Of a stretch of 45,162 nucleotides of DNA, positions 1-45,162 are shown one piece after another. Under the pieces are notes generated by a model, which was given only the letters and a program-made list of their open reading frames with translations, had not been told where the DNA came from and did no database searches. The stretch covers positions 9,884-55,045 of the forward strand of contig PLKS01000267.1 of NCBI GenBank assembly GCA_003140665.1, read 5' to 3'. Source of the DNA: Opitutaceae bacterium (GTDB taxonomy: Bacteria > Verrucomicrobiota > Verrucomicrobiia > Opitutales > Opitutaceae). Numbering within the stretch: the first letter of the stretch is position 1; each line of letters begins with the position of its first letter. The position numbers were made by a program, and so were the translations under genes.

Positions 1-821
1 TTGAGGAGGTGGGTCGCGAACGAGTGCCGCAGCTTGTGGGGCGTGAGATCGCGCGGCAGACCAGCAAGAGCGAGGTGCCGCTTCAGCATGAGCTGGACGG
101 CCCGGACGGTCATCCGGCCCCCGCCCGCATTGATCAGCACCGGGTCAGAAGGGCCCGCATTGGGCGCGAATTCATCCCGGAACTTGACGAGAACCGCGCA
201 GGCGACGTTTCCCAGGGGGCAGATGCGCTGCTTGCGGCCCTTGCCCGTGACGCGAGCGACCCCCTCCCCGATCTCGACGGCCCCGTGGCTGAGGCCGACC
301 AGCTCGCTCACCCGCAGGCCAGCCCCGTAGAGCAGCTCCATCGCCAGCCTGTCCCGCCAGGCGGTGAACCGGTCGCAGCCGCCGGCCTCCAGCAGGCGCT
401 GGGGGCTCAGGAGAAGCACCCTCGCCTGGTCCTCGGTCAGGAATTGGGGCAGGCGCTTCTGGAGCTTCGGGAGCGGGGCCCCGGTAAAGGGGTTTCGCCT
501 GAGGCGGCCCTTCGTCATCCAGAATCGGCATAGCGCCCTGAGCCCCGACACATGGTTGTGGAGCGTGCGGCGCCCGTAGCGGCGCTGAGCCTCGATCACG
601 AAATCGCGGATCTCGCGCGTGCCGAGGGCGTCGATGCCGCCGCCCCAGAGCCCGGAGGACGCGAGCCACCGGTAGAAATCCTCGAACGCGGCGCGGTAGT
701 TGCGAACCGTGTAAGGGGAGCACCTGCGCTCGTGCGCGAGGTGGTCGCCGAACGGCGTCCACCATGACGCGAGGACGCCCTCAGGCGTTGGCCGGCGATT
801 TTTGGACGCGTCGCTCGACAT
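1..821 (-). CDS. xerC: Tyrosine recombinase XerC/XerD, 3' end beyond the window
   Basis: Site-specific tyrosine recombinase; XerC/XerD proteins resolve chromosome dimers at dif. Reading the minus strand from ATG 821 gives MSSDASKNRR, then an N-terminal SAM-like DNA-binding domain (HERRCSPYTVRNYRAAFEDF), then the catalytic domain. Visible catalytic elements are the first Arg box (YGAGLRVSELVGLS), the Lys region (VTGKGRKQRICPLG) and the HKLRHSFATHLL box. The final His and nucleophilic Tyr lie beyond position 1, so about 273 codons are seen of a family usually near 300. The start overlaps the end of mazG by 41 bp, suggesting co-transcription. Length and housekeeping context favour a Xer protein over a phage integrase. 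XerC versus XerD cannot be settled from the visible part. Confidence 0.85.
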   Translation of the reverse strand, partial: MSSDASKNRRPTPEGVLASWWTPFGDHLAHERRCSPYTVRNYRAAFEDFYRWLASSGLWGGGIDALGTREIRDFVIEAQRRYGRRTLHNHVSGLRALCRFWMTKGRLRRNPFTGAPLPKLQKRLPQFLTEDQARVLLLSPQRLLEAGGCDRFTAWRDRLAMELLYGAGLRVSELVGLSHGAVEIGEGVARVTGKGRKQRICPLGNVACAVLVKFRDEFAPNAGPSDPVLINAGGGRMTVRAVQLMLKRHLALAGLPRDLTPHKLRHSFATHLL

Positions 822-1458
822 GGCGCATCAGGCCGTCCGCATGCCGCCGCAGGGAGCCCTCGGGGTCCAAGTCGCGCGACTGCGCGGCGGCCGCGATCTC
901 AAACAGCATCCTGCCCAGCGATTCCGGGTCGAGGTCGGCCGCAAGGCGCGCCACGCGCTCCGCGTCGACGCCCGACTCGGCCACCAGGCCCTTCTTGCCC
1001 ATCTGCTTCCAGGCCGCCTCGGCGTACATGAGCGCGGGGAGCCTCGGCGGCTGGTCCTTGAACACGGCGGGCTCGGCGCCCCCCTGCCCCCGCTTCTCGC
1101 CGGCCTTTATCTGCTCCCACTGGGTCAGGACCTGCTCCGAAGTCTCGAGCTTGCCGCCGCCGAAAACGTGGGGATGGCGGCGGATCAGCTTCTCGTTCAC
1201 CTCGCGGGCGACTTCCTCGAGGTCGAAATGCCCCGCCTCCTGCGCGAGCTGGGCGTGAAAGATCACTTGGATGAGCACGTCGCCCAGCTCCTCGCGCATG
1301 TGCGGCAGGTCGAGGCGGTCGATCGTGTCGAGCAGCTCGCTGCACTCGTCGATCAGGCAGCGCGCCAGGCTCTGGTGCGTCTGCTCCTGGTCCCATGGGC
1401 AGCCGCCGCGGCCACGAAGGCGCGCGATGGTCTGACGCAGCTCGTCGATGGCGCTCAT
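781..1458 (-). CDS. mazG: Nucleoside triphosphate pyrophosphohydrolase MazG
   Basis: Hydrolyses (d)NTPs to the monophosphate and pyrophosphate, a house-cleaning and stringent-response-related activity. The 225-residue protein opens with the family signature (LRGRGGCPWDQEQTHQSL). It continues with the acidic metal-binding helices (DECSELLDTID, then EELGDVLIQVIFHAQ), where the first Glu of the usual EE pair is Asp. The HPHVFGG motif follows, with a second, degenerate MazG-like half. E. coli MazG has 263 residues, so this one is slightly short. It overlaps the start of xerC at its 3' end and is divergent from trpC. Confidence 0.93.
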   Translation of the reverse strand: MSAIDELRQTIARLRGRGGCPWDQEQTHQSLARCLIDECSELLDTIDRLDLPHMREELGDVLIQVIFHAQLAQEAGHFDLEEVAREVNEKLIRRHPHVFGGGKLETSEQVLTQWEQIKAGEKRGQGGAEPAVFKDQPPRLPALMYAEAAWKQMGKKGLVAESGVDAERVARLAADLDPESLGRMLFEIAAAAQSRDLDPEGSLRRHADGLMRHVERRVQKSPANA

Positions 1459-1532
1459 TCGGGGCAGGATGGGGTCCTTTTGCGGGCGGGTGCAAGGATT
1501 CTGGTCTGGTTTTCGCGCGCAGGGTATGCTTC

Positions 1533-2342
1533 GTGTTGGGCGTGCCAGACAAGCTGATCGAAATCATGGAATGGAAGCGCAAGGAGGTCGCCCCCCGCAT
1601 GCGGACCGTTTCCGCGCGGGAGCTCTCGAAGCTTGACGCGTCCCTGCCCAAGCCGCGGCCGTTCATCCCCGCCCTCACCCGCGATGACGGAAAACTCGCC
1701 ATCATCGGGGAGATCAAGCGCCGCTCGCCCTCCGCCGGCGAGATTGCAGAAAACGCCTCGGCGGGCGAGCGAGCGCGCATCTATCACGCGGCCGGGGTCG
1801 ACGCGCTCTCGGTCCTGACCGACGAGAAGTTCTTCGGGGGCTCGCTCGCGGACTTGCGCGAGGTCGCCGCCCAGATGCGCGCGTCCCGGCCGTGCCTGCC
1901 CTGCCTGCGCAAGGATTTCATGGTCCACCCGATCCAGGTGCTCGAGGCGCGGGAGTGCGGGGCGAGCGCCATCCTCATCATCGTGAGGGCCCTGAACGAC
2001 GATGAGATCCGCACGCTCCATGACGCGGCCCTCGCGGCCGGGCTCGCCGCCCTGTTCGAGGTGCACTCCGAGGGCGAAATCGAGCGCGCCATGTCGCACC
2101 GGGCCGCGATCATCGGCGTCAACAACCGCGACCTGGCGGTGTTCAGGACCGACCTGGCGCTGAGCGAGCGCCTGATCCCGCGATTTCCGGCCGGCGTCGT
2201 CGCCGTCAGCGAGAGCGGGATCAACACGGGGGGCGACGCGGCCCGCGTCCTGAAGGCCGGGGCCCACGCGGTGCTTGTCGGAGAGGCGCTGATGCGATCG
2301 GCCGATCCCGCCGCGCTGGTCGCGGCGATTCGCGGCGCCTGA
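1533..2342 (+). CDS. trpC: Indole-3-glycerol phosphate synthase
   Basis: Closes the indole ring in tryptophan biosynthesis, converting 1-(2-carboxyphenylamino)-1-deoxyribulose 5-phosphate to indole-3-glycerol phosphate. The TIM-barrel signatures are all present: EIKRRSPSAGEI, LRKDFMVHPIQVLEAR, IIGVNNRDL, VVAVSESGI and AVLVGEAL. No ATG lies at the expected place. GTG 1533 has an AGGG eight bases upstream; GTG 1542 (VPDKLIEIMEWK) is the alternative and fits the usual family N-terminus equally well. The reading frame stays open upstream to 1395, but that stretch overlaps mazG and lacks family character. rsmA starts 3 bp downstream, so the two are probably co-transcribed. No other trp genes are in the window. 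Confidence 0.93.
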   Translation: MLGVPDKLIEIMEWKRKEVAPRMRTVSARELSKLDASLPKPRPFIPALTRDDGKLAIIGEIKRRSPSAGEIAENASAGERARIYHAAGVDALSVLTDEKFFGGSLADLREVAAQMRASRPCLPCLRKDFMVHPIQVLEARECGASAILIIVRALNDDEIRTLHDAALAAGLAALFEVHSEGEIERAMSHRAAIIGVNNRDLAVFRTDLALSERLIPRFPAGVVAVSESGINTGGDAARVLKAGAHAVLVGEALMRSADPAALVAAIRGA

Positions 2343-2345
2343 GCG

Positions 2346-3188
2346 ATGGCTCTCACCCCGACCGAAACACGCGAGCTGCTCGCGCGCCTCGGGCATGCGC
2401 CCAAGCGATTCCTCGGGCAGAACTTCCTCGTGGACGGCAACATCGTCCGCAAGTCCCTCGAGCTCGCCCGGGTCTCGGCCGGCGACACCGTGGTCGAGGT
2501 CGGCCCGGGCCTGGGGACCCTCACGGGCGCCCTTCTCGAGGCCGGCGCCGACGTATGGGCGGTCGAGCGGGACCGGACACTCCACGGGCATCTCGCCGAA
2601 GGGCTCGCGCGGCGCTTTCCGGAGACCTTTCACCTCGCCGAGGGGGACGCGGTCGAGCTTCCGCTCGCCGGCCTTCCCGCGGCCCTCGCGCCCGATTTCA
2701 AGGTGGTCGCCAATCTTCCCTACGCCATATCAACCCCCTGGATGGACGCCGTCCTCTCCGGTCCGCTGCCCGCGCGAATGGTGCTCATGCTGCAGCGCGA
2801 GGCGGCCGACCGCTACTCCGCCGCCCCGGGCACGCGCAGCTTCGGGGCGATCTCGATATTCCTGCAGGCCGCGTACGACATCGCCCCGGGCCACCGCGTA
2901 GGCTCCGCCTGCTTCCATCCCCGGCCCGACGTGGATTCGACGCTTCTTCACCTGGTCAGGAAGGCTGCCCCCCATGTCTTCGACGCGTCGCACAAGGCGC
3001 TCATCCGCAGCTGTTTTCAGCAGCGGCGGAAGCAGCTGGGCGCCGTGATCAGGGTCCGCCAGCCGGGTCGGGAAGCAGAATGGCGGGAACTCCTCGCCGC
3101 AGAAGGCTTCTCATCCTCGGTGAGGGCAGAAGCCATACCCGTTCCGACCTGGATCAGGCTGTTTCCCGGGAAGTCCGGCCCGGCTTGA
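2346..3188 (+). CDS. rsmA: 16S rRNA (adenine1518/1519-N6)-dimethyltransferase
   Basis: KsgA/RsmA dimethylates two adjacent adenines in the 3' terminal helix of 16S rRNA during 30S maturation. The 280-residue product shows the family N-terminus (KRFLGQNFLVDGNI), the SAM-binding loop (VVEVGPGLGTLTGALLEAGA) and the acidic motif (VERD). It also has the catalytic NLPY motif (VVANLPYAISTPW) and the substrate-side motif CFHPRPDVDSTLLHL. It starts 3 bp after trpC. Full length and unremarkable. Confidence 0.96.
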   Translation: MALTPTETRELLARLGHAPKRFLGQNFLVDGNIVRKSLELARVSAGDTVVEVGPGLGTLTGALLEAGADVWAVERDRTLHGHLAEGLARRFPETFHLAEGDAVELPLAGLPAALAPDFKVVANLPYAISTPWMDAVLSGPLPARMVLMLQREAADRYSAAPGTRSFGAISIFLQAAYDIAPGHRVGSACFHPRPDVDSTLLHLVRKAAPHVFDASHKALIRSCFQQRRKQLGAVIRVRQPGREAEWRELLAAEGFSSSVRAEAIPVPTWIRLFPGKSGPA

Positions 3189-3226
3189 AAGCGCCGGGCG
3201 CCGGGCCAAGCTGTCCCCTTCAGAAA

Positions 3227-3889
3227 ATGCTCCGATACCTTCCTGTCGTCATCCTGGCCATGGCGGCCGTGCCGGGGAAATCCCAGGCGCCGGCGCCGGC
3301 GCTTTCGGGCACGCTGGAGACCAGCGTCTACTCCTCTCCCACGGGCGCGTTCAAGATCGCCGTGCCCGTGCTTCCGGAGCTCGGCGGCAAGATCCGCGAC
3401 ACCGAGCACGTCGTCATGTTTCAGGACAGCTTCGGCATCCAGATCAGCGTCGGCGCATTCCCGCAGGATGCCACGCAGCGCTGGGAACTGTCGACGCGCG
3501 GGACCAAGGACTACCTGATCTACTTCTTTGGCACCTTCGTCATGGCGGACTTCAAGCGCTACTGCCCGCAGGCCCGAATCGAATCCGCGGGGTTTTCACC
3601 CGAGTACCTCGACGGGGCCCTCTTCAGCTACATCCTGCTCCCAGGGGGCTCCATGTTCGGCGACCAGCTCGCGTTCGGTCCGCCCGGCAGCCCACCGGTG
3701 GCGAAGCGGGGAAACCTCGTCTTCGTCCGCAACGGGTTCGTCTTCGTCGTGAGCACCGAGCTCGCCGAACGGGTGACCGAGGGATCGACCTACAACAAGA
3801 CGCCGGAGGAGGAGGACAAGATCCTGCGCAAACGCCTTGTCGACATCGTGGCGAAAATGCAGTTCACAAAGCCGGCCCCCGCGAAATGA
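3227..3889 (+). CDS. Secreted protein of unknown function
   Basis: A 220-residue protein not recognised as a known family. The start at ATG 3227 gives a signal peptide (MLRYLPVVILAMAAVPGKSQA). The mature part is a mixed alpha/beta domain with hydrophobic strands (VVMFQDSFGIQISVGAFP; NLVFVRNGFVFVVSTEL). It has no Cys pairs or catalytic signature I can name. The open frame runs upstream through rsmA, but only as an overlapping frame. It lies 38 bp after rsmA. Exported or periplasmic location is inferred from the signal sequence. Confidence 0.8.
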   Translation: MLRYLPVVILAMAAVPGKSQAPAPALSGTLETSVYSSPTGAFKIAVPVLPELGGKIRDTEHVVMFQDSFGIQISVGAFPQDATQRWELSTRGTKDYLIYFFGTFVMADFKRYCPQARIESAGFSPEYLDGALFSYILLPGGSMFGDQLAFGPPGSPPVAKRGNLVFVRNGFVFVVSTELAERVTEGSTYNKTPEEEDKILRKRLVDIVAKMQFTKPAPAK

Positions 3890-3919
3890 AGCGCCGGGCG
3901 AACCCCGTCCAATGACCCC

Positions 3920-4168
3920 GTGACCCTCACCTATCTCATCGTATTCCTGATCATCGGCGGACTCGCTGGCTGGTGCGCCGGCATCATTTCGAAGGGGAGC
4001 GGCTTCGGCGTCGCCGGCAACATCATCGTCGGGATCATCGGCTCATTCCTCGGCGGCGTCTGCTTCAGGCTGCTCGGGATCGTCGCCTTCGGCATCATCG
4101 GCCAGTTCATCTTCGCGGTCCTCGGCGCCCTTCTCTTCATCTGGCTGCTCCGCTTCGTCCGGAAATGA
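3920..4168 (+). CDS. GlsB/YeaQ/YmgE-family small membrane protein
   Basis: An 82-residue, very hydrophobic protein of the transglycosylase-associated protein family. It has three predicted membrane segments (LTYLIVFLIIGGLAGWCAGI; NIIVGIIGSFLGGVCFRLL; IGQFIFAVLGALLFIWLL) and the Gly-rich GNIIVGIIGSFLGG motif that defines the family. Members are often stress-induced; the molecular role is not established. The start is GTG 3920. It is convergent with icd, with a GC-rich hairpin between them. Confidence 0.85.
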   Translation: MTLTYLIVFLIIGGLAGWCAGIISKGSGFGVAGNIIVGIIGSFLGGVCFRLLGIVAFGIIGQFIFAVLGALLFIWLLRFVRK

Positions 4169-4177
4169 ACCCCGGGG

Positions 4178-4194
4178 CCGCCGCTTCGCGGCGG
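4178..4194. terminator. GC-rich hairpin between convergent genes
   Basis: A perfect 7-bp stem (CCGCCGC / GCGGCGG) with a 3-base TTC loop sits between the convergent glsB-like gene and icd. Neither strand has a following T-run, so it is not a canonical intrinsic terminator. Position suggests it could end or stabilise both transcripts. Confidence 0.4.
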
Positions 4195-4211
4195 GGACCA
4201 GGCGAGTCCCT

Positions 4212-5528
4212 TCACATGTGCGATATGATCGCGTCGCCGAACGCGGAGCACTTGATCTCGGTCGCGCCCTCCATCAGCCGCGCGAAGTCGTAGGTGACCT
4301 TCTTCGCGCCTATCGCGCCATTGAGCCCCTTGAGGACAAGGTCCGCGGCCTCGGTCCATCCCATGTAGCGCAGCATCATCTCGCCTGAAAGCACCACGGA
4401 TCCGGGGTTGACGACATCCTTGCCCGCGTACTTGGGGGCGGTCCCGTGGGTCGCCTCGAAGATGGCATGGCCGGTGACGTAGTTGATGTTGCCGCCGGGG
4501 GCGATTCCGATGCCCCCGACCTGCGCCGCAAGGGCGTCGGACAGGTAGTCGCCGTTCAGGTTGAGCGTCGCAATCACGTCGAAGTCCGACGGCCTCGTCA
4601 GGACCTGCTGGAGCGTGATGTCGGCGATGGAGTCCTTGATCACGATGCCGGCGCCGGGCTTTCCCTCCGGAATCCTGCACCAGGGACCGCCGTCGATCTC
4701 GACCGCGCCGTAGAAGTCCCTGGCGACCTTGTAGCCCCAGTCGCGAAAGGCGCCCTCGGTGAACTTCATGATGTTCCCCTTGTGCACCAGCGTGACGCTC
4801 TTGCGCTTGTTCTTGATGGCGTACCCGATCGCGGTGTGCACCAGGCGCACGCTGCCCGAGAAGCTGACCGGCTTGATCCCGATGCCCACCTGGACGTCGG
4901 TGGGGAAATCCTTCGCGCCGACTTCCTTCCAGAATTCCTCGGCCTTGGCCTTCGTGCCGAAGCGGATCTTGTCAAATGACTTGGGAAACTCCCTCGCGAT
5001 GAAATCCAGGACCTTCTGGGCCTCGGGCGATCCGGCGCCGAACTCGATGCCCGCGTAGATGTCCTCGGTGTTCTCGCGGAAGATCACCATGTTGACCAGC
5101 TCCGGGCGCTTCACGGGCGACGGGACGCCGGTGAACCATTGGACGGGCCGAAGGCACACGTAGAGGTCCAGCATCTGGCGCAGGGCGACGTTGAGCGACC
5201 GGATGCCGCCCCCTACCGGGGTCGTCAGCGGCCCCTTGATCCCCACGACGTATTCCCTGAACGCGTCCACCGTTTCGTCGGGCAGCCAGTTGTTGAAGCG
5301 CCTGAAGCTCTCCTCCCCGGCAAACACCTCGAACCATGATATCCTGCGCCGGCCCGCGTAGGCCTTCTCGACGGACGCGTCGAGCACGCGCACCGCCGAG
5401 GCCCAGATGTCGGGGCCGGTGCCGTCCCCGCGGATGAACGGGATGACCGGATTTTCGGGGACGTTGAGCTGCGCGCCCGCCCTGGATATTTTCCCGCCTG
5501 CGGGCGGAGCGACGTCTTTGTAGGCCAT
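4212..5528 (-). CDS. icd: NADP-dependent isocitrate dehydrogenase
   Basis: TCA-cycle oxidative decarboxylation of isocitrate to 2-oxoglutarate. The 438-residue protein matches the E. coli-type dimeric enzyme throughout: [15 protein letters not shown] (with the Ser that AceK phosphorylates in E. coli), [29 protein letters not shown] and [24 protein letters not shown] preference is supported by [17 protein letters not shown] (Lys-Tyr pair) and by [10 protein letters not shown] (Tyr and Arg contacts to the 2'-phosphate). No aceK is in the window. It is 30 bp downstream of the aminotransferase gene on the same strand. Confidence 0.96.
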
Positions 5529-5558
5529 GTTGGGTTTCTCGGGATTGCGGATCGAGCC

Positions 5559-6755
5559 TCAAGCCTTGAGGCCCCTGCAGAAATTCGCGAGCCTCGCGAG
5601 GCCCTTCACTATGGTTTCGTCGCCCGTCGCGTAGCTCATGCGGACGTATCCCTCCGCGCCAAAGGCCGAACCCGGCACGACCGCGACCCGTTCCCTCTCA
5701 AGCAGGGCCTCGCAAAACTCGAGCGAGCTCAGTCCGAAGCTTGAGATGTTGGGAAACAGGTAGAATGCGCCCTGGGCCAGGAGGCACGAGACGCCCGGAA
5801 TATTCGAGAGGCCCGCGTGCATAAGGAGGCGGCGCCGGTCGAATGCGGCGAGCATCCTCTCCAGCGAAGCCCTCGTCTTCTCCTTCTCCTTGAGCGCGGC
5901 GAGCGCGCCGTACTGGGCAAACGTCGTCGCGTTCGAGGACATCTGGCTCTGTAGCTCCGCGACGGCCTTTGCGATGGCAGGGGGGCCGACCAGCGTCCCC
6001 AGCCGCCACCCCGTCATCGAATAGGTCTTCGAGAAGCCGGAGACGATGATGGTCCTCGCCTCCGCCTCGGGGCCGAGCGTCGCGGTGCAGGTGGTCCTGA
6101 GCCCGTCGTAGACCAGGTTCTCGTAGATCTCGTCCGAGAGGATGTAGATGTTGCGGCGCACCGCCACGCCGACGATCGCCTCGAGCTCTGCGCGCGAGTA
6201 GACGGCGCCCGTCGGGTTGTTGGGCGAGTTGAGGATGAGGAGCCGCGTGCGCCCGGTGATCGCGGCATCGAGCTGCTCGGGCGTCAGCTTGAATGCCGAC
6301 CGGTCCGTCGAAAGGACCGGCTTCGGGACGGCGCCCGCGAGCTTCGCCATCTGCGGATAGCTGACCCAGTAGGGCGCCGGGATGACGACCTCGTCCCCCG
6401 GCGAGCACGTCGCGAGGACGGCCAGGAAGCACGAGAACTTGCCACCCGGGCTCACGACAACCTGGCCGGGGGCGACCTTGAGGCCGTAGGCGGTCCCGTA
6501 GGACTCCGCGACCGCGCTCCGGAGCTCCTCGATGCCGCTCGTCGCGACGTACTTCGTCTTCCCCGACTGGAGCGCCGCCGCGCACGCGTCCTTGATGTGC
6601 TGCGGGGTGTCGAAATCGGGCTCGCCCGCCGCGAAGCTGCAGACGTCCTGCCCGGCGGCCGCCAGCGCCTTCGCCTTCGCGTCGACGGCCAGCGTCGGCG
6701 ACGGGGCTATGTTGCGGGCCCAGGTAGAGAGTGATGGCGGGGGGGCGGGAGGCAT
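5559..6755 (-). CDS. Class I/II PLP aminotransferase (aspartate aminotransferase type)
   Basis: Fold-type I pyridoxal-phosphate aminotransferase, closest in style to bacterial aspartate/prephenate aminotransferases (AspC 1b subgroup). Signatures are [17 protein letters not shown] at the N-terminus, [23 protein letters not shown] and the PLP-lysine box [15 protein letters not shown]. The C-terminal Arg region is [13 protein letters not shown] 6755 gives a 398-residue protein ([15 protein letters not shown]). The frame stays open 15 codons further upstream without an evident ribosome site. It precedes icd; oxaloacetate/2-oxoglutarate chemistry is a plausible link. Confidence 0.9.
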
Positions 6756-6847
6756 CGGGAAAAGGTGCCCACTAAAGAGGCTGCCGGGCCTGGAACGCAA
6801 GCGGGTAGCTCCTCAAAAATCCCGGTCCGCCCCGCTCCATCGACCCT

Positions 6848-7156
6848 TCAGCGGGACTTGGACTTCTTCGCCGGGAGGCCGTCGAGCGCGAACCGCAGCA
6901 GCTCACCCACGCTCGCGTTTTTCTTCTTCGCGTAGCGCTTGAGCATCGCGCGCTGGTTCGATCCGAGGCGCACCGACACCTGGCGGTGCGGGTCGCGGGC
7001 CGGCTTGCAGTCCTCGAAATCGAATTCATCGATCGCGAGCCGCACGACCTCGCTCGCCGTCTTCAATCCGTACCTGCGGCGGTGGCTCTCGATCTTGGCG
7101 ATCAGTGAGATCGGCAGATCAAAAGTGAGCGGAGCCGAGGCTGAACGTTTGGCCAT
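6848..7156 (-). CDS. Small DNA-binding-like protein with two ribbon-helix-helix motifs
   Basis: A 102-residue protein from ATG 7156 (MAKRSASAPLTFDLP). It appears to contain two ribbon-helix-helix-like units in tandem. The first is a strand LTFDLP, then helices ISLIAKIESHRR and KTASEVVRLAIDEF. The second is a strand RQVSVRLG, then helices SNQRAMLKRYAKK and ASVGELLRFALDGL. RHH proteins normally dimerise to make one two-stranded sheet, so a tandem arrangement could act as an intramolecular pair. No toxin lies beside it. Role unknown; transcription control is inferred only from the motif. Confidence 0.65.
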   Translation of the reverse strand: MAKRSASAPLTFDLPISLIAKIESHRRRYGLKTASEVVRLAIDEFDFEDCKPARDPHRQVSVRLGSNQRAMLKRYAKKKNASVGELLRFALDGLPAKKSKSR

Positions 7157-7237
7157 GACGTTGAAAGTTTGGAACCTGAACGGGCCATGAGCAGGCACGG
7201 GAGACGGCCCCGCCGCAACGAAATTCTTCAGCCGCCG

Positions 7238-8092
7238 TCACTGCGTGACCCGCGTGATGCTGTCGCCGGGCGGGGGAGCGGCGGCCGCCCCGAGCCGGGA
7301 CGGATCGAAGGTCGAGGGATCGACGCTGATCCCTATCGCGACCGCCGTGACCGAGAGGCGCGTCTTGTCCCGCGTCGACTCGTTTCGAACGTCCAGGTCC
7401 CTCGGTATCCACCGGTCGCCTACCTTTCTTAGCTCCAATAGGGAAAGGGTCTTAGCCACGCGTCCGTCGGCGCCGGTGATCTCGGACTGCATGAGCGCGT
7501 CGTACTGGGTGTCCAAGTACGCCTTGACGGACCTGATGCCGGGATTCCTGGACGAGAAGTCCGCGGGCGGGGTGAAAACATAGGTGGTGGAGGGGCGCCC
7601 GCGCATTCTCTGCTCGCCAGAAAAGTCGACGTCGAGCCAGTAGAGGTAGGGCATCTGGAGGTCGAAGGGCGTCATTTCCACGCCGGGGACGAGCGGCATG
7701 AGGAGCGCGTTCTCGTCGCGGGAGCCTCCGCCCGCCCCGTCGGACACCCATAGGGCGCCATCGGGGCCGCCCTGGACCAGGATGCGGTGCGTAAGGGCCC
7801 CCTTCCCTGCATCCAGCTCAAAGCGCGCGACCGGCCCGCGGTCATTTCTGGCGCCCCAGAGGCGCCCGTGGAAGAGATGCTCGTCGCCCCGCCGGGGCAT
7901 CTCCCGCAGGTCAAACTCCACGTAGATGGGGTCCGCGTAGACCGAGCGCCTGAAATGGTCGAGCAGGGCCGCGACATCGGCCTTGTCGGGCGCCGCAGCA
8001 AGGGCATGCCCGCCGCTCGCCGCGACCCAGGCGTAGATGGCGGAGGCAACGGCCGCCGCCCGAAGGCCGCGCAGCCAACCCAAACGCGGCAA
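7238..8092 (-). CDS. Outer-membrane lipoprotein-sorting-like secreted protein (LolA/LolB-type fold)
   Basis: About 284 residues with an N-terminal export signal (RLGWLRGLR, then AAAVASAIYAWVAASG, cut near HALA/AAP). The domain resembles the outer membrane lipoprotein-sorting family: repeated long strands, PYLYWLDVDFSGEQRMRGRPS, then the late motif VRSVKAYLDTQYDALMQSEI-like with a closing LRKVGDRWIPRDLDVRN. The start is uncertain. TTG 8092 is downstream of an AGGAG at 8106-8110 with a long 13-base spacer; no ATG is available. It follows secG by 28 bp on the same strand. Confidence 0.65.
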   Translation of the reverse strand: MPRLGWLRGLRAAAVASAIYAWVAASGGHALAAAPDKADVAALLDHFRRSVYADPIYVEFDLREMPRRGDEHLFHGRLWGARNDRGPVARFELDAGKGALTHRILVQGGPDGALWVSDGAGGGSRDENALLMPLVPGVEMTPFDLQMPYLYWLDVDFSGEQRMRGRPSTTYVFTPPADFSSRNPGIRSVKAYLDTQYDALMQSEITGADGRVAKTLSLLELRKVGDRWIPRDLDVRNESTRDKTRLSVTAVAIGISVDPSTFDPSRLGAAAAPPPGDSITRVTQ

Positions 8093-8120
8093 GGGCTCGG
8101 GTCGGCTCCTCAAGAGCCGG

Positions 8121-8513
8121 TCAGGGCTTCGTGGCCGGAGCCGGGGTCGGCGCCGGGACGTTGGTGGCCGGGACCTGGACACGGGCTGGGGCCGGCATAT
8201 TCGTGGCCGCGGGAAGCAGGGGGGCAGAGATGGTGGGCAGCGCGCCGCCGGATGTCGCCGCCGCATGCTTCCTCTCGTAGATCCGCCCAAGGTAAAGGGC
8301 GAAGCTCAGCACGAAAAACACGATCGCGCAGTTGATCGTCAGCTTGGTGAGCACATTGCCGGTGTCAGCACCGAACGTCGCCTCCGCCATGCCTCCCCCC
8401 AGCGCGGCGCCCATGCCGCCGTCGGATTTCGCCTTCTGCATGAGAACCAGGAAGATAAGGACAACGGAGGTCCCGAGAAGGACCAGGGTGAAAATCGAAA
8501 GGAGGATGCTCAT
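8121..8513 (-). CDS. secG: Preprotein translocase subunit SecG
   Basis: Accessory membrane subunit of the SecYEG translocon. The first 80 residues show the SecG layout: TM1 (ILLSIFTLVLLGTSVVLIFLV), the cytoplasmic loop QKAKSDGGMGAALGGGMAEATFG, and TM2 (INCAIVFFVLSFALYLG). The conserved Gly-rich loop is the diagnostic part. The remaining ~45 residues are a low-complexity Ala/Pro tail (repeated VPATNVPAPTPAPA-like), longer than in E. coli SecG. It sits in the minus-strand series between parB and a secreted protein gene. Confidence 0.9.
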   Translation of the reverse strand: MSILLSIFTLVLLGTSVVLIFLVLMQKAKSDGGMGAALGGGMAEATFGADTGNVLTKLTINCAIVFFVLSFALYLGRIYERKHAAATSGGALPTISAPLLPAATNMPAPARVQVPATNVPAPTPAPATKP

Positions 8514-8596
8514 GTCGAGGAAGGGTCAGCGAATCATATCGGGCAGGGCCTTGTCAACGCCGGGCAGGCGGCGATACCAGCCGCAGCGGCGGACGA

Positions 8597-9517
8597 TCAC
8601 GGGAGGTCCGCGCGCTCGACCCCGAGCTTTTCTAGAAGGCGCTGAAGGTCGTCGTTACCGCGGTACTCGATTACAATCCTCCCCTTCCTGGGCGTGTGGA
8701 TCACGGCAACGCGCGCGCCGAGGTGCGAGGTGAGCCTCTTTTGGATGCTCTCCACCGCCGCGGCGTCGCGCGCCGCCAGGGCACGCCCGCGGGCCGGCGA
8801 CCTTGGTGCACCCGCCGGGCGGCCCGCCTGCCCCAGCCTCTCGGTCAGGCGGACGCTCAGGCCCTCCTCGATCACCCGCCGCGCGAGGACCGTGCGCCGC
8901 GCCGGATCCTCCATCGCCAGGAGCGCCTTTGCGTGGCCGACGCTCAGGAGGCTCTTCGCGATGTATCCCTGGATCTCCGCATCGAGCGAGAGCAGGCGCA
9001 GGGAGTTGGCGACCGCGGCGCGGCTCTTGCCCACGCGCTCAGCCGCCGTCTCCTGGGTCAGGTCAAAGTCCCTCACGAGGCTGGCAAAGCCAAGCGCCTC
9101 CTCGATCGGATTGAGCCCCTCCCGCTGGAGGTTCTCGATCAGCCCGATCGACGCCGCGGACGCGTCGCTCGCCTCCACGATCCTCGCGGGTATCGACCGG
9201 ATGTTGAGCAGCTGGAACGCGCGCCAGCGCCGCTCCCCGGCAACCAGCTGGTATCTCTCGCCCTGCCTGCGCACGACGATGGGCTGCAGCAGGCCCTCGC
9301 TCCGGATGCTCTCGGCGAGCTCCGCGAGCTGCTCGGCTGCGATCTCGCGGCGCGCCTGGTACGGGCTGGGCTCGACGAGGTGCACCTGGATTTCCTGGTA
9401 TCCCTGCGCCGGAGGGACGTGCGCGACAGGGGCGGCGGGGGCCGCCGCGGTCGGCTTCGAGGCGGATATGAGGGCGCCGAGTCCGCGGCCCAGTCGGGAT
9501 TTTTGGGGGGATGCCAT
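8597..9517 (-). CDS. parB: Chromosome-partitioning protein ParB
   Basis: CTP-dependent parS-binding DNA clamp for chromosome segregation. The 306-residue protein has the N-terminal ParA-interacting motif (RLGRGLGALIS) and the ParB/Srx nuclease-like domain (VEPSPYQARREI; GLLQPIVVRR; LVAGERRWRAFQLL; IENLQREGLNPIEEA). The helix-turn-helix follows (ETAAERVGKSRAAVANSLRLL), then a C-terminal dimerisation domain. No parA gene is adjacent; the neighbours are a LysM protein and secG. No parS-like palindrome was noticed in the flanks. Confidence 0.95.
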   Translation of the reverse strand: MASPQKSRLGRGLGALISASKPTAAAPAAPVAHVPPAQGYQEIQVHLVEPSPYQARREIAAEQLAELAESIRSEGLLQPIVVRRQGERYQLVAGERRWRAFQLLNIRSIPARIVEASDASAASIGLIENLQREGLNPIEEALGFASLVRDFDLTQETAAERVGKSRAAVANSLRLLSLDAEIQGYIAKSLLSVGHAKALLAMEDPARRTVLARRVIEEGLSVRLTERLGQAGRPAGAPRSPARGRALAARDAAAVESIQKRLTSHLGARVAVIHTPRKGRIVIEYRGNDDLQRLLEKLGVERADLP

Positions 9518-9544
9518 GTTGGAAAGGAAGGGGACCCGCAGGCG

Positions 9545-10162
9545 CTACTTGCCCCCGGGGACGAAGAGGACCTGCCCCGCCTGGATCCGGGATGGATCCA
9601 TCAGCTTGTTCGCGTCGATGATGTCCTGCGCCTTCGCGCCCGTCTTTTTCGCGATGAGACCGATGGAATCGCCCTTCTGGACCGTGTAGCTCACGCCGTC
9701 CTTGGGATAGGCGTCGCTGAATGCGGGCCTGGCGATCGCGGCCTGGGCTGGAGGCCGGGCCTGGGCCGCCGCCGCGGGCCTTGCCATCGAGTCCAGGGCG
9801 GCGTTGGTCTGCTTCGCCAGGGCCTCCATCTGCCCGGCGACCTTCTCCAGGATCTCGGTCCGAGACGAGCCCACCGATGACTTGATCGAGGCGTTCAGGT
9901 CGGCCACGGCGGCGTTGAACTGCGCGGGCGTCACATAGTCGCCGGTCCGGTCGCTCGCGGCGATCCTCGCCTTCAACTCGGCGTTCTCGTGCTCAAGCTG
10001 CTCCACGCGCAGCGAAAGTTCGCCGACGCGCTGCGAAAGGCCGCGCACATCCTCACGCAGGTCCGCGACTTCCGCCTGCGCCGAGGCGCGCGGCGCCCAG
10101 ACCGACGACGCAAGGGCGGCGCAGACAACCGTCAGGCGGCGTAGGGCGGTCCTGCCAGGCAT
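9545..10162 (-). CDS. Secreted coiled-coil protein with C-terminal LysM domain
   Basis: A 205-residue protein. A signal peptide (MPGRTALRRLTVVCAALASS, cut near ASA) is followed by a coiled coil (residues ~30-70, heptads in LREDVRGLSQRVGELSLRVE). An Ala/Pro-rich linker leads to a C-terminal LysM (SYTVQKGDSIGLIAKKTGAK, ending AGQVLFVPGG). LysM binds peptidoglycan, so a cell-wall-associated periplasmic role is likely. ATG 10162 is chosen because it gives the signal peptide. It lies between fmt and parB on the same strand. Confidence 0.85.
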   Translation of the reverse strand: MPGRTALRRLTVVCAALASSVWAPRASAQAEVADLREDVRGLSQRVGELSLRVEQLEHENAELKARIAASDRTGDYVTPAQFNAAVADLNASIKSSVGSSRTEILEKVAGQMEALAKQTNAALDSMARPAAAAQARPPAQAAIARPAFSDAYPKDGVSYTVQKGDSIGLIAKKTGAKAQDIIDANKLMDPSRIQAGQVLFVPGGK

Positions 10163-10218
10163 GGGGCCGGAATCTTGTCCAATCACCGGTTGAAAACAAG
10201 CGGCATGTGTCGGCGCGG

Positions 10219-11211
10219 TCAGCGCCTGAACGGCGATTCCGAGACGAAGGCGGGCATCGGCGCGGAGGGCAGCACGTCGCCCGCGCGAACCGGGAAGCCC
10301 CGCAGGAACTCCGGTGCGCCGAGCATCCGGCCGCCCGGCCGCTGGAGCCGGCGCAGCCTCAATGTTCCCGACCCGGTCGCCACGAGGAGGCCATGGGCAT
10401 CCGAGCCGACCGCGGTGCCGGGAGCCGCCGAGCCCCCTCCCGCGAGCGCGTCCGCGAGGCCGACCTTCACGGGCGTCCCCGCGATGTCCACCGCGACGCA
10501 GGGCCATGGATGGAGTCCGTTAACGCGGGCCGCGAGCACCGCGGCCGGCGCCGAGAAGTCCAGGACGCCGTCGGCCTTTCCGAGCCGGCGGCAGTAGCTC
10601 GCGCCTGCGCGGTCCTGGGCGCGGAACGAAAGCTCACCCCCGGCAAGCAGGGGAAGCGCCCCCGCGACCAGGGGGACCGCCGCTTCCGCGAGCCTCGCCT
10701 CAATCTCCAGGGCGGTGTCCAGTGGCGCAATGGCCACCGTTTCGGCGGCGGCGATCGGGCCGGCGTCGAGCTCGCGGACGATGCGCATGAGGGTCATCCC
10801 CGTCTCGCTGTCGCCGGAGGCGATCGCAGCCTGGACGGGGGACGCCCCGCGGTACCTGGGAAGGAGCGACGCATGCAGGTTCAGCGTGGCGAGGCGGGGG
10901 ATCGAGATCAGGTCGTCGCGAAGGATATGCCCGAACGCCACCACAAGCGTGATGTCCGGGCGCAGCCCGGCGAGCTCCGCCAGCACTCCCGCATCGAGCC
11001 GCTCCGGCTGGATGACCGCCAGGCCGCGACCGTCCGCCCAGGCCTTGACGCTGTTCGGCCGGACGGCCTGGCCCCGGCCGGAGGGCCTGTCCGGGCCGGT
11101 CACGACCGCGGCGACGCGTGCGATCGCGCTTCCCTTGCCCACCAGCCACTCGAGCAGCGGGAGGCCTATGGCGTCCGAGCCCATGAAGACGAGGCGGAGG
11201 GGTTCGGACAT
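10219..11211 (-). CDS. fmt: Methionyl-tRNA formyltransferase
   Basis: Formylates initiator Met-tRNA using 10-formyl-tetrahydrofolate. The 330-residue enzyme has the N-terminal Rossmann-type formyltransferase domain (LRLVFMGSDAIGLPLLEWL) and the active-site motif LNLHASLLPRYRGASPVQAA, holding the Asn and His of the Asn-His-Asp triad. It continues with ETGMTLMRIVRELDAGPI, bearing the Asp. A C-terminal OB-fold tRNA-binding domain begins near YCRRLGKADGVLDFS. It follows der by 21 bp. No def (peptide deformylase) is in the window. Confidence 0.95.
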   Translation of the reverse strand: MSEPLRLVFMGSDAIGLPLLEWLVGKGSAIARVAAVVTGPDRPSGRGQAVRPNSVKAWADGRGLAVIQPERLDAGVLAELAGLRPDITLVVAFGHILRDDLISIPRLATLNLHASLLPRYRGASPVQAAIASGDSETGMTLMRIVRELDAGPIAAAETVAIAPLDTALEIEARLAEAAVPLVAGALPLLAGGELSFRAQDRAGASYCRRLGKADGVLDFSAPAAVLAARVNGLHPWPCVAVDIAGTPVKVGLADALAGGGSAAPGTAVGSDAHGLLVATGSGTLRLRRLQRPGGRMLGAPEFLRGFPVRAGDVLPSAPMPAFVSESPFRR

Positions 11212-11232
11212 GGGTGCCTTCCTGCCCGCGCG

Positions 11233-12648
11233 TCAGCGGGCGTCGTCGCGCGGCTTGCCGACCAGGTCGAATTCGATCGGGCAGCCGTTGAGCTCGAACT
11301 CCTTCACGAGGCCCGCCTCAAGGTAGCGCCGATAGCTTTCCGTGAGCCTCTCCTCCCGGTTGCAGAATATCCTGACGCGAAACGGCCGGTTGCCCGTCTG
11401 CGTCGCATAATAGATGCGGAACCTCCGGGCGCCGATCGCCGGGGGCGGAGTGCGCTCCGCGAGCCGCGCAAGGGTCTCGTTCAGGCGCGAAGTCGGAAGC
11501 TTCTTGTCCATGGTCCTGTACAGCTTGACCGCCGCGTTCATCATCCGGTCCACCTCGTAGCCGCTCATGGCCGAGACAAAGATGAGGGGAGCCCCGGGCG
11601 TGAAGAAGAGCCGGTCGAACAGAGCCTTCTCGTACTTCTCGCGGTAGTCCCGCTCGCTCGTTGCGCCCGGGATGCCGCCATCCCTCCTGAAGGCCGCGTG
11701 CACGAGGTCCCATTTGTTGACCACGATCGCGATCGGCTTGCGGTCCTTGATCGCCTCGCCCGCGATCGCCTTGTCCTGCTGGGTCACGCCGTCGACCGCG
11801 TCGAGGACGAGGAAGACGACGTCCGAGCGCTGCATGGCGTCAAGCGACCGCAGGCGGGAGAAATACTCCACCGACGACGCCAGCTTCGTGGCCGCCTTGA
11901 TCCCCGCCGTGTCGATCAGCCTGAAGGCGTGGAGCTTCTTGTCGCGGCCCTTGAAGTCGAAGGGAAGCTCGATCGCGTCCCGGGTTGTTCCCGCGACATC
12001 GTTCACGATGAGGCGGTTGCTCTTCAGCAGGCGGTTCGCAAGCGACGACTTCCCGACGTTCGGCCTGCCTATGAAGCTGATGCAGATGGGCCCGCGCTCC
12101 CGCCTGTCCTCCGCCGCTTCGCCGCCGTCCGGCTCGGCCGCTTCCGGCGGGCGCCCGATCCTGTCGAGGATGGCCTCGCGAAGCTCCGACTCGCCGCGCC
12201 CGTGCTCCGCCGAGACGCAGATGGGCTCGCCCAGGCCCAGGCGCGCGACGCCCTCTAGGTCCGCCTTCTCGTCGCCAAAATCCGCCTTGTTGACGACGAG
12301 GATGACGGGCTTGCCCCCGCTCCGGAGGCGCGCGGCGATCCGGTCGTCGAGCGCCGTCACCCGGTCGAGCCCGTCGATGATGAAGAGGATGAGCGCCGCC
12401 GTATCGATGGCGAAGCCGACCTGCTTCTCGGATGCCTGGATGATCGCGGCCGAGGAGGATTCGCCCTCCTTCAGCCCCAGCCCGCCGGTGTCCATGAGCG
12501 TGTAGCCGTCCCCGACCTCGGCCGAGATGACGTCGCGGGTCACGCCCGGCTGGTCGTGGACGATGGAGATCCTCTTGCGCGCGAGCCGGTTGAAGAGCCT
12601 GCTCTTGCCGACATTGGGCCGGCCTACGATGACGACGGAGCGGAACAT
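11233..12648 (-). CDS. der: Ribosome biogenesis GTPase Der (EngA)
   Basis: Tandem-GTPase required for 50S assembly. ATG 12648 gives 471 residues. GTPase 1 has the P-loop GRPNVGKSRLFNRL, the G3 DTGG and the G4 NKAD. GTPase 2 has GRPNVGKSSLANRL, the G3 DTAGIK and the G4 NKWD. A C-terminal KH-like domain follows (RFRIYYATQTGNRPFRVRIF). In the first P-loop Arg follows the GKS where Thr is common; the essential Lys-Ser is intact. The start overlaps the end of the upstream aminotransferase gene by 25 bp, so the two are probably co-translated. An in-frame open extension to 13323 lies inside the aminotransferase gene and is not coding. Confidence 0.95.
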   Translation of the reverse strand: MFRSVVIVGRPNVGKSRLFNRLARKRISIVHDQPGVTRDVISAEVGDGYTLMDTGGLGLKEGESSSAAIIQASEKQVGFAIDTAALILFIIDGLDRVTALDDRIAARLRSGGKPVILVVNKADFGDEKADLEGVARLGLGEPICVSAEHGRGESELREAILDRIGRPPEAAEPDGGEAAEDRRERGPICISFIGRPNVGKSSLANRLLKSNRLIVNDVAGTTRDAIELPFDFKGRDKKLHAFRLIDTAGIKAATKLASSVEYFSRLRSLDAMQRSDVVFLVLDAVDGVTQQDKAIAGEAIKDRKPIAIVVNKWDLVHAAFRRDGGIPGATSERDYREKYEKALFDRLFFTPGAPLIFVSAMSGYEVDRMMNAAVKLYRTMDKKLPTSRLNETLARLAERTPPPAIGARRFRIYYATQTGNRPFRVRIFCNREERLTESYRRYLEAGLVKEFELNGCPIEFDLVGKPRDDAR

Positions 12649-13808
12649 GGCGTCACGGTGTTCACGAACCGTTCGATCCGGTCGCAGGCCTCCACAAGCT
12701 GGTCGTATCCCGTGGCGAAGCTCGCGCGGACAAACCCCCGTCCGTTCTCGCCGAAGGCGGCCCCCGGGACCACGGCCACGCGCTGCGAGTCGAGCAGCCC
12801 GTAGGCGAACTCGCGGTCGCCCAGACCCGTCGAGGCCACGCTTGGGAAGACGTAGAACGCCCCTCCGGGCGCGCGGCACTCTAGCCCAGCCGCGTTGAGC
12901 CGCCCGACGACCAGGTCGCGGCGCCTGTGGTACTGCTCGCGCATCGATTTGACCCCGTCCTCGCCGCGGGCGAGCGCCTCGATGGCCGCCTCCTGCGAAA
13001 GGATCGGGGCGCAGAGCATCGAGTACTGGTGGACCTTCATCATCGCGTCGATCAGCTCGGAGGGCCCGCACGCGTATCCTATCCTGAACCCCGTCATCGC
13101 AAAGGCCTTCGAGAAGCCGTGCAGGAAGATCGTGCGCTCCCTGAGCCCCGGGAACACGGCGACGCTCGTGTGGGCTCCGTCGTAGACCAGCTCGGAATAG
13201 ATCTCGTCGCTCAGGACGATCAGGTCCTTCTCGACGGCGAAGCGGGCGATCTTCTCCAGCCGGGCCCGGTCGCAGGTGCCGCCCGTGGGATTGCACGGCA
13301 GGTTCATCATGAGCACCTTGCACCCCGGCTGCCAGGCCCTCTCCAGGTCGGCCGCGTTGAGCGCGAACCCATCGTCCGCGCGCGTCGGCACCGCCACCGC
13401 GACGCCGTGCGCAAGCGCCACGCTCGGGTGATAGGAGACGTAGCAGGGCTGGTGGTAGAGGACCTTGTCCCCGGGATTGAGCAGCGCCCGGAGCGCCAGG
13501 TCGATCGCCTCGGAAACGCCGACGGTCACGATGATCTCGTCCTCGGGCCGGTAGCCCAGCGCATAGTTGCGCTCGACATACGCCGAGATCGCGCGCCTGA
13601 GCTCGAGGAGCCCGAGGTTCGACGTGTAGTGCGTCTTGCCCTTCTCCAGCGCGTAGATCGCGGCCTCGCGGATGTGCCAGGGCGTGTCGAAGTCCGGCTC
13701 GCCGATGCCGAGCGAGATGACGTCCTTCATCTTCGAGACGATCTCGAAGAAGTCGCGGATGCCCGACTTGGGGAGCCCGGCGACGTGCCTGGCGATGAAG
13801 CGCTTCAC
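12624..13808 (-). CDS. Class I/II PLP aminotransferase next to an Lrp-type regulator
   Basis: A 394-residue fold-type I aminotransferase. Signatures are [55 protein letters not shown], and the PLP-lysine box HGFSKAFAMTGFRIGYACG. It starts at GTG 13808, whose GTGA overlaps the stop codon of the Lrp-family gene by 4 bp, indicating translational coupling. It differs clearly from the aminotransferase at 5559-6755. The substrate is not determined by sequence; pairing with an Lrp/AsnC sensor suggests an amino-acid substrate whose level is sensed. Confidence 0.9.
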   Translation of the reverse strand: MKRFIARHVAGLPKSGIRDFFEIVSKMKDVISLGIGEPDFDTPWHIREAAIYALEKGKTHYTSNLGLLELRRAISAYVERNYALGYRPEDEIIVTVGVSEAIDLALRALLNPGDKVLYHQPCYVSYHPSVALAHGVAVAVPTRADDGFALNAADLERAWQPGCKVLMMNLPCNPTGGTCDRARLEKIARFAVEKDLIVLSDEIYSELVYDGAHTSVAVFPGLRERTIFLHGFSKAFAMTGFRIGYACGPSELIDAMMKVHQYSMLCAPILSQEAAIEALARGEDGVKSMREQYHRRRDLVVGRLNAAGLECRAPGGAFYVFPSVASTGLGDREFAYGLLDSQRVAVVPGAAFGENGRGFVRASFATGYDQLVEACDRIERFVNTVTPCSAPSSS

Positions 13809-14287
13809 GGGGACACCTTCAGCCTCTCGGTCTCCTGGGAGGACGCCCCGATGAGGAACGATCCCTCCTTGTAGGAGCGCAGCATGAAGTGGGTGCTCGT
13901 GGAGAGCACCCCCTCCAGCGTCGAGAGCCTTTCCGAGACGAACGCGGCGACCTTCTGGAGGCTGGGGCCGTTGACGAAGATGAGCAGGTCGTAGGCCCCC
14001 GACATGAGGTAGCACGACTCGACCTCGTCGAACCGGCTCAGGCGCTCCGCCAGCCGGTTGAAGCCCCCTCCCCTTTCAGGGGTTATCTTCACCTCGATCA
14101 CCGCGCGGACGGCGGCGGCGGACTCCCGCGACAGGTCGAGGACCGGGCGCCAGCCGAGAAAGATCCTCTCCCTCTTGAGTTCCTCAAGCTGCTGGTTCAC
14201 CTCGGATTCGGAAATGCCGGCGACCTGCGCCATCTGCGCCGCCGTGAGATGGCCGCCTTCGGTCAGCAGCTTTAGGACTGGGTTCAT
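13805..14287 (-). CDS. Lrp/AsnC-family transcriptional regulator
   Basis: A 160-residue regulator with an N-terminal winged helix-turn-helix (LTAAQMAQVAGISESEVNQQ, LEELKRERIFLGW) and a C-terminal ligand-binding RAM/ACT-like domain (VRAVIEVKITPE; FNRLAERLSRFDEVESCYLM; SGAYDLLIFVNGPSLQKVAA; LSTSTHFMLRSYKEG). Its 4-bp overlap with the aminotransferase gene suggests it controls that gene and senses a related amino acid. It is divergent from ffh across a 100-bp gap. Confidence 0.88.
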   Translation of the reverse strand: MNPVLKLLTEGGHLTAAQMAQVAGISESEVNQQLEELKRERIFLGWRPVLDLSRESAAAVRAVIEVKITPERGGGFNRLAERLSRFDEVESCYLMSGAYDLLIFVNGPSLQKVAAFVSERLSTLEGVLSTSTHFMLRSYKEGSFLIGASSQETERLKVSP

Positions 14288-14387
14288 AGGGGGCGCGATC
14301 GTCTCATATTGGCCTCCCGAATGGCGATCCCAAAAAAGCTCGCGGGAGTTGCGTCGGGGCGCCCGTTGATCCATCGGATGGGCTCGC

Positions 14388-15740
14388 ATGTTTGAATCCC
14401 TGACAGACAAACTCTCCTCCGCGCTGCGAAACCTGCGCGGGGTGGGCAAGCTTTCCGACGAGAACATGGCGGCTGCGCTGGGCGAGATCCGGACCGCGCT
14501 CCTCGCAGCCGACGTCCATTTCAGGGTCGCCCGGGAGTTCGTCGAGCGGGTGCAGGCCCAGTGCGCGGGCCAGGAGGTGCTGAAGGGCGTCACCCCGGGC
14601 CAGCAGATCGTAAAGATCATCCATGACGAGCTCGTCCGCCTGCTCGGCGAGGGCGCGACGGCGCTGAGCGCGGCGCGCCCGCTGAAGATCATGCTCGTGG
14701 GACTCCACGGCTCGGGAAAGACGACCTCGGCAGCGAAGCTGGGCCGCCTCCTCAAGAAGCGTGGATACCGGCCCTTCGCCGTCGCCTGCGACGTGTACCG
14801 GCCCGCCGCCATCGACCAGCTTGAGATCCTGGCCCGCCAGGAGGAGCTCGGCTTCTACGCCGACCGCGCGTCAAGGGACGTCCCGGCGATCGGCCGGGCC
14901 GGCCTGGACGCGGCCATGGCGGCGGGAGCCGACGCCATCCTGTTCGACACCGCAGGCCGGCTCCAGATTGACGAGGGGCTCATCGACGAGGTCAGGCGCC
15001 TCGGCGACGCGACGAAGCCGGACGAGGTGCTCCTCGTGGCGGACGGCGCGCTGGGACAGGAGGCCGTCAACGTCGCCAAGGTCTTTCATGACGCGCTCCA
15101 GCTCACCGGGCTCATCATGACCAAGCTCGACGGTGACGCGCGCGGGGGCGCGGCGCTCTCGATCAAGGCCATAACGGGCACTCCCATCAAGTTCATCGGG
15201 ACGGGCGAAAAAACCGACGACTTCGACGCCTTCTACCCCGACCGGCTCGCCTCGCGCATCCTGGGGATGGGCGACGTGGTCTCCCTGGTCGAAAAGGCCC
15301 AGGAATCAATCGACGGGGCCGAGGCGGAGCGGATGGCCGAGAAGATGCGCAAGGCCGATTTCAACCTCGAGGACTTCCTGGCGCAGATGCAGCAGGTGAA
15401 GAAGATGGGCTCGATGCAGAGCATCGTCGGCATGCTGCCGGGTATGAGCGGCGTTCAGCTCGGCGACGACGCGGAGCTTCAGATGGCCCGCACCGAGGCG
15501 ATCATCCGGTCGATGACGATCCAGGAGCGCCGCAAACCCGAGGTGCTGAATGGGAGCCGCAGGCAGCGAATCGCCAAGGGGGCGGGGGTGAAGATTGCCG
15601 ATGTCAACCAGGTCGTGAAGCAGTTCCAGCAGATGCAGAAGATGATGAAGATGATGAAGATGATGAAGGGCGGCGGCGGGAAGAAGATGATGCGCCAGAT
15701 GGAGGCGATGCGGGGCAAGGGCGGCTTCCCGGGGATGTGA
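14388..15740 (+). CDS. ffh: Signal recognition particle protein Ffh (SRP54)
   Basis: Binds SRP RNA and signal sequences at the ribosome and targets inner-membrane proteins to FtsY. The 450-residue protein has an N domain, a GTPase (P-loop [48 protein letters not shown]), and a Met-rich M domain ([20 protein letters not shown]). The C-terminal tail has three direct repeats of ATGATGAAG around 15641-15667 and ends GKGGFPGM. Homologues of the last 38 codons (from 15624) recur at three places downstream, so this tail looks like an integration target. It is convergent with the RiPP cluster. Confidence 0.97.
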
Positions 15741-15771
15741 TCTCGAGGCCCGGTCTTCCCGATGCGCGGAA

Positions 15772-16671
15772 TCACGCGATCCGATTCAGTGCCGGCCGGC
15801 CCTCTCGAGCCGTCCGCAGGCTGAGCAACACGATTTCCGCGACCAAGGCCTCGTCGATGAAGGACAGGAGGAGGCGGAGGCTCAGCAGATGCATGAACCG
15901 GTGGGCCAGGATTTCATTGACCGGCCGGTCAGGGGTGGACCGCACCGTGAGGGGGAGGGGGTTGCGACAAAGGACGACCTCAAGCCGCTCGGCCTCCTTC
16001 CGAAAACGCCGCGCCATCGGTCGCAGCTGGCCGCGGAGCCTGTGCTCGAGGGCCCGCAGTTTCTCCGGGTTGAAGGCCGTCCGGGCGACCTTCGCGATCG
16101 CCCGGTAACGATCGGCGCCACGTTCCGGGTCGCCGCCGACCCCGATCCGGATGAACCGATCCCGAAACACCTTCACGGTCTCCGTGGGGCTAAGCGAGAG
16201 GCCGGGCCCCAACGCCCTGACGAGTTGGCGCTGCAGAATGACTGCCAGGGCTATCCGCGTCTCCCGGTCTGTCCACCGTGGATCGAGGACGGCCGAGGCC
16301 GCCTCGCTCGAGATCCACCAGATGGTTTCGCAGGCAGGAAGGCTCTTTCGTCCAAACTTCTTTACCTGGGGTTCGTAAGGGGCGGAGGACCCATCGCCCA
16401 GCACCGATCCCAGGTGCCTTATCAGGCCCTCCCGGGAGCCCCGCCGGACGAGGATGCTCCACTTCAGAACCAGATTTTTCCCTGTGGGGAGAACGAGGTA
16501 ATGCCACTTTCTCGCGAATCCGCCCGCCAGGGCGCCATGCGACGCCTGCCGCACCGCCTGCAGTCTTTGCACCCAGTCACCGGCGCGGCAGGGAAAATCG
16601 AAACGCAACCATTGCGCCTGATTGGGCCGAGGCCGGATATCCCCCAAGGAGTTCGGGTCGGCCGTCTTCAC
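15772..16671 (-). CDS. Stand-alone SpaB_C / thiopeptide-type biosynthesis domain protein, diverged paralogue
   Basis: A 299-residue protein related to the C-terminal elimination domain of class I lanthipeptide dehydratases (thiopeptide-type bacteriocin biosynthesis domain). Family-like features are QWLRFDFPCRAGDWVQRLQ at the N-terminus, a KWHYLVLPTGKNLVLKWSI region, and PACETIWWISSEAASAVLD. It is a paralogue of the protein at 17333-18226, but the usual YxxExxRYGG box has become YEPQVKKFGRK, suggesting a changed role. GTG 16671 is chosen for the strong GGAGG seven bases upstream; upstream ATG 16692 and TTG 16707 are alternatives. It is the last gene of the minus-strand RiPP cluster and converges on ffh. 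Confidence 0.62.
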   Translation of the reverse strand: MKTADPNSLGDIRPRPNQAQWLRFDFPCRAGDWVQRLQAVRQASHGALAGGFARKWHYLVLPTGKNLVLKWSILVRRGSREGLIRHLGSVLGDGSSAPYEPQVKKFGRKSLPACETIWWISSEAASAVLDPRWTDRETRIALAVILQRQLVRALGPGLSLSPTETVKVFRDRFIRIGVGGDPERGADRYRAIAKVARTAFNPEKLRALEHRLRGQLRPMARRFRKEAERLEVVLCRNPLPLTVRSTPDRPVNEILAHRFMHLLSLRLLLSFIDEALVAEIVLLSLRTAREGRPALNRIA

Positions 16672-16740
16672 GGAATTGCCTCCGCGAAGCATTCCTCGAC
16701 ACTCCAAGTGCCTTCGTACTAAAGAAATTGGATCTTCAGA

Positions 16741-16914
16741 TTACACCGCGGTTAGGAGGCAACAATGGGCGCTGGTTCCCGGCACCCCTCCCGTGCGGGC
16801 GAGATCCGTCTTGATCGATGAATTGAAGACACCCCCAGCCGGGTTCTTCCTTGCCTTTAGGTCCTTTAGTTTCGCAGCGGCTTTGGCTCTCACTGCTTTC
16901 TTGGGCTTTGTCAT
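16741..16914 (-). CDS. RiPP precursor-like peptide B (57 aa)
   Basis: A 57-residue peptide. The leader is Lys/Ala-rich and nearly identical to peptide A over residues 10-38: AKAAAKLKDLKA, KNPAGGVFN, SIKTDL. Two Gly-Gly pairs occur, at 27-28 and 42-43. After the second GG the candidate core is VPGTSAHCCLLTAV, with Thr, Ser, two Cys and Thr that a LanB-type system could modify. This core bears no resemblance to that of peptide A. It lies directly between peptide A and a SpaB_C-like gene on the same strand, and has no clear Shine-Dalgarno. Precursor status is inferred from leader conservation, core variability, size and position. Confidence 0.7.
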   Translation of the reverse strand: MTKPKKAVRAKAAAKLKDLKARKNPAGGVFNSSIKTDLARTGGVPGTSAHCCLLTAV

Positions 16915-16961
16915 GGTTTTGATCTTACTATCGTACGACGCGGGGTGAATTCTTGGGACGC

Positions 16962-16999
16962 TCCCGATCGGGCTGTTTTTTCCGACGGCCCAATCGGGA
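16962..16999 (-). other. Hairpin between the two precursor genes
   Basis: Arms TCCCGATCGGGC (16962-16973) and GCCCAATCGGGA (16988-16999) form a 12-bp stem with one G-U pair in the minus-strand transcript and a 14-base loop. It lies in the 123-bp gap between precursor A and precursor B. No T-run follows it, so partial termination or mRNA-end stabilisation is more likely than full termination. Function not shown. Confidence 0.45.
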
Positions 17000-17037
17000 A
17001 TGAGATCGAAGCTTCGACATTCCTTCGTCCAGGGGAG

Positions 17038-17211
17038 CTAGCAATCGTTGGTGTAAATATTCACAGGGACGACTTTTTGGAAAACGCTTCCACCAGTAAG
17101 GTCCGTCTTGATCGAGGGATTGAAGACACCGCCAGCCGGGTTCTTCCCGGCCTTGAGATCCTTCAGTTTCGCGGCGGCCTTGGCTTTCGGGACTTTCTTG
17201 GACTTCGACAT
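17038..17211 (-). CDS. RiPP precursor-like peptide A (57 aa)
   Basis: A 57-residue peptide from ATG 17211 (MSKSKKVPKAKAAAKLKDLK). The leader contains KLKDLKAGKNPAGG and SIKTDL, shared with peptide B. Gly-Gly pairs occur at 27-28 and 40-41. After the second pair the candidate core is SVFQKVVPVNIYTNDC, beginning with Ser and ending with Cys. Ser/Thr plus a terminal Cys are suitable for dehydration and ring closure. The frame is open 12 codons further upstream, but the conserved leader begins at this ATG. It is downstream of one SpaB_C-like gene and upstream of peptide B, all on the minus strand. Confidence 0.72.
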   Translation of the reverse strand: MSKSKKVPKAKAAAKLKDLKAGKNPAGGVFNPSIKTDLTGGSVFQKVVPVNIYTNDC

Positions 17212-17332
17212 AGAATTTGATTCTGCGAGACAGTTGCTGATCTCCAATTGAGGATGGCATCAATAACCTAAGGGGGTCAATCCGCATTTCGCAACTCACT
17301 TGAAATATCATAGCTCATTTCCCGTAAATAAG

Positions 17333-18226
17333 TTATTTTGAAATTACCCTATGCTTTTTCGCTCGCTTACGGGAACGATCGCTGAGGAGGAGCATGGCTT
17401 CCGCGATGAGCGATTCATCGAGGTTCCGGATGCGAAGGCGATTGTTGAGCATGTGGATCAGGCTTTGCACGATCCGCGCGGACCACTCCTGATCGGTTTC
17501 GTCATCTGACCGAAACCGTGGATGGAGGTGCCGACGGACCCGCTTGAGCTGAATGGCCGCCGCAAGGAATTGCCGGGGCTTCGGTTGGAGCGCCGTCATC
17601 AGATCCTTTTCGAAGGCAATCAGCGGGCCGAGATGGAAACCTTCTTGGGCCAGCCTGCGGATCCTCTGCGTGAGGTAATCCAAGCGCTTCAGATCCGTCT
17701 TGGCCTCCCGCCGAAGCCAGGATTCACGCACCGTCTCGAGTACGGGCGGCTGACGGAGAGCCAAGCCCCGTGCGAGCTCGCCGAGCATGAAGCGCTGCAG
17801 GATGATCGCGAGCACCAGACGCGAAGGGTAGCTCCACTTCCGGATCTCCAGGACTTCCGACGCGATTTCACTCGAGATCCAGAAGATCGACTCGCAGTGA
17901 ACCAGCGCCTGGCGTCCGCCGTAGCGCTCCGTTTCCGCGACGTAGGACACAGGCCGTCGGATCAGGACTCGGGGTCTCACCGACCGAAGGAACGCGTGGC
18001 GTCGGGCCGAGGACACCTGGATGCGCCATCGCAGCATGGTCCCCTGGCCTTCATCGAGGAACACGTAGAACCACTTGCTCGCCAGCCCCTCGGCCAGTGC
18101 CTCGTGCGAGGCGGCACGCACGGCGCGGAGCACGCGGCGCCAGGAATTGCCGTCGACTGGGATGTAGTACGACAGCCAGCCCTGGTCGTGACGGGAGAAA
18201 CGGCTTAGTTTGCGGGCGCGGCCCAT
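17333..18226 (-). CDS. Stand-alone SpaB_C / thiopeptide-type biosynthesis domain protein
   Basis: A 297-residue protein resembling the glutamate-elimination domain of class I lanthipeptide and thiopeptide dehydratases. It shows the N-terminal GWLSYYIPVDGNSWRRVL and SKWFYVFLDEGQGTMLRWRI, where the family usually has a W-F-x-R-Y-x-D-P-x-x-H-L-R-R-like stretch. The box SYVAETERYGGRQALVHCES then matches the family's ExxRYGG motif, followed by IFWISSEIASEVLE. ATG 18226 starts 7 bp after the LanB stop codon with GGAAG ten bases upstream; an in-frame start at 18265 would overlap lanB. Adjacency to a LanB glutamylation-domain gene supports a split dehydratase. Confidence 0.68.
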   Translation of the reverse strand: MGRARKLSRFSRHDQGWLSYYIPVDGNSWRRVLRAVRAASHEALAEGLASKWFYVFLDEGQGTMLRWRIQVSSARRHAFLRSVRPRVLIRRPVSYVAETERYGGRQALVHCESIFWISSEIASEVLEIRKWSYPSRLVLAIILQRFMLGELARGLALRQPPVLETVRESWLRREAKTDLKRLDYLTQRIRRLAQEGFHLGPLIAFEKDLMTALQPKPRQFLAAAIQLKRVRRHLHPRFRSDDETDQEWSARIVQSLIHMLNNRLRIRNLDESLIAEAMLLLSDRSRKRAKKHRVISK

Positions 18227-18233
18227 GGCGGCA

Positions 18234-20762
18234 TCACTTCCAGTTGAGAACAATCTCGGAGACATGACGACCTGATCTGAAGTCGAGGTTGCCGCCGCAG
18301 GAAGGCAACGCTTCGACGATCCGCACGCCGTCGGCAGCCTTGTCCACGATCCGTTCCCATTGGAGGAGGAAGAGGGCGGAATCGAAGCGATGGTAGACTG
18401 GCTTGTAATCGTCCCGCCGCCGCTGGCGCGCGGGCCCTCCCACCGCGGGCTGATCCTTGGGGACCGGGTCAGGATTCAGGCGAACAAACACCTCAGAGGG
18501 AAGCCCCTCGGCCTGCGCCCAGTCCAGCGTCGCGGCAAAGAACTCCGGCAGCGTCTCGCCCTTGCGGCGGGGTCGCAGGTCGGCCGCGGCAAAGTGCCAG
18601 GCCGCGCGGGCAATCACAATCATCTGGTCGAGCACGATCCTCGGCGCGTGGCGGCCGAAGCATTCCTCCGCCAGTTCCGGAACCGAACCGGAGGAGCCGC
18701 CCGCATGGCCGAGGCGGGTCAGCAGCTCGTAGACGGGGGAATGCCCGCCGAGCCCCTGGAAACCCATGTCGATTGGGAGGATGAACTTGCCCAGACGCGG
18801 GCAGAAGAGCCGGGGCCCGCCTTCTGGTCTCAACCGGAGCTCGAGGTCGGCGATCCGAATCACGCCGCCGCTGAACCCGGCAGGCGCGCGGGGAGAGAGC
18901 AGCACGATATTCCGGGTGAAGATCGGGTGGAGGTTCACGTTGGACCCGCTCCAGTCGATGAGCTCCGCATGGAAGGTCTCCCCGTCCGGGTCGGCCAGCG
19001 TCTCCCCGATCCAGAGTTGGACGCGGGGCGGCAATAGGCTGCAAAACCGGCTCCACAGCCTGACCGGTCCCCGCGCAACCTCCGAGTTGAGGACGAGGCG
19101 GGACCCTTCCCCCTCGCCCACCGGCTGCACGAGACAGGTGTGCCACGGGGGGACTCCGGCCGGGCGGCCCTCCGACGGAGGAAAGTCTCGCGAAGCCAAG
19201 TGGAGCTCCCCCCGGCGCCGGGTCGGATCTGAAGCCTGCGCGCCGCGGGCGCGGAGCAGTGCGGCGCGCAGCCACCGCACGCCGGGCGACGTTTCGCGGG
19301 CCGCCTTCACGGTGGCCGTCTCCGCCGGCTTCCACTGGCGAAGATACTCGAGGAAGGGAATGCCGCCGGCTTCCGCGCGGGCGCGCACGGCCTCCGAAAG
19401 CTCCAGGCTCGGGTCCACTGGGGCCGCCATCGCCGCGCCCAACCGCCCCAGGGCTTGGCAGACCTCCGCATGGCGGCGCAGGAGAATGGGCGCATCGAGG
19501 CGCACCCCGAGGTCTTCGAACAGCAGGCTCTCCCGGCGCAGCGGAGCAGGCGGCTTGGACTCCGGCGCAGCGGCGGGCGCCAGCGAAAGCAGGGCGCCGT
19601 AGCCATGGGCAATCGCATCCAGCTGGGACCGCCGCCGGCCGGGTTCGACCGACACCGGCTCCGCTTGGGTCGACGCCAGGCACCGGAGCGCATCCTGCAG
19701 GCGCGCCAACTCCGCCCCGAGCATGTCCCCGTCCCGATGAAATGAGCCCACAAAGTTGAGCCACGCCCCGATCCAGTCGGCATCCATGGCGTGCGCCGGG
19801 GGAAGGCTGACCAGGATGCCCCGCGCCACCAGTTCACTCATCAATCCCGGCACTTCGGCCGCCCGGATCCGGAGCAGGCGCCTTACCAGGGGCGCCGCCT
19901 GGTCCGACGCAAATTCGCCGGCCGCCTGGAGGCGCCGGAGCAGCCGCGCCTGTGGGCCGGAAAGCCGCAGGTCCTCGATCGATCCCTTCCCGACGGTCGT
20001 GATGTACGAGACGTCTTGCTCTAGCCTCCACACAAACATCGGGTTGACTGCCAGCAGGGTGCCCTGCCCCAACGAAGGGAGGCTCCCCCGCAGCGCCTCG
20101 AGATGCTCGAGGATCTGGACATTGAGTCTCGCGACCGAGGCAGGCTCCGAAATGGGACTTAGGGAGACGCCGCCGGGCGCCGGGGTCGCCTCCAGGCAGC
20201 ACACCCCCGTGAACCGGCTGAAGGGCGAGATCTTCATCGCGAACCGCGTCCAGTAGCGAAGGAAGGCCATGTCGCGCTGCGCGTCGGGCCCTTCCGCTTC
20301 GTCCCAGGCCTCGAGCCGGTCGCTGAGCGAGATGCTCGACATCAAGAGCGACAGCCGGAAATCCAAGTTCCCCCGGCACAACTCGCGGAGCGAGTTCCTC
20401 CCCTCCGCAAGCGCCGCGAGGAAGGCGGCGGACCGTTGCTCCCCCGCCTCGCGGACTGTCCCCTGGCAGGCGGCAACCCGGTGCGCCTCCGGCGAAGGGT
20501 CCGCCGACAGGCCGGACCGGTGCCGGATCACGCGGCGCAGACGGATCAGGCGCCGCCGCATTTCGGGATCCGCCTCGGAGCCGATCCGGCGCTCGAGCGA
20601 GCGATCCTCGGTTTCGGCCTGATCGTCGAGCGCCCGAACCGCGGCGCGGTGGGCGCCGCAGGCCGCCACCAGTCCGGGTGAAGCCAGCCGGGCAACGGTC
20701 CGTGAGTCTCCCATCGCCACCCGGGCAAGGGCGAAGGTCGGTGGTTCAGGGCTCCGTGTCAT
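18234..20762 (-). CDS. LanB-type dehydratase, glutamylation domain (split lantibiotic/thiopeptide dehydratase)
   Basis: An 842-residue protein of the lantibiotic dehydratase N-terminal family, which uses glutamyl-tRNA to activate Ser/Thr in a precursor peptide. Recognisable features are LRELCRGNLDFRLSLLMSS near residue 120 and the hallmark RYWTRFAMKISPFSRFTGVC, equivalent to the R-x-x-P-F-G-x-F-A-G box. Later motifs are SGSNVNLHPIFTRNIVLLSP and GKFILPIDMGFQGLGGHSPV. The C-terminus has no elimination domain; that function appears to be supplied by the adjacent stand-alone SpaB_C-like protein, as in thiopeptide clusters. ATG 20762 is preferred; the open frame extends to 20900 without family similarity. 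A peptide aminoacyl-tRNA ligase (PEARL) role is an alternative. Confidence 0.75.
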   Translation of the reverse strand: MTRSPEPPTFALARVAMGDSRTVARLASPGLVAACGAHRAAVRALDDQAETEDRSLERRIGSEADPEMRRRLIRLRRVIRHRSGLSADPSPEAHRVAACQGTVREAGEQRSAAFLAALAEGRNSLRELCRGNLDFRLSLLMSSISLSDRLEAWDEAEGPDAQRDMAFLRYWTRFAMKISPFSRFTGVCCLEATPAPGGVSLSPISEPASVARLNVQILEHLEALRGSLPSLGQGTLLAVNPMFVWRLEQDVSYITTVGKGSIEDLRLSGPQARLLRRLQAAGEFASDQAAPLVRRLLRIRAAEVPGLMSELVARGILVSLPPAHAMDADWIGAWLNFVGSFHRDGDMLGAELARLQDALRCLASTQAEPVSVEPGRRRSQLDAIAHGYGALLSLAPAAAPESKPPAPLRRESLLFEDLGVRLDAPILLRRHAEVCQALGRLGAAMAAPVDPSLELSEAVRARAEAGGIPFLEYLRQWKPAETATVKAARETSPGVRWLRAALLRARGAQASDPTRRRGELHLASRDFPPSEGRPAGVPPWHTCLVQPVGEGEGSRLVLNSEVARGPVRLWSRFCSLLPPRVQLWIGETLADPDGETFHAELIDWSGSNVNLHPIFTRNIVLLSPRAPAGFSGGVIRIADLELRLRPEGGPRLFCPRLGKFILPIDMGFQGLGGHSPVYELLTRLGHAGGSSGSVPELAEECFGRHAPRIVLDQMIVIARAAWHFAAADLRPRRKGETLPEFFAATLDWAQAEGLPSEVFVRLNPDPVPKDQPAVGGPARQRRRDDYKPVYHRFDSALFLLQWERIVDKAADGVRIVEALPSCGGNLDFRSGRHVSEIVLNWK

Positions 20763-20970
20763 CCGGTGGCGAACCCGACGTGAATAGCCGCGCCGACGCC
20801 GCTTTAGCGATGATTTCCTTGCGTTACCCACAGCAAATGCCCCCGGCCGGGTGCTCCCGACGAGGGCCGGATCGACCTCGGGTCCGAAGGGCCCAGGCAC
20901 CGGAGAAACCGCTCCGCTTCCCGGGCGTCAACCGGGACGCCGGGGGGTCCGTGCCGATGGCCGGGTGGCC

Positions 20971-23262
20971 TTACTCGGAGCGCAGCGCCACGATCGGGTC
21001 GACCCCGGACGCGCGCCATGCCGGAATCCAGCAGGCGACCGCGGCCACCGCCGACACCAAGGCTCCGCTGCCGAACAGGTAGAATCCGTTGAGGGGATCG
21101 ACCCCCCAGACGGCCGCCCGCAACCCGGCGCCCAAGGCCAGCGCCGCGGCCGCGCCGAGCCCCACGCCTCCGCCGACCCACCCCAATCCCTGGCGCAGGA
21201 CCAGCCGGAGGATGCGGCCCCGCTCGGCGCCCACCGCCACGCGGATGCCGATTTCGCGCGTCCGCTGAAGCACCCAATAGGACAGGGTGCCGTAGAGGCC
21301 AACCGCGACCAATCCCAGCGCCGCGGCCATGAAAAAGTCCACGATGTTGGCCACCGCGCGGTCCGGCTGGGCGCCGTCCTCCACGATTCGCCGCAGGGTT
21401 CGGAGGCGCGACATCGGCAGGTCGCGGTCGAGCGCCGCCAGTTCGCGGCGCAGGAGAGGGGCCAGCCGGGAGGCCGGTTGCGAGGACCGGACGACCAGGA
21501 AGATGGTCTGGCTCCAGGCATGGTCCAGTGTCCAGTACATCTCGGGTGCGGCCGTCTCCTTGGGCCCCCACTGGCGGACATCCTCCACCACGCCGACCAC
21601 CTGGGCGTGGTAATAGGGCGTGGGAGAGTTGCTCCGAATGACCTTCCCGAGGGGATCCTGACCCGGCCAGCACTTCTCCGCCAGTGCCCGATTGACCACG
21701 ACGCCGAAGCCATCCTTACCGGCGTCACCCGCCTCAAGCGTGCGCCCGCGGAGGAGGCGGATCCCGGCAGCGGCAAAATACCCGGGGCTTATACTGGAGA
21801 TCTCGGCCCTCGGGAGGTCGGCCTTGGGGTCGAACACCTCCCGATTGACGAGGAGGGTGGAGTTGGTCCCGCCCTCGAGAGGAAGCTTCGAGGTGATGCC
21901 CGCGGCCGTGACGCCCGGGAGGGAGGCGGAACGCTCGGCCAGCTGCGCCGCCAAGCGCAGGCGGTCCTCCAGCTGGTCGTACCGGCCGCCGTGCAGGTCG
22001 ACCTCGCCCGAGAGCACGAAATCGGAGGCGAGGCCCTGGTTGGCCGCCAGCACCTTCAGGTAGCTGGCCGAGAACAGCACCGCCAGGTTGGCCAGGACGA
22101 AGGCGACCGCCGCTTGGGCGATCACGAGGGCGCGGAGGAGCCGCTGGCGGCGCCCGGAACCCGCCACGCTGCGGCTTTCGCCGCGGGAGGCCTCGGCCAT
22201 CGAGAGGCGGGAAGTGGCGAGGATCGCGGGCAGGCCGGAGAGCAGGGCCGTGGCCAGCGTCGCCGCCACGGCGAAGGCCAGGACGTGGCCGTCAACGGCC
22301 ATCGCTGACCTTCGGGTGTCCGTGGTCTGCGTCAGGGCCGAAAGTATCCGGGTCCCCGCCACCGCGAGAACGACCCCCGCCGCCGAGCCCCCCAGGGAAA
22401 GCGCCAGGCTTTCAGCGAGGATCAGGCGCCCGATCTGGTGGCGCAAGGCGCCAAGCGCCACCCGGAGGCCAAACTCACCCTGGCGCATGGCATTGCGCGC
22501 GAGCAGCATGCTGGCGACGTTGGCGCAGGCGACCAGGAGCACCAGGATCACCGCCCCGAAAAGCATCCACATCTGCGCGCCGACAAAGCGGGTCATCTCC
22601 CCCTTCATCGAGCGCACGAGGAAAGTCGTGTTGGAATTGGTTTCCGGGAATTCCGCCGCCAGCCGGGCGCTGATCGCCTTCACCTCGGCGTCGGCGGTGG
22701 CGATCGCAATCCAGTCCTTCAGGCGGCCGACACACGCCAACCATCCGTCGGCCCGGCTCCCGTCCCGCATCAGACGGAGCGGCGTCCAGATCTCGCAGTC
22801 CGTGCCCCGATACCAGGGCGAGGCAAACTCGAATCCGGCCGGCATGACCCCGACGATCGTCGTGCCCACCCCGTCAATCGGGACGACGCGGCCGACGACG
22901 CCCGGATCAGCCGCGAAGGCCCGGCGCCACAGGCCGTTGCTGATCACCGCCACCGCGGGCGCACCCGCGGCCTCGTCGGACGTTTCGAGGATGCGGCCCG
23001 CCGCCGGGGCGACTCCGAAGGCCCGTAGGACCCCCGCAGTGCAGCGCGCCCCACGCACCGCCTGGGAGTTGTCGCCCCCGAGGTTGGTTTGGTTGGGGGT
23101 ATAGGCACCCAGTTCCCGGAACGAGGAGGCCTGCTCCTTGATATCCAGGAAATCCAAGGGAGAGGCGGAACGGTCCTCTCCCGGCCACATCTGGACCACC
23201 TGGCCTTGGTTGGGATAGGAAAAGGGTTGGAGCACGAGCGCGCGGAGCGCGCTGTACATCAA
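20971..23262 (-). CDS. ADOP/MacB-FtsX-type permease, truncated at the 5' end
   Basis: A 763-codon frame of the duplicated orphan permease type (MacB_PCD periplasmic domain plus FtsX domain, twice). Visible parts are a periplasmic domain (VVQMWPGEDRSASPLDFLD; GVMPAGFEFASPWYRG), FtsX 1 (GAVILVLLVACANVASMLLA), a middle segment, a second periplasmic domain (AEISSISPGYFAAAGIRLLR), and FtsX 2 (GTLSYWVLQRTREIGIRVAV) ending DPIVALRSE. Full-length relatives start with a cytoplasmic stretch and first TM before a VLLRPLPYP-like box; here that box (LVLQPFSYP) is at residue ~10. About 40-50 residues are therefore missing. The break coincides with the left edge of repeat copy 1. The product may be non-functional. 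No partner ATPase is present. Confidence 0.75.
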   Translation of the reverse strand: MMYSALRALVLQPFSYPNQGQVVQMWPGEDRSASPLDFLDIKEQASSFRELGAYTPNQTNLGGDNSQAVRGARCTAGVLRAFGVAPAAGRILETSDEAAGAPAVAVISNGLWRRAFAADPGVVGRVVPIDGVGTTIVGVMPAGFEFASPWYRGTDCEIWTPLRLMRDGSRADGWLACVGRLKDWIAIATADAEVKAISARLAAEFPETNSNTTFLVRSMKGEMTRFVGAQMWMLFGAVILVLLVACANVASMLLARNAMRQGEFGLRVALGALRHQIGRLILAESLALSLGGSAAGVVLAVAGTRILSALTQTTDTRRSAMAVDGHVLAFAVAATLATALLSGLPAILATSRLSMAEASRGESRSVAGSGRRQRLLRALVIAQAAVAFVLANLAVLFSASYLKVLAANQGLASDFVLSGEVDLHGGRYDQLEDRLRLAAQLAERSASLPGVTAAGITSKLPLEGGTNSTLLVNREVFDPKADLPRAEISSISPGYFAAAGIRLLRGRTLEAGDAGKDGFGVVVNRALAEKCWPGQDPLGKVIRSNSPTPYYHAQVVGVVEDVRQWGPKETAAPEMYWTLDHAWSQTIFLVVRSSQPASRLAPLLRRELAALDRDLPMSRLRTLRRIVEDGAQPDRAVANIVDFFMAAALGLVAVGLYGTLSYWVLQRTREIGIRVAVGAERGRILRLVLRQGLGWVGGGVGLGAAAALALGAGLRAAVWGVDPLNGFYLFGSGALVSAVAAVACWIPAWRASGVDPIVALRSE

Positions 23263-23470
23263 AAACGTACGCTCCGACCGCTGCCAAAAGTTGCCATTAT
23301 AAATCTAACTGCCAGCAGCGAATCTCAATAGCGGACTAACGTAACCCGTTAACCTGTGATATTTCGAGCAGATGCAGAAGGTCATGCGTATGATGAAGGG
23401 TGGAAACCAAAAGAAGATAATGCGCCAGATGGAGGCGATGAAGGGAAAGGGCGGCTTTCCGGGGATGTGA
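23260..23470 (+). repeat. ffh-tail repeat, copy 1
   Basis: The left part (23260-23362) contains the 13-mer TTGCCATTATAAA at 23291, CTCAAT at +33 and CCTGT at +62. Exactly 72 bp after the 13-mer start it runs into an ffh 3' tail (23363-23470): F-E-Q-M-Q-K, then [22 protein letters not shown] and TGA. The tail is open for 35 codons, so it is the best preserved of the three. Its left edge cuts the permease gene. Confidence 0.85.
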
Positions 23471-23589
23471 GCATCCGAATCCGCCTTTTTCGGCGAGTAT
23501 TGGTACGACGCCGAGAGCAAATTATACACCTTCGCCTCGTCACAAAACGCGAAAGCAGCAACCCTCTACTGGTCCCCACGCACCAGGTA

Positions 23590-24003
23590 CTAATTGCCGG
23601 GATGAAGGAGTGCCAGCGGCTTGTTTCCGAACCGACGATAGATCGTAAAATGCTCCGAATCGGTCGTGATCACCGTCGCTCGAGGAAATATTTCGGACAG
23701 TCGCACGACTGCCGCATCGCAAAAATCCATCTGCGGATACTTGGCCGAGAGAGCACGTAGGTGGGGCATGTGCTCGGGCAAGAGATCCACCACCCGTAGC
23801 GCACCGGCGTCCACCAGGCCGTAAAGCTGATCCACGGCCGAGCGCGACCGGGCCAGTTGCCAAGCAGCCTCAGCAATCACTGCTTCGCAGGTGATCAGCG
23901 GCGGTGCAAGCGCCTCCAAGACGCCCGCACTCCAGGCGTGCCACTGGTCGCGCGAGTTAATCCAGCCGACAAGGGGACCCGTGTCCGTTATATGCTCAGC
24001 CAC
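23590..24003 (-). CDS. PIN-domain toxin (VapC-like)
   Basis: A 137-residue PIN-domain protein, likely a sequence-specific ribonuclease toxin. The acidic residues expected of the fold are visible: ITDTGPLVGWIN at the N-terminus, TCEAVIAEAAWQLA, MDFCDAAVVRLSE, and VITTDSEHFTIYRRFG. GTG 24003 overlaps the antitoxin stop codon (GTGGCTGA), the usual tight coupling of such pairs. The frame is open to 24075, but that stretch lies inside the antitoxin gene. It ends 119 bp from repeat copy 1. Confidence 0.82.
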   Translation of the reverse strand: MAEHITDTGPLVGWINSRDQWHAWSAGVLEALAPPLITCEAVIAEAAWQLARSRSAVDQLYGLVDAGALRVVDLLPEHMPHLRALSAKYPQMDFCDAAVVRLSEIFPRATVITTDSEHFTIYRRFGNKPLALLHPGN

Positions 24004-24211
24004 CGAAACCTTCCCGCGACGAAAGGTCGCGAGGACCGGCATAAACGCCCTTGGCGTGCGCGGCGAGTTCGCCAAAGGTGTGAGTCGGCTTGGCGGTCAG
24101 CAGGAACCGCTCGCCTGACTTGCCGTCGACGATCTCGACGGCCTGTCCCTTTCGGGCCGCGGCCTTGGCCTTGGGAAACTCGCGCATCAGCGAACGTGTA
24201 GAAAGTTTCAT
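23996..24211 (-). CDS. Phd/YefM-type antitoxin
   Basis: A 71-residue protein from ATG 24211 (MKLSTRSLMREFPKAKAAAR). The N-terminus resembles Phd/YefM folds: helix REFPKAKAAARKGQ, then strands AVEIVDGKSGERFLLTAK. The C-terminal part (THTFGELAAHAKGVYAG) would be the toxin-binding tail. It overlaps the PIN toxin gene by 8 bp. A palindrome sits just upstream of the start, consistent with autoregulation by the complex. Confidence 0.75.
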   Translation of the reverse strand: MKLSTRSLMREFPKAKAAARKGQAVEIVDGKSGERFLLTAKPTHTFGELAAHAKGVYAGPRDLSSREGFGG

Positions 24212-24214
24212 ATC

Positions 24215-24227
24215 TGACACCCTGTCA
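24215..24227 (-). promoter_or_regulatory. Candidate operator of the toxin-antitoxin operon
   Basis: Inverted repeat TGACA-CCC-TGTCA lies 3 bp upstream of the antitoxin ATG. The position is typical for autorepression by antitoxin-toxin complexes. Inferred from symmetry and position only. Confidence 0.45.
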
Positions 24228-24291
24228 TACACCCCAAGACTGTCAAGGCGCTGTCCGCACTGCGGCGACGCCGACCGGGCCCAGGAGTTAC

Positions 24292-24467
24292 TAAAATAAG
24301 TATGCTCTGACCGTTGCCAAATGTTGCCATTATAAACCTAAATGCCACCCGCGCATCTCAATTGCGGGCTATCATAACCCGTTCGCCTGTGATATCTGCA
24401 GCAGATGCAGAAGATGATGCGCCAGCTCGAGGCCATGAAGGGCAAGGGCGGGTTCCCTGGGATGTGA
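24292..24467 (+). repeat. ffh-tail repeat, copy 2
   Basis: The left part carries TTGCCATTATAAA at 24324, CTCAAT at +33 and CCTGT at +62. At +72 it enters an ffh tail (24396-24467): L-Q-Q-M-Q-K-M-M-R-Q-L-E-A-M, then KGKGGFPGM and TGA. Compared with ffh, 15 codons covering the Met/Lys/Gly repeats are deleted in frame. It sits between the toxin-antitoxin pair and the NHL protein gene. Confidence 0.85.
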
Positions 24468-24701
24468 TTGGCCTGGTATCTGAAACGGCCGGGATTGGTT
24501 GAAGACATCCAATCGGGTGCGTGCGTTTTTGCGGAACACGGTTACACGCAACCAACCCCATCGGAAACCGGAAGCGGGGGCGTGGGCAACGCGCCGATTA
24601 CTAATTTAAAATGAATGACTTAAGCGGCCAGTCATCTTCGTGGTACGCCGAATGCGGCACGGCGCATGACATTTTGACACGGACACCTTTGTCGCCCCCC
24701 T

Positions 24702-26993
24702 ATGAATACCTCCTGTCTAATCCCTGTCCCTGATCTTGGCAGACTAGCGTTAAACCCAAGGCCTTCCCCGCGGTGCCGAGACCTGCTGGTCCTCCTTGCC
24801 TCGCTTTGCCTCGCAACCGAGCTCAGGTGCCAAAGCAGCGACGCGAGCGCCTACACATTCACGACGCTCGCGGGCCAGGCGGGCATGGGCGGCGATGTCG
24901 ACGGAACCGGCGCCTCAGCACGCTTCGCGCGGCCGCAAGGCGTGGCAGTCGACGCGGCGGGAAACCTCTATGTCCTGGACACGGGCAGCGAGACGATCCG
25001 GAAGGTGTCTCCAGCCGGCGTGGTCGCGCCTTTTTCGGGTGTACCCCTCGACCTGCAACCGCCGCGTTCCACGGTGATTGGCACGCCGCCGGTGGATGGC
25101 GACGCGACAACAGCCGAGTTTAGCGGCCTACAAGGCATATGCATCGACAAGAACGGTAATCTTTACGTGACCGACGGCGTGTTTGTCCGCGAAGTCAGCC
25201 CCACCGGGTTGGTCACGACCCTCGCCGGCGGAGCCCAGCCTGGCCCGGGAGGCACGGGCGATGGCTTGGGGAGTGGGGCAAGCTTCAATAGTCCCGAGGG
25301 CATCGCGGTGGACTCCAGCGGAAACCTGTACGTCGCCGACGCTTCCGTCGACCTCATCCGAAAGGTAGACACGACGGGGCGTGTCTCAACGATAGCCGGA
25401 TTCCCGCAGCAGTTCGGTGAAATTGATGGGACGGGGTCGGCGGCCCACTTTGACAATCCCGTCGCAGTGGCCGTTGACGCCAATGGAAACATCTTTGTCG
25501 GGGACGCTTCGGGCTACACCGTACGCAAGGTCACGCCCGGCGGCGTTGTGACGACTGTGGCAGGCTCGAAGAACAACGACGGCACGGCTGACGGCTCCGG
25601 CTCGGCGGCGCAATTCTACCCGATGAATGGCATGGCCATAGATTCCGGGGGGAACCTCTTCGTTACCGAAGCCAACAACACCATCCGCAAGGTCACAAGT
25701 GCAGGGGTGGTCACCACCATAGCAGGAACCTCCAACGTCGGGGGAACCGCCAATGGGACCGGCGCAGCGGCCCTTTTCAACGATCCCTACGGCGTCGCCG
25801 TGGACGCGGCCGGCGACTTGTTTGTCGCGGACTACGACAACGAAACCATCCGGGAGAGTTATGCGGCCTCGGACTCAGAGCCCTCAATAACGACGCAGCC
25901 CGCGGACCAGTCGGTGGCGATCGGCTCAACGACCACCTTCTCGGTCGCGGCGTCGGGCGTGCCCGTGCCAAACTACCAGTGGCTGTTCAACGGGTCGTTT
26001 ATAAGCGGAGCGACGGGCCCGACCCTCACGCTGGCAAACGTCCAGGCCGACAACCTGGGAACCTACTCGGTGATCGTGACGAGCAGCTCGGGCACTGTCA
26101 CCTCGAATTCCGCTGTCCTGTCGAGCCCGGGCGTGGCCCCGGCCACCCCGCCGCCACAGGCAGCATCCAACTTTGCAAACATCTCGACCCGCGCCCAGGT
26201 GGGGCCGGGCGCGCAGATCGAGATTGTCGGGTTCGTGATTTCGGGGCCACCCGGAAGCACCGAGCAGGTGCTCGTTCGCGGGGATGGCCCGTCCATTGGG
26301 GCTTTCGGCGTATTGGGCGTCCTGGAAAATCCGGTCCTCACCCTATTCGACTCGAACGGGAACCAGATCGACACCAACACCGACTGGTCGTCCAGCCCGA
26401 ATGCGGCGCAGATCGCGTCGGCGGCCGCCTCGGTCGGGGCATTTGCACTCTTTCCGGGAGAGGCCGGCGTCTCGGCGGACTCGGCGCTGCTCGTCAACCT
26501 GACGCCCGGCGCGTACACGGCCCAGGTGACGGGTCTCAACAGCACCTCGGGAATCGCGCTCGCCGAGGTCTACCAGGTGGGCACGGGAAACGCCAATCTC
26601 GTCAACATATCCACGAGGGCATTCGTCGGCACGGGGGCCGCCGTCGAGATTGCCGGGTTCGTCGTCCATGGCACGCAGCCGACAACCGTCCTCATTCGGG
26701 CGGTTGGCCCCACGTTGTCGACGTTCAGCGTGAGCGGCGTCCTGGCGCAGCCGACGCTGACCGTGCAGGATGCCTCGGCGAACCCTGTTGCGACCAACAT
26801 GGGATGGTCGACGAACTCGAACGCGGCGGCGATCGCCACCACGGCGGCCGCCGTGGGGGCCTTCGCGCTACCATCGGGGAGCGCCGACTGCGCCCTGCTT
26901 CTCACCCTCCAGCCCGGCAACTATACGGCCACAGTGTCAGGCGTAGGAGGCACAAGCGGGATTGCACTCGTGGAGGCCTATCAGGTCCAGTAG
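24702..26993 (+). CDS. Secreted NHL-repeat beta-propeller protein with Ig-like and C-terminal repeat modules
   Basis: A 763-residue exported protein. After a signal segment (LLVLLASLCLATELRCQ) come about five to six NHL repeats (residues ~55-385), each with a GVAVDAAGNLYVLDTGSETI-like core and VTTVAGS-type ends. They are followed by an Ig-like domain (ITTQPADQSVAIGSTTTFSV; YQWLFNGSF). Then come two copies of a ~125-residue module (NISTRAQVGPGAQIEIVGFV and NISTRAFVGTGAAVEIAGFV), each ending SGIALxExYQV. Such modules are frequent in secreted proteins of Verrucomicrobiota. The ligand is unknown. No Shine-Dalgarno is seen at the ATG. Confidence 0.85.
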   Translation: MNTSCLIPVPDLGRLALNPRPSPRCRDLLVLLASLCLATELRCQSSDASAYTFTTLAGQAGMGGDVDGTGASARFARPQGVAVDAAGNLYVLDTGSETIRKVSPAGVVAPFSGVPLDLQPPRSTVIGTPPVDGDATTAEFSGLQGICIDKNGNLYVTDGVFVREVSPTGLVTTLAGGAQPGPGGTGDGLGSGASFNSPEGIAVDSSGNLYVADASVDLIRKVDTTGRVSTIAGFPQQFGEIDGTGSAAHFDNPVAVAVDANGNIFVGDASGYTVRKVTPGGVVTTVAGSKNNDGTADGSGSAAQFYPMNGMAIDSGGNLFVTEANNTIRKVTSAGVVTTIAGTSNVGGTANGTGAAALFNDPYGVAVDAAGDLFVADYDNETIRESYAASDSEPSITTQPADQSVAIGSTTTFSVAASGVPVPNYQWLFNGSFISGATGPTLTLANVQADNLGTYSVIVTSSSGTVTSNSAVLSSPGVAPATPPPQAASNFANISTRAQVGPGAQIEIVGFVISGPPGSTEQVLVRGDGPSIGAFGVLGVLENPVLTLFDSNGNQIDTNTDWSSSPNAAQIASAAASVGAFALFPGEAGVSADSALLVNLTPGAYTAQVTGLNSTSGIALAEVYQVGTGNANLVNISTRAFVGTGAAVEIAGFVVHGTQPTTVLIRAVGPTLSTFSVSGVLAQPTLTVQDASANPVATNMGWSTNSNAAAIATTAAAVGAFALPSGSADCALLLTLQPGNYTATVSGVGGTSGIALVEAYQVQ

Positions 26994-27067
26994 CGGCGCC
27001 GACGTCCCAAGATAAGCCAAGCGAGAGGATTTACCGTAGGGGTTTTGTCGCCGCGGGCCACGCCGCG

Positions 27068-28315
27068 TTAGGCGTCGAGAACCATGTCGGCCTTCGGCGT
27101 CGCCACGCATGTAAAGCACGTGCCGGGTTCCGGTGGGGATCCGGGCGGCTGCACGTAGGACACTTCGCCCTTCTGGAAGGCAACGACGCATGTGCCGCAA
27201 TTTCCGGCGCGGCAACCCGAAGGGATGGGAATTCCGGCCTCCTCCGCCAGCTCGAGCAGGTTGGCGCAGGCCCCCGTCCAATCCACCTGCTTGCCCGAAC
27301 GCTTGAAGGTGATCGCAAATTTCTTATCGATCGGCATCGGGGGCCGGGTGACGGCTCCCAGTCTCTTGACGCTCGACGGGCCGAATGTCTCGAAATGGAT
27401 CCGACTCTCCGGAACCCCCCAGGCCCCGAGTTCCAGGGTCAGGCCCTCCATCATCGCCCCCGGCCCACACATGTAGAAGTCGAAGTTGTTCGAGGGCAGG
27501 TACCCCTTCATGAAATCGGTCGATACGCGACCGGGCGCGTCGTAGTGCTCGCCGACTACGTCGTCGTCCTTGGGCCGGCTGTAGCAGACAACGAGGTGCA
27601 CGTTCGGATTCTCGAGGCCGATCGTGCGCAGGGTATCGCGCATGATGTGGTCCCCGCTGTTGCGGACTGAGTAGAAGAACCAGATGTCGCGACGGGACCT
27701 CCGCTCGACCAGCGTGTGCAGCATGCTCAGCATGGGCGTCACCCCGATTCCGCCGCCAATCAGGACGATCCCGCCCTCGCCCGCCGGATCGAGGAAAAAA
27801 TGGCCGCCGGGCGCCTTCACGTCGACGATGTCGCCCTCGTGGACGCCATCGTGGAGGTAATTCGACCCCACGCCGGGCGTGGAGCCGTCGGCGGCGGGCA
27901 CCCGCTTAACCGTTATGCGGTAATAGTCGTTCCTGGGCCTGTCCGAGAGGCTGTAGCAACGAATGACGGGCTTGGATTGTCCCGGCGGGCGCAGCTGGAA
28001 GGTGAGGTACTGTCCCGGTATGAATTCCGGAAGCGCCTTTCCATCGTGCGGGATGAGATAGATTGAGCACAGGTCCTCGGCCTCCGTGACCTTGCGCTTT
28101 ACGACGAACTTCCTGAGCCCGTTCCACGGGAGCGATGACCGGCTTCGCAGCAGCCGCATGTCGCGTTCCCCCTGAAGGCGGTTTCGCAGGAGGGCGAGCT
28201 CTAGGTCGTGGCGCTTCCCCTCAAACTTGTCCCGCTTTAGCTGCCGGACGAGCGCTGCCCCCGCTCCCGTGGCGGTGACGGCGATAAGGCATGAACCCAG
28301 AATCTCCAGGATCAT
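27068..28315 (-). CDS. Membrane-anchored FAD/NAD(P) reductase with C-terminal [2Fe-2S] ferredoxin domain
   Basis: A 415-residue flavo-iron-sulfur reductase. It has an N-terminal TM (ILGSCLIAVTATGAGAALV), a charged linker, an FAD-binding domain (PGQYLTFQLRPPG; RCYSLSDRPRNDYYRITVKR), an NAD(P)-binding domain (IVLIGGGIGVTPMLSMLHTL; FYMCGPGAMM), and a plant-type [2Fe-2S] domain. In the last, C368-x4-C373-x2-C376 are followed by C400 or C403. The layout resembles Hmp/NqrF-like reductases with a terminal ferredoxin. It likely passes electrons between NAD(P)H and membrane carriers. It is 7 bp downstream of the beta-barrel gene and belongs to the minus-strand half of the cytochrome cluster. Confidence 0.85.
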   Translation of the reverse strand: MILEILGSCLIAVTATGAGAALVRQLKRDKFEGKRHDLELALLRNRLQGERDMRLLRSRSSLPWNGLRKFVVKRKVTEAEDLCSIYLIPHDGKALPEFIPGQYLTFQLRPPGQSKPVIRCYSLSDRPRNDYYRITVKRVPAADGSTPGVGSNYLHDGVHEGDIVDVKAPGGHFFLDPAGEGGIVLIGGGIGVTPMLSMLHTLVERRSRRDIWFFYSVRNSGDHIMRDTLRTIGLENPNVHLVVCYSRPKDDDVVGEHYDAPGRVSTDFMKGYLPSNNFDFYMCGPGAMMEGLTLELGAWGVPESRIHFETFGPSSVKRLGAVTRPPMPIDKKFAITFKRSGKQVDWTGACANLLELAEEAGIPIPSGCRAGNCGTCVVAFQKGEVSYVQPPGSPPEPGTCFTCVATPKADMVLDA

Positions 28316-28322
28316 TGGACCC

Positions 28323-29789
28323 TCAGAATTTGGCCTCTAGCTCCGAACGCAACCCGTAACTCTTGTCCACGTTTTCCTGGGCCCCGATGAACCCGCCGAA
28401 GATCAGGATCAAATGGCGGCCCATGGCCTGCTGCCAGTTGGCGCCCAGCGCCACCGTCGACTCCCCGGGGCCCTTTGTGTCCGTGCGGGCCCCCAGCTCG
28501 ACGACGAGCTGGTGGCGGCGCTTGGCAAAGTACATCTGGTAGCCGATCGCCGTGCCAATCGTATTGGATGACGCGTTGCTGACAGCCGCCCCGTAACTTC
28601 CGACTCCCACGTTCGCAAAGAGAAGTCCCACCTGGCCAAGAGGGCCTCCGACATCGGGGTCGCGCGCGGCTGAGGAGAAACGGTCGATGCCGACGAACGT
28701 GTCCAGGTAGACGAGGTTATCGGTGTGCGCCGGCGAGTATGAGAGCTGGTTGAAGAGAAGGGTTCCGGTGCTCACCGCGTCCGACTGCTTGTCGATTGCC
28801 TGGGAGGTGACCACCCGCGCCGTGAAGTTAACGAGCTCAAAGCGGCGGGTCATCCCTATGCCGGCATAGAGGCCGTCGCCTCCCGACCGGTCGGGTGCCG
28901 TCACATAGAGGACGTCGAAGTCGACCGTGCTGTCGACGTAGTCAAACGACGAATTGAGCCCGAACATGTGCGCGTCGTCGGCCTTGATGTTGTCGCCCCT
29001 GTCGATGTTGTTCCATGCGTAGAGGGCGGTCACGTGCGCGGCGTTTGAACCGAACAGGAACAGGGACGAGTGGGTGATGCCGATGGCGTCCATCGTGTCG
29101 TTTACCAACAGGCCGTCCTGCAGGAGGAAATTCTGGCGGCCGATGGCGAAGCCGTAGTCCAGGCTCTTCACGTCGTTGGGATCGAGATTCTTGAAAATCT
29201 GGCCGAAGTCGCCCTCGAAGAAGCCGGTGGTCAGCTTTCCGTTGAGCCCGTTCACCCAGTTCCCGTCTCCCGGCTTGAACCTGTAGCCGCTGGACACGCC
29301 GTCGACTGCCTGTCCCTCAGTGTCGAAGGGCCGGAAGCCGACGAGGATGCGCTCTGTCGGCGTCAAATACAGGTTGCCAAAGAGGTCCATGCGGTTGGCC
29401 CACTCGGTCGTCTGGCCCGTGCCCGAGTCGAACGTCTGGAGGGCCGTGAGCACGTCCCCGTAAACGATGAAGACCGGCTGCCAAACGGCCCCGGTCGGCA
29501 TCACGAATCCCGGCGCGATGTACCCGTTGCCCAGGAACGGGTTTTGCCCGATCTCGATAAGGGGAGCGGGGCGGGCGGGGAACGTCCCGGGGGACAGGGG
29601 CGTCGGCTGGTCGGAGTAGCGGCTTGTGTCGACGCTGTTGCTTGTATCGACGCTGCTGTCCGCGCGCGATCCCGTGACCAAGGTGCACGCAATCCCGAGG
29701 GCAAGGATTGGCCGCACGCACGCGCCCAGCCATCCCCGTTTCTTCGGCTTAAGCGCGGCGACCCGCGTCCTAGGTGTTCCTCGTGGCAT
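28323..29789 (-). CDS. Outer-membrane beta-barrel protein of the cytochrome cluster
   Basis: A 488-residue exported protein (hydrophobic segment ILALGIACTLVTGS, then a Ser/Asp-rich mature start with a repeated SVDTSNSVDTS). The body is built of alternating amphipathic strands (ERILVGFRPFDTEGQAVDGV; KSLDYGFAIGRQNFLLQDGL; HQLVVELGARTDTKG) and ends in Phe (LRSELEAKF), typical of outer-membrane barrels. No named family is certain. It lies between the pentaheme cytochrome gene and the reductase gene on one strand. A porin partner in a porin-cytochrome conduit is an inference from this position. Confidence 0.7.
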   Translation of the reverse strand: MPRGTPRTRVAALKPKKRGWLGACVRPILALGIACTLVTGSRADSSVDTSNSVDTSRYSDQPTPLSPGTFPARPAPLIEIGQNPFLGNGYIAPGFVMPTGAVWQPVFIVYGDVLTALQTFDSGTGQTTEWANRMDLFGNLYLTPTERILVGFRPFDTEGQAVDGVSSGYRFKPGDGNWVNGLNGKLTTGFFEGDFGQIFKNLDPNDVKSLDYGFAIGRQNFLLQDGLLVNDTMDAIGITHSSLFLFGSNAAHVTALYAWNNIDRGDNIKADDAHMFGLNSSFDYVDSTVDFDVLYVTAPDRSGGDGLYAGIGMTRRFELVNFTARVVTSQAIDKQSDAVSTGTLLFNQLSYSPAHTDNLVYLDTFVGIDRFSSAARDPDVGGPLGQVGLLFANVGVGSYGAAVSNASSNTIGTAIGYQMYFAKRRHQLVVELGARTDTKGPGESTVALGANWQQAMGRHLILIFGGFIGAQENVDKSYGLRSELEAKF

Positions 29790-29801
29790 CCGGTAGGCCG
29801 G

Positions 29802-31850
29802 TCAGGGGAGCATCGCCACCTTGTGGTCCAGCGGGACGGCGGCCATTTGCGGGGGATCTTTCGGCAGGACGGGTCGCGGCGTCGGCGGCGCCATGATCTC
29901 GGCCTCGGTCGGCTTCCAGTCCAGATGCATCTGCGGGCCATCAAGCGTGACAGTCTTGTCCCAAAGGATCCGGGCCCCGCTGGCGACGCGATAGGCGACC
30001 TCGCGCGGCGACAGGCTGTAGTCAAAGCCGACGCCGGAGATGTCCCTCATCAGGTTAACCGGCACCATCTGCGAGATCATCTTCACCTCGACTTTGTACG
30101 GGGCAAATCCCGTCAGCTGGTCGGCGTCCACGTGGTATTCCGCCCAGCGCGAGCTGAGCGGCGGAAGGATGCGCGCCTGCTTGCGAGCCGAGAATGTCCG
30201 GGCCGCGAGGACGTGCGACCGGGTCTCCGGGCGCACGTAGGGCAGAGGATCGATGGAGTAGTCCGTCGCGAGGACCTGCACGCGCTCGCCCCCCCTGAGG
30301 CTTCGGGTGATGAACTCCGATTGGAGCGAGAAGAGCTGGTCGTCGAAGGGCCTCTCCAAATTGTGCACGTAGGCAGAATGAGTGTCCCTCACGTCCCCGT
30401 TGGGGTCCCGGTCACCGGATATGAAGACCTTCTTGCCGTTGGCGTCCGTGACGGTGACCTGGAGGAACACCAGGCGCTCGGCGTCAAAGCCGGTAGGCGT
30501 CCCATGCCCGTCGGTGTTGTTCGCAACCTCGATGCGGAAGTCCATGCCATGGAAGTCGTTCCTTGTGAGGTCGAACGTATGGAGCTGGTACCCGCGGCGC
30601 AGCAGCTGGTGACGCTGGATGTCGAGGTCGTTGAGGAGCTTCTTTTGCTCGTCGATGATCGCCCGGGCATCATAGCGGTCGTCGATCGCCTTCCAGCGCG
30701 GCGGGAAGACGTAGTTTGCGGGAACGTGGTTCTCGAAGGCGTCCGTGCCCCAGGCCGCCTGGTCGTCGAACGTGAGCCACTCGCGCATCGTGGCCAGCTT
30801 CTGGGCCTTCGTGTTGTGAGGGAAGAGGCCGGGATGGACGATCGAGTAGTCGGGGCCCGCAAACATGTGGTTCGTGCGGGCACGCGTCGGGGTCGGCACC
30901 CCGCCAATCAGGGCCGCCGGACCCTGCGCGAAGCCGGACGCGATGCCCGGCGTCACGCCCATGTGGCATTCCTGGCAAGTCGTGCCCTTCTTGTTGGCGG
31001 GCGAATTCTTGAACTGCGAGAACGCTTCCTCGAGGCGGAAGCCATTGAGGAGGTTGACGTCGTGGCAGCTCCCGCAGAATCCCGAGGTCGTGATGGGATC
31101 AAACTTGAACGCCTCGGTATGGATGGCCCGGCCATTCTGACCCTTGCTCGTCACGACCTTGTACTTATCCGGGTCGCCTAAGACCAGCTTGAGGACCGAG
31201 TCGTCCCTAGGCCCGTAGACCGGGGCGAAAAGGTCGCCCTCAGCGATGCTGGTGCGCCCGCTCACCTTTCCATAGTTATGGGTCACGCGATGGCAGACAA
31301 TGCAGGTGATTCCCTCCCTCGCCGTGGGCGAGCGATCCAGGTTGCTCATATAGACGGACTCCTTGATCTGCATGCCGACCTGGGTATGGCAGCGTATGCA
31401 AAAATCCCCGTTTGTCCCGGAGGTCGACTTCACGATGGTCGCCTGCATCGCGTTGAAAACCGGGCTGAGCTGGGCGTAAGCGTGCGAGGAGACCGACCAC
31501 TCCCGAAATTGGTCAGGATGGCATACCGCGCACGTCGTCGCCGAGGGGAACTTTCCCTCGGTGAACAGACGGGCGTGCTCGTCGGAAGCCTGCTGGGACG
31601 TCAGCTTCTTGGGAGCCTCGGCACCAGCGTTGGCCTTTGGGGCGGGGGCGACGGTCGCGTCACCCAGGTCGTCGTCGGATTTCGATGCCGCCGGAGCCGA
31701 TGCTGCGGGAACGGGGGTGTCACTCAGGTCGTCGTCTGTCTTTGCGGGCTTTGAATTGGTGTCGGCCGCCGCTCGCAATTCCTGGAAAGAGCCGCAGAGG
31801 GCAAGGCCCCCGACGACGCCCAAAAAAGGAAGAATATGGGTGCTTTTCAT
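29802..31850 (-). CDS. Exported pentaheme cytochrome c
   Basis: A 682-residue protein with signal peptide (MKSTHILPFLGVVGGLALCG). A low-complexity segment (residues ~36-80) has two DDDL(S/G)D motifs. Five CXXCH sites sit at residues 107, 151, 183, 259 and 292. The C-terminal ~380 residues lack heme motifs and contain a beta-rich region (FRIEVANNTDGHGTPTGFDA; LVFLQVTVTDANGKKVF) as in some multiheme oxidoreductase relatives. The start is fixed by AAGGAG six bases upstream of ATG 31850. It is divergent from the tetraheme gene and upstream of the barrel gene by 12 bp. Confidence 0.85.
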   Translation of the reverse strand: MKSTHILPFLGVVGGLALCGSFQELRAAADTNSKPAKTDDDLSDTPVPAASAPAASKSDDDLGDATVAPAPKANAGAEAPKKLTSQQASDEHARLFTEGKFPSATTCAVCHPDQFREWSVSSHAYAQLSPVFNAMQATIVKSTSGTNGDFCIRCHTQVGMQIKESVYMSNLDRSPTAREGITCIVCHRVTHNYGKVSGRTSIAEGDLFAPVYGPRDDSVLKLVLGDPDKYKVVTSKGQNGRAIHTEAFKFDPITTSGFCGSCHDVNLLNGFRLEEAFSQFKNSPANKKGTTCQECHMGVTPGIASGFAQGPAALIGGVPTPTRARTNHMFAGPDYSIVHPGLFPHNTKAQKLATMREWLTFDDQAAWGTDAFENHVPANYVFPPRWKAIDDRYDARAIIDEQKKLLNDLDIQRHQLLRRGYQLHTFDLTRNDFHGMDFRIEVANNTDGHGTPTGFDAERLVFLQVTVTDANGKKVFISGDRDPNGDVRDTHSAYVHNLERPFDDQLFSLQSEFITRSLRGGERVQVLATDYSIDPLPYVRPETRSHVLAARTFSARKQARILPPLSSRWAEYHVDADQLTGFAPYKVEVKMISQMVPVNLMRDISGVGFDYSLSPREVAYRVASGARILWDKTVTLDGPQMHLDWKPTEAEIMAPPTPRPVLPKDPPQMAAVPLDHKVAMLP

Positions 31851-32006
31851 GGCGAACTCCTTAAGCCAATGAATTGCGTGAACCTCTGTAGCAAAAAGAC
31901 GAACAAATTTTACGGATACGCGAATTTCTGACCGAAACGACTTTGGCCGATTGTGGCAAATATAGGCTTTAGAAACGCCTCCTCGACCAATATTCTTGAA
32001 AATACC

Positions 32007-33038
32007 ATGGCGCCCCAATTTCGTAGGATCCAACCCCTGAGGTTTTTCGGAATCCTGGCCGGCGTTGCCGGCGCCAGCGTGACCCTCGGTTCCCCGGACC
32101 CGGCAAAGGTGCAAGGCCCCGAGTCGTGCGGCGAATGCCACAAGCAGGAGGTGGAAGCCTGGAAGCTCACGCATCACTTCTCGACATTCAATGACATGCA
32201 CAGGACGGACGACGCGAAGGCGATTGCCGACAAAATGGGAATCCGGCGCGTCAAATCCGAGAGCTTGTGCTTGGATTGTCACTACACGTCGAAGGTGACG
32301 GCCGATGGCCCCGCCGTCATCGCTGGTGTCTCCTGTGAATCCTGCCACGGTGCAGCGCACGACTGGATCAACATCCACAATGACTACGGCAAGGGCTTCA
32401 CGAAGGCGACGGAGCCCGCGGACCACCGCACGGCCCGCCTCGCGGGTGCGCTCAAGGGCGGGATGCTCCGCCCGGACGACATCTATTCCGTGGCGCAGAA
32501 CTGCTACCAGTGCCACATCGTCAAGGACGAGAAGCTCGTGAACGTGGGAGGCCACACGGTGGGCACGGCTGACTTCAGCCTCCTCTCATACAGCCAGGGC
32601 GAGGTGCGGCACAACTTCCTGGACAGCGGCGGGAAGGTGAACGCCGTCGATACGCCCGAGCGCACTCGGATGCTCTACACCATGGGCACCCTGCTGGACC
32701 TTGAATACAGCCTGCGCGCCGTCGCCCGCTCGACGGAGAAGGCGACCTATGCCGTTACCTATGCCCACCGCGTGAAGGCGATCAAGGCGCAGCTCGTGAA
32801 GATCAACGAGCTGGCGCCCACGTCCGAGATTACCGATGTGCTCGCAGCCACGGACAAGATCTCGCTCAAGCTCAACAACGCCGACGAGCTGGACGCCGCC
32901 GCGGACAAGGTACGGGCCCTCGCCAAGGCCTTCGGCGCCGCGCACAACGGCAGCGACCTCGCCGGCATTGATCCCCTCCTTCCCGGTCCGGACACTTACA
33001 AAGGCACCGTCTACCAGCCACCCGCCGCGAAGGGCTGA
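32007..33038 (+). CDS. Exported tetraheme cytochrome c (cytochrome c554-like)
   Basis: A 343-residue protein from ATG 32007 (MAPQFRRIQPLRFFGILAGV, signal peptide). Four CXXCH motifs occur at residues 41, 88, 110 and 166. The CGECHKQEVEAWKLTHHFST arrangement (CxxCH then W-x-x-x-H) matches the cytochrome c554/multiheme-oxidoreductase type. The C-terminal half is helical, without hemes. A GTG start at 31953 is possible but would bury the signal peptide. It opens the plus-strand half of the respiratory cluster, 2 bp from the next gene. Confidence 0.82.
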   Translation: MAPQFRRIQPLRFFGILAGVAGASVTLGSPDPAKVQGPESCGECHKQEVEAWKLTHHFSTFNDMHRTDDAKAIADKMGIRRVKSESLCLDCHYTSKVTADGPAVIAGVSCESCHGAAHDWINIHNDYGKGFTKATEPADHRTARLAGALKGGMLRPDDIYSVAQNCYQCHIVKDEKLVNVGGHTVGTADFSLLSYSQGEVRHNFLDSGGKVNAVDTPERTRMLYTMGTLLDLEYSLRAVARSTEKATYAVTYAHRVKAIKAQLVKINELAPTSEITDVLAATDKISLKLNNADELDAAADKVRALAKAFGAAHNGSDLAGIDPLLPGPDTYKGTVYQPPAAKG

Positions 33039-33040
33039 TC

Positions 33041-34864
33041 ATGGCAACACCGGATTCGGCGCCTGCCCGCAATCCCGTGACAACGGGTTCGACGGCGTCG
33101 CCTGCGGGCTCCGGGGTTCCTGAGTCCGGGTCCGGGATGCGCATTCCGCGCCCCCAGAGGTGGTCGGTCCCCTTCAGTGACCGGATGAACGACCAGCGCG
33201 TGGAGTCGCTGCTCGCGACCCCCGCATTTTCCAAGGTAGACGCCAGCCGGTTCCCTCCGCAACTGCCGCTCCACGGTGTCCTGAAGAACGACACAAAGAT
33301 CCGCAGCTTCGAGGAGGGCGACATCATCGTGAGGGAGGGCGACTACGGCAATTCCGCCTTCCTGATCCTGTCCGGCAAAGTGAAGGTGGTGCTCAATTCG
33401 CTGCCGGCGCGCCTCCTTGGCAGGCGCACGTCGGAGAAGAAAACGCTCTTTGGGTCGATCGCGCAGCTCTGGCGCAACTGCAAGGTGCCGGAGGCACGCT
33501 CGCTGGCGGCCAACACCCTCGAGCTCGAGAACCGTGCGACCGCCCAGGCCAAAATCCGCGTCGGCCGCGAGAGCCGCCCCCACGTCTTCGTCCAGGACCT
33601 TTCCCATGTGATGCCAGCGCATCATTCGGTCACTCTGGCGGAGGGCGAGCTCTTCGGCGAAATCGCCGCCATCGGGCGGACGCCGCGCACGACGACCGTT
33701 CTCGCCGAGGGCGACGTCGAGCTGCTGGAGATCCGCTGGCAGGGCCTGCGCGAGCTTCGCCTCTTCGCCCCCGCCTGGAAGGAGCACATCGACCGCGTCT
33801 ACCGGCAGAGAGCCCTCAATTCCCACCTCCGCGAGACACCCGTCCTGTCCTACCTTGACCCCGACGCCATCCCCGGGCTCGCCGCCCAGACTCAGTTTGA
33901 GACGTTTGGGAACTTCGACTGGACCACCTCGTTCCAGAAATTGGCCTCGGCCTCCGGCCGCGAGCGTGTCGAGCAGGAGCCCCTCATCGCCCGGGAGGGC
34001 GACTACCCAAACGGGCTAATCTTGATCCGCAGCGGCAATGTCCGCCTCAGCACGACCTACAACCACGGCGAGCGGACCATCAGCTACCTGGGCAAGGGCC
34101 GGTGCTTCGGCCTTGAGGAAATCCTCCACAACGCAGGGAACCCGACGCCCATCCCCCTGAGGCATTCGCTCAGGGCCATCGGCTACGTCGACATCCTCGT
34201 CATCCCGACGGCCGTGTTCGAGGCGGTCGTTCTGCCGACGCTGACGGCCGAGCGCCTCAAGGACCTGGGCCTGGCCGCCGCGCTCCCGGGCAAGACGGTT
34301 GAAGCCCCGGTCGAGGCCGACAGCAAGCTGGGGGCCGACATGCTGGAGTTCATGGTCGAGAACCGCTTCATCAACGGAGCGGCCACCATGCTCATCGACA
34401 TGGACCGGTGCACGCGGTGCGACGACTGCGTGCGCGCCTGCGCCTCGACCCACGACGGGAACCCGCGGTTCATCCGGCAGGGCCCCGTGGTCGACAGCAT
34501 CATGGTGGCCAACGCCTGCATGCACTGCATCGACCCGGTTTGCATGATTGGTTGTCCCACCGGCGCCATCAGCCGCGATTCCATCCAGGGCCAGATTGTC
34601 ATCAATGATAGCACGTGCATTGGCTGCTCCACCTGCGCGACGAGCTGTCCCTACCAGAACATCCACATGGTCCCTATTCGCGACATGGGAGGCTCGTTCA
34701 TACTCGATGAGAAAACGCGCACGCCGATCATTAAGGCCACCAAGTGCGACTTCTGCATCGAGCAGCTCGGCGGCCCGGCTTGCGTCAACGCGTGCCCGCA
34801 CGACGCGCTGGCCCGCGTGGACATGAGCGACGTCGACTTTCTTTCCGAGTGGACAAGGCGCTGA
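33041..34864 (+). CDS. Two cyclic-nucleotide-binding-like domains fused to a four-cluster ferredoxin
   Basis: A 607-residue protein. Two CAP/cNMP-binding-like domains occur at residues ~85-250 (FEEGDIIVREGDYGNSAFLI; GELFGEIAAIGRTPRTTTVL) and ~265-410 (LIAREGDYPNGLILIRSGNV; GKGRCFGLEEILHN). A DmsB/NrfC/PsrB-type module begins near 457 with four cysteine groups: CTRCDDCVRAC, CMHCIDPVCMIGC, CIGCSTCATSC and CDFCIEQLGGPACVNAC, predicting four [4Fe-4S] clusters. No signal peptide is seen, so it is probably cytoplasmic-facing. The stop overlaps the start of the membrane protein gene by 16 bp, suggesting a complex of the two. Confidence 0.85.
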   Translation: MATPDSAPARNPVTTGSTASPAGSGVPESGSGMRIPRPQRWSVPFSDRMNDQRVESLLATPAFSKVDASRFPPQLPLHGVLKNDTKIRSFEEGDIIVREGDYGNSAFLILSGKVKVVLNSLPARLLGRRTSEKKTLFGSIAQLWRNCKVPEARSLAANTLELENRATAQAKIRVGRESRPHVFVQDLSHVMPAHHSVTLAEGELFGEIAAIGRTPRTTTVLAEGDVELLEIRWQGLRELRLFAPAWKEHIDRVYRQRALNSHLRETPVLSYLDPDAIPGLAAQTQFETFGNFDWTTSFQKLASASGRERVEQEPLIAREGDYPNGLILIRSGNVRLSTTYNHGERTISYLGKGRCFGLEEILHNAGNPTPIPLRHSLRAIGYVDILVIPTAVFEAVVLPTLTAERLKDLGLAAALPGKTVEAPVEADSKLGADMLEFMVENRFINGAATMLIDMDRCTRCDDCVRACASTHDGNPRFIRQGPVVDSIMVANACMHCIDPVCMIGCPTGAISRDSIQGQIVINDSTCIGCSTCATSCPYQNIHMVPIRDMGGSFILDEKTRTPIIKATKCDFCIEQLGGPACVNACPHDALARVDMSDVDFLSEWTRR

Positions 34865-35682
34865 CCAATCTCGGCGGTCGCCGCGTCTTTTGGTGCCTCG
34901 TTTCCGCGTGCGCCGCCGTGGCCCTTATCCTGGCGGCTTCCGTCCTGTGCGTGGCCCTCCTTCCCGCGGCCCTGTGGACTGGCACGCTTCTCTATGCCCT
35001 GGTCGTGGCGCTGGCGCTCTTCAATGCCCGGAAGAAGCTGCCATTTCTGCCGCTGACCCGGGCCTCCACATGGCTGCAGTTCCACGTCTATGTCGGCTGG
35101 CTGGCCGTGCTGCTCTTCTTCTTGCACGCGGGGTTCCATTGGCCGCACGGCCGGCTCACCCAGGTCTTGGCCGTTGTCTTCATGTTTGTCGCGATAAGCG
35201 GCGTCGTGGGTCTTGCGCTGACACGGTGGATTCCGGGTCGGCTGACTCGCTCGGGAGAGGCGCTGACTTACGAGCGCATCCCCGAGATCCGAGGGGATAT
35301 ACGTGTGAAAGTGGAGGCGCTCATCACGGCGGCGGACCGCGAAAGCGAGTCCTCGACGCTTGGCGACTTCTACCTCAACCACCTCCTGGAGTATATTAAC
35401 TGGCGCCCGGGGATCCTGGCCACGCCGTTTGGGGACCAGCCCCGGCACCGGGAAATCGTCGGCACGTTGTCCACTTTGGATCGCTATTTTAACCCGCGCG
35501 AGCGGGAGCTCGCAGCCGAGCTCAGGGAGTGGATCGACGCCAAGCGCAACCTCGACAACCAACTGGTGGGCCAGCGCCTCCTCAAGCTTTGGCTTTTTCT
35601 GCACATACCGGCCAGCTGCTCCCTGATCCTCCTCGGGCTCGTGCACGGCCTCATCGCCCTTCGCTACACGAGGGGCTTCTAG
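34849..35682 (+). CDS. Cytochrome-b-like membrane protein
   Basis: A 277-residue protein from GTG 34849, overlapping the end of the Fe-S gene. About five TM segments are seen: VFWCLVSACAAVALILAASV, LWTGTLLYALVVALALFN, HVYVGWLAVLLFFLHAGFHW, LAVVFMFVAISGVVGLALT, and LHIPASCSLILLGLVHGLIA. His residues in HVYVGW, LHAGFHW, LHIPA and LVHG sit inside membrane helices, as expected for b-heme ligands. A soluble ~110-residue loop separates the last two helices. It likely anchors the Fe-S protein and connects it to the quinone pool or the periplasmic cytochromes (inferred). Confidence 0.72.
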   Translation: MDKALTNLGGRRVFWCLVSACAAVALILAASVLCVALLPAALWTGTLLYALVVALALFNARKKLPFLPLTRASTWLQFHVYVGWLAVLLFFLHAGFHWPHGRLTQVLAVVFMFVAISGVVGLALTRWIPGRLTRSGEALTYERIPEIRGDIRVKVEALITAADRESESSTLGDFYLNHLLEYINWRPGILATPFGDQPRHREIVGTLSTLDRYFNPRERELAAELREWIDAKRNLDNQLVGQRLLKLWLFLHIPASCSLILLGLVHGLIALRYTRGF

Positions 35683-35686
35683 CACA

Positions 35687-38053
35687 ATGAGCCGGTTTTT
35701 CCAGGTACCGAATTTCAAGCGGGACGACTACCAGCGTCCCGACCAGAAATGGGTCTGCGGCCACGCCTGCGACGGCAAGGGCTGCCAGTTCGGCCCTGAT
35801 GGAAAGGGCAAGTGCCACACGACGGGCGAGTGCCGGCCCGTCAGAAATGGCGATCGCTGGACCTGCACGCGTCCGGATACCCACGGCGGCCCCTGTGCAA
35901 GCGGCCCGCTTCCGAATGGCCAATGCTGCAACCGGATCGGGCCTTGCCAGCCTGTGCTCAGCCTTCGCGTCAGGAGAGGGCGGTGGGTGGCGGGTGCCGG
36001 AACACTCACGCTTGGGTTCCTGCTGGTGCTGTTCGGTGGATCCCGCCGCCAACGGTGGATCGACCCGGGTCAGCTGAGCTCGGCCCACGCCCTGTCCAAT
36101 ACCCGGTGCAACGACTGCCACACGGTGCCGAACGGGAGCGAGGGGATGATCGTGGGGACTCTCGCAGGCGCGCGCAGTCCCTCAAGTGCGAGCTGCCTCA
36201 AATGCCATGACCTCGGCGCCGAACCGCTCTCGCCGCATGGGTTTTCCGAAGCCACGCTCGACCGCATCCACGGGTCTGCGCCCCCGGGCGCGATGCCCGC
36301 CTCGCACTCCGTCGTCCTGGCGATCGCGAGGATTTCCCATCCCTCCAATGCATCGCAAGAGTGCATCCTGTGCCACCAGGAGCACCATGGGCGCAAGAGC
36401 TCCTTGACGGCGTTCACCAATGAGAAGTGCCAGGTATGCCACCAAGCCTCCTTCGACAGCTTCTCAAAGGGTCATCCGCAGTTCGCCAATTATCCTTTTG
36501 AGCGCCGCACGCGGCTTATTTTCGACCATGCTAAGCACCTGCAGGAGCATTTCTCGGACAAGGCCGTCTCGGCTTTTGCGCCGAGGGATTGCAACGCATG
36601 CCACGTCGCCTCGCCAAACGGATCGTTCATGCTCGTGCGGAGCTTCGAGCAGACCTGCGCCGCCTGCCACGCGGGCCAGATTGAGGGAGAGGGCCGGGCG
36701 GGTGATAAGGGCATCGCCTTCTTCCGCGTGCCTGGCCTCGACGCGGCGACCTTGGAAGCCAAAGGACGTCCGGTCGGCGATTGGCCGGCCGATGCCGATG
36801 GCCCCCTCACCCCGTTCATGCGCTTGCTGCTCGCGCGCGATGCCGACGTTTCGGCCGCGCTCAAGACACTCAGCGGGGTCGACCTCACAGACCTTCGGGA
36901 CGCCTCCCCGGGTCGCTTGGCAGCTGCGGAGACGCTGGCATGGGCCGTGAAGTCGCTCTTTGCCGACCTAGTGACCTCGGGACAGGAGGCCATGATCACA
37001 AGGCTCGGGGAAATCGATCCAGCCGCAGCCAGAACCCAGCTGCGCGGGATGACAGCGCAGCTCCCCCGCGACGGCCTGCTCGCCGCGCAGGCGGCCTGGT
37101 TTCCATCCCTCTTCACCGAGGTCGCGAATTACCGCGCGGGCGTGAGGCCGGTCGCGAAGGCCCCACCTGCAGCCCCTGTGGCAAACGCGGGGGCACCGCA
37201 CCCTGCAGCCTCGTCGGACGGCGACTTGCTGGACGACAAGCCAGCTGCGCCTGCCACACCTCCCACCGCGGCGCCCGCGAAGCCGTCCGGGGACGACCTT
37301 TTGGGCGATGACACGGCAGACGCGAAAAAGGCGCCTGCACCTGCGTCCAAACCGCCCGCCGCCTCGCCAAAGGCGGGCGGCGACGATCTCGGAGGAGATG
37401 ACCTCGCGTCAGCACCAATCCCCGCGCTCGCAGCGCCGGCAAAGCCGAAGCCTAATGTCGTGTCCCCATTGAAGGTGGACGATGCTGAATCCTGGACGCT
37501 CGCCGGCGGCTGGTACAGGTCGTCGGAGAACCCGACGCTCTATTACCGCCCGGTCGGGCATGCCGACCCATTCCTTTCTCTATGGCTCATGGCCGCGGGA
37601 CAGTTGTCTGAGGGACCGCGCGCAGGCGTTGCTCAGCCCCTTTTTGCCGCATTGGGCGACCCGAAGGCGCCAGGCCTTTGCATGAAATGCCATTCGGTGG
37701 ACGAGGCGCCGGGCAGCGAGGCCAGGCTCGTGAACTGGAAAGCGGAGAGCCCACGGGAGGTGGATCACACGATCACCAAGTTCGACCATGCCGCCCATTT
37801 CAGCCTCCTCGACCAGAAGGGCTGCCAAACCTGCCACCAGATGAAAACGCAGTCCGCCTATCTTGCGGCTTTTGAGGGCAACCTCGATTCCAGGCATTTT
37901 GAGAGCAATTTCGGCAAAGTCTCAAAGGCGACCTGCGCCGCTTGCCATAACGACAAGATCGCGGGCGAAAGCTGCCTGCTCTGTCACACCTACCACACCG
38001 GCGAATTCGTGGCCAAGGCCTCGACGACGGGACCGATGCGTCCCGTTGATTGA
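35687..38053 (+). CDS. Membrane-anchored decaheme cytochrome c with N-terminal Cys-rich domain
   Basis: A 788-residue protein. Residues 20-90 hold 10 Cys (24, 28, 33, 43, 49, 60, 70, 80, 81, 87) before a single TM at ~100-117. The periplasmic part has six CXXCH (141, 170, 226, 248, 302, 324), with class III-type His motifs (FDHAKH). A heme-free stretch and a long Pro/Ala linker with repeated DDLLGDD/DDLGGDD follow. The C-terminal block has four more CXXCH and FDHAAHF. It starts 4 bp after the cytochrome-b-like gene. The Cys-rich part would face the cytoplasm if the single TM is oriented N-in, which is needed for the hemes to be periplasmic. Confidence 0.85.
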   Translation: MSRFFQVPNFKRDDYQRPDQKWVCGHACDGKGCQFGPDGKGKCHTTGECRPVRNGDRWTCTRPDTHGGPCASGPLPNGQCCNRIGPCQPVLSLRVRRGRWVAGAGTLTLGFLLVLFGGSRRQRWIDPGQLSSAHALSNTRCNDCHTVPNGSEGMIVGTLAGARSPSSASCLKCHDLGAEPLSPHGFSEATLDRIHGSAPPGAMPASHSVVLAIARISHPSNASQECILCHQEHHGRKSSLTAFTNEKCQVCHQASFDSFSKGHPQFANYPFERRTRLIFDHAKHLQEHFSDKAVSAFAPRDCNACHVASPNGSFMLVRSFEQTCAACHAGQIEGEGRAGDKGIAFFRVPGLDAATLEAKGRPVGDWPADADGPLTPFMRLLLARDADVSAALKTLSGVDLTDLRDASPGRLAAAETLAWAVKSLFADLVTSGQEAMITRLGEIDPAAARTQLRGMTAQLPRDGLLAAQAAWFPSLFTEVANYRAGVRPVAKAPPAAPVANAGAPHPAASSDGDLLDDKPAAPATPPTAAPAKPSGDDLLGDDTADAKKAPAPASKPPAASPKAGGDDLGGDDLASAPIPALAAPAKPKPNVVSPLKVDDAESWTLAGGWYRSSENPTLYYRPVGHADPFLSLWLMAAGQLSEGPRAGVAQPLFAALGDPKAPGLCMKCHSVDEAPGSEARLVNWKAESPREVDHTITKFDHAAHFSLLDQKGCQTCHQMKTQSAYLAAFEGNLDSRHFESNFGKVSKATCAACHNDKIAGESCLLCHTYHTGEFVAKASTTGPMRPVD

Positions 38054-38126
38054 GCGCGCGTACTGATGGGTCAAGTGTCGGTCAAGTAATGGGACAGCTG
38101 CCTTTGGCCGTCAAATGCGCCCCGAA

Positions 38127-38345
38127 ACTGCCGTCCGGCACCTTTGCCCAACTTTGCCATTATAAACACAAATACCTGCATGGAGTCTCAATAGCATACT
38201 GTTGTAACCAATTAGCCTGTATGATCTTCGGTAGATGCAGAAAATGATGCGGATTATGTCGGGCGGCGGCTCAAGGAAGATGATGCGCCAGGCGGAGGCC
38301 ATGAATGCCAAGGGCATTTACTCGCGCTCGAAGCGCGCACGATGA
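38127..38345 (+). repeat. ffh-tail repeat, copy 3 (most decayed)
   Basis: TTGCCATTATAAA at 38154, CTCAAT at +33 and CCTGT at +62 are all kept. At +72 an ffh-like tail begins (38226-38345), with an internal TAG in place of a Gln codon, then MQKMMRIMSGGGSRKMMRQ and an altered end (AKGIYSRSKRAR) instead of GKGGFPGM. The left boundary is approximate. This copy is farthest from ffh. Confidence 0.78.
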
Positions 38346-38405
38346 CTGACCCCACATACCGCGGGCATTCCCAAGTTTCAGAAACCTGCGAGCAACGATC
38401 CAGCC

Positions 38406-38555
38406 CTAATACCGCCCCAAATTCTTCTCCGTCTCGCCGATGTAATGTGCGGTTCTTTTGTTGGGGGCCCCTGCACCCTTCGGATCCCTTCTCGCTAAAG
38501 GGACCTTGATCTTAACGCGAGCCGTTGTTTTTCCTGTTCTTTTTGGGGCTGCCAT
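38406..38555 (-). CDS. Possible small basic protein
   Basis: A 49-residue frame from ATG 38555 (MAAPKRTGKTTARVKIKVPL), ending EKNLGRY, rich in Lys and Arg. A GAGGCGG about eight bases upstream could serve as ribosome site; a TTG at 38621 would extend it to 71 residues. I recognise no family. It lies 60 bp beyond repeat copy 3. It may be a random open frame. Confidence 0.3.
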   Translation of the reverse strand: MAAPKRTGKTTARVKIKVPLARRDPKGAGAPNKRTAHYIGETEKNLGRY

Positions 38556-38637
38556 GAGTCTATCCGCCTCGGACGTTTGAGAGTTGGGAGGCGTTTTTTC
38601 TTTTGCTTGAGCGGCCGTCAATACGCTCGGCCGGCCG

Positions 38638-39135
38638 CTATGACTGTGGAGTCAAATCCGTGTTGTGCATGACGGTGATGCTCCATGCGCCACCTTCGCC
38701 AGTCATGACAAAGTCCAACAATCCCTTCCTTAGCGGGACCTCCTTGCCGTCCGGGGTCTTTGAGCCGGTCATCTCCCAGCGGGCGTCAACCTCCGCGACG
38801 TCCGGCTTAATGAACCTGATCTTGATGTCCGTTATCGTCAGATGGGTGTCCTTGAAGATTGTCGCGAACCGGGGCGCGTGAAATTTCTCGATCTCCGTCC
38901 GCCCTTGGGCGCTCACCCCTCGCACGTTTGTGAAGTCGGCGTCCTCGGCGAAGTCCATCGAGAAGGCCTTGGCATCGTGGCTGTTCCACGCCCCCGTGAA
39001 ATCAGCCAGCACTTTCCTGATCCCCTCCTCTTCCTTGGCATTGGCCGCGGGGGTGGTTTGGCCGCCGGCGGTCTGGGCGCCCCCGACGGTCGACAGGGCC
39101 ACGATCAGGGCGCAGGCTAGGAACGGGAGTCTCAT
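38638..39135 (-). CDS. Exported SnoaL/DUF4440-like protein (SgcJ/EcaC family)
   Basis: A 165-residue protein with a signal peptide (MRLPFLACALIVALSTVGGA). The domain is of the NTF2-like fold: VLADFTGAWNSHDAKAFSMD, FAEDADFTNVRG, RFATIFKDTHLTITDIKIRF, VAEVDARWEMTGSKTPDGKE, and SITVMHNTDL. Members bind small ligands or act as isomerase-like proteins; the role here is unknown. It stands alone, between repeat copy 3 and the TPR gene. Confidence 0.85.
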   Translation of the reverse strand: MRLPFLACALIVALSTVGGAQTAGGQTTPAANAKEEEGIRKVLADFTGAWNSHDAKAFSMDFAEDADFTNVRGVSAQGRTEIEKFHAPRFATIFKDTHLTITDIKIRFIKPDVAEVDARWEMTGSKTPDGKEVPLRKGLLDFVMTGEGGAWSITVMHNTDLTPQS

Positions 39136-39451
39136 TGATTGGGCTTTCCTTCAGGCAATACGTTGGCTTCCGCAGCCAGCCTAAAATCATGCCGGGGGGT
39201 TGCAATCGCCAACATTGCGATGACCCGGGCCGAGGGCGACGGGCATCGCAGCCGCGGAAGCGTATGAGGTACCCCAGAATCGACGGTTCGAGCCTGGTGA
39301 CGGCCTCCCCGCGGCTCGGGGTTCCTCGCGCCGGCTATCATCCGCATGCGGTTCAAGCCGCCATTGCAATGCGCGTTTCAATGGTTTGCATTCGCGGAAC
39401 ATCGCAGCGACAACTGGCGTTCCAAAAGCCTCGCGCCCCGGCGCAACGCCC
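39136..39451. other. Intergenic region without recognised gene
   Basis: A 316-bp gap between divergent genes. It has short GC-rich symmetry (CCCCG-CGGCT-CGGGG near 39310) but no convincing tRNA, terminator or promoter. The open frame through its right part is an upstream extension of the TPR gene. Confidence 0.5.
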
Positions 39452-40669
39452 GTGAAAAACACCCCGAACTACAAGTTGCTGGTCGTCCGGTACAACGAGA
39501 GCGGCCAATGGGAGCGCTCACTGGCTACGGCCCGCGATTGGCTGGCCGCCGACCCTGAAAATGCCGGAGCCCACCGTGCGGCGGCTCAATCCCTGGTCAA
39601 CCTGGACAAGGCCGCTGAGGCGGAGAAATTCATCGCCAAGGCGCTGTCGCGCCGCCCGGACGACGATTTTGTCCAACGCCTGGCCTCGATCGCCCACTTC
39701 AAGCTCGGACGGCCCAGGGAGGCCGACGAGGCGATCCATCGGGCAATTTCCCTCAATCCGACGGACAGCGGACATTGGAGGCACTTGGCGTGGATGAGCT
39801 ACGTCCAGGGCGATCATGCGTCCGCGCGGAAATGGGCGGAAAAGGCCCGTTCCCTGTCCCCGAGGGACCCGAACGTGCTCAACCTCCTCTCTCTTTGCCA
39901 GCCCAAGGGTCCGGAAGGGCAATCACTCAAGGAAACGTACCTTCGCGAGGCGCTGGAACTGCGGCCCAACGACCCAAACCTGCAGAACAATCTTGGCGTG
40001 AACCTCATGAATGTCTCGCGGGACTTCGCGGCCGCCGAGATGTGCTTTCGGCGCGCGCTTAGCGCCAATCCCGCGTCGAAGCTCTACCGGAAAAACCTCT
40101 TCATCGCGCTCAAGGGCCGTGACCCGATCTACAAGGCCCTCTGCGCCCCGCGGGACCTCATCCTGCGCGCCTTGGTGAGGGCCAGGCGGAATGGAAGGGA
40201 GCGCCTTTGGCTCCTGCCCCTTATCCTCCTCGCGTGGCTTTTGGTGGCCCGATATATGATCGGAGCGCTCATCCTGTGGCTGATTCTGGTTTGGCCGCTG
40301 GTGAAGACCTACGAATACCTGACCCTCGGTGACCTCAAGAAGAAGGCGGGTGAAATCGGCGCGCAGCGCGGAGGCTTCCTCGGCTTTCGCCGCTGGCCGC
40401 TCCGGGCGCGGCTGGCGATCTTCGGCCTGGTCCTGGTCGGATTTTGGACGGCGCTCGCCCTTGCGGCGCGCAATGTGCGCGCGGGGGACGCCCTGGCAAC
40501 CTATGGCCTCCTGCTCGTCATCATCGTGCTCTGTGGCGCGGTCGTCTTCTGGGCTGTTCGAAGGAATATTCGCTTCTTCAGGGCAGGCATCCATAAACGG
40601 CGACGATCGAAGAAATTCAGCGACCTGCTGCAACCGGGCAATTCGAACAAGGCACTTTCCCATGAATGA
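39452..40669 (+). CDS. TPR-containing membrane protein
   Basis: A 405-residue protein from GTG 39452 (VKNTPNYKLLVVRYNESGQW); a start at 39386 is possible. About five TPR units fill residues ~10-220 (e.g. SLATARDWLAADPENAGAHR; ADEAIHRAISLNPTDSGHWR; AEMCFRRALSANPASKLYRK). Four membrane segments follow (LWLLPLILLAWLLVARYMI, ALILWLILVWPLV, LAIFGLVLVGFWTALALAA, GLLLVIIVLCGAVVFWAV) and a basic tail. It overlaps the AAA ATPase gene by 8 bp. It is likely a membrane platform for that ATPase (inferred). Confidence 0.78.
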   Translation: MKNTPNYKLLVVRYNESGQWERSLATARDWLAADPENAGAHRAAAQSLVNLDKAAEAEKFIAKALSRRPDDDFVQRLASIAHFKLGRPREADEAIHRAISLNPTDSGHWRHLAWMSYVQGDHASARKWAEKARSLSPRDPNVLNLLSLCQPKGPEGQSLKETYLREALELRPNDPNLQNNLGVNLMNVSRDFAAAEMCFRRALSANPASKLYRKNLFIALKGRDPIYKALCAPRDLILRALVRARRNGRERLWLLPLILLAWLLVARYMIGALILWLILVWPLVKTYEYLTLGDLKKKAGEIGAQRGGFLGFRRWPLRARLAIFGLVLVGFWTALALAARNVRAGDALATYGLLLVIIVLCGAVVFWAVRRNIRFFRAGIHKRRRSKKFSDLLQPGNSNKALSHE

Positions 40670-42053
40670 GGACACCGCGAGGCTGCTGGAGAAGGCGCTG
40701 GCCATTTCACCGGATGATTGGGAAACCCGCTCCCATCTCATGGCGCATTACCTGGACGCGGGGAATCCGGAGCGCGCGGCGATTCTTCTCGAGGCGGCGC
40801 CCACGCCGCCCGAGGCCGAGGAGTTCCGGCTCACCGCCGCCCGGGTCCAGGTCGGATCCGATCCGGAGGCGGCGCTCGCGTCGCTGCAGGCGATACTGGC
40901 CGCCAATCGCGGCTGCGCGCGCGCCTACCTTCTTCTTGCGCAGCTCTACCTCAAGAGGGGCCTCGTGGATGAGGCCCGAAGCAAGTACGGCGCCGCCACC
41001 GTCATCGACGAGTCGCTCGCCGATCCCAAGTTCGAGGCGCTCATCGGCGTTCCCGTTGGCCCGAAGATCACGACCCCCAAGAAGGTTCAGGGGGATGGTC
41101 CGCTGAAGGCTGTCGACCCATTGCAACGGCCCGACGCGGAGGTCTCGGAGGAAGAGATTGCGTCAGCCCTCCGGGACCTTCAGGAGGGCGAGAACTACGG
41201 GACGCCGAAAACGACATTCGCCGACGTCGGCGGCATGAAGGATGTCATCGAGAGGATAAGGATGAACATCATCTATCCCTTCGAGAGCCCCGAGGTGTTT
41301 CAGAAATACAAGAGGCGCCCCGGCGGCGGCGTCCTCATGTACGGTCCGCCGGGATGCGGCAAGACCCACATCGCGCGGGCGACCGCCGGGGAGTGCGGTG
41401 CCACCTTCATCTCGATCGCCATCACCGACGTGCTCTCAAAATGGATCGGGGAAAGCGAAAGACGCCTCCACGAGATTTTTGAGTACGCGCGGCGCCGGTC
41501 TCCCACCGTCGTTTTCATCGATGAGGTTGACGCCCTGGGGGTCAGCCGCGGGGATGCCGGGTCCTCGATGGCCCCCGTCGTGAACGTGCTGCTCACCGAA
41601 TTGGACGGAATCTCGGCCCGGAACGAAAACCTGATGGTCCTGGCCGCCACCAACATCCCATGGAAGGTGGATTCCGCGCTGCGCAGGCCCGGCCGCTTCG
41701 ATCGGGTCATTTTCGTTCCCCCTCCCGATGAGGCGGCCCGCGCCACCATCCTCCGCATCCACCTCGGCGATCTCCCGGCCGAGCCGCTTGACTTGGAGAA
41801 GCTCGCGCGTCTGACCAAGCTGTTCTCCGGCGCCGACCTACGCTCGCTTGTCGAACGCGCGACGGAGACCGTGATCGCCGAGGAGCTGCGCAATGGTCCG
41901 GGCGCAAAGCTCACCCAGCGGATTCTCGCCGACACGATCAAGGAGATGCGACCGTCGACAACCGAATGGCTGGAAACCGCCCGAAGCTACGCCGCCTATG
42001 CCAACCGGTCCGGCCTTTATGACGACCTGGCGACCTATCTTGAAAAGCACTAG
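40662..42053 (+). CDS. TPR-AAA ATPase (CDC48/SpoVK-like)
   Basis: A 463-residue protein. N-terminal TPR-like helices (residues ~1-115) lead into a linker, then a single classical AAA domain starting at TTFADVGGMKDVIERIRMNI. Walker A is GPPGCGKT (residue ~228), Walker B is VVFIDEVDAL (~283), the sensor is AATNIPWKVDSALRRPGRFD with Arg fingers, and the lid is FSGADLRSLVERATE. It resembles the ATPase module of CDC48/FtsH-type proteins but has no protease domain. ATG 40662 overlaps the upstream TPR gene. Substrate unknown; remodelling of a membrane complex is plausible. Confidence 0.88.
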   Translation: MNEDTARLLEKALAISPDDWETRSHLMAHYLDAGNPERAAILLEAAPTPPEAEEFRLTAARVQVGSDPEAALASLQAILAANRGCARAYLLLAQLYLKRGLVDEARSKYGAATVIDESLADPKFEALIGVPVGPKITTPKKVQGDGPLKAVDPLQRPDAEVSEEEIASALRDLQEGENYGTPKTTFADVGGMKDVIERIRMNIIYPFESPEVFQKYKRRPGGGVLMYGPPGCGKTHIARATAGECGATFISIAITDVLSKWIGESERRLHEIFEYARRRSPTVVFIDEVDALGVSRGDAGSSMAPVVNVLLTELDGISARNENLMVLAATNIPWKVDSALRRPGRFDRVIFVPPPDEAARATILRIHLGDLPAEPLDLEKLARLTKLFSGADLRSLVERATETVIAEELRNGPGAKLTQRILADTIKEMRPSTTEWLETARSYAAYANRSGLYDDLATYLEKH

Positions 42054-42249
42054 GTGATCCCCGATCCAGACCGTCGCCTGTGGCATGGGCGGACGTAGCC
42101 AGGGCGGCCCCGCGGGGGGGAATTGGGAGTCCGGATGGCGCGAGGGAGATATCCTGGTTCCGAGCGCCGGGAGGAGCGGGTCGGCCCGGCGTGATCGACG
42201 CAGGGCGGAACTTGCCACCCGGCGCGGCGTTCCGCCAACGTGCAGTGCC

Positions 42250-44697
42250 ATGCCGCGCGAAACCCCCGCCCGTCGTTTGCCGGCCGCCCGCCGCGCGGCG
42301 CTGTTTTTTTCGCTGGGCGTGGTCATCGCCTTCTATGCATGGGCGGTCGCACCCGGCGGTCGTTTCTTCTCGGGGTTCGGCGGCGCCAGCGATTACTACA
42401 ACCTGCTGGTAAGGGGGTTTCGCTCCGGGCACCTCAGCCTGCAGGCGGACGTGCCGCCCGGCCTGCTCCGGCTGAAGGATCCCTACGACCCGGCCCAGAA
42501 CGCGCCGTTCGGGATGCACGACGTCAGCTTCTACAAGGGGAAGTTCTACCTCTACTTTGGCGTTGCCCCGGCGGTGGCGCTATACTGGCCGTTTGCCGCC
42601 CTCTCGGGCCATTTCCTGGACGATCGCCATGCGATATTCCTGTTCTGCAGCGTGGGATTCCTGGCCAGTTCCTTCCTGCTGGTCGGGATAAGGCGGAGAT
42701 ATTTCCCGGATTCCGGCGTCGCCGGGGAGGCGGCCGCGATCCTTGCGGTGGGGCTCGCGAACATGGTCCCCATGCTCCTGCGGCGGCCGCAGGTCTACGA
42801 GGTCGCGGTGTCGTCGGCCTATGCGTTCTACGCCCTTTCGCTGGTCGGCGTGCATCGGTCGTTGCACGGGAAGCGGACGCTGGGCTGGCTCGCGTTCGCG
42901 AGCCTCTGTCTCGGCCTGGCGGTGGCCTCTCGCCCGACCTATTTCCTTGCGCCGGCCGCGCTCCTTATCCCGGTTTGCGCCGGCTTGGGGTCCGCCGCGC
43001 CCGCGGTCCGCGGAGACGGCGCCGGGTGGCTCGCGCGCGCGTGCGCGGCGTTCATCCCCGCGGGACTGGTGGTGGCCGCGGTCCTGGCCTACAATGACCT
43101 TCGCTTCGACAGCCCGCTTGAATTTGGCGCGAAGTGGATGTTTTCCGGATTCAACGCGACGAAGACCACCCAGTTTAGCCTGTCCTATCTCTGGTACGAT
43201 GTCCGCACGTACCTGTTCGCGCCGGCTCACTTGAGCGCGTATTTCCCGTTTGTCCGGGTTGTTTCGCTGGCTCCCCCGCCGGCGGGGCATTCCGGCGGCG
43301 AGGACCCGTACGGCGTCTTCCCCAACATGCCATTTGTGGCCCTCGCGGCCGCCTCGGCGCTGGCGTGCGTGAACCGGCCGAAGCTGAAGCCCTTCGCCCT
43401 GTTTGTGGCCGTGTCATCCGCGGAAGTCGCCTGCGTCATCTTCATGTACCAGTTCACCACGAACCGCTACATGGTCGACTTCCTGCCGGGATTCATGCTG
43501 CTGGCCGTCATCGGGTTCTGGGGGCTCCAGGAGCATTTTTCCGGGGCTGCACGAGGGCTCGCCACCGCGGGATGCTGGGTGCTGCTGGCCTGGTCGGTCC
43601 TCTTCAACCTATTCGCGTCGCTTGGGCACAACGAACTGCTCCGAGCCAACAACCCGGTCGTCTTTCGCCGCCTCTTGCACGCGTTCGATTATCCCCGCTA
43701 CAGGTTCGACCGTTTCTCAGGGCGGACCTACGGGCCGGTGGAGCTTACCGTCAAGTTTCCGACGGACAGGACGGGAAAGGTGGCGCCGCTCCTGATAACG
43801 GGCTCGGAATTCCTGTCGGATTACCTGTATGTCTACTATGCCGCTGCCGACAAGGTCGCCATAGGATTCGAGCATGCCGGCTATGGGGGCACGGTGTCCG
43901 AGGCAGTCCCCGTCGATTACAGCCGGCCGCATCACATTGAGGTGGACATGCCGCCGCTCTACCCGCCGGCGGGCGACCCGTATTTCGATGGCATTCCGCC
44001 GGGCACGCTCGAGGCGTTCAACCTCCGGCTCAGGGTCAGCATCGACGGGAACCGGGTGATCGACACAGCCGAGCGGTTCCATCCGCCGTTTGCGTTTCGA
44101 CCGACCCTCGGCTCGGATGTGTCGCCCCAGGGCCCCCTCGGGGGCCGATTCTCAGGCGAAATGCTCGGAATCCGGCGCCTCAGCGCGGACTGGACCGCGA
44201 TGACGAAGGCGGAGCGGGTCGGACCACTGGTCATCTTCCTTGAATTCCCAACGGGTCATCCGGGGGCGCATGAGCCCCTTGTCTCCACGGGAGACACCGG
44301 CCGCGGCGACGTCCTGGCGGTCAACTACGTCGACTCGAACCACGCCACCTTCTCGCTGGACCACTGGGGGTACGGGGGACCGACAAGCGACCCGGTCGAG
44401 ATCAAGCCGGGTGTCCGTCAAACCCTGAGGGTAAGCTTCGGCTCGTTTTTTCCCGCCTCGGCCCGGCCCGGCGAAGTCCCGGTGCCGCAATGGTCCCATG
44501 CCGCGGAAAAACTGGAGGTCGTCCTCGACAACCATCCGGTCCTCGAGGTCCGGACTCCCTTCTACGACGCCGCTCCCGAGACGGTCGCCGTTGGAAGGAA
44601 TCAAATCGGCTCGTCGACCTGCGCCTCGACGTTCAGCGGTCGGATCATCGGATACTTCCGGGGGAGCCCAAATGGCGCCGGGGGCGGCCCACCCTGA
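42250..44697 (+). CDS. Large polytopic membrane protein with a duplicated C-terminal domain
   Basis: An 815-residue protein from ATG 42250. About 11-12 TM segments lie in residues ~15-455 (ALFFSLGVVIAFYAWAVA; FYLYFGVAPAVALYWPF; IFLFCSVGFLASSFLLVG; MVDFLPGFMLLAVIGFWGL), giving a glycosyltransferase-C-like topology. I cannot identify a catalytic motif. The C-terminal ~330 residues hold two related units, near 497 (VELTVKFPTDRTGKVAPLLI, later FEHAGYGG) and 660 (LVIFLEFPTGHPGAHEPLVS, later LDHWGYGG), probably beta-sandwich, lectin-like folds facing outside. Upstream in-frame codons to 42085 are not supported. Confidence 0.72.
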   Translation: MPRETPARRLPAARRAALFFSLGVVIAFYAWAVAPGGRFFSGFGGASDYYNLLVRGFRSGHLSLQADVPPGLLRLKDPYDPAQNAPFGMHDVSFYKGKFYLYFGVAPAVALYWPFAALSGHFLDDRHAIFLFCSVGFLASSFLLVGIRRRYFPDSGVAGEAAAILAVGLANMVPMLLRRPQVYEVAVSSAYAFYALSLVGVHRSLHGKRTLGWLAFASLCLGLAVASRPTYFLAPAALLIPVCAGLGSAAPAVRGDGAGWLARACAAFIPAGLVVAAVLAYNDLRFDSPLEFGAKWMFSGFNATKTTQFSLSYLWYDVRTYLFAPAHLSAYFPFVRVVSLAPPPAGHSGGEDPYGVFPNMPFVALAAASALACVNRPKLKPFALFVAVSSAEVACVIFMYQFTTNRYMVDFLPGFMLLAVIGFWGLQEHFSGAARGLATAGCWVLLAWSVLFNLFASLGHNELLRANNPVVFRRLLHAFDYPRYRFDRFSGRTYGPVELTVKFPTDRTGKVAPLLITGSEFLSDYLYVYYAAADKVAIGFEHAGYGGTVSEAVPVDYSRPHHIEVDMPPLYPPAGDPYFDGIPPGTLEAFNLRLRVSIDGNRVIDTAERFHPPFAFRPTLGSDVSPQGPLGGRFSGEMLGIRRLSADWTAMTKAERVGPLVIFLEFPTGHPGAHEPLVSTGDTGRGDVLAVNYVDSNHATFSLDHWGYGGPTSDPVEIKPGVRQTLRVSFGSFFPASARPGEVPVPQWSHAAEKLEVVLDNHPVLEVRTPFYDAAPETVAVGRNQIGSSTCASTFSGRIIGYFRGSPNGAGGGPP

Positions 44698-44849
44698 AAA
44701 ACAATTGGCATCGGCGCCCGGCTCTGGTCTGTTTCGCCCGGACCCGACTGGCCCGCGCTTCCGCGCCCCACCCCGCCTTCCGGCGGACACGTGCCATCTC
44801 CGGACTTCCCCGTCCCGCGCTGAACACCAATCCCGCACCCTCCGATACC

Positions 44850-45162
44850 ATGTGCCCATCACCTTCCTCCATCGTCGACCGAAGCAGAGAGACCGCCCTG
44901 TCCGTGTTCCGCGCGGCTCCGCTTCCGATGCGGATGATGGCAGCCCTCCTCCTCGCCGCCCCGGTCATGGCGCCCTCCCAGGCGACATCCTTTTCCTCTC
45001 CCCTTTCGAACCTCGCGGAGCCGAAGGCTGGAAAGGCCATGCACGAGGGCTCGTGGGACAGGAAGAACCAGAACAACGACTCGATCCCCGTGCGGCCCGG
45101 CGAGACGGTGACCATCCTGAACCATGAGGGCGCGGGCTGCATCCACCGCTTCTGGGTCACCA
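44850..45162 (+). CDS. Exported DUF2961/GH172-like protein, 3' end beyond the window
   Basis: 104 codons are visible. Two starts are possible: ATG 44850, or ATG 44928, which begins a clean signal peptide (MRMMAALLLAAPVMAPSQA). The following segment GSWDRKNQNNDSIPVRPGET and VTILNHEGAGCIHRFWVT matches the N-terminal region of DUF2961 proteins, some of which are glycoside hydrolase family 172 enzymes. The substrate cannot be judged from this part. It follows the polytopic membrane protein by 152 bp. Confidence 0.72.
   Translation, partial: MCPSPSSIVDRSRETALSVFRAAPLPMRMMAALLLAAPVMAPSQATSFSSPLSNLAEPKAGKAMHEGSWDRKNQNNDSIPVRPGETVTILNHEGAGCIHRFWVT

Follow-up and report, generated by a model that had tools for sequence, protein, structure and literature searches.

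The five genes at 15772..20762 of the window (the whole 45,162-nucleotide stretch of DNA that was analysed) form what their sequences identify as a split-LanB RiPP cluster, in which LanB is joined by a partner that looks competent for elimination, by two precursors, and by another SpaB_C-like protein. Our preferred reading, to which we assign a probability of roughly 0.7, is that of a class-I-type cluster acting on two double-glycine-leader peptides that are exported by a shared exporter. The LanB protein would put glutamate from Glu-tRNA on Ser and Thr residues of the core peptides, and S1, the first of the two SpaB_C proteins, would eliminate this glutamate to give Dha or Dhb. The 28-residue leader would then be cut after its GG, and the product would leave via a C39-peptidase ABC exporter encoded on a different contig, C147. 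S2, the second SpaB_C protein, may work after or alongside elimination in a cyclase-like or substrate-holding role.

All five genes lie on the minus strand in the order LanB, S1, precursors A and B, S2, at the positions given in the initial annotation. The 842 aa split LanB (18234..20762) is overlapped by 32 bases by the gene for S1 (17333..18265, 310 aa). Precursor A (17038..17211, 57 aa) consists of a leader of 28 residues to the GG (17128..17211) and the core VFNPSIKTDLTGGSVFQKVVPVNIYTNDC plus stop codon (17038..17127), and precursor B (16741..16914, 57 aa) likewise of a 28-residue leader (16831..16914) and the core VFNSSIKTDLARTGGVPGTSAHCCLLTAV plus stop codon (16741..16830), with both core boundaries placed according to the leader family described below. 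S2 (15772..16707, 311 aa) has an uncertain start, which may be the TTG at 16707 or, five codons further in, an ATG. As the initial annotation had noted, there is no YcaO or LanC within the cluster; nor is a protease or a complete transporter seen there, which we counted against the preferred reading.

The 842-aa LanB matches Pfam PF04738, Lant_dehydr_N (E 2.9e-18, 65.8 bits, cut-off 28), and the same Pfam search gave no match to PF14028 (SpaB_C) in this protein. Its residues Y170, R173, K177, and S179 have the same spacing as the NisB site residues Y80, R83, R87, and T89 (PMC4341554). Y170 and R173 are invariant, and R14 and K177 nearly invariant, in 14 sequences. The lysine that K177 places at the NisB R87 position was counted against the preferred reading. 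The best PDB matches of a LanB group profile were 6ec7 (1.8e-83) and the goadsporin protein 9jhq (7e-47). As predicted from these comparisons, the protein is the glutamylation half of a split dehydratase, having the NisB Y80/R83 site and no SpaB_C domain. The catalytic residues kept in both LanB and S1, together with the overlap of their genes, were counted in favor of the preferred reading.

S1 scores over the cut-offs for both PF14028 (8.1e-23) and TIGR03891 thiopep_ocin (8.2e-17), retains the equivalents of NisB R784, R786, R826, Y827, H961, and R966, and has an AlphaFold model (pLDDT 86.2) with a VIA Z of 20.6 to NisB; it is probably the glutamate eliminase. S2 also matches PF14028 (1.4e-8, 35.7 bits, cut-off 24.4) but falls under the TIGR03891 cut-off, and it has K, S, and K at the equivalents of R784, R786, and R826, with both elimination arginines (R786 and R826) gone; its HxxxxR motif still has the H and the R. 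The profile matches agree with the earlier assignment of the 842-aa protein to LanB and of two proteins of about 298 aa to SpaB_C. The nearest relative of S2 is S1 (33% identity, E 9e-36), and a tree built without pyridine synthases grouped the two with support of 100/100 on branches of very different length (S2 3.94, S1 1.16). A phmmer search with S1 or S2 as a single query found no solved SpaB_C protein. The structure comparison proposed at the outset recovered the SpaB_C fold for both proteins: among the PDB matches listed, the S1 and S2 models (the latter at pLDDT 83.6) reached Z scores of 17-21 only with NisB/MibB/MadB and the [4+2] aza-cyclases TbtD/PbtD/TsrL. We rejected fold as a means of telling an eliminase from a pyridine synthase: across these proteins the Z scores of S1 span about 4 and those of S2 about 3.

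The proposal that the cluster includes two small precursor peptides is supported by their codons. The DNA of the precursor B leader region is 83% identical to that of A over 113 nt. The first 38 codons of A and B differ at 20 nucleotides, 12 of them at third positions, and only 7 codons are non-synonymous where 13.4 are expected, a number as low as which was found in 0 of 5000 neutral draws. As such, these codons look translated and constrained. Both precursors begin with a 28-residue double-glycine leader (…KLKDLKxxKNPAGG), and the same leader heads 16 peptides on 12 contigs of this genome (A, B, and 14 others) and 9 peptides in three congeners, with none found in the 154 other genomes of the phylum sample. 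Of the 24 members that could be read, 22 have a leader of exactly 28 aa, three of these measured from an inner Met. Neither Pfam, searched with 2 members, nor NCBIfam, searched with 7, has a model for them, and no mention of the leader strings was found in the open-licence literature. Proteusin (NHLP) and Nif11 peptides offer a parallel, one leader family recurring beside several maturase types, but in those families a leader of 80-90 aa or more is common, compared with 28 aa here. The double-glycine leader boundary is also a feature of proteusins (PMC10858898).

The exporter on contig C147 has a C39 domain (2.4e-33) and two cNMP-binding stretches, is accompanied by HlyD, and adjoins four of the leader peptides. 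HetC of Nostoc has the same cNMP-binding, C39, and ABC architecture and is a precedent for a cNMP-domain peptidase exporter, one whose substrate is reported to be unidentified (PMC10986499); the C147 exporter, unlike HetC, stands beside four double-glycine-leader peptides. The leader is probably an export tag. That the exporter lies on a separate contig from the cluster was counted against the preferred reading.

Other kinds of enzyme adjoin the same leader. A LanL-like lyase-kinase with no cyclase is found next to a leader peptide with the core ...TCSTTPTCRT in this genome, and a radical-SAM protein next to one in a congener. For nine of this genome's 16 leader peptides no modifying enzyme is known nearby, as judged from one or two neighbours at seven of the nine. 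Since the three leader-bearing congeners have no SpaB_C, the leader alone does not imply LanB processing. We also considered leader position 16 as a mark of enzyme association, with L in 5 of 25 members including the 4 classed as enzyme-adjacent, but this was a post hoc observation, and because peptide L097:7707 beside the same radical-SAM gene has F at this position, it was given no weight. We tentatively suggest, as the less probable side of the question, that the leader (KDLK...PKGG) could be a genus-specific adaptor, with one cNMP-gated C39 exporter cutting and exporting all bearers while unrelated maturases (split LanB, cyclase-less LanL-like lyase-kinase, radical SAM) modify individual members, S2 being a duplicated eliminase independently turned into a new cyclase, and the genome dehydrating Ser/Thr in two ways without LanC. 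If several types of maturase and a single exporter do recognise the leader, nature would have provided a plug-and-play system, and orphan peptides could be searched for by means of it. The leader family, like the insertion hotspot discussed below, is additional to the first reading of the sequence.

Among the alternatives, a lanthipeptide whose single C-terminal ring forms spontaneously or through the action of S2 or of an unseen LanC is possible though doubtful. Class I lanthipeptide clusters (NisB/NisC) share the Glu-tRNA-type dehydratase domains and the (S/T)xxC motif, which is present in both cores here (TNDC at the end of A, SAHC in B), and the LanL-like enzyme in the same genome points in the same direction. 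However, by a rough estimate (S/T)xxC is near chance in such Ser/Thr-rich cores, and core A contains a single Cys. The present dehydratase is split, unlike those of class I clusters, and no LanC, LanT, or LanP is seen in the cluster. The 87%-complete assembly as a whole gave 0 matches to LanC (PF05147), which was counted against the preferred reading as well; its only YcaO-like frame, on contig C81, is divergent.

SpaB_C proteins are known both as eliminases and as pyridine-forming cyclases, and MroD has the SpaB_C fold. The initial annotation saw here the thiopeptide/pyritide arrangement, in which one SpaB_C protein eliminates glutamate and the other forms a pyridine. S2 would then be a [4+2] aza-cyclase joining two core Dha residues into a pyridine and ejecting the leader. 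The gene content does resemble that of the Micromonospora rosaria pyritide cluster, which shares two precursors, a split LanB pair, a third enzyme gene, and the lack of azole genes; its MroB, MroC, and MroD and two precursors without Cys are described in PMC9247985. S2 has no counterpart of R786 or R826, TbtD is likewise non-Arg at the R786 position, and the S2 model is 15-16% identical to TbtD and PbtD versus 10% to NisB. Its Z scores are nevertheless higher to MibB (20.4, at 18% identity) and NisB (19.4-19.5) than to TbtD (17.6-18.2) and PbtD (17.2-18.0). In contrast to the Micromonospora rosaria system, S2 is closest to S1, both cores contain Cys, and Ser spacing differs between the cores (core A has Ser at positions 5 and 14, core B at 4, 5, and 20). 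The double-glycine leader family implies proteolytic removal, and with some members beside a C39 exporter, a [4+2] cyclisation need not be invoked to remove the leader. The eliminase half of the earlier proposal is supported by the residues kept in S1, but kinship of S2 with the pyridine synthases is not favored: given its grouping with S1 in the tree without such synthases, a pyridine synthase S2 would be a separate invention, and we regard a pyritide product as unlikely. On our preferred reading, the five genes bring together an eliminase and a relative that has diverged fast, and they would allow one to test how a second function comes about.

A stranded, decaying island without product is a poorer explanation still. 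Upstream of LanB lies a 5'-truncated ADOP-family permease (20971..23262, minus strand; TIGR03434, 7e-208), whose link to the cluster is uncertain. Its profile match starts at position 36 of 803, and its frame begins at 23261, the edge of a repeat (23261..23470, plus strand) in which the 3' end of ffh (original at 15624-15740) is duplicated. The repeat is probably the distal boundary of an island holding the cluster; no report of ffh as an island site was among the matches listed from the open-licence literature. The truncated permease could mean that some of the island is in decay, which also counts against the preferred reading, and the long S2 branch and the finding of the cluster in one genome only likewise speak for this alternative, but all five frames are open, the A/B leaders look constrained, and the catalytic residues of S1 and LanB are kept.

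A PEARL-like LanB appending an amino acid to a peptide C-terminus is very improbable: it would suit a LanB without an elimination domain and the relative at locus L039, which has no SpaB_C and sits in an apparent NRPS/PKS cluster, but an intact-looking eliminase gene with its site kept overlaps LanB, and the remaining LanB relatives are split dehydratases.

A split dehydratase is also what its relatives favor. SpaB_C is present in 3 of 252 family genomes and 0 of 12 congeners, relatives of S1 were confined to its own genome among 387 genomes of the phylum, and the searches made turned up no closely related counterpart of the cluster as a whole, a point against the preferred reading. With few exceptions, the relatives found for LanB are actinobacterial split LanBs (25-41% identity in best segments), which in goadsporin-type and TbtB-type pairs likewise have adjacent, separate glutamylation and elimination genes. 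A contig scan with two patterns, taken from the alignment of the cluster LanB with a Streptomyces plasmid LanB and thus biased to actinobacteria, gave 39 GTDB loci, in 37 of which LanB is followed by one SpaB_C. The neighbourhood survey that had been called for recovered the adjacent pair repeatedly but no recognisable second SpaB_C in the 39 loci (ORFs of at least 100 aa in the fetched flanks; other scores E 0.3 or worse). L039 is the only non-actinobacterial LanB relative found; in 396 genomes of its phylum the LanB query met a single weak match, a piece interrupted by three stops (E 7.8e-4), and in 12 genomes behind loci one 47-position piece (E 0.004). Nothing on such a verrucomicrobial LanB cluster was found in the open-licence literature, PMC8692599 included. 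Three queries against viral sequences confirmed nothing. Plasmids gave no match for S1 or S2; LanB matched one Streptomyces record, the NBC_00316 plasmid, whose cluster differs from the present one in carrying TOMM-type genes and an ABC transporter of its own, and the island DNA had weak matches only, within the permease, to two Gemmatirosa records.

The five genes all lie on the minus strand at 15772-20762, where the initial annotation had placed them, and its domain assignments were borne out: LanB, the stand-alone glutamylation protein (18234-20762), matches Lant_dehydr_N and has no SpaB_C match, and the two stand-alone SpaB_C-like proteins, S1 (17333-18265) and S2 (15772-16707), both match Lant_dehydr_C above the cut-off, with S1 matching TIGR03891 as well. 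The reading frames of LanB and S1 share 32 bases. Precursors A and B are 57 aa apiece, and their DNA is 83% identical across the 113 nt counted from the start. Over 38 codons they differ at 20 nt, and most of these differences (12) are at third positions; the tails beyond look unrelated. Core A contains 2 Ser, 3 Thr, and 1 Cys, and core B contains 3 Ser, 4 Thr, and 2 Cys. A thioether formed at the (S/T)xxC common to both cores is possible, although a search of the assembly turned up no LanC.

A GTDB scan for LanB yielded 39 loci, 38 of them actinobacterial and one (L039) from a Pyrinomonadaceae MAG. One SpaB_C follows LanB in 37 of the 39, including L040, whose LanB is a fragment; at L015 the contig stops with LanB, and at L039 no SpaB_C was found by LanB. 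The L039 protein (L039:3489-6194) adjoins NRPS/PKS-like genes. When a profile of the aligned LanBs, which took in 12 of the 39 loci, was searched against the PDB, it retrieved 6ec7 (861 aa), presumably TbtB, at E 1.8e-83, along with the goadsporin protein 9jhq, MibB, MadB, and NisB. Y170 and R173 do not vary among the 14 aligned LanBs, R14 and K177 hardly vary, and the spacing of Y170/R173/K177/S179 is that of NisB Y80/R83/R87/T89. In NisB, Y80F abolishes dehydration and changes to R83 or R87 impair it (PMC4341554). LanB and S1 together would dehydrate Ser/Thr in cores A and B.

S1 and S2 share the SpaB_C fold and differ at some of the sites expected of an eliminase. In the S1/S2 profile search, counted along NisB, R784/R786, R826-Y827, and H961/R966 fall on conserved positions; in one alignment, S1 has R79, R81, R114-Y115, H271, and R276 at these sites and S2 has K, S, K-F, H273, and R278. 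Two of the alignments took in 16 and 13 of the 37 actinobacterial SpaB_Cs found. The predicted models, made with the plasmid copy left out, are confident except over the N-terminal 23-25 residues and, for S2, the five at the C-terminus. Against NisB/MibB/MadB the S1 model scores Z 20.0-20.6 (15-21% identity), and against TbtD/PbtD/TsrL it scores Z 17.0-18.1 (13-15%); the S2 model matches the same two sets at Z 18.9-20.4 (9-18%, MibB top) and Z 17.2-18.2 (14-16%), and unrelated structures reach Z 5.3 and 9.3 in the S1 and S2 comparisons. These matches between predicted and solved structures confirm the fold rather than the reaction.

A tree was built from 41 rows: S1, S2, the plasmid copy (entered twice), and the 37 actinobacterial proteins. 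In it, S1 and S2 stand apart from the remaining rows with full support, on branches of 1.16 for S1 versus 3.94 for S2, both flagged by the program as long rows of unsure placement and S1 also for composition. By BLAST the two are 33% identical (E 9e-36); among the proteins compared, the next best match of S1 is at E 1.5e-4 and S2 has no further match at E 1. Because of this closeness and the long S2 branch, S2 looks, from sequence comparison, like a duplicated, fast-changed eliminase, with cyclase, substrate holder, and regulator as its candidate roles. That S2 is instead the pyridine-forming enzyme of a pyritide pathway is possible but not favoured: the gene content and the arginines lost in S2 fit it (the first site of TbtD, H-L-R-I-Y, likewise lacks an R786 equivalent), and since the tree holds no pyridine synthase, S2 may yet group with these enzymes, but the closeness of S2 to S1, the unequal Ser spacing between the cores, their Cys content, and the GG leader speak against it.

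The precursors belong to a larger leader family. Searching with precursor B returned 12 places in its own genome, six in congeners G533, G534, and G542, which lack PF14028 (SpaB_C), and weak single matches in seven other family genomes. A 28-position profile built from 22 leaders has 16 members on 12 contigs of the window's genome (C22, C63, C116, C147 with four, C212, C220, C229, C232, C234, C238, C243 with two, and C248), four in G542, three in G533, and two in G534, and none in nine other congeners or 154 other genomes of the phylum sample; 22 of these 25 matches were in the profile itself and match by construction, so that C22, C232, and C238 are the new ones. The consensus is MASxKKKAxAKxxVKFKDLKSKKNPKGG, with A and B both having L16 and A26 in place of F and K. 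Of the 24 members that can be read, 22 have a leader of 28 residues ending at GG: 20 come from the earlier 22, three of these measured from an internal Met, and the other two are C238 and C22. C232 contains an N. The tails of the 22 leader peptides span 6 to 52 residues and differ in each member. A string, LNPQPLPP, is common to three tails (L090:8045-8191, L090:9569-9697, and L099:7830-7961), and no paper containing it was found in the open-licence literature.

Members of the family adjoin several kinds of maturation genes. On C147 (L090), four lie by genes for an HlyD protein, a methyltransferase, and an ABC exporter in which peptidase C39 is combined with cNMP-binding stretches, and resembling sets occur in G542 (by position and length) and in G534 and G533 (plus partial Pfam checks). 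Two four-peptide groups have unrelated tails, L096:7949-8942, which adjoins genes alike in length and order, and L090:7468-9892, which adjoins the cNMP-domain C39 exporter. Given that GG closes the leaders of this family and that a C39 exporter lies next to four members, cleavage after GG would be the simplest maturation; HetC sets a precedent for combining a cNMP domain with a peptidase exporter (PMC10986499). On C248 (L093:7849-9428), a leader peptide lies immediately 5' of a 476-aa LanL/LanKC-like lyase-kinase with RamC_N and kinase domains above cut-off; its below-cut-off LanL match spans only positions 6-459 of 851, hence a LanL-like protein without the cyclase part, and the contig ends about 200 bases past it. 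In G533 (L097), a radical SAM/SPASM protein is flanked by leader peptides; it matches the SPASM domain model above cut-off, and its best NCBIfam matches, below cut-offs, are ranthipeptide- and SCIFF-type maturases. For the peptides of C63, C116, C212, C220, C229, C22, and C238, the scan of one or two neighbouring genes apiece showed no maturase. Elsewhere in the assembly, C81 (L136) carries a divergent YcaO-like frame of 304 aa with a partial match just above cut-off.

The individual parts are of known kinds; their combination, a split LanB and an eliminase with a diverged relative, plus a short GG leader common to peptides beside other maturase types, was not found in the portions of the open-licence literature covered. 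PF14028 occurs in two genomes of a 387-genome phylum sample, in three of 252 family genomes, the window's own counted, and in none of 12 congeners; the other two family genomes carry it inside long frames (1072 and 1171 aa), leaving the window's genome as the only one of the three with stand-alone SpaB_C. From this distribution, the cluster was likely gained horizontally. The contig belongs to the genus, since its ffh resembles those of the congeners: ten have a complete or almost complete copy with 77-86% identity, and two further copies are partial, at 85% and 69%.

The cluster is bounded by the end of ffh (15637-15740) and a copy of its last 117 bases at 23363-23470, and the permease frame adjoining LanB begins at the repeat edge. 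A shorter ffh 3' copy (24409-24467) ends at 24467, and 38233-38315 is a 77% copy of ffh bases 1253-1335. A 1-kb cassette on the minus strand (23590-24232) holds a PIN-domain protein and a small partner gene, toxin-antitoxin-like, and recurs in the G542 array (L127:11196-11829) at 88-92% protein identity. In congeners, too, copies of the ffh 3' end follow the gene on its downstream side: four in G542, one each in G541 and G533, and a weaker one in G538. Because these copies and the cassette recur in congeners, the cluster seems to occupy an insertion hotspot made up of tandem cassettes, whose large ORFs were covered by Pfam scans. Farther along the window, the gene content of 27068-38053 suggests an electron-transfer cluster: it includes multihaem cytochromes, a protein of the ferredoxin reductase type, and a cNMP-binding/4Fe-4S protein.
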